A stretch of 40,448 nt of DNA. Source: a virus. The position numbers were made by a program, and so were the translations under genes. Positions 1 to 40,448 of the stretch are shown here, one piece after another (position 1 is the first letter of the stretch; every line of letters starts with the position of its first letter). Under the pieces are notes generated by a model. It had not been told where the DNA came from. It ran no database searches and saw only the letters and a list, made by a program, of their open reading frames with translations. The stretch lies in the IMG/VR virus record IMGVR_UViG_3300035670_000530, positions 1-40,448 of that record; one strand, 5' to 3'.

Positions 1-97
1 GCCGTCACCTGGACGCGCCAGAACGCCGCTGGCGAAGAGGTCAGCGACTCGTTCGACGTGTGGGTGCGGCGCCGCTCGTTCGGCACGTTCGAGCGCG
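1..97. repeat. Inverted foldback copy of 40143-40239
   Basis: Bases 1-97 are the exact reverse complement of 40239-40143, which lies inside the tail assembly chaperone gene. The identity stops at base 98, where the circular overlap begins. The copy carries no gene of its own and interrupts the tail tube gene. It is best explained as a chimeric read or foldback at the contig end, not as phage sequence. Confidence 0.9.
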
Positions 98-224
98 CGC
101 CGCTGCGCTGGATGGCGACAGCGGTGGACACCACGGCATTGCCTGCGAAGTCGAACGGGAAGTCGCTCACGTAACCCTGGAAGGTGAACCAGGTGCGCGT
201 GGCGGGCAGGGTGAAGTCGGTGCC
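98..224. repeat. Terminal direct overlap with 40322-40448 (circular contig)
   Basis: This 127-base stretch is identical to the last 127 bases of the window. An exact overlap of 127 is typical of a k-mer assembler closing a circle with k=127, so it is probably one genomic locus shown twice. Joining base 40321 to base 98 restores one continuous reading frame for the tail tube protein, which supports the join. Confidence 0.93.
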
Positions 225-566
225 GCCCACAGCCAGAGTGGGGGGGACGCCAACGCCATCGCTCCAGCCGATGGCCCACTTGATGGGGGTGGCGTCTGCA
301 GACTCGCTGAGCTGGTGCAGGCGCACATGGCTTGCATTGCGTGGGTCTGCGTTGATGGTAAGGCTTGCCTGGCCTGGCGTGCGCAGGCCACGCAGGTAGC
401 TGCGGGCGTTGGTTTCTTCGAGGCAGGTGTCCTCGATCTGCTCAGCGGGCGAGCCACCGGGGTTGAAGGCGGTGGCGCATTCGACGTTCAGAATCTCGAA
501 CACAGCGGGGTCGGCAACGGTGGGCACCAGCGCATAGACCTGGGTGCCTTGGGTGAGCATGCTCAT
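98..566 (-). CDS. Major tail tube protein (N-terminal part; gene spans the circle join)
   Basis: This is the tail tube subunit that stacks into the non-contractile tube. The ATG at 566 follows an AAGGA ribosome site about 9 bases upstream. The frame stays open to base 98 and, once the circle is closed at 40321, ends in TGA at 40298-40296, giving 164 residues. It starts [15 protein letters not shown] and ends [10 protein letters not shown], with beta-rich sequence typical of phage tail tube proteins of the lambda gpV/TTP class but without the extra C-terminal Ig domain of lambda gpV. Its stop overlaps the start of the gpG-like gene (ATGA), the usual order tube-G-GT-tape measure. A terminator-like hairpin sits just upstream. 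The assignment rests on length, position and sequence character; no catalytic motif exists to check. Confidence 0.85.
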
Positions 567-587
567 GGGACGTTTTCCTTTCGGATG

Positions 588-609
588 AAAAAACCCGCCA
601 GGTGGCGGG
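588..609 (-). terminator. Terminator-like hairpin before the tail tube gene
   Basis: On the minus strand a CCCGCC/GGCGGG stem with a 4-base loop is followed by six T. It lies between the tail terminator gene and the tail tube gene. Transcription must read through it for late expression, which fits Q-type antitermination, or it marks a processing or attenuation point. Confidence 0.75.
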
Positions 610-631
610 CGGGTTGAAAAGCGGTGAAGGG

Positions 632-997
632 CTAGCGCTGGACGATCCAGTCAAGCCGAAATGTGGCGCGCCAGCGCCCTGTGGCGGCATCGCGCGTGGT
701 GCCAAGCCACAGCGAGATGTGCGCGTGCGGCTCGATGGCATCGCGCAGGGCCACGGTGGCCGAGGCGGCGCTGTCGGTGTCTGCTGCGTACACATCCACC
801 TGCACTGTGCATACGTCTGCATCGGGCAAGTTGCCCAGGTAGTTCTCGGGGGCGCCGTCCACCACCTGCCACACGGCATAGGGCAGCGCCACGCTTTGCG
901 GTGCGGCGCCGAATGGAAAGAACCGCACGGGCGCTGTGCCCAGCGCGGCGCGCACGGCGGCACTGGCAGCGACGATGGGGAAGATGGGCGGCGTCAT
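632..997 (-). CDS. Tail terminator/completion protein (DUF3168-like)
   Basis: A 121-residue protein with the length and order of the gpU/DUF3168 tail terminator family, which caps the tail tube at the head end. It starts at an ATG overlapping the upstream gp10-like gene (ATGA at 997-994). It begins [20 protein letters not shown] and contains a [20 protein letters not shown] stretch typical of DUF3168. One copy of the genome-wide 16-bp motif (806-821) lies inside and encodes the residues ADVCT. The next gene is the tail tube, which fits this role. Confidence 0.8.
806..821 (-). repeat. Copy 1 of TGCAGACGTNTGCACA
   Basis: The minus strand reads TGCAGACGTATGCACA, identical to the copy at 9721-9736. 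It lies inside the tail terminator gene. Confidence 0.75.
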
Positions 998-1446
998 GTG
1001 AGCTTGTCCAGTCGCTTGGTGGCCTCGCCCGCGAAGGTGGCGATGGCGGCGTCGATGTTGCGCGTGAGGGCGGGCAGCATGAAGGGCGTGGCGGCCATCT
1101 TTTCCGTGCCCAGCTCCAGCAGGTGCCAGTGCGGGGTCGGGCCCTTGTCTCCCTCGTCGGGGTTGCCCTTGGGGATCGCCCCCTTGGGGTTGGCCACGCC
1201 GATGCGGTACATCACATTGCCCGTGGCCTTGTAGGTCTTGCTGCCAAAGCGCGCCTGGATATTGCTGGCAATCTTGCGGCCCGTGGCCGGATCGTCGTGC
1301 CGCATGGCGTTAGCTTTGGCGGCCTTCACCACCAGCGTGGCCGACTTGCGCAGCGCGCCCATCACCACCTTTTTGCGCACGTCGTTGGGCAGCGCCTTGA
1401 TGCGGCCAATGGCCTGGTCCATGCCCTTGAGATCAAATTGCGTCAT
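994..1446 (-). CDS. HK97 gp10-like head-tail/tail-neck protein
   Basis: A 150-residue neck protein of the HK97 gp10 family, found between head closure and tail terminator genes. It begins MTQFDLKGMDQAIGRIKAL, has the basic ALRKSATLVVKAAKANA segment, and carries the GPTPHWHLLELGTEKMAATP motif that is diagnostic of the family (xWHLxExGT then PFMLPA). It overlaps the head-closure gene upstream by 14 bases and the tail terminator downstream by 4. It is expected in the virion neck. Confidence 0.9.
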   Translation of the reverse strand: MTQFDLKGMDQAIGRIKALPNDVRKKVVMGALRKSATLVVKAAKANAMRHDDPATGRKIASNIQARFGSKTYKATGNVMYRIGVANPKGAIPKGNPDEGDKGPTPHWHLLELGTEKMAATPFMLPALTRNIDAAIATFAGEATKRLDKLT

Positions 1447-1768
1447 GAGGCAACTCCGCGCATGGCAGCGTTAGGTATTCGCGCCCGCTGCCTTTGTCGG
1501 CCAGCACGCCGGTGATGTTGTAGGTCTTGCCGTCGTGCAGCAGGCGCATGGCGGACGTGATGCCGGGCCGGTAGCGCACGGTGATGCGCACCGACACGTC
1601 GGACTGCACCGCCTGGGCGGCGATGAACTCGCGCGCGCTCAGGGGTTCGACCGCGGCCCACACCGTGGCCTCGGTGACCCAGGTGGTGATCAGTGCCCCG
1701 GTGAGCGGGTTTTGCGTTTGCTCTTTGCGTTGCAGCGTAATACGGTGGCAGAACTGGAGAGAGTGCAT
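1433..1768 (-). CDS. Head closure/head-tail joining protein (SPP1 gp16-like)
   Basis: A 111-residue protein of the phage head-tail joining family (Phage_H_T_join). It probably seals the connector before tail attachment. The start at 1768 is chosen because it follows the connector stop by one base (TGACATG). It begins MHSLQFCHRITLQRKEQ and contains VWAAVEPLSAREFIAAQ, the AxVxPLSGxEF-like signature of the family, then a RYRPGITSAMRLLHDGKTY stretch close to the family's RYRxGI..G.RI...GRxY pattern. Confidence 0.88.
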   Translation of the reverse strand: MHSLQFCHRITLQRKEQTQNPLTGALITTWVTEATVWAAVEPLSAREFIAAQAVQSDVSVRITVRYRPGITSAMRLLHDGKTYNITGVLADKGSGREYLTLPCAELPHDAI

Positions 1769-1769
1769 G

Positions 1770-2084
1770 TCACGCCCCCATGTTGCGATGGGGGAGCAGC
1801 ATGTCTTTGGCAGCGCGACGCTTGTCATCGCGGTCCTGCAAGCTGTTGTTTCCCACCAGCGCATCGACCAGCAGGAGCTGGGCCGCGATGATGTCGGCGG
1901 TTACCACGATGCCCATGGGATCTGCGGCAGCTGTGAGCGCTGCGCAATCGGCGTAGAGTTGGCCGTCCAGGAACGCAAGCGCTTGCGCATGCGCCTGGTC
2001 AATTGCGCTCGCAACATCGCCGGCCAAGTCTGCATCGATGCGCAGCCGCAACATGGCTTCGTCTGAGGTGGGTTTGATAGGCAT
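1770..2084 (-). CDS. Head-tail connector protein (HK97 gp6-like)
   Basis: A 104-residue, largely helical protein at the position of the gp6-like connector that forms a ring under the portal. It begins MPIKPTSDEAMLRLRIDADL, followed by Ala-rich helices (LLLVDALVGNN). HK97 gp6-like proteins are about 100 residues with this helical plan. It lies directly before the head closure gene. The match is by context and character more than by fixed residues. Confidence 0.75.
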   Translation of the reverse strand: MPIKPTSDEAMLRLRIDADLAGDVASAIDQAHAQALAFLDGQLYADCAALTAAADPMGIVVTADIIAAQLLLVDALVGNNSLQDRDDKRRAAKDMLLPHRNMGA

Positions 2085-2151
2085 GGTGGTTTCCTTAATC
2101 GCTGTGCAATGCGCCCTGGTTAGTAAGGCGCATCACGCGGCGTGCCGGAGT

Positions 2152-2523
2152 TCAGGCTTTGCCAGAACTAGTGGTGTCGGCACCTACGTCCGTGCCGTTG
2201 GCTGCGTCCGTGCCGTCGGCTGGCGGGTGTGCGGGAGAGCTGTCCACCTGCTGCGCTTGCTGTCCGCCGGCAGTGCCCTGGCCCGCGTCGTCGCCGGGCT
2301 CAAGCTTTGCTGGCGCCTTTTGCTTGGGCGGGTTGCGCGTGGCCCTCGACGCGGCGGGCTTACGGCTGGAGCTGGTCGTTACGGCTGGAGCGGCATCGAT
2401 TGGGGCGCCGTTTTCCGCCACACGCACTGCAGCGCCGGCGTCCACGAGCTGCTGGCCGCGGGTGCTGTCCATCCGCGCTACCGTGCCGGCACGCGGATCG
2501 TGGTCATTGAATTTGATGAGCAT
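2152..2523 (-). CDS. Hypothetical protein following the capsid gene
   Basis: A 123-residue protein. The N-terminal 50 residues (MLIKFNDHDPRAGTVARMDS...) look folded. The rest is low-complexity Ala, Pro, Gly, Ser and Asp with a basic patch (SSRKPAASRATRNPPKQK). Small proteins at this position are common in HK97-type head modules and may be connector accessory or head decoration factors, but the function here is unknown. It begins about 25 bases after a strong hairpin that separates it from the capsid gene. Confidence 0.65.
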   Translation of the reverse strand: MLIKFNDHDPRAGTVARMDSTRGQQLVDAGAAVRVAENGAPIDAAPAVTTSSSRKPAASRATRNPPKQKAPAKLEPGDDAGQGTAGGQQAQQVDSSPAHPPADGTDAANGTDVGADTTSSGKA

Positions 2524-2547
2524 GGTTTCCCCTGTTGAAAAGACAAC

Positions 2548-2565
2548 GGCCCGCCGAGGCGGGCC
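2548..2565 (-). terminator. Hairpin downstream of the capsid gene
   Basis: Perfect GGCCCGCC/GGCGGGCC arms with a 2-base loop lie between the capsid gene and the next late gene. The following T-rich stretch is weak (GTTGTCTTTTC on the minus strand), so it may be a partial terminator or a 3'-end stabiliser for capsid mRNA. Confidence 0.5.
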
Positions 2566-2593
2566 CTTGCTGGCTAGGACGGTCGATGTGAGG

Positions 2594-3952
2594 TCAGGTC
2601 ACGTTACCGAAGTCGCCATAGATGAAGGCTTCAGGCCGGTACACGGCCAGGGCCAAGCGCTCTTCGGCAAGGATGGTCACCATGTTTTTGGTGAAGTCAT
2701 CCTCGTTTTCAGTAGCCACTTCCACGCGGGCCTGCCAGCGGTCAAACACCTGCGCGCCCATCTGGAAGGCGCCGGCCAGGAACTTGTCCACGGCGATGGC
2801 TTGGGTGGTCACCACCGGGCGGTTCCACAGCGCCGCGCCAATCACGCCCTGAGGGTTACCGATGATGTAGCGGCCCGTGGTGTCCTTGAGCAGCTCCATG
2901 CGTGCCCAGTCCATGGGGTTCATGATGATGCCGCTGGACGGGTATTCGGCCAGCTCGGCCTGCAGCAGCGCCAGGCGGATCATGTCAATGCCGGTCTCGG
3001 TACCCGCCGGGTCGAAGGGCGCTGCGTAGGCCGTGGCCTGCGGGATGATGCCCAGCAGGTTCTGGCCGGTCCCGTCGCCATTGAGCAGCTGCAGCTCTTC
3101 CTTGTAGGCCAGGCCGTAGCGCAGGCGGTGGTCGATCAAGCTGGCCAGTTGCGATGCGTCGCTGAGGATCTGGCGCGAGGCCTTCACGAAGTGCGCGATG
3201 ACCTTGGCCGAAGTGGTGATCAGGTCGTACTTCAGGCTGGACTCGGCCTTCTTGGCACCTTCTGCTACCGGGGCGGCGTTGTTCGTAAAGCCGGTCTCCT
3301 TCACGTACTCCAGCGCGCTGCCGTCCATGGTGCCGGGCGAGATCAGATCGCGCACGGTCATGCGGCGCTCAGCCAGGCCAAGCACTCCGGGCAAACGGGT
3401 GGTTTGCACCAGGTCACCAGCAGAGCCGTCAGCATCGGTGGTGAGGCTGGTGATGGCGGCTTTCACCGGCATATCGACGCGGCCGCGTGGCGTGGTCTTG
3501 CCCAGGAAGGCCTTCACGTCTTCGCTTTCCACAAAGCGCTGGCCCAGGGACTGGTGCGGCGCATTGGAGCCGTTGCCGCTGGCCTGGAGCTGGGCGAGGG
3601 CTTGCTCTGCCGCCTTCAGGTTGGCCTGCAGCTCGCCCTGCTTGACCAGCATCTCGTCCACCTTCTCTTTGTTGGCGGTGGACATCTGGACGCCCTTTGC
3701 AGCTTCTGCCAGAGCCTTCTCCCCAGCCTCCTTCACTTGGCCGCTGATCTTGTCGAGCGCAGCCTTGATTTCGGTGGGGTTGAAGCCTTGCGTTTCGCCC
3801 AGGAAGGCGGCGCCGCCCAGGGCCAGGACGATATCGGGGTGGGCCAGCAGGAAGGCGTGGACGGGGGCCGCAACATCGACTCCCATGGCTTGGGCGCCGA
3901 TGGCTACGGCGCAGAGGGCGATCACGGCGACCGCGAGAAATTTGCGTTGCAT
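2594..3952 (-). CDS. Major capsid protein, HK97 family
   Basis: A 452-residue capsid subunit. The C-terminal two-thirds shows the HK97 fold pattern: GDLVQTTRLPGVLGLAERRM, then the E-loop region, SRQILSDASQLASLIDHRL, and NPMDWARMELLKDTTGRYI. Residues 57-120 form the coiled delta/scaffold domain that the upstream protease should remove. The first 50 residues are unusual: a signal-peptide-like MQRKFLAVAVIALCAVAIGA and a second hydrophobic stretch. The start is supported by an AAGG site 9 bases upstream, so this extension appears real. It is preceded by protease and portal genes in the standard order. Confidence 0.93.
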   Translation of the reverse strand: MQRKFLAVAVIALCAVAIGAQAMGVDVAAPVHAFLLAHPDIVLALGGAAFLGETQGFNPTEIKAALDKISGQVKEAGEKALAEAAKGVQMSTANKEKVDEMLVKQGELQANLKAAEQALAQLQASGNGSNAPHQSLGQRFVESEDVKAFLGKTTPRGRVDMPVKAAITSLTTDADGSAGDLVQTTRLPGVLGLAERRMTVRDLISPGTMDGSALEYVKETGFTNNAAPVAEGAKKAESSLKYDLITTSAKVIAHFVKASRQILSDASQLASLIDHRLRYGLAYKEELQLLNGDGTGQNLLGIIPQATAYAAPFDPAGTETGIDMIRLALLQAELAEYPSSGIIMNPMDWARMELLKDTTGRYIIGNPQGVIGAALWNRPVVTTQAIAVDKFLAGAFQMGAQVFDRWQARVEVATENEDDFTKNMVTILAEERLALAVYRPEAFIYGDFGNVT

Positions 3953-3978
3953 GGTGTGTTTACCTTTCGGGTGGTGGG

Positions 3979-4839
3979 TTAGGACAGAGAGAAATCACGG
4001 AGCACGGAGAGCACCTCGGCACCCTGTTGGGCCGGAGGGCGTTCGGTGGGATCGCCCGCACCGCTGCCAGCGGGATCGCCCGCGCTGGACTTGAACTCGG
4101 AGATGAGGCGCATGGCCTCGGACTTGGGGATGCCGCTGGCACGCAGAGCAGCCTCCAGGCGCCGGGCCGCGTGGGCCTGTGCCTTGGCGTCGCCCTGCCC
4201 CACCTGGTCGGAGGGCAGCAGTTCATCCGCAAAGCCTTGTTCGATGGCAGCGCTGCCGCCGATCCACGACTCCGCATCCATCAGCTTGGCGATGGCCTTG
4301 GTGTCAGCGCCGGTGCGCGCCACGTAGATATCCGCCATGGCAGCATCGAAGGGCTCCAGCCAGTCGGCGGTTTCGCGCAGGTCGTTGCGGTTGCCTGATG
4401 CGACCACCCAGCTGTTGTGCACCATGTAGAAGGCGGCGCGCGCGATCTGCACGGTGTCGCCAGCCATGGCGATGATGCTGGCGGCCGATGCCGCGACGCC
4501 CAGCACCTTGACGGTGACGTCGCCCTTGTGCTCGCGCAGCAGGTTGTAGATGGCCAGGCCTTCGAACATGTCGCCGCCTGGGCTGTTGACGTTGACCGTG
4601 ACGGGCCCGGCCCCCAACGTGCGCAGGGCTGACGCAACGCGCCGGGCGGTGACGCCCTCGCCCGTCCAGTAGTCGTAGCCGATGGCGTCATAGATGCTGA
4701 TGCTGCGGTCTTGCTCTTCCTCAGCCACTGCAGCCCGCAGGCCAGGGTTCCAGCGTTCGAAAGCGCGGGGGAGGATCTCGCTGCGCACGCTGGCGCTCGG
4801 CCTGCCCATGGGGGCGGCCGGTAGGTTTTTCACGCTCAT
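3979..4839 (-). CDS. Prohead protease, ClpP-like (S14)
   Basis: A 286-residue serine protease that probably trims the capsid delta domain during head maturation. The ClpP core spans about residues 45-205: the NSPGGD strand-loop at 85-90, the nucleophile Ser118 in GVAASAAS, His141 in MVHNS, and an acidic partner near Asp165-Asp170. The C-terminal tail is Gly/Pro-rich with a DPAGSGAGDP segment. The gene begins 2 bases after the portal stop and is followed by the capsid gene. Confidence 0.92.
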   Translation of the reverse strand: MSVKNLPAAPMGRPSASVRSEILPRAFERWNPGLRAAVAEEEQDRSISIYDAIGYDYWTGEGVTARRVASALRTLGAGPVTVNVNSPGGDMFEGLAIYNLLREHKGDVTVKVLGVAASAASIIAMAGDTVQIARAAFYMVHNSWVVASGNRNDLRETADWLEPFDAAMADIYVARTGADTKAIAKLMDAESWIGGSAAIEQGFADELLPSDQVGQGDAKAQAHAARRLEAALRASGIPKSEAMRLISEFKSSAGDPAGSGAGDPTERPPAQQGAEVLSVLRDFSLS

Positions 4840-4841
4840 GG

Positions 4842-6152
4842 TCAGCCTTTCTGCGGCTCGGTGTCGTTGGTAAGGCCCAGCCAGGCGCGGATGGAGGCCC
4901 GCGCCTGCTGGTCGGTGGTGGACGCCTGGCCGAGGGCGTCCAGGGTGGTCATGGCGGATTGCACGGTGAGCACTGCTGCGTTGCCGCCCAGGGGGTCGCG
5001 GTCTTCCAGCTCGCGCACTTCGTCGCGGGTCAGGATGCCGTTGTTGACCATCGCGGTGTAGAAGGCCGCTCGGCCCGCGCTGTCGGCCCGCAGAAGGCCT
5101 TCCACGGCAAACTTTGGGTAGAACCGGGTGCGCTCACCGGGCGTGAGCAGATCCTTGCTGATGGCCTGCTCGATGCGCTTGAGCCAGGGGCCGAGCGTGA
5201 ACATCAGGAAGGCGATCATTTGCTGTTCGATGCCGCTGCCCCAGCTGGTGGACTTCTCGGTGTGGCCCACCATCCAGGGCGGCGTGCGGAACCAGCGGCA
5301 GATCTCTTCGACGCTCCAGCCTCGGGACTCCAGCAGCTGCACGTCCTTGGGGTTGATGGTCAGCGGCTTGACGTCAATGCCGCCCTCCAGCAGCGGGGTC
5401 TGGCCCTTTTCCAGCAAGCCCAGGACGTTCTCGCGGAAGTCGTTGCGCTGCTCCTTTTTGAGGAAGTCTTTGAACGTGTAGTAGATGTTCTGCAACGCAC
5501 CGTTGCGAAACACCTTGCCTGCGGCCTTGTCGGCAGCGATGGCCTGACCGAAGACCGTTGCCCCGTACTGCACCACGCTGACGCCGTTTTTCCCGTCCAG
5601 AGAGAAGCCCGGAATGGTCCAGACGCGGGCCGCTGGAATGATGCGGCGCGTGCCGTTGTCGTCGGTGTAGTGCCACTCCAGCACCACGTTACCCTGCCGC
5701 TTGTGCGGGCTGAGCCGGTCGGGGTTGAGGAACACCAGACCGACCAGGCGCCCGTTGAAGATCAGCTTTTCAGCACGGCCTGCGCCGCGCAGCAACATGG
5801 CCGAGACCATGGATTCCCAGAACACCGCCGCCGTGGCGTCGGGGTTGGGTACGTCATGCAATACGCTGTAGAGCGGGTGCTGCTGCGCCAGGCGCTTGCC
5901 GTTGGCCCCTGTTCGCTCGTACATGCTGAGCGGCAAGGTGGCGATGGTCTCGGCGATCAGTCGCACGCAAGCCCACACAGCAGAGATCTGCAGCATGGTG
6001 CGGGGGCTGATCGTGACGCCCGTCGCACTGTCAGACCCGAGCACGGCAGCCATGCCAGGCACATCGCTGACGCTGACACCTTCGCCGCCGAACAGCGCGG
6101 TGACGGCTGCGCGGATGCGGCCCTGTCGGCGTTGTGCGGTTGGTTTCTTCAT
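4842..6152 (-). CDS. Portal protein, HK97 gp3-like
   Basis: A 436-residue portal subunit forming the dodecameric DNA gate. Family signatures are AVWACVRLIAETIATLPLSM (residues about 58-77), the MLLRGAGRAEKLIFNGR segment, and SREWSVEE/FRTPPWMVGHTEKSTSWG, typical of HK97-type portals. The start ATG overlaps the terminase stop (ATGA), and the protease follows after 2 bases. Confidence 0.95.
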   Translation of the reverse strand: MKKPTAQRRQGRIRAAVTALFGGEGVSVSDVPGMAAVLGSDSATGVTISPRTMLQISAVWACVRLIAETIATLPLSMYERTGANGKRLAQQHPLYSVLHDVPNPDATAAVFWESMVSAMLLRGAGRAEKLIFNGRLVGLVFLNPDRLSPHKRQGNVVLEWHYTDDNGTRRIIPAARVWTIPGFSLDGKNGVSVVQYGATVFGQAIAADKAAGKVFRNGALQNIYYTFKDFLKKEQRNDFRENVLGLLEKGQTPLLEGGIDVKPLTINPKDVQLLESRGWSVEEICRWFRTPPWMVGHTEKSTSWGSGIEQQMIAFLMFTLGPWLKRIEQAISKDLLTPGERTRFYPKFAVEGLLRADSAGRAAFYTAMVNNGILTRDEVRELEDRDPLGGNAAVLTVQSAMTTLDALGQASTTDQQARASIRAWLGLTNDTEPQKG

Positions 6153-7867
6153 GGATTACCTGCTGGTTTTGCGCCAATGCCTGCGGGCGCGGAAAAGAAG
6201 CCGTCCCGGTCGCCTTCGTCGGTGGCGTTGGCCAGCGCACGGCCCAGTGCCATGAGCATGGCCATGGGGCCGTCGATCTTGTTCTCGGGCCGCTCTTTGG
6301 TGGGGGCCATCAGTTCGTTGAACTTGGATTGCTTCACAACCAGGTTGCTGACCATCCAGCCCATCACGGGGTTGCCGTCGTGCTGCAGCTTGCCTTCGCG
6401 CACCATGTTTTCCACCTGGATCAATACCGGGGTGAAGAACACGGCGCGCTGGGCGATTTCGACCAGCGGCAGGCCTTCTTCGATGAGCTTGCCCGCGAAG
6501 TACATGGACAGGGCCGGGTCGAAGGCGATCTCCTGCACGTCGAAGCGGCGGCAATACTTGCGCATGTCGTCGGCCACCACGTCGAAGTCGGTGAGGTCGC
6601 CATCGGTGACCACCACGTAGCCCTGGCGCGCCCAGCCTGCCAGGTGGGCGTTGCCGCTTTCCTGAATGGCGAGGTCGTTCAAGTACAGACGTGTGCACAC
6701 GCGCCACTTGTCGGCGGCTTCGTCGTGCCAGGCCAGGGAGAGCGCGGCAAAGTCCTTTTTTTGCGCGAGGTCGAGGCCCATGTAGACCTTGGCCCCGTCG
6801 GGGATGGTGTCGATGTGCGCTGCCTTGGCGCCGCAGCGCTCCCAGGCCCGCATGTCCATCCAGGGGCTTTCGCCGCTGACCCACACGTTCAGGCGCTTGG
6901 TCAGGAAGTTGCTGAGGGCGCTGGGCATGGCCTGCGCCTTGCTGGCCTGGGCCATCAGTTCGTCGAGCTGGACCGACTTGCCCAGGTTGGGGTTGGCCTT
7001 GATCCACACGGCGGGGTCGAAGTGGTCGTCGCCTTCGTCCAGCGTGTAGATGATGCCGAACACGCGTTCGTCCTGCACCACGCGGTCTAGTATCTTGGTG
7101 ACGTGCGTGCGGCGCTCGTAGCAAATGCCGCTGCGGTCGGTACCTGCGGTGGTAATGGTCCACAGCAGCGACTGCTCGCGGGCGCCACGGGCGCTGTCGA
7201 TCACGTCATACACCGCACGGGTCTTGTGCGCGTGCAGCTCATCGAGCAGGGCAAAGTGCACGTTCAGGCCGTCGAGCGTGCTGCCTTCGGCTGCCAGCGG
7301 TGCGGCCTTGCTGCTGGTGTGGGCCACAGTAAGGCTGTGCTGCATGATGGCCACGCCCAGGTGGGTGCGCAGGCCGGGTGAGCGCTCGGCCATGGCCTTG
7401 GCGTCATCGAACACGATGCGCGCCTGGTCACGGGTGGTGGCGGCGGTGTAGCACTCTGCGCCATGTTCACTGTCTGCGGCCAGCATGTACAGCAGCAGGG
7501 CCGAGCCCTTGGCGCTTTTGCCGTTTTTGCGGGCCTCTTCCTCGTACGCTTCCAGGAAGCGGCGCAGGCGGGTTTCGTGGTGCACCCAGCCAAAGACGGT
7601 GGTGAGGATGAAGCACTGCCAGGGCTCCAGCTCCAGCAGGCGCCCTTCGCGGGCCCACTTGCCCTTGATGTGGGGCAGCAGTTCAGCAAAGGCACAGGGG
7701 CGCGCTGCCATCTCGGCATCGAACACCCAGGGCCAGTCTTCGCTGCGCTCGCGCAGCAGGTCATCCGCCTGGCGCTGCACAGCGAGGCGGGTCCATTTGC
7801 AGGTGGGAATGGCCCCGCTGAGCACATCGCGCATGTACTGCTGCGCGCGCTCAACGTATTCATTCAT
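6149..7867 (-). CDS. terL: Terminase large subunit
   Basis: A 572-residue packaging ATPase and nuclease. Walker A-like RKNGKSAKG is at residues 113-121 and Walker B FALLDE at 205-210. The nuclease half contains GLDLAQKKDFAALSLAW, a candidate active-site Asp strand, plus later acidic positions in FDVVADDM and KIDGPMAM. It is full length for the HK97-type family. The start at 7867 lies 4 bases after the small terminase stop; an upstream in-frame extension would overlap that gene. The stop overlaps the portal start. Confidence 0.95.
   Translation of the reverse strand: MNEYVERAQQYMRDVLSGAIPTCKWTRLAVQRQADDLLRERSEDWPWVFDAEMAARPCAFAELLPHIKGKWAREGRLLELEPWQCFILTTVFGWVHHETRLRRFLEAYEEEARKNGKSAKGSALLLYMLAADSEHGAECYTAATTRDQARIVFDDAKAMAERSPGLRTHLGVAIMQHSLTVAHTSSKAAPLAAEGSTLDGLNVHFALLDELHAHKTRAVYDVIDSARGAREQSLLWTITTAGTDRSGICYERRTHVTKILDRVVQDERVFGIIYTLDEGDDHFDPAVWIKANPNLGKSVQLDELMAQASKAQAMPSALSNFLTKRLNVWVSGESPWMDMRAWERCGAKAAHIDTIPDGAKVYMGLDLAQKKDFAALSLAWHDEAADKWRVCTRLYLNDLAIQESGNAHLAGWARQGYVVVTDGDLTDFDVVADDMRKYCRRFDVQEIAFDPALSMYFAGKLIEEGLPLVEIAQRAVFFTPVLIQVENMVREGKLQHDGNPVMGWMVSNLVVKQSKFNELMAPTKERPENKIDGPMAMLMALGRALANATDEGDRDGFFSAPAGIGAKPAGNP
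6684..6699 (+). repeat. Copy 2 of the 16-bp motif (one mismatch)
   Basis: Reads TACAGACGTGTGCACA, inside the large terminase gene. Confidence 0.65.
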
Positions 7868-7871
7868 GGTG

Positions 7872-8435
7872 CTATCGATTCGGGTTGGTGAACATTGCGA
7901 AGCCTTGCGGCTTTGTCTCGGGCTTGGGGTCGATTCCTGGTAGCGTGGGCTGCACGTAGTTGCTGGCCTGCACCCGGCCACGCGCGGCAGGGCTCAGGCC
8001 GAAGTGCATCAGGTAGCGGTTGAGCTGCTCGCGGTGCTTGCCGATGAGCTGGACGATCACGCTCTGCTGGGCGTAGCCCGAGGGCGTCACCGCATAGCTG
8101 GCCTTGTACACAGCGTCGGCGTAGTCGCTGCCCTCATCCACCAGGCGGGCCACCTGGCCGTTGAATGCCGTCTCCAGCTCGGCCAGCCGCCCGGCTGCCT
8201 GGCAGTACAGCGCCAGGGCGGCGCGGTCCAGGCCGCTGATGAGGCCCAGCTCTTCCAGCAGCGGTGTGATGCGTTTCCATTCCTTGCGCGCCTCAGCGCC
8301 CAGGTGCTTCGGCGGGCTGGGGATTTCAATGCGGGGGTTCACCCCGGCCGCCAAGTCGAGCGGGCGCTTGCCCGCGTTGCCTTCCAACACCCGCAACGCC
8401 ACGGGCTTCGGCAGTGGTCCGCGTGTTCCGGTCAT
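7872..8435 (-). CDS. terS: Terminase small subunit, P27 family
   Basis: A 187-residue DNA-recognition subunit of the packaging motor. It begins MTGTRGPLPKPVALRVLEGN, the characteristic P27-family start (GRxPkP...LxGN), followed by PPKHLGAEARKEWKRI and the helical LISGLDRAALALYCQAAG. The start follows GGAG with 8-base spacing. It lies next to an HNH endonuclease gene on one side and terL on the other, the common HK97-like arrangement. Confidence 0.92.
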   Translation of the reverse strand: MTGTRGPLPKPVALRVLEGNAGKRPLDLAAGVNPRIEIPSPPKHLGAEARKEWKRITPLLEELGLISGLDRAALALYCQAAGRLAELETAFNGQVARLVDEGSDYADAVYKASYAVTPSGYAQQSVIVQLIGKHREQLNRYLMHFGLSPAARGRVQASNYVQPTLPGIDPKPETKPQGFAMFTNPNR

Positions 8436-8578
8436 TCCTGTATCTCCTATGTCACCCGTCAGGGGAGTACCCCCCCTCCCAAAACCCGCGCACGCAAAAA
8501 TCTGATTAGCGGTCGGTTTCCGGGGTGTGGGGCTGAAACTTTCGACCTCCCCCTCCCCCTTCGGGCCTGGGCGTGTGG
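8436..8578. other. Non-coding gap, candidate cos region
   Basis: A 143-base gap between the HNH endonuclease and small terminase genes, the usual cos location in HK97-type phages. It has a GGGGAGTACCCCCC near-palindrome at about 8463-8476, a C-run and an AT-richer patch (AAAAATCTGATTAGC). The cut site itself cannot be recognised from sequence alone. Confidence 0.3.
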
Positions 8579-8953
8579 TCAGGGCTCGGTGTACCCGCGC
8601 CACGCACGCTGCACACCGCGCTGGCGCTCGGCCTTGCTCTTGGCGTCGTGGCAGTCGTGGCACAAGCCCTGCACGTTGCTGTCATCGTCTGCGCCACCCT
8701 CTTCCAGCGACTGGATGTGGTCGCGCTGGGTTGCCAGCTTCACGCGGCCGTGCCGCTTGCACTCGGCGCACAGCGGATCACGAGCGAACAGCTCGGCCCG
8801 CAGGCGTTGCAGCTTGCGGCCGGTGATGCGCTTGGGTGCGTCGGGCTTCTTGGCCCACAGTTGCTTGGGGTGCTTCGGGCAGCGGCCCGTGCCATCGCGC
8901 ACCAGCACCCCGCAGCCGGGATGTGTGCAGGGGCGTGGTGCAGAGATGGGCAT
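8579..8953 (-). CDS. HNH homing-type endonuclease (packaging-associated)
   Basis: A 124-residue HNH nuclease. It has four metal-binding cysteines in two CxxC pairs (CAEC and CHDC) around the HNH core RDHIQSLEEGGADDDSNVQG. A further Cys-containing N-terminal segment (CTHPGCG, CPKH) suggests a second zinc knuckle. HNH proteins beside terminase stimulate cos cleavage in HK97-like phages (established for HK97 gp74). The start at 8953 is the first ATG that fits the family; in-frame ATGs at 9049 and 9109 would extend it into the late leader. Confidence 0.88.
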   Translation of the reverse strand: MPISAPRPCTHPGCGVLVRDGTGRCPKHPKQLWAKKPDAPKRITGRKLQRLRAELFARDPLCAECKRHGRVKLATQRDHIQSLEEGGADDDSNVQGLCHDCHDAKSKAERQRGVQRAWRGYTEP

Positions 8954-9121
8954 ATATGGTTGGCACCAGACCCCTGCAGGGCGTGCCTCTACGCTGAAGC
9001 CGAGGATGCGCGCAGACTGATGATCTCGCCTCGGTTGATTCGCCTTCATGTGTGACGGCTGCGGGCATTCGGTGCCGAAGCAAAGCGCCAACACGTCCAA
9101 CCGGCACACATGAAGGCAAAG

Positions 9122-9154
9122 AAAAACCCCAGCAAGCTCTCGCCTGCCGGGGTT
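9122..9154 (-). terminator. Leader terminator tR'-like
   Basis: On the minus strand, arms AACCCC and GGGGTT enclose a second stem (GCAGGC/GCTTGC) and are followed by TTTTTCTTT. It lies about 60-90 bases downstream of the predicted late promoter and before the HNH gene. This is where a Q-dependent leader terminator would be. Confidence 0.85.
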
Positions 9155-9212
9155 CCGCAGTTGCCAGTGTCATGTGAAGCGGGTGGAGACGCAACACAGA
9201 CACCGTGCCTGA

Positions 9213-9240
9213 AATGTATCGGAAAAGTCTATGCCGTAAA
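9213..9240 (-). promoter_or_regulatory. Predicted late promoter pR'-like
   Basis: The minus strand has TTTACG (9240-9235), a 16-base spacer and TACATT (9218-9213). It lies immediately after the Q-like gene and ahead of a strong terminator. Position is the main support; the boxes are imperfect. Confidence 0.5.
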
Positions 9241-9255
9241 ACTCCCCCCGCGCGT

Positions 9256-9684
9256 CTATAGCGGCTTCATCGCTTGGTCGGATGCACGGGCCGCCACGCG
9301 CTTGCGCTCTGCCTCTTCGGCCTTCGCCTGCAGCCAGGCATCAATGAAGTGGTCAGCCTGCTCCAGCTGCGCCTTGATGGTGCTCTCGGCCCGCTGCATA
9401 CGCTGCGCTGTGGCCCGCACGCCCAGGTCTTTCAGGTAGATGCAGTCAATCGTCACAAACAGATGGCCCTTGCCCAGCTTCAGCGCACTCACGGCCTTGT
9501 CGGTCTCTGCCGCCTCTTCCTCAAACACCGGGATCGGCACGTTGTTGTAGCTGCCGCGTGACCACACCTCACTGGCCAGCACCGACTTGGTGGCAAAACC
9601 ACGCCCGCCGCCCGCGCCGCGCGATGACCAGATGGCCCAGTTCTCCAACCGCCGCTGGATGTACTTAATGCGCGCCACTGGCAC
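9256..9684 (-). CDS. Q-like antitermination protein
   Basis: About 143 residues, similar in plan to the phage 82-type Q family (Phage_antitermQ). The N-terminal YIQRRLENWAIWSSRG segment matches the family RLExWxxW start. A central helix and the C-terminal ATAQRMQRAESTIKAQLEQA helix-turn-helix-like stretch match its AxxLxxAExxIxxxL end. The GTG at 9684 (or 9678, preceded by GGGGGG) is preferred because an ATG at 9753 would overlap the upstream gene by about 90 bases. It would load on RNA polymerase at the adjacent late promoter to allow read-through of the leader terminator and of the internal hairpins in the late operon. Confidence 0.75.
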   Translation of the reverse strand: MPVARIKYIQRRLENWAIWSSRGAGGGRGFATKSVLASEVWSRGSYNNVPIPVFEEEAAETDKAVSALKLGKGHLFVTIDCIYLKDLGVRATAQRMQRAESTIKAQLEQADHFIDAWLQAKAEEAERKRVAARASDQAMKPL

Positions 9685-10033
9685 CCCCCGCGTTCGCTGG
9701 TGCTGGCAGCTCACCAAAAATGCAGACGTATGCACAGCCAAAGCAGGCCACAAAGCTGCCCAGCTCGGCCTGGTCCTTTTCGATCACGCCCGCAGGCTGG
9801 CCCACCACATGCCCGGCCTCAAAGGCGTAGAAGCAACCAGGCTCACCACCCAGGCCACGGCGCACCAGCGCATACACCGCACTGCCCACCTCTTCAGCCC
9901 GGCTCTTGATCAGGGCGTACACCTCGGGCATGCACTGCTTGATGGTCCTGAGCCCGCTTTCAATGCGGTTGATGCGGGCCTGCTCCAGGTACTCAGCACT
10001 TGCTTGCCCTGATGCTGCTGTCCAAGTGTCCAT
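9665..10033 (-). CDS. Hypothetical protein upstream of Q
   Basis: A 122-residue protein beginning MDTWTAASGQASAEYLEQAR, with helical ARINRIESGLRTIKQCMPEVYALI and a Cys-containing CFGCAYVCIFGE segment near the end. No family is recognised. The ATG at 10033 follows AAGGA with suitable spacing, so it is preferred over 10042. It overlaps the Q-like gene by about 20 bases, implying co-expression. Its first codons contain one of the TGGACA triplets, and its end carries copy 3 of the 16-bp motif. Confidence 0.65.
   Translation of the reverse strand: MDTWTAASGQASAEYLEQARINRIESGLRTIKQCMPEVYALIKSRAEEVGSAVYALVRRGLGGEPGCFYAFEAGHVVGQPAGVIEKDQAELGSFVACFGCAYVCIFGELPAPANAGGASGAH
9721..9736 (+). repeat. Copy 3 of the 16-bp motif
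   Basis: TGCAGACGTATGCACA, identical to copy 1 in the opposite orientation, inside the gene upstream of Q. Confidence 0.75.
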
Positions 10034-10248
10034 ACTGTCCATCCTTTTCCATAGAGATCACAGGTGAGAGGGAATGCACCTGCGCGTACGCGCTCGCAGG
10101 TGCGCCTGCCTGCGCCTGCCCGCACCGTAAGGCGCGGGGCCCATGCCGCAGGCTCTGGGCAATGCAGCGGCCTCAACTCCAAAAAGTAGGGAATTGGGGT
10201 AGCTGGTGGCATCCATGTAAAAACGTGGACACCTTGGACACCTGGACA
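10019..10248. other. Mirrored TGGACA repeats flanking a hairpin; candidate replication origin
   Basis: Three TGGACA hexamers on the plus strand (10226, 10235, 10243; spacing 9 and 8) face three on the minus strand (plus-strand TGTCCA at 10019, 10027, 10036; spacing 8 and 9). Between them is a perfect 9-base inverted repeat GCACCTGCG/CGCAGGTGC (10076-10084 and 10095-10103). The region follows the primase-helicase gene. Iteron-like repeats beside a replication gene suggest an origin; this is inference. Confidence 0.4.
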
Positions 10249-10249
10249 C

Positions 10250-10435
10250 TCAGGTCATGGGCGCGTGGCAGCCCATCCCCGCCACTGCACCGCACGCAGG
10301 GCGCACAGCGCGCCCCTGCTGCACCGTGGCGCGAATCACGCCTCCAACACGGTGTGCAGTGCAGCGCGTTTCAGGCGCTGCGTTGTAGATGCGAGGCATC
10401 GCCTCAGAAGGGCTCATCCATGCCCCCTTGTGCAT
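10250..10435 (-). CDS. Possible small ORF after the primase-helicase
   Basis: A 61-residue frame starting MHKGAWMSPSEAMPRIYNAA, overlapping the end of the helicase gene by 32 bases. It has no recognisable family or strong ribosome site. A second frame follows immediately (10249-10058, GTG start). Both may be non-coding, and the 10058-10403 interval is otherwise without a confident gene. Confidence 0.25.
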   Translation of the reverse strand: MHKGAWMSPSEAMPRIYNAAPETRCTAHRVGGVIRATVQQGRAVRPACGAVAGMGCHAPMT

Positions 10436-13160
10436 AGAACTGGGCCGCAGGCGTAGCAGGCACCGCCACCTCTGCTGCAGGTGCTAGCGTGGGCTCTTCC
10501 CCTTCGGCGGGCTCTTCGCCGCGCTGGTCCAGGCCCGTTACGCGGTCCTTCGGTGGCCACTCAGCCGGGCGGGTGAACCCCCAGGCCCGCACACCGTTCA
10601 CTTGCCGCTTCACGCGCTCCCAGCCCTCATGCTTCAGCCAAGCCGTGATCTGCCCTTGCAGGCCAGGGGGTGCCTTGGCGGCATCCATCCCCAGCGCCTG
10701 CACCAGCTGTGCAATGGTCACAAACGTGGCCTCGCAGTGCACAAAGCCCAGCGGCCCCGTGGCAGCAGCCACCGGCTTGCGCGTCAGCACAGCCAACAGC
10801 TCGCTCTCCACAGCCGTCTCCACCAGGCGGCTTTCCTGCATGGGGTGGAACAGGCGCTTTTCTTCGTCGGCCGATGGCGTGTAGCTCGCGCCCTGCAGGT
10901 AAAGCTCATACGCCTCAGCCAGCAGCTGCTCGCGGTACTTCGCCACAAACTCGGTGTTGATCTGGTTGCGCACCGGCACCGGCCAAAAGCGGCGGTTCCC
11001 TGTGCGGTCGCGCAGGTAGGTGTCCTCGTTCGTGGTGCCCACCAGCACACACTGGCGGGGGAAGGCCTCCACCGTGCTGCCATAGGCCACTCGGTAACGA
11101 TCCACCTTCGAGCTGATGAACGCCTTGATGGCCCCCACCTCAGCCTTGCTGAAGTGCGTCAACTCGGCAATCTCATACAGCCAGCAGCCCTGCACCTGCT
11201 CAGGGCCTTCCTTGCCACGGCCCACCTCAAACGGCGTGTCGCTGTAATACTCTGACCCCGCCAACACCTCCACCAGGGTGGACTTGCGCAGCCCGCCCGA
11301 TCCTTCCAGCACCGGGCAGTAGTCAAACTTGCAGCCAGGTTCCATCACCCGCCACACCATGCCCATCACCCAGTAACGGCCCACCAGTCCAAGGTACTCG
11401 GCCAGGGCCGCAGGCACAGTGGCGGGCGTTTCGCCCAGCGCGTGCATCAGCCAGCGGTCAATGCGGGGCTTCTTGTCCCACACAATGCCGCCCAGCCACT
11501 CACGCACGGGGTGGTAGCGCTGCGAGTGCGCCACGGTCTGAATCCCTTCGTCCAGCGATGCCTTATTGATGCTCGGCAGGCCCCAGGTGTCTGTCATCCA
11601 CTTGCCTAGCAGCAGCGCATCGGCCCCGCGAATCTCGCCCGGCTTGCTGTACGGCCAAGGAAAGGCACGGCGGCACACCACCGTGTTGCGCAGTTCATCG
11701 TAGGCCACCACGCCCTGCAGTTCGGGGGCGTTCTCCAGCGCGGCAATCACCGTCTTGCGCGATACGGTCCAGCGCTTCTTTTCCTGGTCGTAATAGGGAG
11801 CAAGCCAGCTTGGCACTAGCCGCGAGCCGCACTTCACCAGGTCGGCATCGCCACCGGCATCCTCAGCGCCCAAATCACTGCCCTGGGTGCCAACGGGGGA
11901 ATCGATTTTTTTGGATTCTGCCGCTGCGGCTGGCTCTACCTGGGGCGTGTCCACCAGGGCCACGGCGCGGGCCAGAAACGCCTGCACCTGCTCATACGTC
12001 CAACCGTCTACCTCAATCGCGTCACGCGCATCCCAGCCGTCCACCACCACGCCAGGCTTGGGAATGGGCAACAGTTGCACCGTGCAGCCATGCTCGTCAC
12101 GCAGCAGGGCACCAATGCCCAGCATTGCCTTCATGCCGGGCTGCTTCTCAACAGCCAGGAAGGGTTGCCGCTTCTCGGCCAACTCCTTCACCGTCTCGCA
12201 AACCCTTTGCCGATCGTTATCGGTCACTGGTGGCTGGATCTGGTCCAGCTGCTCTAGCGCCTGGGCCTGCAGTGACTTGAGCACGTCACGGGGCACAGGC
12301 TCACGCTTGCTGTCACAGTCAGGCCACGCGATCACCGTGCAGCCCGCAAGCCACGCCCAGTTCGCCTTCTGCCATGCCTTGCTGCCGCCTGGCCAGCTTG
12401 CCACGCAGTAAACGCCAGGCGCGCCCGCGTCCAGCAGGGCTTGCAGGCATTCGCCCTTGCGCTCGCCCTCTACCAGAATGACCGTGCGCCCTTCGGGCAA
12501 CCGCTGGCCAGGGAAGAAAAGCGGGCGTGGCTCATCCCACTGGCGCCAGTTCCACTTCGCTGCACCATCGCGGGCGCTCTGGCACCACGTATAGGGCAGC
12601 GTATCTTTGCCGCCATCGCTGGTGCGAAAGCGCACCACATACCCGTGCAGCTCATCACCCACCCGGTATGTCGCCGTGTGCTCAATGTCCTCAGCCTTGC
12701 GGTGAAAGTGCTTGAACGGGGGCGCCATCGCCGTTGGCGGGACCGGCACCACCGGGGCCCAGCCCTCGGGCTCAGGCTTTGGCTTGGCAGGCGGCGGCGC
12801 TGGCCGGGGTGGCCTGGGCGCTGCAGACGCATCTGCGCCCTTCACAATGCCCGCCACATCCTCCAGGCCCTCTTCGCGCGCCACCTCGGCAGCCGCCTTG
12901 CCCTGGCTCAGGCCATGAATGGCCGCATACAGGCTCAGCAGGTCGTTGCCCTTCTCATCGCTGGCAAAGTCGGCCCACTTGCCGCTCACCAGGTTGACAG
13001 AGCAGCTACTGCCCTTGCCGCCCGCCAGCGAGCCGCACACGTACTCGTGCCCGCGCCGCTCACCACCTGGCAGCCACCGGGGCACCAGGTTGTCGGCATC
13101 GCGCAAAAGCGCATCGGCCAGGGCCGTGAAATTGATCGGTGGCAGGTCAGTCTTGCCCAT
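10404..13160 (-). CDS. DNA primase-helicase, VapE/VirE family
   Basis: A 918-residue replication protein. The N-terminal part has a zinc/primase-like segment (EYVCGSLAGGKGSSCSVNLV) and a TOPRIM domain with VEGE near residue 228 and WPDCD near 280. A Pro/Ala linker near residues 125-150 separates modules. The C-terminal half is a VapE-type superfamily 3-like helicase: Walker A GSGGLRKST near 620, an acidic Walker B region in WLYEIAELTHFSK, and the sensor/arginine-finger region GTTNEDTYLRDRTGNRRF near 715. It is likely the phage's own initiator helicase-primase. The ATG at 13160 follows GGGG and is preferred to the upstream TTG. Confidence 0.92.
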   Translation of the reverse strand: MGKTDLPPINFTALADALLRDADNLVPRWLPGGERRGHEYVCGSLAGGKGSSCSVNLVSGKWADFASDEKGNDLLSLYAAIHGLSQGKAAAEVAREEGLEDVAGIVKGADASAAPRPPRPAPPPAKPKPEPEGWAPVVPVPPTAMAPPFKHFHRKAEDIEHTATYRVGDELHGYVVRFRTSDGGKDTLPYTWCQSARDGAAKWNWRQWDEPRPLFFPGQRLPEGRTVILVEGERKGECLQALLDAGAPGVYCVASWPGGSKAWQKANWAWLAGCTVIAWPDCDSKREPVPRDVLKSLQAQALEQLDQIQPPVTDNDRQRVCETVKELAEKRQPFLAVEKQPGMKAMLGIGALLRDEHGCTVQLLPIPKPGVVVDGWDARDAIEVDGWTYEQVQAFLARAVALVDTPQVEPAAAAESKKIDSPVGTQGSDLGAEDAGGDADLVKCGSRLVPSWLAPYYDQEKKRWTVSRKTVIAALENAPELQGVVAYDELRNTVVCRRAFPWPYSKPGEIRGADALLLGKWMTDTWGLPSINKASLDEGIQTVAHSQRYHPVREWLGGIVWDKKPRIDRWLMHALGETPATVPAALAEYLGLVGRYWVMGMVWRVMEPGCKFDYCPVLEGSGGLRKSTLVEVLAGSEYYSDTPFEVGRGKEGPEQVQGCWLYEIAELTHFSKAEVGAIKAFISSKVDRYRVAYGSTVEAFPRQCVLVGTTNEDTYLRDRTGNRRFWPVPVRNQINTEFVAKYREQLLAEAYELYLQGASYTPSADEEKRLFHPMQESRLVETAVESELLAVLTRKPVAAATGPLGFVHCEATFVTIAQLVQALGMDAAKAPPGLQGQITAWLKHEGWERVKRQVNGVRAWGFTRPAEWPPKDRVTGLDQRGEEPAEGEEPTLAPAAEVAVPATPAAQFYAQGGMDEPF

Positions 13161-13261
13161 ACGCCACCCCAAAAGAAACTTCAGAAACTACGGAAATTGC
13201 TGCACTAAAGCCGGTGTCTCCACCACCAGCGGCCAGATGCTTGAGGGTCATGCGTTGCCGA

Positions 13262-13549
13262 TCAACCCCACACGCGCAGCACCTGCGCCAAATCCACAAA
13301 GCCATCGTCATCGCCCTGCATGGCTGCAGGCACGTACTCGGCCACCGGGCGGTTCCGGTACTCCACCTTGCGGTTACGCACGCGGTGCAGCTGCCCGGCG
13401 CGGCTCATGTTTTCCACTGTGCGGCGGGCTGCCTGCAAGCCCACGCAAGCCACAGCCGCCATCTCCCGCAGCGTGGGGCCACGGTCGGGCGTGGCAAGCT
13501 GCGTGCAGGCATTCAGCAGCGCCTGGCGCACTTCGCCTGCGGGCCTCAT
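13262..13549 (-). CDS. Small winged-helix DNA-binding protein
   Basis: A 95-residue basic protein starting MRPAGEVRQALLNACTQLAT. It contains a helix-turn-helix pattern (LREMAAVACVGLQAARRTVENMSRAG) followed by a basic wing-like stretch (QLHRVRNRKVEYRNRP). This plan resembles phage replication or transcription regulators, but no named family is claimed. Its start overlaps the CII-like gene stop (ATGA). It precedes the primase-helicase, so a role in replication control is plausible. Confidence 0.7.
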   Translation of the reverse strand: MRPAGEVRQALLNACTQLATPDRGPTLREMAAVACVGLQAARRTVENMSRAGQLHRVRNRKVEYRNRPVAEYVPAAMQGDDDGFVDLAQVLRVWG

Positions 13550-14040
13550 GCCACACCCCCTTGGCGGCCAACCCACTTGGCCATGGTGCTTTCGTGCTTG
13601 GCTTCCAGCGCCAGCATCAATTGCTGGCCACTGCCCACCAGCTCTGCCCACTGCTGCTGAATAGCCTTCAGCTCATTGGCGCTGATTTCGCCATCGGCAT
13701 CAGCCGCAGCCACCGCGCCCACCACATCGGCCAGCTCACGCATCAGCCCAGCCACCGCGCCTGCGGTGATTGAATCGGGCTGCATGCCCTGCGGCAGGGG
13801 CAGCAACGTGGCGCCGCAATGCTCAGCCAGGCGCGTGGGGTAGTCCAGCGCATGGGGCGTGCCCAGCTGCGTGCACATGGCGGCAATCTCAGCCGCATCC
13901 ATCGCGCCCAGCTTGTACTGGGGGGCCGCACGCAGCTCCTTTTCCAGAGTGCTCGGGCTCTTGCCCAGGCGCAGGGCCACGGCATCCAGCCCACCGGGGT
14001 AATGGCGCACAGCGCGCCGAACGGAATCTAAAACGTCCAT
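13546..14040 (-). CDS. CII-like phage regulatory protein (CP76 family)
   Basis: A 164-residue protein. The N-terminal MDVLDSVRRAVRHYPGGLDAVALRLGKSPSTLEKEL is the helix-turn-helix pattern of the CP76/phage regulatory CII family of beta- and gammaproteobacterial phages. A second helical half has an EF-hand-like ADADGEISANEL segment. The ATG at 14040 follows GAGG at 8 bases and is chosen over the GTG at 14049. It lies in the cro operon ahead of replication genes, like lambda cII, and may influence the lysis-lysogeny choice. Confidence 0.8.
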   Translation of the reverse strand: MDVLDSVRRAVRHYPGGLDAVALRLGKSPSTLEKELRAAPQYKLGAMDAAEIAAMCTQLGTPHALDYPTRLAEHCGATLLPLPQGMQPDSITAGAVAGLMRELADVVGAVAAADADGEISANELKAIQQQWAELVGSGQQLMLALEAKHESTMAKWVGRQGGVA

Positions 14041-14284
14041 CTGCTCCACCTCTTCAAAACGCTACAGACACGCGCCCGCCGTGCGCGAGACACTGCGGGC
14101 ATGAACAGAAAAGCCACCCCACGCCACCACGCGAAGCAACGCGCACCTGCCCGTGCGCGCTGCACCATGAATGGGGGGAGTAACCCGGCGGCATGGCTGC
14201 GGGCGTGGGGTGGCACAAAGGGCGCCCGCCCTCTTCCGGGCTACGATGGGAGTTCCTACACAACCACCGCCGAAAGGGACGGAC

Positions 14285-14575
14285 ATGACCACGGAAGAAG
14301 AAATTGCGGACATCAAGGCTTACTGCGAACGATTGAGAGCAGACCTGTCAGCCACGAATGCAGCGCTGTTTTCGCTTTTTGCAGCCATTCCCGGCGTGTA
14401 CCGAGACCGAGTGCTGGAACAGCTGGCAAAGAACTCTGCTCAGCGAGCAGAATTCGTCGACGGATTACAAGACCCACGGGCACCAAAAGCGCTCCAGCAA
14501 ATCCACCAAGCGGAAGAGCGGGTGTATCAAGAGCTGGTGCGGCTTTCGTCAGAGCGCCACTCGCAGGGCCTCTGA
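14285..14575 (+). CDS. Hypothetical coiled protein, opposite strand to the cro operon
   Basis: A 96-residue acidic, helical protein starting MTTEEEIADIKAYCERLRAD. A ribosome site (AAAGGG) lies 7 bases upstream. Hydrophobic spacing (LFSLFAAIPGVYRDRVLEQL) suggests a helical bundle. It is transcribed against the cro operon and in the same sense as the repressor, so expression from the prophage is likely. A low-confidence minus-strand frame overlaps its 3' half. No family is assigned. Confidence 0.65.
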   Translation: MTTEEEIADIKAYCERLRADLSATNAALFSLFAAIPGVYRDRVLEQLAKNSAQRAEFVDGLQDPRAPKALQQIHQAEERVYQELVRLSSERHSQGL

Positions 14576-14666
14576 GCGCCAACATCTCGCGCAACTCGTA
14601 CAGCGCCATTGGCTCCAGCTCTACGCCGCATTCACCAACGACGCGGAAACCGTTTGAGTTAGGCAT
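14313..14666 (-). CDS. Doubtful ORF with a perfect ribosome site after cro
   Basis: The start MPNSNGFRVVGECGVELEPM is preceded by AGGAGG with 6-base spacing, an excellent ribosome site. The first 33 residues look like protein; the rest is antisense to the 14285-14575 gene and looks like a shadow. It may be the 5' end of an ancestral cro-operon gene whose 3' part was replaced, or a short gene reading into foreign DNA. Confidence 0.35.
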   Translation of the reverse strand: MPNSNGFRVVGECGVELEPMALYELREMLALRGPASGALTKAAPALDTPALPLGGFAGALLVPVGLVIRRRILLAEQSSLPAVPALGLGTRREWLQKAKTALHSWLTGLLSIVRSKP

Positions 14667-14680
14667 GGGAAACCTCCTGG
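14663..14680. repeat. Direct repeat, left copy (pair with 15107-15124)
   Basis: GCATGGGAAACCTCCTGG differs from the right copy by one base. Both hold the complement of an AGGAGG ribosome site plus ATG. The pair brackets the 14759-15097 membrane-protein gene. Confidence 0.8.
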
Positions 14681-14758
14681 GTGTGGGTTGGGGCCTCCCC
14701 CGAAATAAGATGGCTGGTACCACCCGAACCATCTTTTTCAGACGAGGCCCCAAAAAAC

Positions 14759-15097
14759 ATGGACCTGAACAACATCGCCGAACAAGTGACGATCACCGTG
14801 GTCAGCGCCACCGTGCTGTGGCTGGGCTCCAGGCTGGCCATGACAATCTGGAGCAAGACAGCGCAATTGGCCGCAAGGCTCAGAAACACGTACCAGAACA
14901 ACGCCCTGGTTTCAGCGCGTGCCAAGGAAAGGATGGAGGCCATGCGCGAGTTCACGCTGGTGCTTTGCTTTGTCAGCATGCTGGGCCTCCAGATACGGGC
15001 CACTGGCGCCGTGCTGCAGGCGTGGGACGTGGTGATGCTGTGCACCTGGACGTGGTGCCTGCTGACCACACTGCTGCACATTGCGCGCAGGAAGTAG
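14759..15097 (+). CDS. Small membrane protein, likely accessory gene (moron)
   Basis: A 112-residue protein with an N-terminal hydrophobic helix (about residues 9-28), a basic cytoplasmic-type loop (RLRNTYQNN...RAKERMEAMR) and two further hydrophobic stretches (about 66-80 and 88-106), ending in RRK. No family is recognised. It is inserted between cro and the next operon gene, reads in the opposite direction and is bracketed by an 18-bp direct repeat. Small membrane proteins beside phage repressors often give superinfection exclusion; that is only a hypothesis here. Confidence 0.7.
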   Translation: MDLNNIAEQVTITVVSATVLWLGSRLAMTIWSKTAQLAARLRNTYQNNALVSARAKERMEAMREFTLVLCFVSMLGLQIRATGAVLQAWDVVMLCTWTWCLLTTLLHIARRK

Positions 15098-15102
15098 CGG
15101 CG

Positions 15103-15312
15103 TCATGCATGGGAAGCCTCCTGGTGGGTTGCTCCCGCCAGCACTTTTTCAGCAAGCTGCTTCAGCTTCTCGCCAATGGTGTAGCGGGGGTCCTTTGTCG
15201 AACCCCTGGCGAGGTCGCTGATGGTGGATTGCGCACAACCGCACTCAGCGGCAATTTGCGGCTGACTCCACCCGGCAGCCTGCAGCTCGGAGATGACGTT
15301 GGACCAATTCAT
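15103..15312 (-). CDS. Cro-like repressor (XRE/YdaS-type helix-turn-helix)
   Basis: A 69-residue protein, mostly one helix-turn-helix domain: WSQPQIAAECGCAQSTISDL (residues 15-34), then RYTIGEKLKQLAEKVL. It is divergent from the repressor gene across a 66-base operator region, the Cro position. The predicted -10 box ends 6 bases before the ATG, so the mRNA may be leaderless. It should repress the repressor promoter and its own promoter early in infection. Its last codons overlap a good ribosome site for a downstream start. Confidence 0.85.
   Translation of the reverse strand: MNWSNVISELQAAGWSQPQIAAECGCAQSTISDLARGSTKDPRYTIGEKLKQLAEKVLAGATHQEASHA
15107..15124. repeat. Direct repeat, right copy (pair with 14663-14680)
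   Basis: GCATGGGAAGCCTCCTGG, at the 3' end of the cro-like gene. Similarity continues weakly (TGGGTTG) beyond the 18 bases. Confidence 0.8.
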
Positions 15313-15318
15313 GGCCCG

Positions 15319-15347
15319 AATATATCGGTTTTCCGATGTGTCGTAAA
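15319..15347 (-). promoter_or_regulatory. Early promoter for the cro operon
   Basis: The minus strand shows TTTACG (15347-15342), a 17-base spacer and TATATT (15324-15319). The strongest operator palindrome fills most of the spacer, so repressor binding should block it. Confidence 0.75.
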
Positions 15348-15380
15348 GCGGATTTCCGATAGGGCTATCGGCTAGCCTAT
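15324..15380. promoter_or_regulatory. Three repressor operator sites
   Basis: Site 1, ATCGGTTTTCCGAT (15324-15337), has perfect 5-base inverted arms. Site 2, AGCGGATTTCCGAT (15347-15360), matches 12 of 14. Site 3, ATCGGCTAGCCTAT (15367-15380), matches 10 of 14 and touches the repressor start codon. Centres are 23 and 20 bases apart, the layout of a lambda-type right operator. Confidence 0.85.
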
Positions 15381-15924
15381 GAAAATGGCCCGCCCCAAGA
15401 AACCACGCACCGAATTCGGCGAACGTCTGTTTGCTGCACGCACTTATGCGAAGCTGTCACAGACGGCTCTGGCGCGGGCCGTGGGCATGTCGCAAAGCAC
15501 ACTCGCTGAAGCCGAGAGCACAGCTCAAGGCTCATCAAAGACAGCACAAATAGCAGCTGTAACTGGCGTAAGTGCTCAATGGCTCGCAGACGGTCACGGC
15601 CCCATGGTCATCGCCGTGACAGAAGCCGTAGCCCCGTACAACGTAGCACCTACGCCACAGCCAAAAGCAAGCGCCCCCACCCCCATTGGCCCCAGCCCGG
15701 TGCAGCAGCTCATCATTGAGCTGGGCGAGTTGCTGGCACAGCACGACCACCTAGCGAGGCTGTCTGTGGCGCCACTCTTGCAGAGGCTGGCCGAGTTCCC
15801 TGAAGAACGCTCAGCCATCGCACTGCACGTACAGAGAACCCTACAGGGTGCGCTGGGAAACGAACCAGCGCCAGGATCTACCAGTTTCCAGACCGGCGCG
15901 GCGAAAATATCGACAGGAAAATAA
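15379..15924 (+). CDS. CI-like repressor without the S24 autoprotease domain
   Basis: A 181-residue protein with an N-terminal XRE helix-turn-helix (residues about 13-66; LSQTALARAVGMSQSTLAEAE) and then GVSAQWLADG, typical of this repressor group. A Pro/Ala linker follows, then a helical C-terminal region (VQQLIIELGELLAQHDHLAR). The usual LexA/S24 peptidase part is absent, so RecA-driven self-cleavage is not expected. It divergently neighbours cro. The second ATG at 15385 is also possible; neither has a ribosome site, and operator site 3 reaches the first. Confidence 0.85.
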   Translation: MKMARPKKPRTEFGERLFAARTYAKLSQTALARAVGMSQSTLAEAESTAQGSSKTAQIAAVTGVSAQWLADGHGPMVIAVTEAVAPYNVAPTPQPKASAPTPIGPSPVQQLIIELGELLAQHDHLARLSVAPLLQRLAEFPEERSAIALHVQRTLQGALGNEPAPGSTSFQTGAAKISTGK

Positions 15925-15940
15925 CTTAGCCATCCTGCAT

Positions 15941-16441
15941 ATGACCGCCACCAAAGCTCTCGCCCTGGCCTGCATGGCCGTGATCTGCTCAAACGCCACT
16001 GCGCAATGGCGCTACAGCACCGAGGCAGACAAGATGACAGGCACCACCACCCACTGGGCCGAAGTCAAGAGCGACAACAGCCTGAGCCTGGACTTCCCCT
16101 ACAAAGGCAGCAACTATGGCCGCCTGTACTTTCGCCAGCGCGACGGCAAATCGCCAGAGGCATTCGTGACCATCGAAAAGGGCCAGATACTTTGTCGCAC
16201 CTATGACAACTGCTCGGTAAGAGTTCGCTTTGATGAAAGCCCACCAGTGCGGATGAGCGCAGCCCCTGCTGCCGATCACTCATCAGAGATCATCTTTATC
16301 AGCCCGCCCGCCAAATTTTTATCATCCGCGCAAAAGGCGAAGCGCATTTTGATTGAACTGAGCTTGTATCAAAACGGCAATCAAGTGCTGGAGTTCGCTA
16401 CCCCCGAACCGCTCACGCTGCCGAAGCGCTCAAAAAAGTAA
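15941..16441 (+). CDS. Exported protein downstream of the repressor
   Basis: A 166-residue protein with a signal peptide (MTATKALALACMAVICSNATA, probable cleavage after ATA at about residue 21). The mature part is beta-rich (LYFRQRDGKSPEAFVTIEKG) with two cysteines (CRTYDNCSVRVRF) that could form a disulfide. It follows the repressor by 16 bases in the same direction, so it is probably made in the lysogen and acts in the periplasm or envelope. The fold is unknown. Local composition is more AT-rich than the structural genes. Confidence 0.7.
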   Translation: MTATKALALACMAVICSNATAQWRYSTEADKMTGTTTHWAEVKSDNSLSLDFPYKGSNYGRLYFRQRDGKSPEAFVTIEKGQILCRTYDNCSVRVRFDESPPVRMSAAPAADHSSEIIFISPPAKFLSSAQKAKRILIELSLYQNGNQVLEFATPEPLTLPKRSKK

Positions 16442-16464
16442 AACTTTGAGTCACCGATAAAATT

Positions 16465-16505
16465 ATCGGAATTCCGTTGACAAGATAGATCGGTTTTCCG
16501 ATACT
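16465..16505 (+). promoter_or_regulatory. Rightward early promoter with two repressor operators
   Basis: TTGACA (16477-16482), a 17-base spacer and GATACT (16500-16505). Operator ATCGGTTTTCCGAT (16489-16502), identical to site 1 at cro, overlaps the -10; a second, ATCGGAATTCCGTT (16465-16478, 11 of 14), overlaps the -35. An extra CCGAT half-site lies at 16454-16458. It drives the operon beginning at 16535. Confidence 0.85.
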
Positions 16506-16506
16506 G

Positions 16507-16530
16507 CCCTCGTTCGCAACGAAACGAGGG
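16507..16530 (+). promoter_or_regulatory. Leader hairpin covering the ribosome site
   Basis: Perfect 8-base arms CCCTCGTT (16507-16514) and AACGAGGG (16523-16530) with an 8-base loop lie at the predicted transcript start. The 3' arm contains the GAGGG ribosome site for the gene at 16535. Translation control, RNA stability or an antitermination signal are all possible. Confidence 0.6.
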
Positions 16531-16534
16531 CACC

Positions 16535-16849
16535 ATGCACCCCACACCCCCCAGTGCAGACGTCTGCACAACCCTCCCGCCCGGCAATCTGCCCATGCGG
16601 GATGCCTATCCATTCATTACGGATGGCGATGACTTCTGGCTTCGCAGCGACTGCGGCCGCGTGAAGATTGCATTTATCAAGCAGCAACCCAGCAAATATC
16701 CCTCGGCCCCCATTGGGGCGTGGATCGGGCACGAGACACGCATCGACAACCACGGCGAAACGTGGATCAAGAGAGATAGCAGCACTCATTACGTAGTCGA
16801 CAACTTCGGCTTTCTGGCCCGCGTTGAGCAGCAAGGCGGTGCCGCATGA
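16535..16849 (+). CDS. First gene of the plus-strand early operon, unknown
   Basis: A 104-residue protein starting MHPTPPSADVCTTLPPGNLP. The central part (DGDDFWLRSDCGRVKIAFI, then GAWIGHETRIDNHGETWIKR) looks like a small beta-rich domain. No family is recognised. As the first gene behind a strong repressed promoter it is made immediately on infection, a usual place for host takeover or anti-defence proteins (inference). It contains copy 4 of the 16-bp motif. Confidence 0.65.
   Translation: MHPTPPSADVCTTLPPGNLPMRDAYPFITDGDDFWLRSDCGRVKIAFIKQQPSKYPSAPIGAWIGHETRIDNHGETWIKRDSSTHYVVDNFGFLARVEQQGGAA
16555..16570 (+). repeat. Copy 4 of the 16-bp motif (contains a perfect palindrome)
   Basis: TGCAGACGTCTGCACA; the first 14 bases are a perfect palindrome. 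It lies about 50 bases downstream of the early promoter. Confidence 0.8.
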
Positions 16850-16977
16850 TCCGCTGCACCGTCACCGTGGGCGCCCTCACCTACGCGGGCCTGTACCCCA
16901 CCACCACCGCCGCAGCCCTGGCCGCCATGGCCCTGTACCCCGATGCTCGGGGCATCAGCGTGAGGGCCGTGCGATGA
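16846..16977 (+). CDS. Tiny early protein, 43 residues
   Basis: A short frame beginning MIRCTVTVGALTYAGLYPTT and ending RGISVRAVR. It is tied to both neighbours by ATGA overlaps (16846-16849 and 16974-16977), strong evidence for translational coupling. The composition (Ala/Thr-rich, two aromatic turns, basic end) resembles small phage host-interaction proteins, but no family is recognised. Confidence 0.6.
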   Translation: MIRCTVTVGALTYAGLYPTTTAAALAAMALYPDARGISVRAVR

Positions 16978-17444
16978 ACCCCAACCAACTCAACATAGAC
17001 ATCCTGAGAGCCTTTGGCGTTGACACCAAATGCGTCACCCAGGCCGACATTCAGCTACGCCCCGGTAAATTCCCCGAGGTCAATGTGACGATGGTGCCCT
17101 GGCCCCTGGAGCCCGTGGGCGCCAAGCTGAAGAGCATCGCCCTGCGCTGCCACTTGGTGCCCGCCCCCGCAGCAGCGCCCGAACCCGAGCCCGAGCCTGC
17201 GCCACCGCCGCTGGACATTGTGGAAATGTGCAACACGGCCCAGCACTGCATCTATGTGGCCATTCAGCGGGCGGGCGATGAGGCTTTGCACCAAATGAAC
17301 CTGCGCAGCGCCGCCTACAACAGCGAGCACGACTATCAGCTCACAAAAAATCAGCTTCGTGCAGCTGCAGTAGAGCGCCGCCGGCTTACCCACGAGTTCA
17401 AGCCGCTGCGGCAGTTCCTGGGGGAGTGGTATCGCAATGCCTAA
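16974..17444 (+). CDS. Early operon protein, unknown
   Basis: A 156-residue protein beginning MNPNQLNIDILRAFGVDTKC. The N-terminal domain (residues 1-65) is followed by an acidic Pro/Glu/Ala linker (PEPEPEPAPPP) and a helical C-terminal domain (HCIYVAIQRAGDEALHQMN) ending in a basic stretch. The two-domain form suggests a DNA- or RNA-associated adaptor, which is a guess. Its end overlaps the next gene by 8 bases. Confidence 0.65.
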   Translation: MNPNQLNIDILRAFGVDTKCVTQADIQLRPGKFPEVNVTMVPWPLEPVGAKLKSIALRCHLVPAPAAAPEPEPEPAPPPLDIVEMCNTAQHCIYVAIQRAGDEALHQMNLRSAAYNSEHDYQLTKNQLRAAAVERRRLTHEFKPLRQFLGEWYRNA

Positions 17445-17721
17445 CCCCCTCACCCCCAACTGGCGCACCAGCCTGGCCACCGGCGCCCTGGTGCTGGCCG
17501 TGGCCGCCTACGGCAACCACACCGCCAAGCAGCAGCAAGCCAACACCGCCGAGGCCGAAGACGCCGCAGCCATCGCCAGCCGCCAATGGGCCGCAGAAGT
17601 GATTTGCGAAGGCAACCGCTACCACTGGGCCGACGCGCACACGCTGGTGTGCCAGCCCACCCCCAGCGCCCAGCCTGCGGCGCACACCCCTTTGTCTTAC
17701 CCCATCGCATCCCAGCAATGA
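17437..17721 (+). CDS. Small membrane-anchored or exported protein
   Basis: A 94-residue protein with one hydrophobic stretch near the N-terminus (SLATGALVLAVAAYG, about residues 12-26). After it comes a soluble part with two cysteines (VICEGNRYHW and TLVCQPTP). It is likely anchored in the inner membrane with the C-terminal part outside. It overlaps both neighbours. Function unknown. Confidence 0.6.
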   Translation: MPNPLTPNWRTSLATGALVLAVAAYGNHTAKQQQANTAEAEDAAAIASRQWAAEVICEGNRYHWADAHTLVCQPTPSAQPAAHTPLSYPIASQQ

Positions 17722-18065
17722 CCACCGTTACCACCATTCACCTCATTGACCAGCCAGGCGGCGGCATCACCGTGTGCACCACAGCAGGCACTCCCCACCC
17801 AGGCCAGCGCCTCACCCCCGGCCAGGCCCTGGCCACCGACCTGCTGCGCGAATGCACCCACCGCGCCAGCGACGTGCGCTACTGGCAGGGCCACGACAAG
17901 GCCATGGCCTTTGTGCTGGAGCTGAGCAACCCCGAAGGCCTGGGCTATGCCGACAAAGCCACCCTGCACGCAGCCGCCCAGGCCGTGCTGGGCCGCCCTT
18001 ACGGCCTGGGCAACCCGCCCGCCCCCAGCAAGCCCACATCCCCCGCTGCGCCCGCCGCAGCCTGA
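17718..18065 (+). CDS. Early operon protein, unknown
   Basis: A 115-residue protein starting MTTVTTIHLIDQPGGGITVC. The middle is helical (GQALATDLLRECTHRASDVR, FVLELSNPEGLGYADKATLH) and the end is Pro/Ala-rich. The start overlaps the previous stop (ATGA). No recognised family. Confidence 0.6.
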   Translation: MTTVTTIHLIDQPGGGITVCTTAGTPHPGQRLTPGQALATDLLRECTHRASDVRYWQGHDKAMAFVLELSNPEGLGYADKATLHAAAQAVLGRPYGLGNPPAPSKPTSPAAPAAA

Positions 18066-18090
18066 CCCCATCACACCCAGGAGCAACACC

Positions 18091-18360
18091 ATGCCCCAGC
18101 CAAGCAAAGCAGTCACATCCACCCAAGGCCGCAGTGCCACCGGCAAAGTGCCCGGCGCAGGCCTGCACAGCATCAGCACCACAGGCAAGCGCTACGGCAT
18201 GGCCCCCAGCAAAGTAGCGCTGACCATGCCCAGCTACGCACCCCACTGCGCCAGCACCACCCCCACGGGCTACACCTGCCCCGAGCTGACCCGTGCCCCC
18301 GCCCGCGCCGGTGCGAGTGACGCCTTCAAGCTGCCCAGCCGCAGCGCGTTCACCAAGTGA
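18091..18360 (+). CDS. Early operon protein, basic and Ser/Thr-rich
   Basis: An 89-residue protein starting MPQPSKAVTSTQGRSATGKV with a clear AGGAG ribosome site 7 bases upstream, the first gene in this run not coupled by overlap. It is basic and rich in Ser, Thr, Pro and Ala with little predicted structure, so it may be a nucleic-acid or partner-binding peptide. Function unknown. Confidence 0.6.
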   Translation: MPQPSKAVTSTQGRSATGKVPGAGLHSISTTGKRYGMAPSKVALTMPSYAPHCASTTPTGYTCPELTRAPARAGASDAFKLPSRSAFTK

Positions 18361-18368
18361 GGCAAGCC

Positions 18369-18868
18369 ATGGAACAAGCAAACACCTGCCCCGCCGAACT
18401 GGGCATGCTCATTCGCAGCAAGCTCCATGCAACCGCCTGCCCAGGCGCGGGAGCAAGAGGCGAGCTTGCCCTGATTGAGTGGTCCGACTTGCAGCCAGAC
18501 GGCAGCTACGAAGGTTACGCCCGCCTCTACGTGTGGGACGACTCCACCCAAGCAGCCGAGGTGGCTGGCTGGTTCACTGAAGCAGGCCTGATCGACGTGC
18601 TCATCGACCAACAGATGCACGACGCAGGCAACCAAATCCACGAAGGCCGCGCAATCGACGGCGTGCGCTCTTGGGACATTCGCTTCAGCACCAAGCCCAC
18701 AGCGCAACCACCACGGCCAGCAACCGTTTGCATGGCTGAGTACCAATGGCAGGGCCAAACACGGCGGCTGCCAGCCAAGCAGCTTCTCGAAGCGCTTCGC
18801 TGGACTGCCCGCTGCCCCCCGCATCGCTCGCAGTCACCTTCTACGACGCACCCAATCCACATGCCTGA
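18369..18868 (+). CDS. Early protein with an apparent -1 frameshift at a C6 run
   Basis: The frame starts MEQANTCPAELGMLIRSKLH and reads GELALIEWSDLQPDGSYEGY, clearly a folded protein of about 150 residues. At C6 (18815-18820) it passes without a stop into the ParB frame through an unlikely linker. In the -1 frame the sequence instead continues SLAVTFYDAPNPHA and stops at 18866-18868, 7 bases before the ParB ATG. Either one C is missing here (assembly or mutation), or ribosomes slip on CCCCCCG. Both a 166-residue protein and a long fusion to ParB are possible outcomes. Function unknown. Confidence 0.6.
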
Positions 18869-18875
18869 GGTCACC

Positions 18876-21077
18876 ATGGCCACCGAATCCCACGACACCC
18901 ACACCCAGGCCCTGCCCACCCCCGGCGCAGGCCCGCAAATGCGCATGCTGCCCGTGGGCGGCATCGTCGCCAGCCTGACCAACCCGCGCAAAATCTTCAA
19001 GGCTGAGCCGCTGCAAGAGCTGGCCCACAGCATCCAGGCCAGCGGCGTGCACCAGCCCATCCTGGTGCGCCCCCTGCCCGCTGCACGGCTTGAAGAAACC
19101 AGCCGCGCCCTGCGCTCCAGCGTGCTGGCGTGGCCTTTTGCCACCACCCGCAAGCGCGAACCCATCGAGTACGAACTGGTGGCCGGTGAGCGCCGCTGGC
19201 GTGCCTGCCAGCTGGCCGGTGTGGCTGAAATCCCGGCCATGATTCGTGAGCTGACCGACGAGCAGGCGCTGGAAGTGCAGGTGGTGGAAAACCTGCAGCG
19301 CGAAGACGTCACCGAGCTGGAAGAAGCCGAGGGCTACGAAGTGCTGATGCAGCACGGCACCTTGAACGCCGACCAGGTGGCCGCCAAGATCGGCAAAAGC
19401 CGCAGCTACGTCTACGCCCGCCTCAAGCTGCTGGCCCTGGGCAACACCGCCCGCAACGCCCTGCGCGAAGGCCTCATCGATGCCAGCAAGGCCCTGCTGA
19501 TTGCCCGCATCCCCGACGAGGGCCTGCAGATCAAGGCGCTGGATTTTTGCACCCACGCCGACTGGCAGGGCGACTTGCCCGGCTATCGCGAGTGTGCCCA
19601 CCACATCCAGGACACCTTCATGCTGCGCCTGGACAAGGCCCACTTCACCATCACCGACGCCACCCTGCTACCCGAAGCCGGTGCCTGCGGCGACTGCCCC
19701 AAGCGCACCGGCGCAAACCCCGACCTGTTCAAGGACGTGGACAGTGCAGACGTGTGCACAGACCCCAAGTGCTACCGCGCCAAGGAAGACGCCCACACCG
19801 CCCAGGTGGTGGCCGCAGCCCAGGCCAAGGGCCAGACGGTGATTGCAGGCGAAGAAGCGGCCGAACTGGCCTACGACAACTACAACAGCAAGCTCAAGGG
19901 CTACAGGCGGCTGGACAGTGTGGACGACAGCCCCACCGACAAGCCCCTGCGCAGCATCATCGGCCAGCAGATGGAGGCCGAGGGCATCAAGCCCACCATG
20001 ATTGCCAACCCACGCAAGCGCAGTGAGCTGCTGGCCTGCCTGCCCAACGAAGTGGTGCTGCGCCTGCTCAAGGCCGTGGAAGGCCAGGCCAAGGCCACCA
20101 AGGAAGTGGCGGCAGAGGTCAAAGAGCTGGTCAAGACCAAAGAGGCCAAGGCGCTGGAGAAGGCCAAGGCCAAGTACGAGCAGGCATGGCGCGATCGGTT
20201 GCTTGACTTGGCCTGGGCGCAGATCGAAGGGCAAATGCCCTACCAATTCACCGCCGACGTGCACCGCTACCTGCTGCGCCGCGAAATCAACAGCCTGAGC
20301 CAGGAAGACGCCGCCGCGCTGGCCAACATCCTCAACCTGGGCAAGGTGGGCGCGCACAACGCCCTGCAAGACTTCGCGCAAACCACCCGCAGCCCTGACC
20401 AGCTTCACCTCCTGGTCATCATGCAGCGCGACAGCGGCGCCAGCCACTACGCACACGGCCGCCCCAAAAACGAAGGCCTGATGCTGGTGGCAGGCATCGC
20501 GCTTGGCGATGGCTTGGACGCCGCCGTGAAGGAAAGTCAAGCCCGCGCCGCTGCCGAACACCTGCCCCAGCCCGCCAAAACCCCGGCAAAGCCCGATAAC
20601 ACTGCGGGCCAGGAAGGCACTTCTACCCCGCCCCCCGCTGCGCAAGCTAGTCCTACGCGCGCAAAAGCCAAAAAATCACGCGGCCCCGCTGCGCACGCTG
20701 GCGAAGTGCCCAAAACCAGCGCAGCCCACGCTGCCGCCCTGATAGCAGCCGAGCTGGCGGCGCTAGAGGACCAGAACCAGGCGCCTGCGGCGCAAGGCAA
20801 CGAAGCGCCCCCCGCTCCTTCGGGCGGGGATGCGCCCGCTACCCATGGCCAGGCCGGTGCAGATGCCGAGACAGCGGCCACAGTGAATGAGGCAAGCGCT
20901 TTTAAGGTCGGGATGGTTGCCACCGTCAAGCCCACCGCAGCCAACGCCAAATGGCGCGGGCGCACGGTGACGGTGGTGGAGGTGGGCGCAACGATCAAAG
21001 TGCGCCAGGCCAACACGCCACCGAACAAGGCCGAGCGCTGCAGCTTCTTTGATGAAGACCTGGAGGTGGTGGCATGA
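18876..21077 (+). CDS. ParB/KorB-like protein with zinc cluster and C-terminal SH3-like domain
   Basis: A 733-residue protein. The ParB-N domain spans about residues 22-145 (LTNPRK, GERRWRA near 103, VENLQRED near 138), with an insertion between the first strands and GERR. The central helix-turn-helix KorB-like domain includes LNADQVAAKIGKSRSYVYAR. A Cys cluster (CGDCPKRT then CTDPKCY, about 270-300) is likely a zinc site. After a helical region and a long Ala/Pro linker, the last 55 residues form an SH3/KOW-like domain (VGMVATVKPT...RGRTVTVVEV). No ParA is encoded. It may bind phage DNA as a CTP-switch clamp, regulate transcription, or act as a nuclease; none can be decided. The ATG at 18876 follows GAGG. 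Confidence 0.85.
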   Translation: MATESHDTHTQALPTPGAGPQMRMLPVGGIVASLTNPRKIFKAEPLQELAHSIQASGVHQPILVRPLPAARLEETSRALRSSVLAWPFATTRKREPIEYELVAGERRWRACQLAGVAEIPAMIRELTDEQALEVQVVENLQREDVTELEEAEGYEVLMQHGTLNADQVAAKIGKSRSYVYARLKLLALGNTARNALREGLIDASKALLIARIPDEGLQIKALDFCTHADWQGDLPGYRECAHHIQDTFMLRLDKAHFTITDATLLPEAGACGDCPKRTGANPDLFKDVDSADVCTDPKCYRAKEDAHTAQVVAAAQAKGQTVIAGEEAAELAYDNYNSKLKGYRRLDSVDDSPTDKPLRSIIGQQMEAEGIKPTMIANPRKRSELLACLPNEVVLRLLKAVEGQAKATKEVAAEVKELVKTKEAKALEKAKAKYEQAWRDRLLDLAWAQIEGQMPYQFTADVHRYLLRREINSLSQEDAAALANILNLGKVGAHNALQDFAQTTRSPDQLHLLVIMQRDSGASHYAHGRPKNEGLMLVAGIALGDGLDAAVKESQARAAAEHLPQPAKTPAKPDNTAGQEGTSTPPPAAQASPTRAKAKKSRGPAAHAGEVPKTSAAHAAALIAAELAALEDQNQAPAAQGNEAPPAPSGGDAPATHGQAGADAETAATVNEASAFKVGMVATVKPTAANAKWRGRTVTVVEVGATIKVRQANTPPNKAERCSFFDEDLEVVA
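19745..19760 (+). repeat. Copy 5 of the 16-bp motif
   Basis: TGCAGACGTGTGCACA inside the ParB-like gene, encoding part of its Cys cluster (ADVCT). Confidence 0.75.
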
Positions 21078-21340
21078 AAAGAGTAGATCACCTCACCGAT
21101 CTGAGCAAGCTAGCAAGAGCAGCCACGCGAGGCGGGTGGATAGCTGTTGGAACGTGGGTCGAAAACACCCGCGACGATTTGCCAGACATCGTTGTCCAGC
21201 CCGCCAGCGAAGACAGAGGGCCAAACGACGACGAAAAGCGCCGTGAAGCGGATGCGCGCTTCATCGCAGCAGCCAATCCAATCCGCGTGCTGGAGCTGAT
21301 AGCGGAAATCCGCGAACTACGCAGGCTGCTATCCCTGTGA
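21074..21340 (+). CDS. Ea22-like phage protein
   Basis: An 88-residue protein starting MKRVDHLTDLSKLARAATRG. The C-terminal FIAAANPIRVLELIAEIREL is the hallmark of the Ead/Ea22-like family of early phage proteins (FIAAANPxxVLxLIxExE). Its start overlaps the ParB stop (ATGA). The molecular role of this family is not established. Confidence 0.8.
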   Translation: MKRVDHLTDLSKLARAATRGGWIAVGTWVENTRDDLPDIVVQPASEDRGPNDDEKRREADARFIAAANPIRVLELIAEIRELRRLLSL

Positions 21341-21368
21341 AAAACACCAACAAACACCAAAGAACACC

Positions 21369-21809
21369 ATGAACCCAAAAAACACTCACGTCACCATCGG
21401 CCACCGCGGCGAGCAACTGTTCGACAAGAACAACGTCATGTCCATGGTGGCCGAAGACATCAACGAAGGCCACCAGATGCAGCGGCAAACCAACCGCCGC
21501 ATTACACCGGACTTCCAGGCAGCGACAGAAACCATTGACGCCATGGCAAGCCACCTTGAGGAGGCCCAAAGCCGCATGCTCAAAAGCATGGATGCCCTGG
21601 CAAAAGGCGCAACCGACGCAAGCCGCAAAGCCCGCAGCAGCGCCAGCGACATGGCGGCGATGCTCGACAAAATCAATCGTGGCGCTAACTACGAACGGCT
21701 GGAACGCAACGTGGCGTTGCTGGAGCGCACGGCAGTAGCGATGCAGGCGCTATCAGACCTGGAGAAGACGGGCCAGCTCTCCCGCGTCATCAAAGCCTTG
21801 CAGCCATGA
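21369..21809 (+). CDS. Coiled-coil early protein, unknown
   Basis: A 146-residue protein, almost fully helical, with heptad-like spacing over residues 50-140 (MASHLEEAQSRMLKSMDALA, RLERNVALLERTAVAMQAL). It lacks an obvious ribosome site; the upstream leader repeats AACACCAA. It overlaps the next gene by 4 bases. Probably oligomeric; function unknown. Confidence 0.65.
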   Translation: MNPKNTHVTIGHRGEQLFDKNNVMSMVAEDINEGHQMQRQTNRRITPDFQAATETIDAMASHLEEAQSRMLKSMDALAKGATDASRKARSSASDMAAMLDKINRGANYERLERNVALLERTAVAMQALSDLEKTGQLSRVIKALQP

Positions 21810-22369
21810 AGCGCCCACACCGCAAACCCCAGCCCAAAACCGTCTACAGCATGATCGACGAGCTGCTGGCCAGCGACACCCAGCCCATGCCCGAGCGCAA
21901 CCGCACCTACCAGCTGCGCCGCATGGCCGATGCGCTGCATGAGCTGATGCACGCGCCCCAGCCAGGCACCAACGCCTGGCGCGTGGTGAGCGATGCGGTC
22001 AACCTGCTCGAAACCCTGGTGCAGCACGGCGAAGCGCCCATCAAAGACGCCAGCGGCAAGGTCATCGCCAGCTACTGGCGCGACTGCGACGGCGACGCGC
22101 TGGAGATCCGCGACAACAGCGGCCTGCTGCTCGACGCCATCACCGCCATGACCAAGGCAGGCCAGCGCATGTTTGACGGCCACCCCCTGCGCCTGGACGG
22201 CCCCGGCATCGCCGCCGTGCGCGCCGTGCTGGAGGACTACCAGGCCGCGCTGGAGACCCTACCCCACCGCACCATGGTGCGCTGCCACCGCGCCACCGAA
22301 AAGCGCATCCGCGAAGTGTTCAACAAGATCGAACAGCTGCCAGACGGCGTTCACGTCATGGCCATTTGA
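21806..22369 (+). CDS. Early operon protein, unknown
   Basis: A 187-residue protein starting MKRPHRKPQPKTVYSMIDEL. It is mostly helical with a central SYWRDCDGDALEIRDNSGLL segment and a C-terminal ATEKRIREVFNKIEQLPDGV. The ATGA start overlap shows coupling to the coiled-coil gene. No domain is recognised. Confidence 0.65.
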   Translation: MKRPHRKPQPKTVYSMIDELLASDTQPMPERNRTYQLRRMADALHELMHAPQPGTNAWRVVSDAVNLLETLVQHGEAPIKDASGKVIASYWRDCDGDALEIRDNSGLLLDAITAMTKAGQRMFDGHPLRLDGPGIAAVRAVLEDYQAALETLPHRTMVRCHRATEKRIREVFNKIEQLPDGVHVMAI

Positions 22370-22386
22370 GCCTGGAGCCATCACCA

Positions 22387-23418
22387 ATGACTGACAAGCA
22401 AAACAACCCCGACCCCATCACCCACGCCGCCCGCCTACTGCGCGAAGCTGCCGAGGAACTGCGCCAGGCGCACACATTGAGCACCGACCGGAACAACTGG
22501 ATAGGAGAACCCGAGGCCAAGGCCGCCTACGACGAACACCTGGCCGCAGCCCAGGCGCTGGAGGATTGGGAGGCAGCCGTGGGCGCAGGCGGGGTGCAGG
22601 CACTCAGCGCAGCGCCAGCCATCAAGCCTTTGGTCTGGTCGGATGAAAGCGGCCCCACTGACAGGATTCGGTACAACCACATCACAGCCGAAACCGCACT
22701 CGGTCAATTTAGCGTGGAGTGGAAAGGCCGGAAGGAAGAAGACGTGCCATGTGTCTATTTGGCTGGAGACTACATAGGGGTTGCAAGTGATCTGGGCGGC
22801 GCTAAGCAGCTTGCAGAACGGCATATCCGTGAACTTGTGGCAAACCTGCTCGCAGCGTCACCCACACCCCCAGCACTCAGCGCAGCGCCAGCGATAGGGG
22901 ATGAATTGCGCGACACACTTGTGGCCGTCAGCGCGGCAATTGCAGAGCGGGACGATCGGGCCGCACAGAAGATGATTTGTGAAATCTTGGCCGCATCCAC
23001 CACACCCCCGGCAGAGCAGCAAGCCCAGCCCGGCGCGGTGTATGCGGAGCTGCCACAGCCTGATTCATGGTTTCACTTCACGGCACAGTTTTGGGAAAAT
23101 AAGCTGTGCGACTTCGCAGACCGCACCCATGCACTGCGCATGCAACCAACCCCCAAGGCAGCGCGCACGCCCCACCTTTTGGCCGCCGACCACAAAGGCA
23201 TGCGCGTGGACTACAGCGGCTTGCTGAGCCAATGCCGCCGTGCACTTCAGAGCAGAGAGCCAGCCAATGCAGAAATGTTGCGCCAGTTCCAAGGGCACCT
23301 GCAGGAACTTGGTCGCCGCTGGTACGCAGGTGACACCGTGGCGGTGGATGAATTCCTGCAGCTTTACTGCATCGAGCACGAAGCCCGAGTAGCACTGGCC
23401 GCACAGGGAGGACAGTAA
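22387..23418 (+). CDS. Modular Ea22-type early protein with repeated linkers
   Basis: A 343-residue protein made of at least three small modules joined by similar linkers. Module 1 is helical (AARLLREAAEELRQAHTL). Module 2 starts IKPLVWSDES and ends GAKQLAERHIRELVANLLAA, a common small phage domain. Module 3 contains QCRRALQSREPANAEMLRQF. The linkers encode ALSAAPAI twice, from a perfect 20-bp DNA repeat (22600-22619 and 22873-22892), so modules may be swapped by recombination. The ATG at 22387 follows GGAG; a TTG at 22366 would overlap the previous stop. It ends one base into the AlpA gene. Confidence 0.7.
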   Translation: MTDKQNNPDPITHAARLLREAAEELRQAHTLSTDRNNWIGEPEAKAAYDEHLAAAQALEDWEAAVGAGGVQALSAAPAIKPLVWSDESGPTDRIRYNHITAETALGQFSVEWKGRKEEDVPCVYLAGDYIGVASDLGGAKQLAERHIRELVANLLAASPTPPALSAAPAIGDELRDTLVAVSAAIAERDDRAAQKMICEILAASTTPPAEQQAQPGAVYAELPQPDSWFHFTAQFWENKLCDFADRTHALRMQPTPKAARTPHLLAADHKGMRVDYSGLLSQCRRALQSREPANAEMLRQFQGHLQELGRRWYAGDTVAVDEFLQLYCIEHEARVALAAQGGQ

Positions 23419-23687
23419 TGGACGCCACCAGCATCATCCTGCCACCAGGCACGCCCTTCGTGCTCGACCTAGACCGCGCGGCTGAAATGCTCTGCGTGTC
23501 CAAGTCCACCGTGCAAAAGCTGGTGCGTGAGGGCGACTTCCCCAAGCCGCGCCTGCTGTCAGCCAACCGGGTGGGCTACCTCTCGGTAGAAGTGGCGGCC
23601 TGGGCGCTGAAGCGGCCCGAGGCGAACCTGCTGCCACCGCCCAACACGGGCGCACCCAAGCCTAAGCGCCAGGCGGCTGGGCAATGA
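23418..23687 (+). CDS. AlpA-family regulator, probable excisionase
   Basis: An 89-residue protein with a MerR/AlpA-type helix-turn-helix: LDLDRAAEMLCVSKSTVQKL then VREGDFPKPRLLSANRVGYL (the GxFPxPxxL and RVGW-like pattern of the family) and VEVAAWALKRPE. It is the last gene of the early operon and is convergent with the integrase, overlapping its 3' end by 26 bases. This fits a directionality factor made only after early-operon induction. The start shares bases with the preceding stop (TAATG). Confidence 0.85.
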   Translation: MDATSIILPPGTPFVLDLDRAAEMLCVSKSTVQKLVREGDFPKPRLLSANRVGYLSVEVAAWALKRPEANLLPPPNTGAPKPKRQAAGQ

Positions 23688-24936
23688 TGGCCTCAAGTGC
23701 TGCACTGAGCTGGCCTAGCCAGTGCAGCCGCTCTTTGTCGTAGCGGTAGAGGTTGTAATCTCCCGCCACGCCGGGCACGATGTGCCCCAATATCGCCTCG
23801 CCCACCTCATGCGGGCAACCCAGCTCGGCCAGTTTGGTGCGGCCTGTGCGCCGCAAGTCATGCGGTGACCAGTGGGTGACCGTGAGTCGCTTGCGCACAT
23901 GGTCGGGCCTGCTCTTGCTGTAGGGCTGCAGGTAGTGCACCTTGGTTTGCATGTACGCCTGCGATTGCGCCTTCACCACCCCCGTGCGCGAAGTGCTGGG
24001 GAACAGCAACCCACCAGGCCCCTGCAGCAGCCGCCGCACCACCGCATCGGCCCGCCCCAGCAGGGGCACGCGCAGGTCAGCCGCCTCATCGCGGTTGCGG
24101 TTTTTGGTCATGCTCTTGGGCATGGTCCACCACAGCACCCCGCCATCCTCCCGAATGTGCTCGCGGCGCATCTCCACAATCTCGCCACCTCGGGTGCACG
24201 TCCACAGCTGCAGCGTCAAAAAGTCACGCACCTGCTGGCTGAACAGCGGGAAGTCCACCAGCACCAGTGTGCGCACCTCATCATCACGCAGCACGCGCTT
24301 GGCTGTGCCCTTGTGCTCGCCTTCGCGCTTGGCGCCCTTGCTGCGCAGCTTGCGGGCCAGCACCTGGCTCCACCAGTTGGGCAGGTCTTCTGGAATACGC
24401 CCGGCATCCATGGCAAACGTCCACGCGGCCGCCATCTCGGTCTTCACCGAATTGGCCAGCATGGGCCGGTCTGAAAGCCCTGTCACCAGGTCAAAAACGA
24501 AACGCCGCGTAACTTCTGCCACAGGCAGGCTCGCGTGCGCGGCCGTGGCCACCTCCAGCCGCCGCGCCACGGCCTTGGCCCCCTTGGGCTGGCGCCTCAC
24601 TGCCAGGTAGCCCTTGGCATAGTCGGCCACCAGATCACCCAGGGTGTAATCCGCACCAGGCGCGTGCACCGGCTGGGGCCGCACCAGGGCGCGCAGGTTG
24701 GCCCCAGCATCGCGCTGGGCCCGCAGCTCTTCCCACCGGGCCACAGCAGCAGACACCGTCATCTCAGGCCAGTGCCCCAGGCGCACTTGTTTCATCTGCC
24801 CCGTTGCCACGGATTTGTAACGGTAAATCCACGTCTTGCGGCTGGCCGAAGCCACAAGCCGCAACCCTTGGCACCCATCAACGACAATATGATTTCCCGG
24901 CTGCAACGCCTTCGCCGCTCGCGCATCAAAATACAT
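23662..24936 (-). CDS. int: Tyrosine integrase (P4-like)
   Basis: A 424-residue site-specific recombinase. The N-terminal DUF4102-like arm-binding part includes GLRLVASASRKTWIYRYK; the core-binding domain follows. Catalytic residues visible: Arg in TCTRGGEIVEMR (about 251), HDLRRT (His359, Arg362), GH (His385) and Tyr394 nine residues later. The ATG at 24936 is preferred over 25047, whose extension would run through the att-region repeats. Its upstream DNA holds the attP candidate. Confidence 0.93.
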   Translation of the reverse strand: MYFDARAAKALQPGNHIVVDGCQGLRLVASASRKTWIYRYKSVATGQMKQVRLGHWPEMTVSAAVARWEELRAQRDAGANLRALVRPQPVHAPGADYTLGDLVADYAKGYLAVRRQPKGAKAVARRLEVATAAHASLPVAEVTRRFVFDLVTGLSDRPMLANSVKTEMAAAWTFAMDAGRIPEDLPNWWSQVLARKLRSKGAKREGEHKGTAKRVLRDDEVRTLVLVDFPLFSQQVRDFLTLQLWTCTRGGEIVEMRREHIREDGGVLWWTMPKSMTKNRNRDEAADLRVPLLGRADAVVRRLLQGPGGLLFPSTSRTGVVKAQSQAYMQTKVHYLQPYSKSRPDHVRKRLTVTHWSPHDLRRTGRTKLAELGCPHEVGEAILGHIVPGVAGDYNLYRYDKERLHWLGQLSAALEAIIAQPPGA

Positions 24937-24975
24937 CCGCCACCCCTTACAACCAGCCAGGCGGCGTAGGCCAAT

Positions 24976-25230
24976 AAAACCTACGCCAAACCTACGCCAA
25001 GGGCGCAAGTGTAGCCAATAGCGGGCAAGCGCAGATAACAAGAACAAGCAGCGCCAAAAAGTAAAGGCAAGCGGGAAAACATATTCATATCAACGACTTG
25101 CAATATAAAGTCGTTGCGAATCAAAGAGTTATGAAAGCAGAGCAAACGATGAATATCGTTATCCTGGAGAATTGCCGCCTCCTATGGAAAATGGCTCACA
25201 TATTCATTTACTACGCCAAAACCTACGCCT
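24976..25230. other. attP candidate region
   Basis: This AT-rich gap upstream of int is bounded by paired repeats of CCTACGCCAA type: two at about 24977-24998 and two at 25212-25229. Inside is a perfect 9-base inverted repeat CAACGACTT/AAGTCGTTG (25091-25099, 25108-25116) around an 8-base centre GCAATATA, the shape of a tyrosine-recombinase core site. Another palindrome AACGAT-GAAT-ATCGTT (25145-25160) and two ACATATTCAT repeats (25079, 25198) may bind Int arms, Xis or IHF. No gene is seen here. Confidence 0.65.
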
Positions 25231-25238
25231 GAAAATCG

Positions 25239-25616
25239 ATGTTTTGCGAAGTCATTGAACTCAGGAAAAACGGCCTGCGCCTGCGGCCGGAGGAATGGCC
25301 TGCGCCGGTTGCTGGTCAGCTACAGATGGCGCAGTGGGACAGCAAGCACACCAGCTACCACCGGACGATCAGGAGGCTGGTGCTGTGGGTGCCGTGGGGC
25401 ACGCAGATAGTGCCGGGGCCTTGGCTGGGTGACGCACAGCTGGTGGACGTGGTGGGGGATGCGCAGCTGCTACGGGGCGACGTGCTGCACAGTGAGGATG
25501 GGCGAATTCATGAGCACGCCCAGCTTTGGCTGCTGAGAGCCCGCCAGGACATGGATGGGCCGCCGCTGCCTCCATTTGACCCAGGCCCCTGGATTAAGCG
25601 GCTTCCCGCGTCGTAA
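25239..25616 (+). CDS. Hypothetical protein next to attP
   Basis: A 125-residue protein starting MFCEVIELRKNGLRLRPEEW, Trp-rich (LVLWVPWGTQIVPGPWLGD), likely a compact beta fold. It lies beyond attP from int and is convergent with the KorA-like gene (23-base overlap). No ribosome site is obvious. It could be an accessory gene expressed from the prophage end. Family unknown. Confidence 0.55.
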   Translation: MFCEVIELRKNGLRLRPEEWPAPVAGQLQMAQWDSKHTSYHRTIRRLVLWVPWGTQIVPGPWLGDAQLVDVVGDAQLLRGDVLHSEDGRIHEHAQLWLLRARQDMDGPPLPPFDPGPWIKRLPAS

Positions 25617-25824
25617 CTACTGGGCCAACCGCTTCGCGGGCTAGATCCAGCCCTGCGCGGCATGTGCGCAGCGTGTTGCCCAATGCAGAAGCACTGCACC
25701 CCGCCATGCGGGCCGCGTCAGCTTGTCGCATGCCATCCACCAACACCAGGCGGGCGGCTTCGCGCTGGGGGCCTTGGCGCAGGCGCAGGAGCTGGGCGAG
25801 GGCATCAAATGATGCAGCAGTCAT
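25594..25824 (-). CDS. KorA/TrfB-like DNA-binding regulator
   Basis: A 76-residue protein, essentially one helix-turn-helix domain: FDALAQLLRLRQGPQREAAR, LVLVDGMRQADAARMAGCSA, ALGNTLRTCRAGLDLARE. The VLVDG...QA..A...G pattern matches the DNA-binding domain of plasmid KorA (TrfB family). The ATG at 25824 overlaps the preceding 32-residue gene's stop (ATGA). It lacks the C-terminal KorA dimer domain. It may autoregulate through TTAGCA repeats upstream of the operon (26218-26245). Confidence 0.75.
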   Translation of the reverse strand: MTAASFDALAQLLRLRQGPQREAARLVLVDGMRQADAARMAGCSASALGNTLRTCRAGLDLAREAVGPVVTTREAA

Positions 25825-25919
25825 GGATTGCGCTGGTGCCATTCAGCACCCTCCCGCACCAAGCGCTGCACACGGGCGGCCTTGATGGCCGCGGGGGCAG
25901 GGGATGCTGGGGCGGTCAT
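25821..25919 (-). CDS. Tiny protein, 32 residues, in the KorA-like operon
   Basis: A frame beginning MTAPASPAPAAIKAARVQRL and ending EWHQRNP, overlapping both neighbours as ATGA (25919-25916 and 25824-25821). The tight coupling on both sides is the main evidence. It is basic and helical at its end. Unknown. Confidence 0.55.
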   Translation of the reverse strand: MTAPASPAPAAIKAARVQRLVREGAEWHQRNP

Positions 25920-26140
25920 GCAACCTTGAAAACTGTTGGCGCAGCTTCATCCCAGAGCAGCAGTGTGACGGCGCGCCCATCGCGGGCAAGTGCTGCTTTC
26001 TTTTTAGAGTCAATCGCCTCGACCCGCTGGGCACATTGCAGTGGGTAGGCTGCACGGGCCTTCTTTGAGTAGAAGGCCAGTACCGAGGCGGTAGCGTCAA
26101 AGTTGCCGTCTTGCCATGTGACTGAGTAAAAAAGTGCCAT
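25916..26140 (-). CDS. Small protein, first gene of the KorA-like operon
   Basis: A 74-residue protein starting MALFYSVTWQDGNFDATASV with a GGAG ribosome site 9 bases upstream. It is basic, with VEAIDSKKKAALARDGRAVT and a final WDEAAPTVFKVA. No family is recognised. It lies behind a likely regulated promoter region (26141-26253). Confidence 0.6.
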   Translation of the reverse strand: MALFYSVTWQDGNFDATASVLAFYSKKARAAYPLQCAQRVEAIDSKKKAALARDGRAVTLLLWDEAAPTVFKVA

Positions 26141-26217
26141 TGTGGTTTCTCCGCCCCTACTACCGGGAGGCGCCGGGGACTTGCGTTATTGCGTGTCCAT
26201 GGGGTCAATTATGCACG

Positions 26218-26245
26218 CTTTAGCATGAACATAAACCCCTTAGCA
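26218..26245. promoter_or_regulatory. TTAGCA repeats upstream of the KorA-like operon
   Basis: CTTTAGCA (26218-26225) and CCTTAGCA (26238-26245) are 20 bases apart, on the same DNA face. On the minus strand they read TGCTAA. The palindromic KorA operator of IncP plasmids contains TTTAGCTAAA, so these resemble half-sites. A -10-like CATAAT lies beside the first on the minus strand. Confidence 0.4.
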
Positions 26246-26253
26246 AAATATTT

Positions 26254-26433
26254 TTAATCGATGCGAGGCAGCGGCCCCTCATCGTTGCGCGGGGCCATCA
26301 AGCGCCCCGCCCGTTCTAGCAGATGCTGCCCCTGCTCGCGCAGGGCTCGCCTCTGGCGCTGTTCAAGTTGTCTCGCCCGGCGCCGCACGCTGCGGCGGTT
26401 GTCGGCCACGTCCTGGGCGGGGTAGTGCTTCAC
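26254..26433 (-). CDS. Small basic protein at the end of the late operon
   Basis: A 59-residue Arg/Gln-rich helical protein (GTG start, MKHYPAQDVADNRRSVRRRA), ending GPLPRID. The GTG overlaps the Rz-like stop as GTGA, so it is coupled to lysis genes. It may bind nucleic acid or act as a spanin helper; no family recognised. Confidence 0.6.
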   Translation of the reverse strand: MKHYPAQDVADNRRSVRRRARQLEQRQRRALREQGQHLLERAGRLMAPRNDEGPLPRID

Positions 26434-27020
26434 TGGGCGCCCTCCCCTGCGGTCTTCGTGGCCAGGGCTGCGCCCGCGCGCTCGCGGTTGTCTTCGATGT
26501 CCAGGATCTGCTCAAGCTGCTCGGCTACTGCCCCGTACTGGGCGCGGCAGGTGGCGATCCAGCGGGCGGTATCTCGCTCGCTGGCGTAGCCGAGGGAAGG
26601 GGGGTGAGCACCAGGGGCGGCAGCGGCGCTGGGCGCACCCGCAGGGCTGCTGGCAGTGGCTCGTAAGCCGAGGCCACGGGTGGGCGTGGCGATGTTGTTG
26701 AGCATGCCGACAGTGCCAGCGTCAAGGCACTGGCGATCAGCAGAGAGCGTGGCGATGTGTGCACGGGCGTCCCCCAGTTGTTGGTTGATGCGGGCCAGGG
26801 CGGCGGCTTGCTGGGCCGCTGCCTGGTCGTTGAATTTGCGCTGCGCCAGGGCGTTGGCATCGCGGGCGGCGCGCTCGATGCGCTCGGCTTCGGCGCGCTG
26901 GGCGGCTTCGGCCTGGGTGTTGGCTTGCCAGCGCCATTCCTGCACGCGCCAGGCGCCTGCACCGGCAAGGGCGGCCGCCACCAGGGCGGTGGCTGCGTAG
27001 GTGTAGAGGCCTTGGATCAT
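26430..27020 (-). CDS. Rz-like inner-membrane spanin
   Basis: A 196-residue protein with an N-terminal membrane anchor (YTYAATALVAAALAGAGAWR, residues about 6-25) and a long periplasmic coiled coil rich in Ala, Gln, Glu and Arg. The C-terminal part has ARWIATCRAQYGAVAEQLEQ. It follows the endolysin by 3 bases, and a lipoprotein gene is embedded in another frame, the classical Rz/Rz1 arrangement. It would link to Rz1 across the periplasm to fuse the membranes at lysis. Confidence 0.85.
   Translation of the reverse strand: MIQGLYTYAATALVAAALAGAGAWRVQEWRWQANTQAEAAQRAEAERIERAARDANALAQRKFNDQAAAQQAAALARINQQLGDARAHIATLSADRQCLDAGTVGMLNNIATPTRGLGLRATASSPAGAPSAAAAPGAHPPSLGYASERDTARWIATCRAQYGAVAEQLEQILDIEDNRERAGAALATKTAGEGAQ
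26525..26764 (-). CDS. Rz1-like outer-membrane spanin lipoprotein (embedded in Rz)
   Basis: A 79-residue protein in a different frame inside the Rz-like gene. The GTG at 26764 gives a lipoprotein signal peptide ending in the lipobox LSAC (Cys21), then a Pro-rich mature part (SPRPPVASAYEPLPAALRVR). This is characteristic of Rz1. The frame is open further upstream without a signal peptide, so the start is inferred. Confidence 0.8.
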   Translation of the reverse strand: MHTSPRSLLIASALTLALSACSTTSPRPPVASAYEPLPAALRVRPAPLPPLVLTPLPSATPASEIPPAGSPPAAPSTGQ

Positions 27021-27023
27021 GGC

Positions 27024-27479
27024 TCACACCTCCTGCACGCCCAGCTGCGTGCCCGCGCTGGTGATGGTGATGACGCGGTTCACGCGCTTGTCGGGCACGC
27101 GGGTGCTGACGTGCACCCACGAGGTGCTGCCGAAGCGCTCGTAGATGAGCTGGCCAATGCCCAGCACGTCAACCAGGGGCGCCAGGGCGCGGGCGATTTG
27201 CAGCGGGGTGCCGTAGCGTGGGGCCACGATGTCGGCGGCGCGGCCTTGGGCGTGGTCGCTGGTGGTGACGCCGCCCACGGCTTTGTTCACCGCCCAGGCG
27301 CGGTATCCGCTGGTGACGGTGACCGGCACGCCCAGGGTGGAGCGGATGCGCTCCAGCATCTCGGCGGTTTGGATCAGCGCGGGCAGCACCTGGGGCGGCG
27401 GGGTGTTGTCCAGCTCCAGGCGCTCGGCGGTGCTGCTTTTGGTCAGCTCGGCCAGGGTGAAGTGTTGGGTGAGTTGCAT
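27024..27479 (-). CDS. Endolysin, peptidase M15 family
   Basis: A 151-residue peptidoglycan peptidase with the M15 zinc site: His76 and Asp83 in SDHAQGRAAD and His123 in WVHVS. A VTVTSGYR strand-turn precedes it, as in Peptidase_M15_3 enzymes. There is no signal peptide, so release through a holin is expected. It lies between the membrane proteins and the spanins. The substrate is probably a peptide cross-link or stem peptide. Confidence 0.92.
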   Translation of the reverse strand: MQLTQHFTLAELTKSSTAERLELDNTPPPQVLPALIQTAEMLERIRSTLGVPVTVTSGYRAWAVNKAVGGVTTSDHAQGRAADIVAPRYGTPLQIARALAPLVDVLGIGQLIYERFGSTSWVHVSTRVPDKRVNRVITITSAGTQLGVQEV

Positions 27480-27482
27480 GGG

Positions 27483-27809
27483 TTACCCCTCTTTGACTCG
27501 GGTTCGAACGATGAGCACGGCAAAGCCCACGATCACGCACACATCGGGCAGCGTGGGGGTTTGCGCGGGCAGCAGGTATGGCAGCCAGGCGCTGGGCTCT
27601 TGCACCGGCAGGAATGGCAGCGCGGGCGCGATGACGGCCCCTGCCCCACCCAGGGCCAGCAGTGACCAGGCCACGGCCTTGAGCCATTCGGTGGCCCGCT
27701 CGCGCGTCTTGAGGCCTGGGCGCAGGGGCGCGGTGCGCTCCAGCTTGTTCAGGGCCTCGGCCAGCACCAGCAGGCCCGCAGTGAAGTGGATGATTTGCAG
27801 CCAGGTCAT
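27483..27809 (-). CDS. Membrane protein, holin/antiholin candidate
   Basis: A 108-residue protein with about three hydrophobic segments (residues 4-18, 45-62, 87-102). It overlaps the upstream membrane gene (ATGA) and precedes the endolysin. Two adjacent small membrane genes before an endolysin usually form a holin/antiholin pair; which is which cannot be told. Some residues (LKTRERATEWLKAVAWSLLA) resemble phage holins of Burkholderiales. Confidence 0.65.
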   Translation of the reverse strand: MTWLQIIHFTAGLLVLAEALNKLERTAPLRPGLKTRERATEWLKAVAWSLLALGGAGAVIAPALPFLPVQEPSAWLPYLLPAQTPTLPDVCVIVGFAVLIVRTRVKEG

Positions 27810-28219
27810 TGAATGCCCCCCTGCGCGCCTTGTGATGCGGGCGTGCCGCTCAGGCGCCGGATGACGCCGGTGAGCACCTGCTGCGCGCCACCGCCCACGG
27901 CGAAGGCACCGCCCAGCAGCGCAGCCTCGGGCAGCTGCACCATCAACATCACCAGCGGGGTGAGGTACCCCGCCGTGAGGCTGCTGGCAAACGCCACGAA
28001 CATGCGCCGCACGGTGGTGCGCAGCAGCTCCACCCAGGTGTCGCTGGTGCCTGGCACGGTGTTGAGCAGGATGATGGCCACCAGGCTACCGAAGAAGCCC
28101 GCAATCAGAATGTCGGCCCGCAGGCCCAGCGACACACCGAAGGCGGTGATGGCGCTGGTGCTGGCCGCCCCCATGGCGATGGTGGCCACGCCTGCGGCGG
28201 TGGAGGTGGGTTCAGGCAT
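27806..28219 (-). CDS. Membrane protein, holin candidate
   Basis: A 137-residue protein with three or four hydrophobic segments (about residues 8-30, 34-53, 77-97 and 99-117). The ATG at 28219 follows GGAG; the longer frame from 28267 would run into the terminator hairpin. It is the first gene after that hairpin and starts the lysis cassette. Confidence 0.65.
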   Translation of the reverse strand: MPEPTSTAAGVATIAMGAASTSAITAFGVSLGLRADILIAGFFGSLVAIILLNTVPGTSDTWVELLRTTVRRMFVAFASSLTAGYLTPLVMLMVQLPEAALLGGAFAVGGGAQQVLTGVIRRLSGTPASQGAQGGIQ

Positions 28220-28235
28220 CGGCGGCTCCGGGCGT

Positions 28236-28258
28236 AAAAAAACCCGCCGAAGCGGGGT
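28236..28258 (-). terminator. Terminator before the lysis cassette
   Basis: On the minus strand CCCGC-TTCG-GCGGG is followed by seven T. It separates the tail-tip genes from the lysis genes and requires antitermination or a separate promoter for lysis gene expression. Confidence 0.85.
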
Positions 28259-28318
28259 GTGGTGCAAGGGTCGTGCTCTCGCACTGCATAGCGTGCTTCA
28301 TCGGCTCTGTTCCGAAAA

Positions 28319-28981
28319 TCAGTAGCCCGACACATCCACGAGCAGCAAACTTCCGCCCAAAGGCTGCTGCATTTGCGCCGGCGCCCCGCCCCAGGCGATC
28401 TGGGCCACCCGCACATCGCCAGTGGTGGCTGAGTTCCCGACTGTGGCAACGCCGTCGGCATGGATGAAAGACGTCGACGCGCCGCCGCCGCTGTCCACCA
28501 CCACCCTGGCTGCGGTGAGGCAAGCAGCCCACATGCTCGCGTAGGGGGCGACCAGGCTTGCCACCGGCAGCAGCGCGTCCGGGTCGGTGGCAGCCGGCAC
28601 TGCTGCCGCCCCGCCGATCTTCATCACCTTCCAGTCGGTGTTGTAGGCCACGCTCCCGTCAGCACGGCGCACCGTGATGCCGTGGCCGGAAGACACCGGT
28701 GCGCTCCGATCGAACACGTACCAGTTGACCGTCGCGGCGGTCTCGGAGCGCAGCGTGTACGTCGGGCTGGGCAGCGCCTGGTTACTCGTGACGTTCACCG
28801 GGGCGCCGGACGGGGTGCGGATGCAAAAGATCGGCGACACCAGATTCGGCACCACCACTTGCGCGCCAACAATGCCGGAGGGCACCGCGACCGCGCCAGA
28901 AGCAACCAGTGCAAGGTTGGTGTAGTCCTGGTCAATTTGCACCACGCCGTGGTCGCCGACGATTCGAAAGCCATACGGCAT
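28319..28981 (-). CDS. Tail-tip-associated protein, unknown
   Basis: A 220-residue beta-rich protein starting MPYGFRIVGDHGVVQIDQDY. It looks like a virion surface protein of the kind found after gpJ in Burkholderiales phages. No enzyme motif is seen. The ATG at 28981 lacks a strong ribosome site; the frame is open further upstream, overlapping the previous gene, so the start is uncertain. Possibly a tail-tip or receptor-contact accessory. Confidence 0.7.
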   Translation of the reverse strand: MPYGFRIVGDHGVVQIDQDYTNLALVASGAVAVPSGIVGAQVVVPNLVSPIFCIRTPSGAPVNVTSNQALPSPTYTLRSETAATVNWYVFDRSAPVSSGHGITVRRADGSVAYNTDWKVMKIGGAAAVPAATDPDALLPVASLVAPYASMWAACLTAARVVVDSGGGASTSFIHADGVATVGNSATTGDVRVAQIAWGGAPAQMQQPLGGSLLLVDVSGY

Positions 28982-29048
28982 GTTGGTCCATTCGTGAGTA
29001 ATTTCAGGGTCTGCGGCCCCATGGTTTTCGCCCGAGCCGCCGCAGCCG

Positions 29049-29321
29049 CTAAAAGCAAAACAGCACCACAGAGCTGCTGCGCCGCGCCAGAGCGCCCTGG
29101 AAAGACCAGGTGACGGTTTGGCCCGAGACGGAGATGCCCGGCGCACCCGGCGTGGCATCGAGAAGCGCCGCCATGAATTGGCCGTTGACCGCGCCCGCGT
29201 AAAGATAGCTTCCATTGCTGACCCCAGTAGTGATGATTCCAAGAACCCGCCCGAGCCGCTGCGTCGAGTCGAAGGCAAGGGCGCCTGCCGGCGTGTAAGT
29301 GCGAATGCCATGCGCGCTCAT
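29049..29321 (-). CDS. Small tail-tip accessory protein (DUF6453-like)
   Basis: A 90-residue protein starting MSAHGIRTYTPAGALAFDST, ending in a hydrophobic VVLFCF. The pattern G(I/L)x(V/T)...GxLxxDxxxRxxRVLG and a beta-rich body resemble a common small protein encoded after gpJ. Its start overlaps the J stop (ATGA). Confidence 0.7.
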   Translation of the reverse strand: MSAHGIRTYTPAGALAFDSTQRLGRVLGIITTGVSNGSYLYAGAVNGQFMAALLDATPGAPGISVSGQTVTWSFQGALARRSSSVVLFCF

Positions 29322-32300
29322 GCCGACAAGTCTCCGATCTGAACCCGCAGTACGCCGTTGGCGTCGTAGACCTTCTGCACATTGCTGTTGAGCGTCATGC
29401 GCCCGCCCGCGCCCGAGCCGTTGAGCTGGATCTCGCCGGTGCGCATGTTCATGCGCAGCACCCGCTGCCCCTGGCTGTTGACCGCGTCAGACTCCAGCCA
29501 GTCCGCCAGCTTTGCCGAGCCAATCGACGCCTGTGCGATGAACGCAGAGTTCATGAACACCTGCCCGCCCTGGATCACGAACGGCACCCCCGTCGCGCCG
29601 TTGGCTTCATTGAGCACGGCGATGCGCTGCGCCGCCAGCAGGATCTGGCTTGTGATGACGCCCTGGTCGTTCTCCACGCCCACCCCGATCCCGGCCATGT
29701 ACGGCTTGCCGTCCACGGTGAGCTGGGTCTTGATGGTGTACATCGCGGCCAGGGCGCTGGTGATCGCGTCGATCTGCACCTGCGAGTCGCCCGCTGCGTC
29801 GATGCGCTCCAGCAGCGCCTGGGCCAGCTGCGTCTCGGTGATCTGGTCCTTCAGGTACGCCAGGATGTCCGACGCGCTGCTGCTGGCTTGCCCATGCACG
29901 CCGGCGCCGGCTGGATACCACTCGCCAGGCACGCCGTTCTTGTCCACCAGGCGGGCCCAGAAGTAGAACCCCGCGCCGGCGGCCAGCCCCATCATCGTGT
30001 GCGTGTTTTGCGGGAAAGCGAAGTCGCCCAGCTTTATCGCCTGCGCACGGTCGTTGGTCTGGCTGTACCACAGCTCGGTGCGTTCGATGATCGATGGCCC
30101 GGCGGGCATGCCCCAGTCGATGCGGATGCCAAACACCAGGCCGGTGGCCGTGAGGCTGGTCACCACGGGGGGCGGCGCCAGTATGCCATCGAGCTGGGTT
30201 TCCATCGAAGTGGCCCAGGTGGAAGGAATGTCTAGCGCGTTGACGGCGCGCACGCGGGCCAGGTAGGCGCCGGCATAGATGTTGTCGATCTCGACCGACG
30301 TGCTGCCGGTGCGCGGCACCTTGACCCACTGCGAGTTGTTGCGCCGCCACTCCACTTCATAGGCCACGGCCTTGTCCACCGTGGGCCAGCTGATGACGGC
30401 GGACTGCGATGCAATGCCCTGGGCGACGACGCTGAATGCGCTGATGGCCACCGACGCCGGCGCCGGCTGCACGCTGGGTGGGATGACCGAGACCGGTGCG
30501 CGCTGGATGCGCGTGCCGTGATCGACAGCATCGAACTTGCCGGCCTCGTGCTGCACGGCGTTGATGTCAAACGTCAGGCCCTCGCCTTCGGTGACAGACA
30601 CCACGCGAAACGTCTGCGCGGCCAGGCGCTCTGACTCCAAGGTCCACACCGCCTCCGGCTCCGGCGTTGCGCTGTAGGGCTGCGTGACGGTGATGTGCAG
30701 CACCGTGCCCGGCAGGCCCACGAGGTCGGCGGTCAGCTCGGTGCTGTCCACCGTGATCGTCGTGCCGTCAACCGTGAGCGCCACGCCGGTGGCATCGGAG
30801 ACGGTGCGCGTCTGTGCGACGCCGCTGGGCAGGATGACCGTGAGCCTATCGCCCGGCCGCACGCCCAGCTCTGCGTCAACGGTGACCTTCGTTGCCGTGG
30901 CGGCGCGGATGCGCCCGCCGATGCGCCGGCCTGCCAGGGTGGGGTCGGCCACGCGGATGACCTGACCAGGGGCTGCAATGGCGCCATCGAGTCCCACCGA
31001 AAACGACACATTGCGCGTCTCCATGCGTGAGGTCAGCAGCAGCCACTTGCCCATGCGCTGGGCCTGGCCCTGGCTCGAGCAGGCAAAGGCCGTGACCTCG
31101 ATCTGGCGCAGGCCGTAGCGGGCGATGCCATCGCGGTCCTCGACCACTTCGATCTTCGCGCGGCCCATGTCGCTGGGATCGTTCCAGCTCACCAGCGCCA
31201 CGGTGTAGCGTGTGCGCAGCCCTGCGCCCGTGTACGTAAAGCGCCCGTCCACGACGTTGGCCGCGGTGTAGGTGTAGACCGGGTCGCGCGGCATGTCGGC
31301 CACGGCCACGGCCGCGCCGCTGGCCCAGTAAGCCATGCCACGGAATACGCTGGCCAAATCCTGCAGCACGCGGTAGGCGTCTGCGCGCTGCTGGAGGTAG
31401 GCATTGCACACAAAGCGCGACTCGGTGCCGCCGCGCCCGTTGGGCACCAGCTCATCGCAGTACTGGCCGATCTGGTACAGCGCCCACTTGTCCAGCCAGC
31501 CGGCCGGGATGCGCCGGCCCAGGCCGTAGCGGTCGTTGCCCACGATGTCGAAAAACACCCAGGCTGGGTTGTTGGAGTAAGCCAGCTGGAAGGTGCCATC
31601 CCACACGCCGGTGTAGATGCGCGCTGCAGCGTCGTAGTTGCTCGGCACGCGGATGATGCGCCCGCGCGCGTGGTAGGCCCGCGCGGGCACGGCGTTGAAC
31701 TGCGCGGCATCGAGCGAGACGCCAACCAGGGCCGACATGGGGTGGCGCAGGCGGCCGTCGATCACGTCGGTCACGGACTCGACGAAGGTGCTGTCGCTCA
31801 CCGCAGAACTGGTGCTGTCGGGCGTGGTACGGCGCACACGCACCGTCCAGCCACTGGCAGCACGCGGCAGGTCGATGCGGTGTGTGCGCGTGTAGGTGTT
31901 GCGCGTCTTTCCATCAAACGCCCCCGCCAGCACCTGGGCAAACGCGCCGCCGTCGGTTGCCAGCTCGATGGCGTATTCGACGCGATAGCCGCTCATGTCG
32001 CCATTGGTCAGGTCGGTTTGCGACAAGCCCTGCACGCCCAGCGTCACGCGGACGGCCGACAGCTGTGTGTTGGACACCGCATGCGTCCACACCGTGCTGG
32101 CCTTGAGCGGCACGCCCACGGACTGCGTGCTCTCCGATGCGGGAAAGCCCGGCACCGGGTCCTGGTACTGCGTGCCGGTGCGCACGTCCACCTGCACGCC
32201 GGTGAAATTCAGCGAGCCGTCGGCGTTCTGCAGCGGCGTGTTGTTGAGGTAGATGGACTGAAGCCCGTTCACCAGGCCGGAGATCTCGCCCTCGCTCAAC

Positions 32301-32467
32301 AGGTCGAGCACGCGCGCATAGCTGGTGCTATGCAGGCTGTCGGTCGCCTCGACGGGCTGGCGCGCACTGCCGCCGCCCTTCTTGGCGCCGCGCAGGCTCC
32401 AGCCCCCAGAAACGAGAACGGCCCCTTGCGGGGCCGTGCCGGCGTTGAAAATAGCATCTCGCTTCAT
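29318..32467 (-). CDS. Central tail tip/host specificity protein J
   Basis: A 1049-residue protein of the lambda gpJ family. The N-terminal part (GGGSARQPVEATDSLHSTSY, then ARVLDLLSEGEISGL) is a diagnostic gpJ start. Middle regions include VRVRRTTPDSTSSAVSDSTF and IYTGVWDGTFQLAYSNNPAW, also typical. Fibronectin-like domains lie around residues 670-850 and a helical C-terminal region with LNEANGATGVPFVIQGGQVF follows. The C-terminus usually determines receptor choice. It overlaps I and the next small gene (ATGA each). Confidence 0.95.
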   Translation of the reverse strand: MKRDAIFNAGTAPQGAVLVSGGWSLRGAKKGGGSARQPVEATDSLHSTSYARVLDLLSEGEISGLVNGLQSIYLNNTPLQNADGSLNFTGVQVDVRTGTQYQDPVPGFPASESTQSVGVPLKASTVWTHAVSNTQLSAVRVTLGVQGLSQTDLTNGDMSGYRVEYAIELATDGGAFAQVLAGAFDGKTRNTYTRTHRIDLPRAASGWTVRVRRTTPDSTSSAVSDSTFVESVTDVIDGRLRHPMSALVGVSLDAAQFNAVPARAYHARGRIIRVPSNYDAAARIYTGVWDGTFQLAYSNNPAWVFFDIVGNDRYGLGRRIPAGWLDKWALYQIGQYCDELVPNGRGGTESRFVCNAYLQQRADAYRVLQDLASVFRGMAYWASGAAVAVADMPRDPVYTYTAANVVDGRFTYTGAGLRTRYTVALVSWNDPSDMGRAKIEVVEDRDGIARYGLRQIEVTAFACSSQGQAQRMGKWLLLTSRMETRNVSFSVGLDGAIAAPGQVIRVADPTLAGRRIGGRIRAATATKVTVDAELGVRPGDRLTVILPSGVAQTRTVSDATGVALTVDGTTITVDSTELTADLVGLPGTVLHITVTQPYSATPEPEAVWTLESERLAAQTFRVVSVTEGEGLTFDINAVQHEAGKFDAVDHGTRIQRAPVSVIPPSVQPAPASVAISAFSVVAQGIASQSAVISWPTVDKAVAYEVEWRRNNSQWVKVPRTGSTSVEIDNIYAGAYLARVRAVNALDIPSTWATSMETQLDGILAPPPVVTSLTATGLVFGIRIDWGMPAGPSIIERTELWYSQTNDRAQAIKLGDFAFPQNTHTMMGLAAGAGFYFWARLVDKNGVPGEWYPAGAGVHGQASSSASDILAYLKDQITETQLAQALLERIDAAGDSQVQIDAITSALAAMYTIKTQLTVDGKPYMAGIGVGVENDQGVITSQILLAAQRIAVLNEANGATGVPFVIQGGQVFMNSAFIAQASIGSAKLADWLESDAVNSQGQRVLRMNMRTGEIQLNGSGAGGRMTLNSNVQKVYDANGVLRVQIGDLSA

Positions 32468-33042
32468 TGTTGGTCTTCCGCAAAAATACCCGCGCTGATC
32501 GTTGCGCTGCCGATGAACATCTCGCCGTACAGCAGGGGCACTGCATTGCCCTGCGCGGTGGTGTTGACCGGGCCGTTGAAGTTGTAGCTTGCGCCGTTGT
32601 CGGGGCCGTCGCGCGTGCCCAGGCTTTGCTGCTGCGGGGCCAGCAGCTGCGAGACTCCGGCGAGCATGAGCATCTTGCCGAGGGCCACGCCATAGGTTGA
32701 AATGGCGCCAGCGATGTAAGGCGCCGCGAAGAACAAGGCGGCGCCCAAGATCAAGGTAAACAGCCCGCCGCGCTTGGCCCCCATCAGCATGGGCGCGATG
32801 CGAATGTCGTCGCGCCCGGCCGGATCGTGCAGCCGGTCCTGCTGCAGGTTGCGCGTGCCCAGAAAGCAGGCGTAGCCCACGCCACGGCCCTTGCTGGCCA
32901 TCAGCTCGCGCTCGAAGCCGGGCAGCAGCACCGCCAGCGCGCGGATGGCCTCGGCGGTGCTGGCCACTGCCAGACGGTGCACGCGGCCGAACTTGGCGCC
33001 CAGCGTGCCATAGAGCCGGATGGTGCGCAGTGTTTCAGTCAT
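32464..33042 (-). CDS. Tail assembly protein I
   Basis: A 192-residue protein of the lambda gpI family: RTIRLYGTLGAKFGRVHRLA at the start, LPGFERELMASKGRGVGYAC, then a Gly/Ala hydrophobic region (LFTLILGAALFFAAPYIAGA) and the conserved NGASYNFNGPVNTTAQGNAV end that leads into the J gene in this family. It acts in tail-tip assembly. Start and stop overlap K and J. Confidence 0.92.
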   Translation of the reverse strand: MTETLRTIRLYGTLGAKFGRVHRLAVASTAEAIRALAVLLPGFERELMASKGRGVGYACFLGTRNLQQDRLHDPAGRDDIRIAPMLMGAKRGGLFTLILGAALFFAAPYIAGAISTYGVALGKMLMLAGVSQLLAPQQQSLGTRDGPDNGASYNFNGPVNTTAQGNAVPLLYGEMFIGSATISAGIFAEDQQ

Positions 33043-33791
33043 CCTCGATACCTCAGTTGCAGACGTGTGCACTCGGCCCAGTGGCCACCGTAGACCACGC
33101 GTTCGCTCAACCTGCCGTACAAATGGTGCAGCATCGCGTGGGGCACCGGGTGCAGGCCGGGCTGCTCCTGCAGACCCGTGTGGCCCAGGTACACGCCGGC
33201 GTGGTTGGCCACGGGCGAGCGCACCTGCATAAGGATCACATCGCCGGGCTGCAGCGCCTCGCCGCGCGCCAGGGGCGCAAAGCCGGCACGCTCAAACCCC
33301 TGCATGTACAGGTCCTGGCCCTTGTGCCACCAGTCGTCTTCGCGCTCGAAGTCCAGCAGCTCGATGCCGCGCTCGCGATGGTAGTAGTCGCGCACCAGGG
33401 TGTAGCAGTCGAGCACGCGGTGAAAGAACATGCGCCCCAGCAGCGGCGCGCGCCAGCCCGTGGGGGCAAAGCTGTGGAGTTCACCCGCTCCCTCTGCCGT
33501 CACGCTGACGATGTGCCAGGGCAGGCCCGAGGCTTCGCAGCCCGCCAGGTCGGCGTCGCTGGGCAGGGGCGGCGCGTCAGGGTGCGAATGCACCACGGCC
33601 AGCACGCGGCCGGCGTCTTCTGCGGCGGCGTAGTCTTCGGGTGCAAGTGCGAAGTGTTCGGTGCCACTGGCCGTGTTGCGGCAGGGCACATAACGCTCGC
33701 GCCGGCCGGCCGCAACGATGAGCCCGCAGCTCTCGCGCGGGTACTGCGCCACGGCGTGCGCATGCACGGCGGCCAGGGTTGCTTTGCGCAT
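33039..33791 (-). CDS. Tail tip protein K (JAMM peptidase plus NlpC/P60)
   Basis: A 250-residue two-domain protein. The N-terminal Mov34/JAMM domain has Glu20, the HSHP motif (His68, His70), Ser78 and Asp81. The C-terminal NlpC/P60 domain has Cys129 in LDCYTLV and His197 in NHAGVYLG. Lambda gpK has this architecture and is needed for tail-tip assembly; the NlpC half may cut peptidoglycan during entry. It follows L by 2 bases. Confidence 0.93.
   Translation of the reverse strand: MRKATLAAVHAHAVAQYPRESCGLIVAAGRRERYVPCRNTASGTEHFALAPEDYAAAEDAGRVLAVVHSHPDAPPLPSDADLAGCEASGLPWHIVSVTAEGAGELHSFAPTGWRAPLLGRMFFHRVLDCYTLVRDYYHRERGIELLDFEREDDWWHKGQDLYMQGFERAGFAPLARGEALQPGDVILMQVRSPVANHAGVYLGHTGLQEQPGLHPVPHAMLHHLYGRLSERVVYGGHWAECTRLQLRYRG
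33058..33073 (+). repeat. Copy 6 of the 16-bp motif (one mismatch)
   Basis: TGCAGACGTGTGCACT, near the 3' end of the K-like gene. Confidence 0.65.
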
Positions 33792-33793
33792 GT

Positions 33794-34537
33794 CTATCCT
33801 CGCAGGGTGTCGGCGGCGGGCTGCCCGCCAAAATTGATGATGGCTGCCACTTCGCTCACGCCCTGCTCGGCGGCGAAGCGCTTCTGGCAGCTCGACACCC
33901 TGCCGCCGCAGCGGTCCAGCGCCGGGTCGGCCACAGGGTTGTCGTCTTTGTCGAAGCAGGCGCTGCCGGTGTAGTTGCAGTACGGGCCGCGGTAGCCGCC
34001 GGTCCACAGCCAGCCGCACACATTGGCGATGATCTGGCGCCCCGGCAGCTGCACGCCGTCGAAATCGAGGGCGCTGCGCAGTTCGAACTCCACCACTTCG
34101 CGGTCTTCGCTCGTCTTGGCCTCGACCAACCAGATCTCGGGCGGGAAATGCTCAGCCGGATCGGCGCTCGGGTTGCCCCCTGGGAAGTTGCGCGCATCCA
34201 GGTATTTGCCCAGCGTGCGGTGCCGTGTCAGGCGCGCGCCCACCAGGTCATCGAGCGCCAGGCACAGCGCGGTGATGACGCCTGGCACAGGGTTGCCATC
34301 GGCGTCTTGCCCGATATTGCCAACGCGCAGCTGCGGCGCGGGCTGCTGGGCGTCGCCCGACTTGGCAAACCCCGTGGCCTCGATGGCCCAGGGCGCGTAT
34401 TCGTTGCCCTGCCACCAGATGGCCCCCTGCGCATAGCCGTGGAAACGCAGCACGTCGCCGCCGATCTCGGACGCATCCAACTCGAACAGCTGGACCAGTT
34501 CGCCGGGTTCCAGCTTTTGAATGTCGGAAGTGATCAT
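33794..34537 (-). CDS. Minor tail protein L
   Basis: A 247-residue protein of the lambda gpL family. The start MITSDIQKLEPGELVQLFEL is characteristic. A Cys set in the C-terminal part (VCGWLWTGGYRGPYCNYTGS, CFDKDD, CGGRVSSCQKRF) corresponds to the four-cysteine iron-sulfur site known in gpL. The ATG at 34537 follows GAGGAT. It is separated from M by the fibre cassette. Confidence 0.93.
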   Translation of the reverse strand: MITSDIQKLEPGELVQLFELDASEIGGDVLRFHGYAQGAIWWQGNEYAPWAIEATGFAKSGDAQQPAPQLRVGNIGQDADGNPVPGVITALCLALDDLVGARLTRHRTLGKYLDARNFPGGNPSADPAEHFPPEIWLVEAKTSEDREVVEFELRSALDFDGVQLPGRQIIANVCGWLWTGGYRGPYCNYTGSACFDKDDNPVADPALDRCGGRVSSCQKRFAAEQGVSEVAAIINFGGQPAADTLRG

Positions 34538-34542
34538 GCCGC

Positions 34543-34875
34543 CTATCCTCTGTGAATTCCCTTGGGGTCGGCGCTGTCCAAGAGCGCAGTGCGCAACCGG
34601 AGCGCAAGGCGCTTGCGCCACCCATCGGGGCCATTGCTCAGGCGCCAGAGCCTTCCGCTCACCGTCCATTCACGGGGAAGTTCACGGAATACCAGGCTGA
34701 TGAGGATCTGCGCAAACAGGTCGAGCACCAGGCCAATGGCAAGTGCCGTGTAGCCCAGCACCTTTTGCGCGGGGGTGAGCAGTCCGTCCTCGCGCATGTG
34801 CTTGAGGTGCATGATGGCGACAAAGTGCACCCAGAGCAGGTACACGCACAAAATGGTGATGAGTGCATAGGTCAT
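34543..34875 (-). CDS. Two-helix membrane protein in the fibre cassette
   Basis: A 110-residue protein with hydrophobic segments at about residues 2-24 and 40-65, followed by a basic cytoplasmic-like tail (WRLSNGPDGWRKRLALRLRT). Small membrane proteins of this kind occur next to tail genes in Burkholderiales phages; the role is unknown (possibly superinfection-related). Its start overlaps the previous stop. Confidence 0.6.
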   Translation of the reverse strand: MTYALITILCVYLLWVHFVAIMHLKHMREDGLLTPAQKVLGYTALAIGLVLDLFAQILISLVFRELPREWTVSGRLWRLSNGPDGWRKRLALRLRTALLDSADPKGIHRG

Positions 34876-35195
34876 TGCAGCACCTCACGGAATGCCAATC
34901 TGACGTTAGAGGGAGCAACAGAGACAATCTCGTGGTATGCCTGCATTACCTTGACCTTCATTTCTTCCTGAGTTTCACAATCAGACATATCAATCTTGGT
35001 AATGTCCCGCAATCCCTGCTTCGCTGTTTCAATGGCTGCTGCAGTTGTTGCGTCTCCAGTAGCCAATGCAGATGCCTGCAAGCCATCCAGGACACCAATG
35101 ATCTTCTGGCGCTCTGTACGGATAGAAGTAACTGCGGATTCAAGGAGTTGATCGCGCTTGTCTTGCGCGGTAATGAGTTTTGTCCAGTCGATCAT
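34872..35195 (-). CDS. Fibre-cassette protein, helical, possible fibre chaperone
   Basis: A 107-residue acidic helical protein starting MIDWTKLITAQDKRDQLLES. It lies downstream of a fibre gene, where tail-fibre assembly proteins sit. Base composition is clearly lower in GC than the flanking tail genes. It overlaps both neighbours by 4 bases. Confidence 0.6.
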   Translation of the reverse strand: MIDWTKLITAQDKRDQLLESAVTSIRTERQKIIGVLDGLQASALATGDATTAAAIETAKQGLRDITKIDMSDCETQEEMKVKVMQAYHEIVSVAPSNVRLAFREVLQ

Positions 35196-35482
35196 TGCGG
35201 CAACTCCAGTGCGCCATCAGCAGGATTAATGAGTGGTTCTGGGAATGCCACAGCTTGCGATGGATTCGGGCCGTGCGGGAGAACCAGCGAGATTTGCAGA
35301 ACGCCGTTAATGCGTTCGACCGACCCGGTGATGTATTCGCAATCCACCGCCGAAGCGGGTAGGGTTGCGCCATCGGGGATTACAGAGAAGTCGTAGGTCA
35401 CGCCGTTGATCGTGAGCGCGTCGCCGTGCTTGCTGATGGACAATGGAGCGTCGCTGCGAGTGGGGGAAAGTGTGATGTTCAT
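35192..35482 (-). CDS. Fibre-cassette protein, beta-rich
   Basis: A 96-residue protein starting MNITLSPTRSDAPLSISKHG with LPHGPNPSQAVAFPEPLINP near the end. Similar small proteins accompany phage tail fibres as structural or assembly factors. It is 15 bases after the fibre gene. Function is inferred from context. Confidence 0.65.
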   Translation of the reverse strand: MNITLSPTRSDAPLSISKHGDALTINGVTYDFSVIPDGATLPASAVDCEYITGSVERINGVLQISLVLPHGPNPSQAVAFPEPLINPADGALELPQ

Positions 35483-35497
35483 TGGTTGCCTCGTTAA

Positions 35498-36322
35498 TCA
35501 GAACCACCGGCCTACTGCCATGACGTTCACTCCAAAACCATCAGCCACGGGGGCACGAGTTTCCCGCACAGACCTGTAGATCGTCGCGGAGATGTTGCCG
35601 CCGGTAATTGCTGCGTCCACGTTGTAGTACCGTGGACTAAATCGGTAATTGACTGAAGCGGACAAGTAATTTGGGTCAGCGGCGAAGATTGCCGGGTACG
35701 ACCAAACCACCTCAGCGGCTTCGGTAAAAGCGCTCGATATGGTGCAAATTTGCGTCCCGTCTGCAAAGCGCACATACTCGCCATTGGCATTACTACCACG
35801 TTCAATTACAGCCCCCGTGGGCACGCCCGCCGATTGGCTAACAGTGCCCAGCACGTTGTTTTTGCCGTAGCGTGCGGCAATAGCAGTCGCCTGCGCCGTG
35901 CTCACAGGCTTGACGCTGTCAGCCGTGTTGTCAACGTTGCCAAGCCCTACGTCACCTTTTGCAAGAGTCACTGCGCCCGTCTTTCCCGCTACGCTGGTCA
36001 CAGTGTTGACTTGAGCGCCAGCAGCTACGCCAGCGAGCTTGTTTTTCTCAGAGGTGGTGTAGTCCTCTGTGCTCAGGCCCTTGCCTGCAACCTTATCGAC
36101 CTTGGCGTCCAGGGCAGATTGCAGCCCGGCCACCGTGCCGATGGCTTGCTGGCCTGTGTGAGTCGCGCGATCCCGCAGAGCAGCGGCATTCGCAGCGCTC
36201 ACGCTCCCGACGCTGCCTTCGAGTTCCGCAAAGTTCTCATTCACTTTTACGAACGCGTCGCGCAGCTGATCTCCTGTGCCGTCGTTCTGGACGGCACCGA
36301 CGTTGATCGTTTTGATGCTCAT
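35498..36322 (-). CDS. Tail fibre protein
   Basis: A 274-residue fibre. The N-terminal SIKTINVGAVQNDGTGDQLR, with VNENFAELE, is a common fibre-base motif (GxxxNDGTGDxLRxAFxKxNxNFxEL). The central KGDVGLGNVDNTADSVKPVS is the phage fibre repeat. The C-terminal knob (GEYVRFADGTQICTISSAFT ... VNVMAVGRWF) resembles the receptor-facing end of tail fibres. It is inserted between M and L, away from J, with lower GC. It overlaps M (ATGA). Confidence 0.85.
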   Translation of the reverse strand: MSIKTINVGAVQNDGTGDQLRDAFVKVNENFAELEGSVGSVSAANAAALRDRATHTGQQAIGTVAGLQSALDAKVDKVAGKGLSTEDYTTSEKNKLAGVAAGAQVNTVTSVAGKTGAVTLAKGDVGLGNVDNTADSVKPVSTAQATAIAARYGKNNVLGTVSQSAGVPTGAVIERGSNANGEYVRFADGTQICTISSAFTEAAEVVWSYPAIFAADPNYLSASVNYRFSPRYYNVDAAITGGNISATIYRSVRETRAPVADGFGVNVMAVGRWF

Positions 36323-36657
36323 GGCTTGTGGGCCTCGGTAAAGGTGACGGTTAACGTGTAGATGCCGCCGCCGTGCGCCCTGAGCTGGTACGCAGGGGCG
36401 CGAAATTGCGACGATTGGCCGGCCGGCGGGGTCCACAGAAAAGCGCGCCAGCCGGCGTGCCGGTCGAGAAATTCGCGCAGGGGCGCGATGGTGGCCAGCC
36501 GCCCGGTGAAGCTCAGCGGCCACGACTCACTGCGCGCGTGGATGCCGTCGGCTGCCACCTGGGCATAGCCGTCGCCAAACTGCGCGCGCAGCGTGCGGTG
36601 CTGCACCTCGCCCACGGGGTCGATCTGCGGGCACCAGGTGAAGGTCTCAGTAGCCAT
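36319..36657 (-). CDS. Minor tail protein M
   Basis: A 112-residue protein of the lambda gpM family: WCPQIDPVGEVQHRTLRAQF, GDGYAQVAADGIHARSESWP, and FLDRHAGWRAFLWTPP are diagnostic. The start at 36657 overlaps the tape-measure stop by 11 bases. It bridges the tape measure/tube end to the tip. Confidence 0.92.
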   Translation of the reverse strand: MATETFTWCPQIDPVGEVQHRTLRAQFGDGYAQVAADGIHARSESWPLSFTGRLATIAPLREFLDRHAGWRAFLWTPPAGQSSQFRAPAYQLRAHGGGIYTLTVTFTEAHKP

Positions 36658-39199
36658 TGCGCATCTTCCAAAGTACACCGCCTTGGCGGTTTTCTTTTGC
36701 CACCACTTCGCGCACGGTCTGCGTCACCATGGCCGACAGCGCGCGGCCCTGGGCCTCGGTGGCGCCGCCGCCTGGCGAGGCCTGGCCGCCACCCTCGACA
36801 TTGACGTGCGTCGTGATGTTGAGCCCGGCCGAAGCCGCTGCCGCCCCGCGCGAGGCGACGGCGGGCGGGCGCTCCAGGGCGACAACGCCGCCGTCGGCAT
36901 AGCCGCGGCCGCCGCGGCGCATCGCCTCGACCACCGACACGCCGCCAGCGCGGCGGATGTCGTCCTGGCTCCACACCACTTCGCCCGCGTGAACGATGCC
37001 GGCAGGCTGGTATTTGCCACCCGGGCCGGTGTAGCCGCCCGAGGACAGCTTTGGCAGATTCGTGCCAGAGACGCTGCCCCAGCCGCTCACGGGCGCTGTC
37101 ACCGCTCCCGATGCCTGAACCCCTGCTGAAGACCAGCCACCAAACGACAGGCCGCCGAACATGCTGCTCAGGAACGACACTGCCGCCGCCCGGATCTGGA
37201 TGCGGATGAGGTCGGCAATGATGGAATTGGCCAGGCTCTTGAAGTCGAGCTTGCCAGTGGTGGCGAACTGCACCAATGCATCCTCCATGCCGCCGAATGC
37301 CTTGGTCACCATGCTCTCGGTCTGCGCGAACACGTTGGCCGACTCGTCGGCGTAGTTGCGCAAGGCGCTCTGCGCGCCCAGGGACCAGTCGCCCTGCTTG
37401 GCCTTCAGCTGTTCGTGGTACGCGTCGTAAGACGCGAGCGCCTTTTGCTGGAACTCACCAATCATGCGCAGTTCGTCGTCGTACTGCTGCTGCGCCTGGG
37501 CAGTCCACTTGCCGCCGAACTGTGCGCTGCGGCGCTCGTCGTCGAGCCGGCGAATGTCCGCGGTGTACTTGTCGGTGATCTGGCTGATGGCCGCCAGGCG
37601 CTCCTGCTCGGCGCGACCCATGCCAAAGCCATCGAGCGCGCGCGCGTACTGCGCGAGCGTGTCGTTCAGTTCCCGCTGGGCGCTGGTTTGCGACTGCGCG
37701 GCAGCCAGGTCGCGGGCGCGCTGCTTTTCCAGCTCCTTGGTCGCGTCGATCTCTTGCGCCAGGCCCAGGGCAATGTCCTTTTGCGCATGCGTGAGCTCCA
37801 CCTTGCCGAGCTGCAGGTCGTACAGCACGCGCTCGGCGGCGGTCAGCTCGTTGACCTTGCCGAGCTGGTCGTGCAACTGCTGGATGTAGGCCGCAGCGGC
37901 TTTCGCTGCTGCTTCTGCGTCTTTTTCCGCCTGGCTTTTGCCGGTGCGCCCCTTCTTGTCGCCGTCCTTGAGGTTGACGATGCCGGGGGCGCGTGGCTTA
38001 AGGTCTGGCTTTGTGTCGTCGCTTGCCACGGGGGCCATATTGTTGGCAGCACGGATCAGATCGGCCCGGCTCTGCTCAAAACCCTTGATCTGGTTGCGCA
38101 GCATGTCCGCGCGCTTTTGCAATTCATCGGTGCTGGCGTAACCGCCGCCAGCGCTGAAGCTGCGCGGACGGGAGAGTTCTTTGTCCAGCGCTGCCAATTC
38201 TTCGCGCGATCCCGAGAGCATTCCGTCCAGCCGCTCAATGGGGTCTGCAGATCCATGCACAAACTTTGCCAGCGACTCACCAGCGAATCGACCGAAGTTG
38301 ATGAAGTGCGTGGCAGCATTGATCGCAGCCGACGCCACATCGGTCACCAAGCCAATGAGCGTCTGGAACGCGGCGCGCGTCTCGGCGGATGCCAGGATGG
38401 CATTCAAGCCCTCCACGCTCTCCTTCATCTGCGCCATGCTGCCGCTATCGCCGGTCAGCAGGTCGTTGATTGTGTTTTGCAAGGCCCCCAGCGCACCGCC
38501 GAAGGTGTTACGCGCTGCCGCTGCTGCGCCGCCATAGCTTTCGTTCAGCGCATCCAGCACGATCTGCTGCGCCTCGGCAATCTGGCCGGTGCGCTCCAGC
38601 TCGCGCGCCACTTCGATTTGCGATTCAGAGAACTTGAACCCCTGCTTTTGCAGCGATGCCATGCCCACGCTGGGCACATCCAGCGCGCGGCCCATGATTT
38701 CGGCAGATGCCTGAATGGTTGAGCCGGTACGCGCTGCGTGGTCTGCAGCGGCCTGCAGCGCGGCCGGGAACTTTTCGCCCACGATGTTGGTGAAGGCCAG
38801 CAGCACGGTCTGCGCGCTGTTCACATCACCCGCAGCCACGCCCAGCGATTGCTGCATGGCGTCTGCCATCTGGTTCAGGCGCTCCTGGCTGTAGCCTGCG
38901 GCATTGCCGGTGGACTTGAGCACGGCCTGCAGTTGTGCCTGTTCCTGCTCGGCTTGCTTCGTTTCTGCAATGAACTTCTGAAATACCGCGCCCACGGCGA
39001 TGCTGGAGAACACAGCGCCAATGGCGGTGCCCACACTGGCCCAGGCTTCTTCGGTCTCTTTCGCGCGCTTTCTGGCGGCGGCAGAGATCTCGCGGCCCTT
39101 GCGGTCTGCCGTGCGGGCGGCGCGGTCCATGCCCTGCTCGAAGCCGCCGATCTTGGCGATAAGGTCGAGCGTGAGGGTGCCGAGGCTTCTTGATGCCAT
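36647..39199 (-). CDS. Tail tape measure protein
   Basis: An 850-residue protein. The N-terminal SLGTLTLDLIAKIGGFEQGM is typical of the lambda-type family, and NIVGEKFPAALQAAADHAAR belongs to the prophage tail-length domain. Long coiled regions rich in Lys, Ala, Gln and Glu lie at about 390-620. The C-terminal FATTGKLDFKSLANSIIADL, then FLSSMFGGLSFGG, matches the lambda tape-measure C domain. Using about 0.15 nm per residue (known for tape measures) the tail would be roughly 125-130 nm. Confidence 0.95.
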   Translation of the reverse strand: MASRSLGTLTLDLIAKIGGFEQGMDRAARTADRKGREISAAARKRAKETEEAWASVGTAIGAVFSSIAVGAVFQKFIAETKQAEQEQAQLQAVLKSTGNAAGYSQERLNQMADAMQQSLGVAAGDVNSAQTVLLAFTNIVGEKFPAALQAAADHAARTGSTIQASAEIMGRALDVPSVGMASLQKQGFKFSESQIEVARELERTGQIAEAQQIVLDALNESYGGAAAAARNTFGGALGALQNTINDLLTGDSGSMAQMKESVEGLNAILASAETRAAFQTLIGLVTDVASAAINAATHFINFGRFAGESLAKFVHGSADPIERLDGMLSGSREELAALDKELSRPRSFSAGGGYASTDELQKRADMLRNQIKGFEQSRADLIRAANNMAPVASDDTKPDLKPRAPGIVNLKDGDKKGRTGKSQAEKDAEAAAKAAAAYIQQLHDQLGKVNELTAAERVLYDLQLGKVELTHAQKDIALGLAQEIDATKELEKQRARDLAAAQSQTSAQRELNDTLAQYARALDGFGMGRAEQERLAAISQITDKYTADIRRLDDERRSAQFGGKWTAQAQQQYDDELRMIGEFQQKALASYDAYHEQLKAKQGDWSLGAQSALRNYADESANVFAQTESMVTKAFGGMEDALVQFATTGKLDFKSLANSIIADLIRIQIRAAAVSFLSSMFGGLSFGGWSSAGVQASGAVTAPVSGWGSVSGTNLPKLSSGGYTGPGGKYQPAGIVHAGEVVWSQDDIRRAGGVSVVEAMRRGGRGYADGGVVALERPPAVASRGAAAASAGLNITTHVNVEGGGQASPGGGATEAQGRALSAMVTQTVREVVAKENRQGGVLWKMRNGY

Positions 39200-39212
39200 G
39201 TCGATTGCCCAT

Positions 39213-39237
39213 AAAAAAACCCGCTCGAAAGCGGGTT
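39213..39237 (-). terminator. Terminator-like hairpin before the tape measure gene
   Basis: On the minus strand AACCCGC/GCGGGTT with a 6-base loop is followed by a run of T ending 13 bases before the tape-measure ATG. Confidence 0.8.
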
Positions 39238-39256
39238 GTGCGGTGTGATTCTGCGG

Positions 39257-39430
39257 CTATTCTTTGGAGAGCCACTCGTAAATGCGCGCACCAAGGATCA
39301 GCAGCAGGCCGGGTATCCAGGTCGCTTTGAAGGTGCCGAAATCGCTGGCCATGCAGCCGAACATGCCGATGCTCAAAAGCACGACTGCGATGATTTGCAC
39401 GATGCGTGCGATTCGAATTCCTGTTGACAT
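39257..39430 (-). CDS. Small two-helix membrane protein
   Basis: A 57-residue protein starting MSTGIRIARIVQIIAVVLLS with a very good ribosome site (GGGAGGGGCC just before ATG). Hydrophobic helices lie at about residues 8-26 and 38-50. It sits between the GT genes and the tape measure, behind the hairpin. Possibly a minor membrane-acting virion or infection factor; no family recognised. Confidence 0.7.
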   Translation of the reverse strand: MSTGIRIARIVQIIAVVLLSIGMFGCMASDFGTFKATWIPGLLLILGARIYEWLSKE

Positions 39431-39457
39431 GGCCCCTCCCGTGGTGAAGGCTCCATG

Positions 39458-39631
39458 TTACCGAATCGGCGTGCCATCCATGTAGCTACTCGGGGCCTGC
39501 GAGTCCATCTCCTCCGAATCCGGCTGGCCCAGCAGGTGGCGTATCGTTTCCGCCTGCGCCCGGATCGTCTGCGCCTGGCTGGCCACCGTCTCCAGCAGCA
39601 GGCGCACCGAATCGCTGTTTGAATCGCTCAT
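39458..39631 (-). CDS. Small coiled protein between GT and the tape measure
   Basis: A 57-residue protein starting MSDSNSDSVRLLLETVASQA with a heptad-like QAQTIRAQAETIRHLLGQ stretch. Third-codon-position GC is high in this frame and low in the overlapping frame of the CxxC gene, so this is the better-supported frame over 39486-39631. Function unknown. Confidence 0.65.
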   Translation of the reverse strand: MSDSNSDSVRLLLETVASQAQTIRAQAETIRHLLGQPDSEEMDSQAPSSYMDGTPIR

Positions 39632-39692
39632 ACGCTATCGCCTTCCAGTGATTGAACCACTCGCGCCGCTCTGCGCAGCCTTTGCAGGTCAT
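39486..39692 (-). CDS. Small CxxC protein, C-terminal part doubtful
   Basis: A 68-residue frame starting [20 protein letters not shown], with ATGA overlap to the GT frame. The N-terminal CKGCAERRE motif recurs in short zinc-ribbon-like phage proteins. After residue 23 the sequence becomes Gly/Pro/Asp-rich and overlaps the better coding frame at 39458-39631, so only the N-terminal part may be constrained. Confidence 0.5.
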   Translation of the reverse strand: MTCKGCAERREWFNHWKAIAYERFKQRFGAPAAGDGGQPGADDPGAGGNDTPPAGPAGFGGDGLAGPE

Positions 39693-40299
39693 CGCCATTC
39701 CTTCATGGCCCGTTCCAGCGCCGCGCTGCCCTCGTCGGCCGCCTCGCGCTTGGGCAGGTAGTCGTCCAGATCGCCCCGGCACTGGTTGGCGCAGAACGCG
39801 GCCAGGGCGGCGCCCTGCTCGATGCGCAGGCCCAGGTTCAGGCTGCCGTGTTTGCGCCGGTACTGCACCCAGGTTTGCAATTCGTCTTGCCCCATGCGTT
39901 CCTTGGCCTCCGCGAGCGTGGTGCCGCCGATGCCGTTGAGCACCAGCTCGCACCACAGCTCATCGTCGGCCGTCAGGCTTTTGGGGCGTTGGCCTCCTGT
40001 ACGGCATTGATCAGCACGATGGCCAGGCTTGGGTCGAGCTGGTAGGCCTGCTCGTAAGTGATGGCCTCTTGCGCGTCGCCCAGCAGCACGCATTCGCTGA
40101 GCATCTTGGCGGACTTGCTGCGGTCTTCACCCAGCATGGCGACGCGCTCGAACGTGCCGAACGAGCGGCGCCGCACCCACACGTCGAACGAGTCGCTGAC
40201 CTCTTCGCCAGCGGCGTTCTGGCGCGTCCAGGTGACGGCGGTTTTGACGGGCGCGGCCTCAACAAAGGCGCCCGCGGCCTGCAGCTGTGCGAGGTTCAT
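39689..40299 (-). CDS. Tail assembly chaperone gpGT (-1 frameshift product)
   Basis: The T extension begins in the -1 frame at slippery CCCAAAA (39985-39979), giving [20 protein letters not shown] and running to the stop at 39689. In lambda and most long-tailed phages, a set ratio of G to GT recruits tape measure and tube subunits. The T part has a helical [20 protein letters not shown] core. The slip site lies 3 bases before the G stop, in the expected location. Confidence 0.85.
39973..40299 (-). CDS. Tail assembly chaperone gpG
   Basis: A 108-residue protein starting [20 protein letters not shown], with [20 protein letters not shown] and [20 protein letters not shown], matching the gpG-like chaperones (beta domain then helices ending with a PxLxxALxxAVxExN-like helix). 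The start overlaps the tail tube stop (ATGA). It is not part of the mature virion in characterised phages. Confidence 0.88.
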
Positions 40300-40448
40300 A
40301 CCTTGGGCACCCAGGCCGAGCCGCCGCTGCGCTGGATGGCGACAGCGGTGGACACCACGGCATTGCCTGCGAAGTCGAACGGGAAGTCGCTCACGTAACC
40401 CTGGAAGGTGAACCAGGTGCGCGTGGCGGGCAGGGTGAAGTCGGTGCC
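40296..40448 (-). CDS. Tail tube protein C-terminal part (continues from 98-566)
   Basis: This is the end of the tail tube gene shown again through the circular overlap: 40322-40448 equals 98-224 and only 40321-40296 is new. It contributes the final residues GSAWVPKV and the stop. It is not a second gene. Confidence 0.85.

Follow-up and report, generated by a model that had tools for sequence, protein, structure and literature searches.

Which protein reads a 16-bp palindrome that recurs six times in unrelated genes of one phage genome, and what might the phage do with it? The window (the whole stretch of DNA analysed here, a 40,448-base virus record) comes from a temperate tailed phage, in which Pfam recognizes capsid, portal, terminase, VapE-like, lambda-type tail, integrase and AlpA genes, PHROGs adds a CII-like gene and a small repressor-like gene, and the Pfam helix-turn-helix matches of a CI-like gene all fall just under their cut-offs.

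The palindrome and its chance expectation

A preliminary description of this DNA reported six near-identical copies, matching at 15 to 16 positions and lying in unrelated genes. All six are found where it had placed them, with 0, 1, 0, 0, 0 and 1 mismatches to the reported word TGCAGACGTNTGCACA, and they occupy six different ORFs. Because the reported word is palindromic, the six copies also match on the opposite strand, offset by two bases and at 1 to 3 mismatches. Shifting the earlier frame one base to the left gives the natural unit, the 16-bp palindrome GTGCASACGTSTGCAC (Table 1).

Table 1. Copies of the palindrome and other features of the window; mismatches are counted against GTGCASACGTSTGCAC.
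Feature	Coordinates	Strand	Sequence	Mismatches	Location or content
Site 1	807..822		GTGCATACGTCTGCAT	2	Inside ORF 442-963 (-)
Site 2	6683..6698		GTACAGACGTGTGCAC	1	Inside the large terminase gene, from codon 428
Site 3	9720..9735		ATGCAGACGTATGCAC	2	Near the 3' end of ORF 9665-10042 (-), a relative of Aval gp18
CI-like gene	15379-15924				Flanked by CCGATA-N4-TATCGG palindromes (15356-15371 and 16454-16469)
CI-operator-like palindrome	16454-16469	+			In front of the genes leading to parB
Promoter-like hexamers	16477-16505	+			In front of the genes leading to parB
Site 4 (perfect)	16554..16569		GTGCAGACGTCTGCAC	0	Codons 7-12 of ORF 16535-16849 (+)
parB (probable start)	18876..21077	+			ParB_N (CTP-binding), HTH_ParB and a long C-terminal part
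Site 5	19744..19759		GTGCAGACGTGTGCAC	0	Inside parB, coding the conserved peptide SADVCT
Tyrosine integrase	23662..25047	-			Pfam match
Site 6	33057..33072		TTGCAGACGTGTGCAC	1	Overlap of tail genes 32464-33072 (-) and 33039-34019 (-)

In dinucleotide shuffles (n = 100), matches with up to 3 mismatches averaged 2.28 and reached at most 10, against 13 observed, both strands being counted so that most copies enter twice. Synonymous-codon shuffles (n = 200) of 40 hand-picked ORFs, which cover 34,202 of the 40,448 bases (the rest kept as is, overlaps shuffled twice), gave on average 1.3 copies with up to 2 mismatches and never more than 3, against 6 observed. A codon-preserving shuffle had been set beforehand as the refuting test, and six copies were not reached in it; the accompanying statement that chance would give far less than one copy proved too strong at the mismatch levels used here.

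Across 158 copies from 35 genomes, selected by at most 1 mismatch to the pattern, the two S positions of the palindrome are C or G about equally often, and there is a weak outer flank of A/T, then C on the left and G on the right. When palindrome families were ranked without supervision, the motif came first in just 18 of 39 genomes, with GC-rich coding words ranking above it. The spacing of sites is mildly more even than random (mean rank 0.33 against 0.5 expected in 35 genomes, on maps taken as circular, with several genomes truncated at 40,000 bases, and with four genomes plus those with fewer than 4 sites left out); the tendency being mild, even spacing was dropped as proof that the genome is coated. 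That the sites act as hairpins or terminators was thought less likely, because they accompany parB and because sites 4 and 5 coincide with none of the seven terminator-like hits in 15200-24000. The palindrome centre varies in the copy inside parB, and the near-invariant centre of the 158 copies is no argument on a hairpin, given their selection by at most 1 mismatch.

The word TGCAGACGTCTGCA was not found in the literature searched, outside which most subscription papers lie, and no such site was seen in the accessible parts of the literature on phage ParB, orphan ParB and the ParB-CTPase. The earlier remark that the sites belong to no known family thus stands for the word itself, but not for its architecture, which is like that of a parS site.

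ParB and its association with the palindrome

The phage encodes a protein with the ParB fold and the CTP-box residues. Its ORF opens at 18357 and homology starts only at about 18876; the ParBs of Acidovorax phage Aval and Variovorax phage VarioGold begin at about residue 174 of the product of ORF 18357-21077, and therefore the parB start, judged from these alignments, is probably near 18876. The ParB_N domain scores 95.1 bits (Pfam cut-off 26.3) and HTH_ParB PF17762 scores 55.5 bits (cut-off 22.6). The CTP boxes GERRxR and ENxQR (ENLQR) are present in the ParBs of the window, Aval and VarioGold; the other ParB frames were selected by GERRxR/ENxQR, so that the invariance of the boxes there is by construction. 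Of the solved structures, those closest in sequence are ParB with CDP or a CTP analogue, Spo0J and Noc, with KorB weaker, and a predicted model of the protein (mean pLDDT 75.8, pTM 0.45) retrieves the same structures. Its scores stay below the cut-offs of the Noc NCBIfam model (144.9 against 315 bits) and of PRTRC ParB TIGR03734 (131.6 against 278.6 bits). The recognition-helix stretch (mostly KSR-x-Y) is largely common to near and distant ParBs, and four cysteines behind the HTH (residues 271, 274, 294 and 299) are invariant in 31 aligned ParBs. The spacing of these cysteines is zinc-ribbon-like.

Aval (62%) and VarioGold (46%) encode the closest ParBs among annotated phage records. Both phages also carry the dispersed palindrome, Aval in five copies and VarioGold in six, counts that none of 100 shuffles reaches, and less than 1% of the window's 14-mers are found in either of them. 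A single-protein search of viral contigs returned no ParB relatives, and a three-ParB alignment returned 226. Distant ParB carriers include Gordonia phage Dogfish and the Aphanizomenon record Yong-DA. Record L486 (ON073792.1), named Aphanizomenon phage, holds mostly polysaccharide enzymes together with a replication protein, ParA and ParB; there is no phage structural gene among its listed genes, and it is plasmid-like in look.

The association of site and protein was followed in three sets of viral records, in searches that tolerate 2 mismatches, so that some counted sites are due to chance. In the set picked by ParB (50 records chosen by hand as the best-ranked ones of at least 30 kb, from the 80 loci kept of the 226 relatives), all 50 records have at least one site and 47 have at least three, with 251 sites in total against 29 for the reversed pattern. 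In the set picked by the site (50 records, mostly >17 kb, chosen by hand from 80 listed among at least 120 stretches with the exact pattern), 38 of the 50 encode a ParB of the window's family. The 29 of these that lie outside the ParB-picked set hold 135 sites against 10 in the control, each record having at least one site by construction. Seven aligned ParBs from site-picked records have 28-33% identity to the window ParB, and 16 of the 29 records contain no relative of the window terminase; thus, it is ParB, and not the packaging genes, that the site goes with.

The portal-picked set (50 hand-picked records >20 kb, from 80 loci matched by the window portal protein) provides records without ParB. 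Sites occur in 12 of 12 records with a strong ParB match and in 2 of the other 38, two of the latter 38 having a faint ParB match; the Fisher p of 7.5e-10 is uncorrected for relatedness, and these phages are kin. At a portal identity of at most 70%, sites are present in 3 of 3 records with ParB and in 1 of 37 without. The ParB-positive portal-picked records are mostly the window's nearest relatives, and all counts come from related phages; the ParB-picked set shares with the others 7 of the 12 ParB-positive portal-picked and 9 of the 38 ParB-positive site-picked records. The two exceptions are G135 and G063. In G135, the contig ends in the genes beyond CI and has no parB, AlpA or integrase match, and in G063 the place expected for parB is taken by an ATPase-like gene of 648 aa together with one that is integrase-like (both by eye), which makes natural loss of parB possible there. 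Pfam ParB_N has no match in 49 ParB-negative records, G135 and G063 included. The 648-aa gene of G063 (L033 10863-14258) is OLD-like by eye, and the record has kept five sites.

Twelve of the 50 site-picked records lack a ParB of the window's family; some of them are fragments, and Pfam ParB_N finds nothing in any of the 12. Long records of at least 35 kb in this group are G051 (77 kb, 11 sites), G058 (3 sites), G063 (5) and G089 (6), and G085, of at least 31 kb, has 4 sites against 3 in the control; a further search covered 9 of the 12 records, five of them in part. In G051, neither ParB_N nor a ParB profile has a match: does another protein read the same word there? This record (L470-L473) comprises 76,828 bases at a GC of 0.50, with eleven copies of GTGCACACGTGTGCAC or near. 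Conversely, at least four ParB-bearing records, G024, G036 (one site), G049 and G050, have only sites with 2 mismatches, and a search for an alternative palindrome in G036 and G024 gave nothing convincing.

Recurrent slots and host genomes

The site inside parB is kept at the DNA level. Among 53 loci in which the slot was located by a peptide motif (from 72 ParB frames in 108 loci), 44 carry the site within 1 mismatch, against 4.4 expected from each gene's codons. A motif-free alignment of 85 loci places the slot within 1 mismatch in 57 and within two in 65. The first residue of the slot in these 85 loci is Ser, Gly, Arg or Asn, and the first codon is AGT in 35, GGT in 21 and CGT in 7 (63 of 85 together), three codons that differ only at a base outside the palindrome.

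Other slots recur as well. The slot of site 1 (residue 50 of ORF 442-963) is also occupied in record G003 and that of site 2 in 12 other records, one of which, G135, has no parB in its contig. Recurrent slots in the terminase gene lie at codon ~430 or ~280 (window numbering) and at codon 351 or 446 (VarioGold numbering); elsewhere, a site recurs at codon 6-10 of an early gene, some 40-60 nt ahead of the Q/gp19 gene and 20-55 nt past the capsid gene. Where the terminase is of a different type, both the slot peptide and the site are absent, and some records have the capsid-end slot occupied instead. A comparison of terminase-slot codons between phages with and without ParB was uninformative, as the other terminases code a different peptide there. 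The sites move, and the set remains.

Among the matches listed, copies with no more than 1 mismatch occur in 4 of 11 host genomes. Acidovorax CF316 (7.1 Mb) has 6, all of them on the prophage contig bearing a parB of the window's family; in a Variovorax MAG (6.0 Mb), all 3 are on the parB contig, as is the single copy of a Ramlibacter MAG; and Paenacidovorax caeni carries three copies on a different contig besides one on the contig with parB. A Rhodoferax genome has none at this threshold and three 2-mismatch copies within the parB locus, and six genomes with distant ParBs have no copies at up to 1 mismatch. Copies off the parB contig being few (the three of P. caeni), the palindrome is not a host site, and a host DNA-binding protein, one of the readers suggested in the preliminary description, is unlikely. 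The ParB-like candidate named there is, on the contrary, strongly supported by the two-way co-occurrence, the ParB-less control and the near-confinement to parB contigs, and the term "lineage-wide" was apt as well. Within megabase genomes, the palindrome is a DNA tag that points to such prophages.

Possible working of the ParB-palindrome pair

A parS site is a 16-bp palindrome with a central ACGT, as is the window palindrome. The likeness to chromosomal ParB-parS of the Spo0J family extends to ParB_N plus HTH_ParB and to GERRxR plus ENLQR, whereas the arms of the window site differ, no ParA was found, the sites are spread over a 40-kb phage, and the window ParB is extended by a long C-terminal part, in which four cysteines are conserved. 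The binding sites of Noc are dispersed too, and the Noc site differs from the window palindrome. Noc, a strong sequence match, is likewise a ParB relative without the ParA-binding motif (PMC12704722, in excerpt), but the window ParB is phage-borne and scores far below the NCBIfam Noc cut-off. The orphan prophage ParBs of a PNAS 2025 survey also combine the ParB-CTPase fold with the lack of a ParA-binding motif; the accessible part of that survey gives no DNA site for them (PMC12704722), whereas the present family has a candidate one.

We consider it quite likely that the palindrome is a parS-type loading site of the phage's own ParB, a CTP clamp with a role other than partition. A ParB dimer would read the 16 bp by its helix-turn-helix, one half-site per subunit, close into a clamp upon CTP binding and then slide off along the DNA; with about five sites per phage genome, spread over its modules, such clamps could reach most or all of the phage DNA. 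Loading of a CTP clamp at parS followed by sliding is the established mechanism (PMC12704722, in excerpt), and by analogy, loading at about five scattered sites with subsequent spreading appears the likeliest working. Since no ParA-type ATPase was found in 42 records, the role would not be ordinary partition, and ParB may mark, compact or shield phage DNA rather than pull it; the benefit to the phage might be DNA organization, protection or KorB-like regulation. An early operon under CI control probably supplies the protein when the phage infects or is induced. We infer this early expression from the operator-like palindrome and the promoter-like hexamers, which are consensus matches near shuffle level, and from the + strand gene run containing parB, which begins with ORF 16535-16849 and has no + strand terminator-like hit.

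More tentatively, and with some doubt, ParB-parS without ParA could act as a genome-wide coat in a large group of integrating siphophages. The sites would then be kept and re-created so that CTP clamps cover the replicating phage genome in the lytic phase, where they may mark it as self and shield or compact it against host nucleases, SMC-type defences or nucleoid factors. An earlier suggestion has ParB-like proteins of phages guiding DNA modification to sites while packaging takes place (PMC6536676, in excerpt).

A KorB-like regulon is rather unlikely: ParB would load at operators and repress or de-repress promoters, locally or by sliding, and the set of sites would be a regulon and not a coat. 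KorB of plasmid RK2, itself a relative of ParB, acts in this way from 16-bp OB sites on promoters up to 1.5 kb off (PMC11790492, in excerpt), and the two systems, as far as the excerpt describes KorB, share a ParB-family clamp, 16-bp sites, a mobile element and a fold match, with 23-24% identity over the fold-matched part. Moreover, some recurrent slots are near possible control points, namely the early gene start, the region before Q/gp19 and that after the capsid gene. Yet 14 of 17 sites in the three phages with gene coordinates lie inside genes, several of them late structural ones, and the window sites too are mostly inside genes, unlike OB sites. The early slot lies ~220 nt (Aval) and ~930 nt (VarioGold) past the start of the first annotated gene beyond CI, distances that are measured to annotated genes and not to promoters. 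In addition, no KorA partner was found among the window proteins scanned (20 proteins with Pfam, 10 with NCBIfam and 10 with PHROGs), which leaves the KorA-like protein proposed in the preliminary description unsupported. The stoperator repressor of mycobacteriophages, by comparison, reads an asymmetric sequence. That the window palindromes are sites of a CI-like repressor scattered over the genome, as in that large mycobacteriophage group, is highly improbable: stoperators, too, are many sites distributed across phage genomes (PMC9283540, in excerpt), but the window sites are palindromic rather than asymmetric, it is another palindrome that flanks the CI-like gene, and the sites go with parB. 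The two CCGATA-N4-TATCGG palindromes on either side of this gene are possibly CI operators. Chance, or a by-product of a conserved protein or of codon bias, might be invoked because one site codes a conserved ParB peptide and the phage DNA is GC-rich, but this has become practically negligible in the face of codon-preserving shuffles that stop at 3 against 6, reversed controls of 29 against 251, the 36 of 38 ParB-less portal-picked records without sites, and the 44 of 53 loci, against 4.4 expected, in the codon test inside parB.

The inverted repeats IR1-4 of phage N15 lie apart from each other in the genome. A plasmid-prophage centromere as in N15 or P1, with ParB and ParA segregating an extrachromosomal prophage, was weighed as well: N15, with its SopB, is a temperate phage with several ParB palindromes bearing GTGC/GCAC arms like those of the window (PMC7205306, in excerpt). 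However, N15 is a linear plasmid prophage in need of active partition (PMC7205306, in excerpt), whereas the window phage encodes an integrase and no ParA was found. The search for a ParA-type ATPase (PF13614, ParM- and TubZ-type motors being outside its scope) detected none in 42 records while matching 14 of 14 control genomes. An N-terminal ParA-binding motif is absent from the window ParB, and among 72 ParB frames the motif occurs in one, behind the CTP boxes and not at the N terminus. Because a tyrosine integrase is present, the prophage is expected to be integrated, and VarioGold was induced by mitomycin C from an integrated, cos-type prophage (PMC9658991, in excerpt). Taken together, these four observations make plasmid partition unlikely, and a centromere of the N15 or P1 kind very unlikely indeed.

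Returning to the non-partition loading site, prophages and plasmids often carry orphan ParBs that lack a ParA-binding motif, and what these do in phages has been a matter of guesswork (PMC12704722, in excerpt). What is new here is a dispersed and widespread candidate ParB-parS pair without detectable ParA in integrating phages. A large group of orphan phage ParBs thereby gains a candidate DNA target; binding, loading, spreading and the effects of a knock-out become directly testable in the inducible phage VarioGold; and a natural family is at hand for studying joint change of ParB and site outside partition.

Two further features of the window may be recorded. An HNH endonuclease gene adjoins the terminase gene at 8579-9109 (-), with a weak IscB-like match far under the cut-off. 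Positions 1-97 are an exact inverted copy of 40143-40239, and 98-224 repeat exactly at 40322-40448; these terminal repeats are probably an assembly artefact on a circular map of ~40,224 bp.
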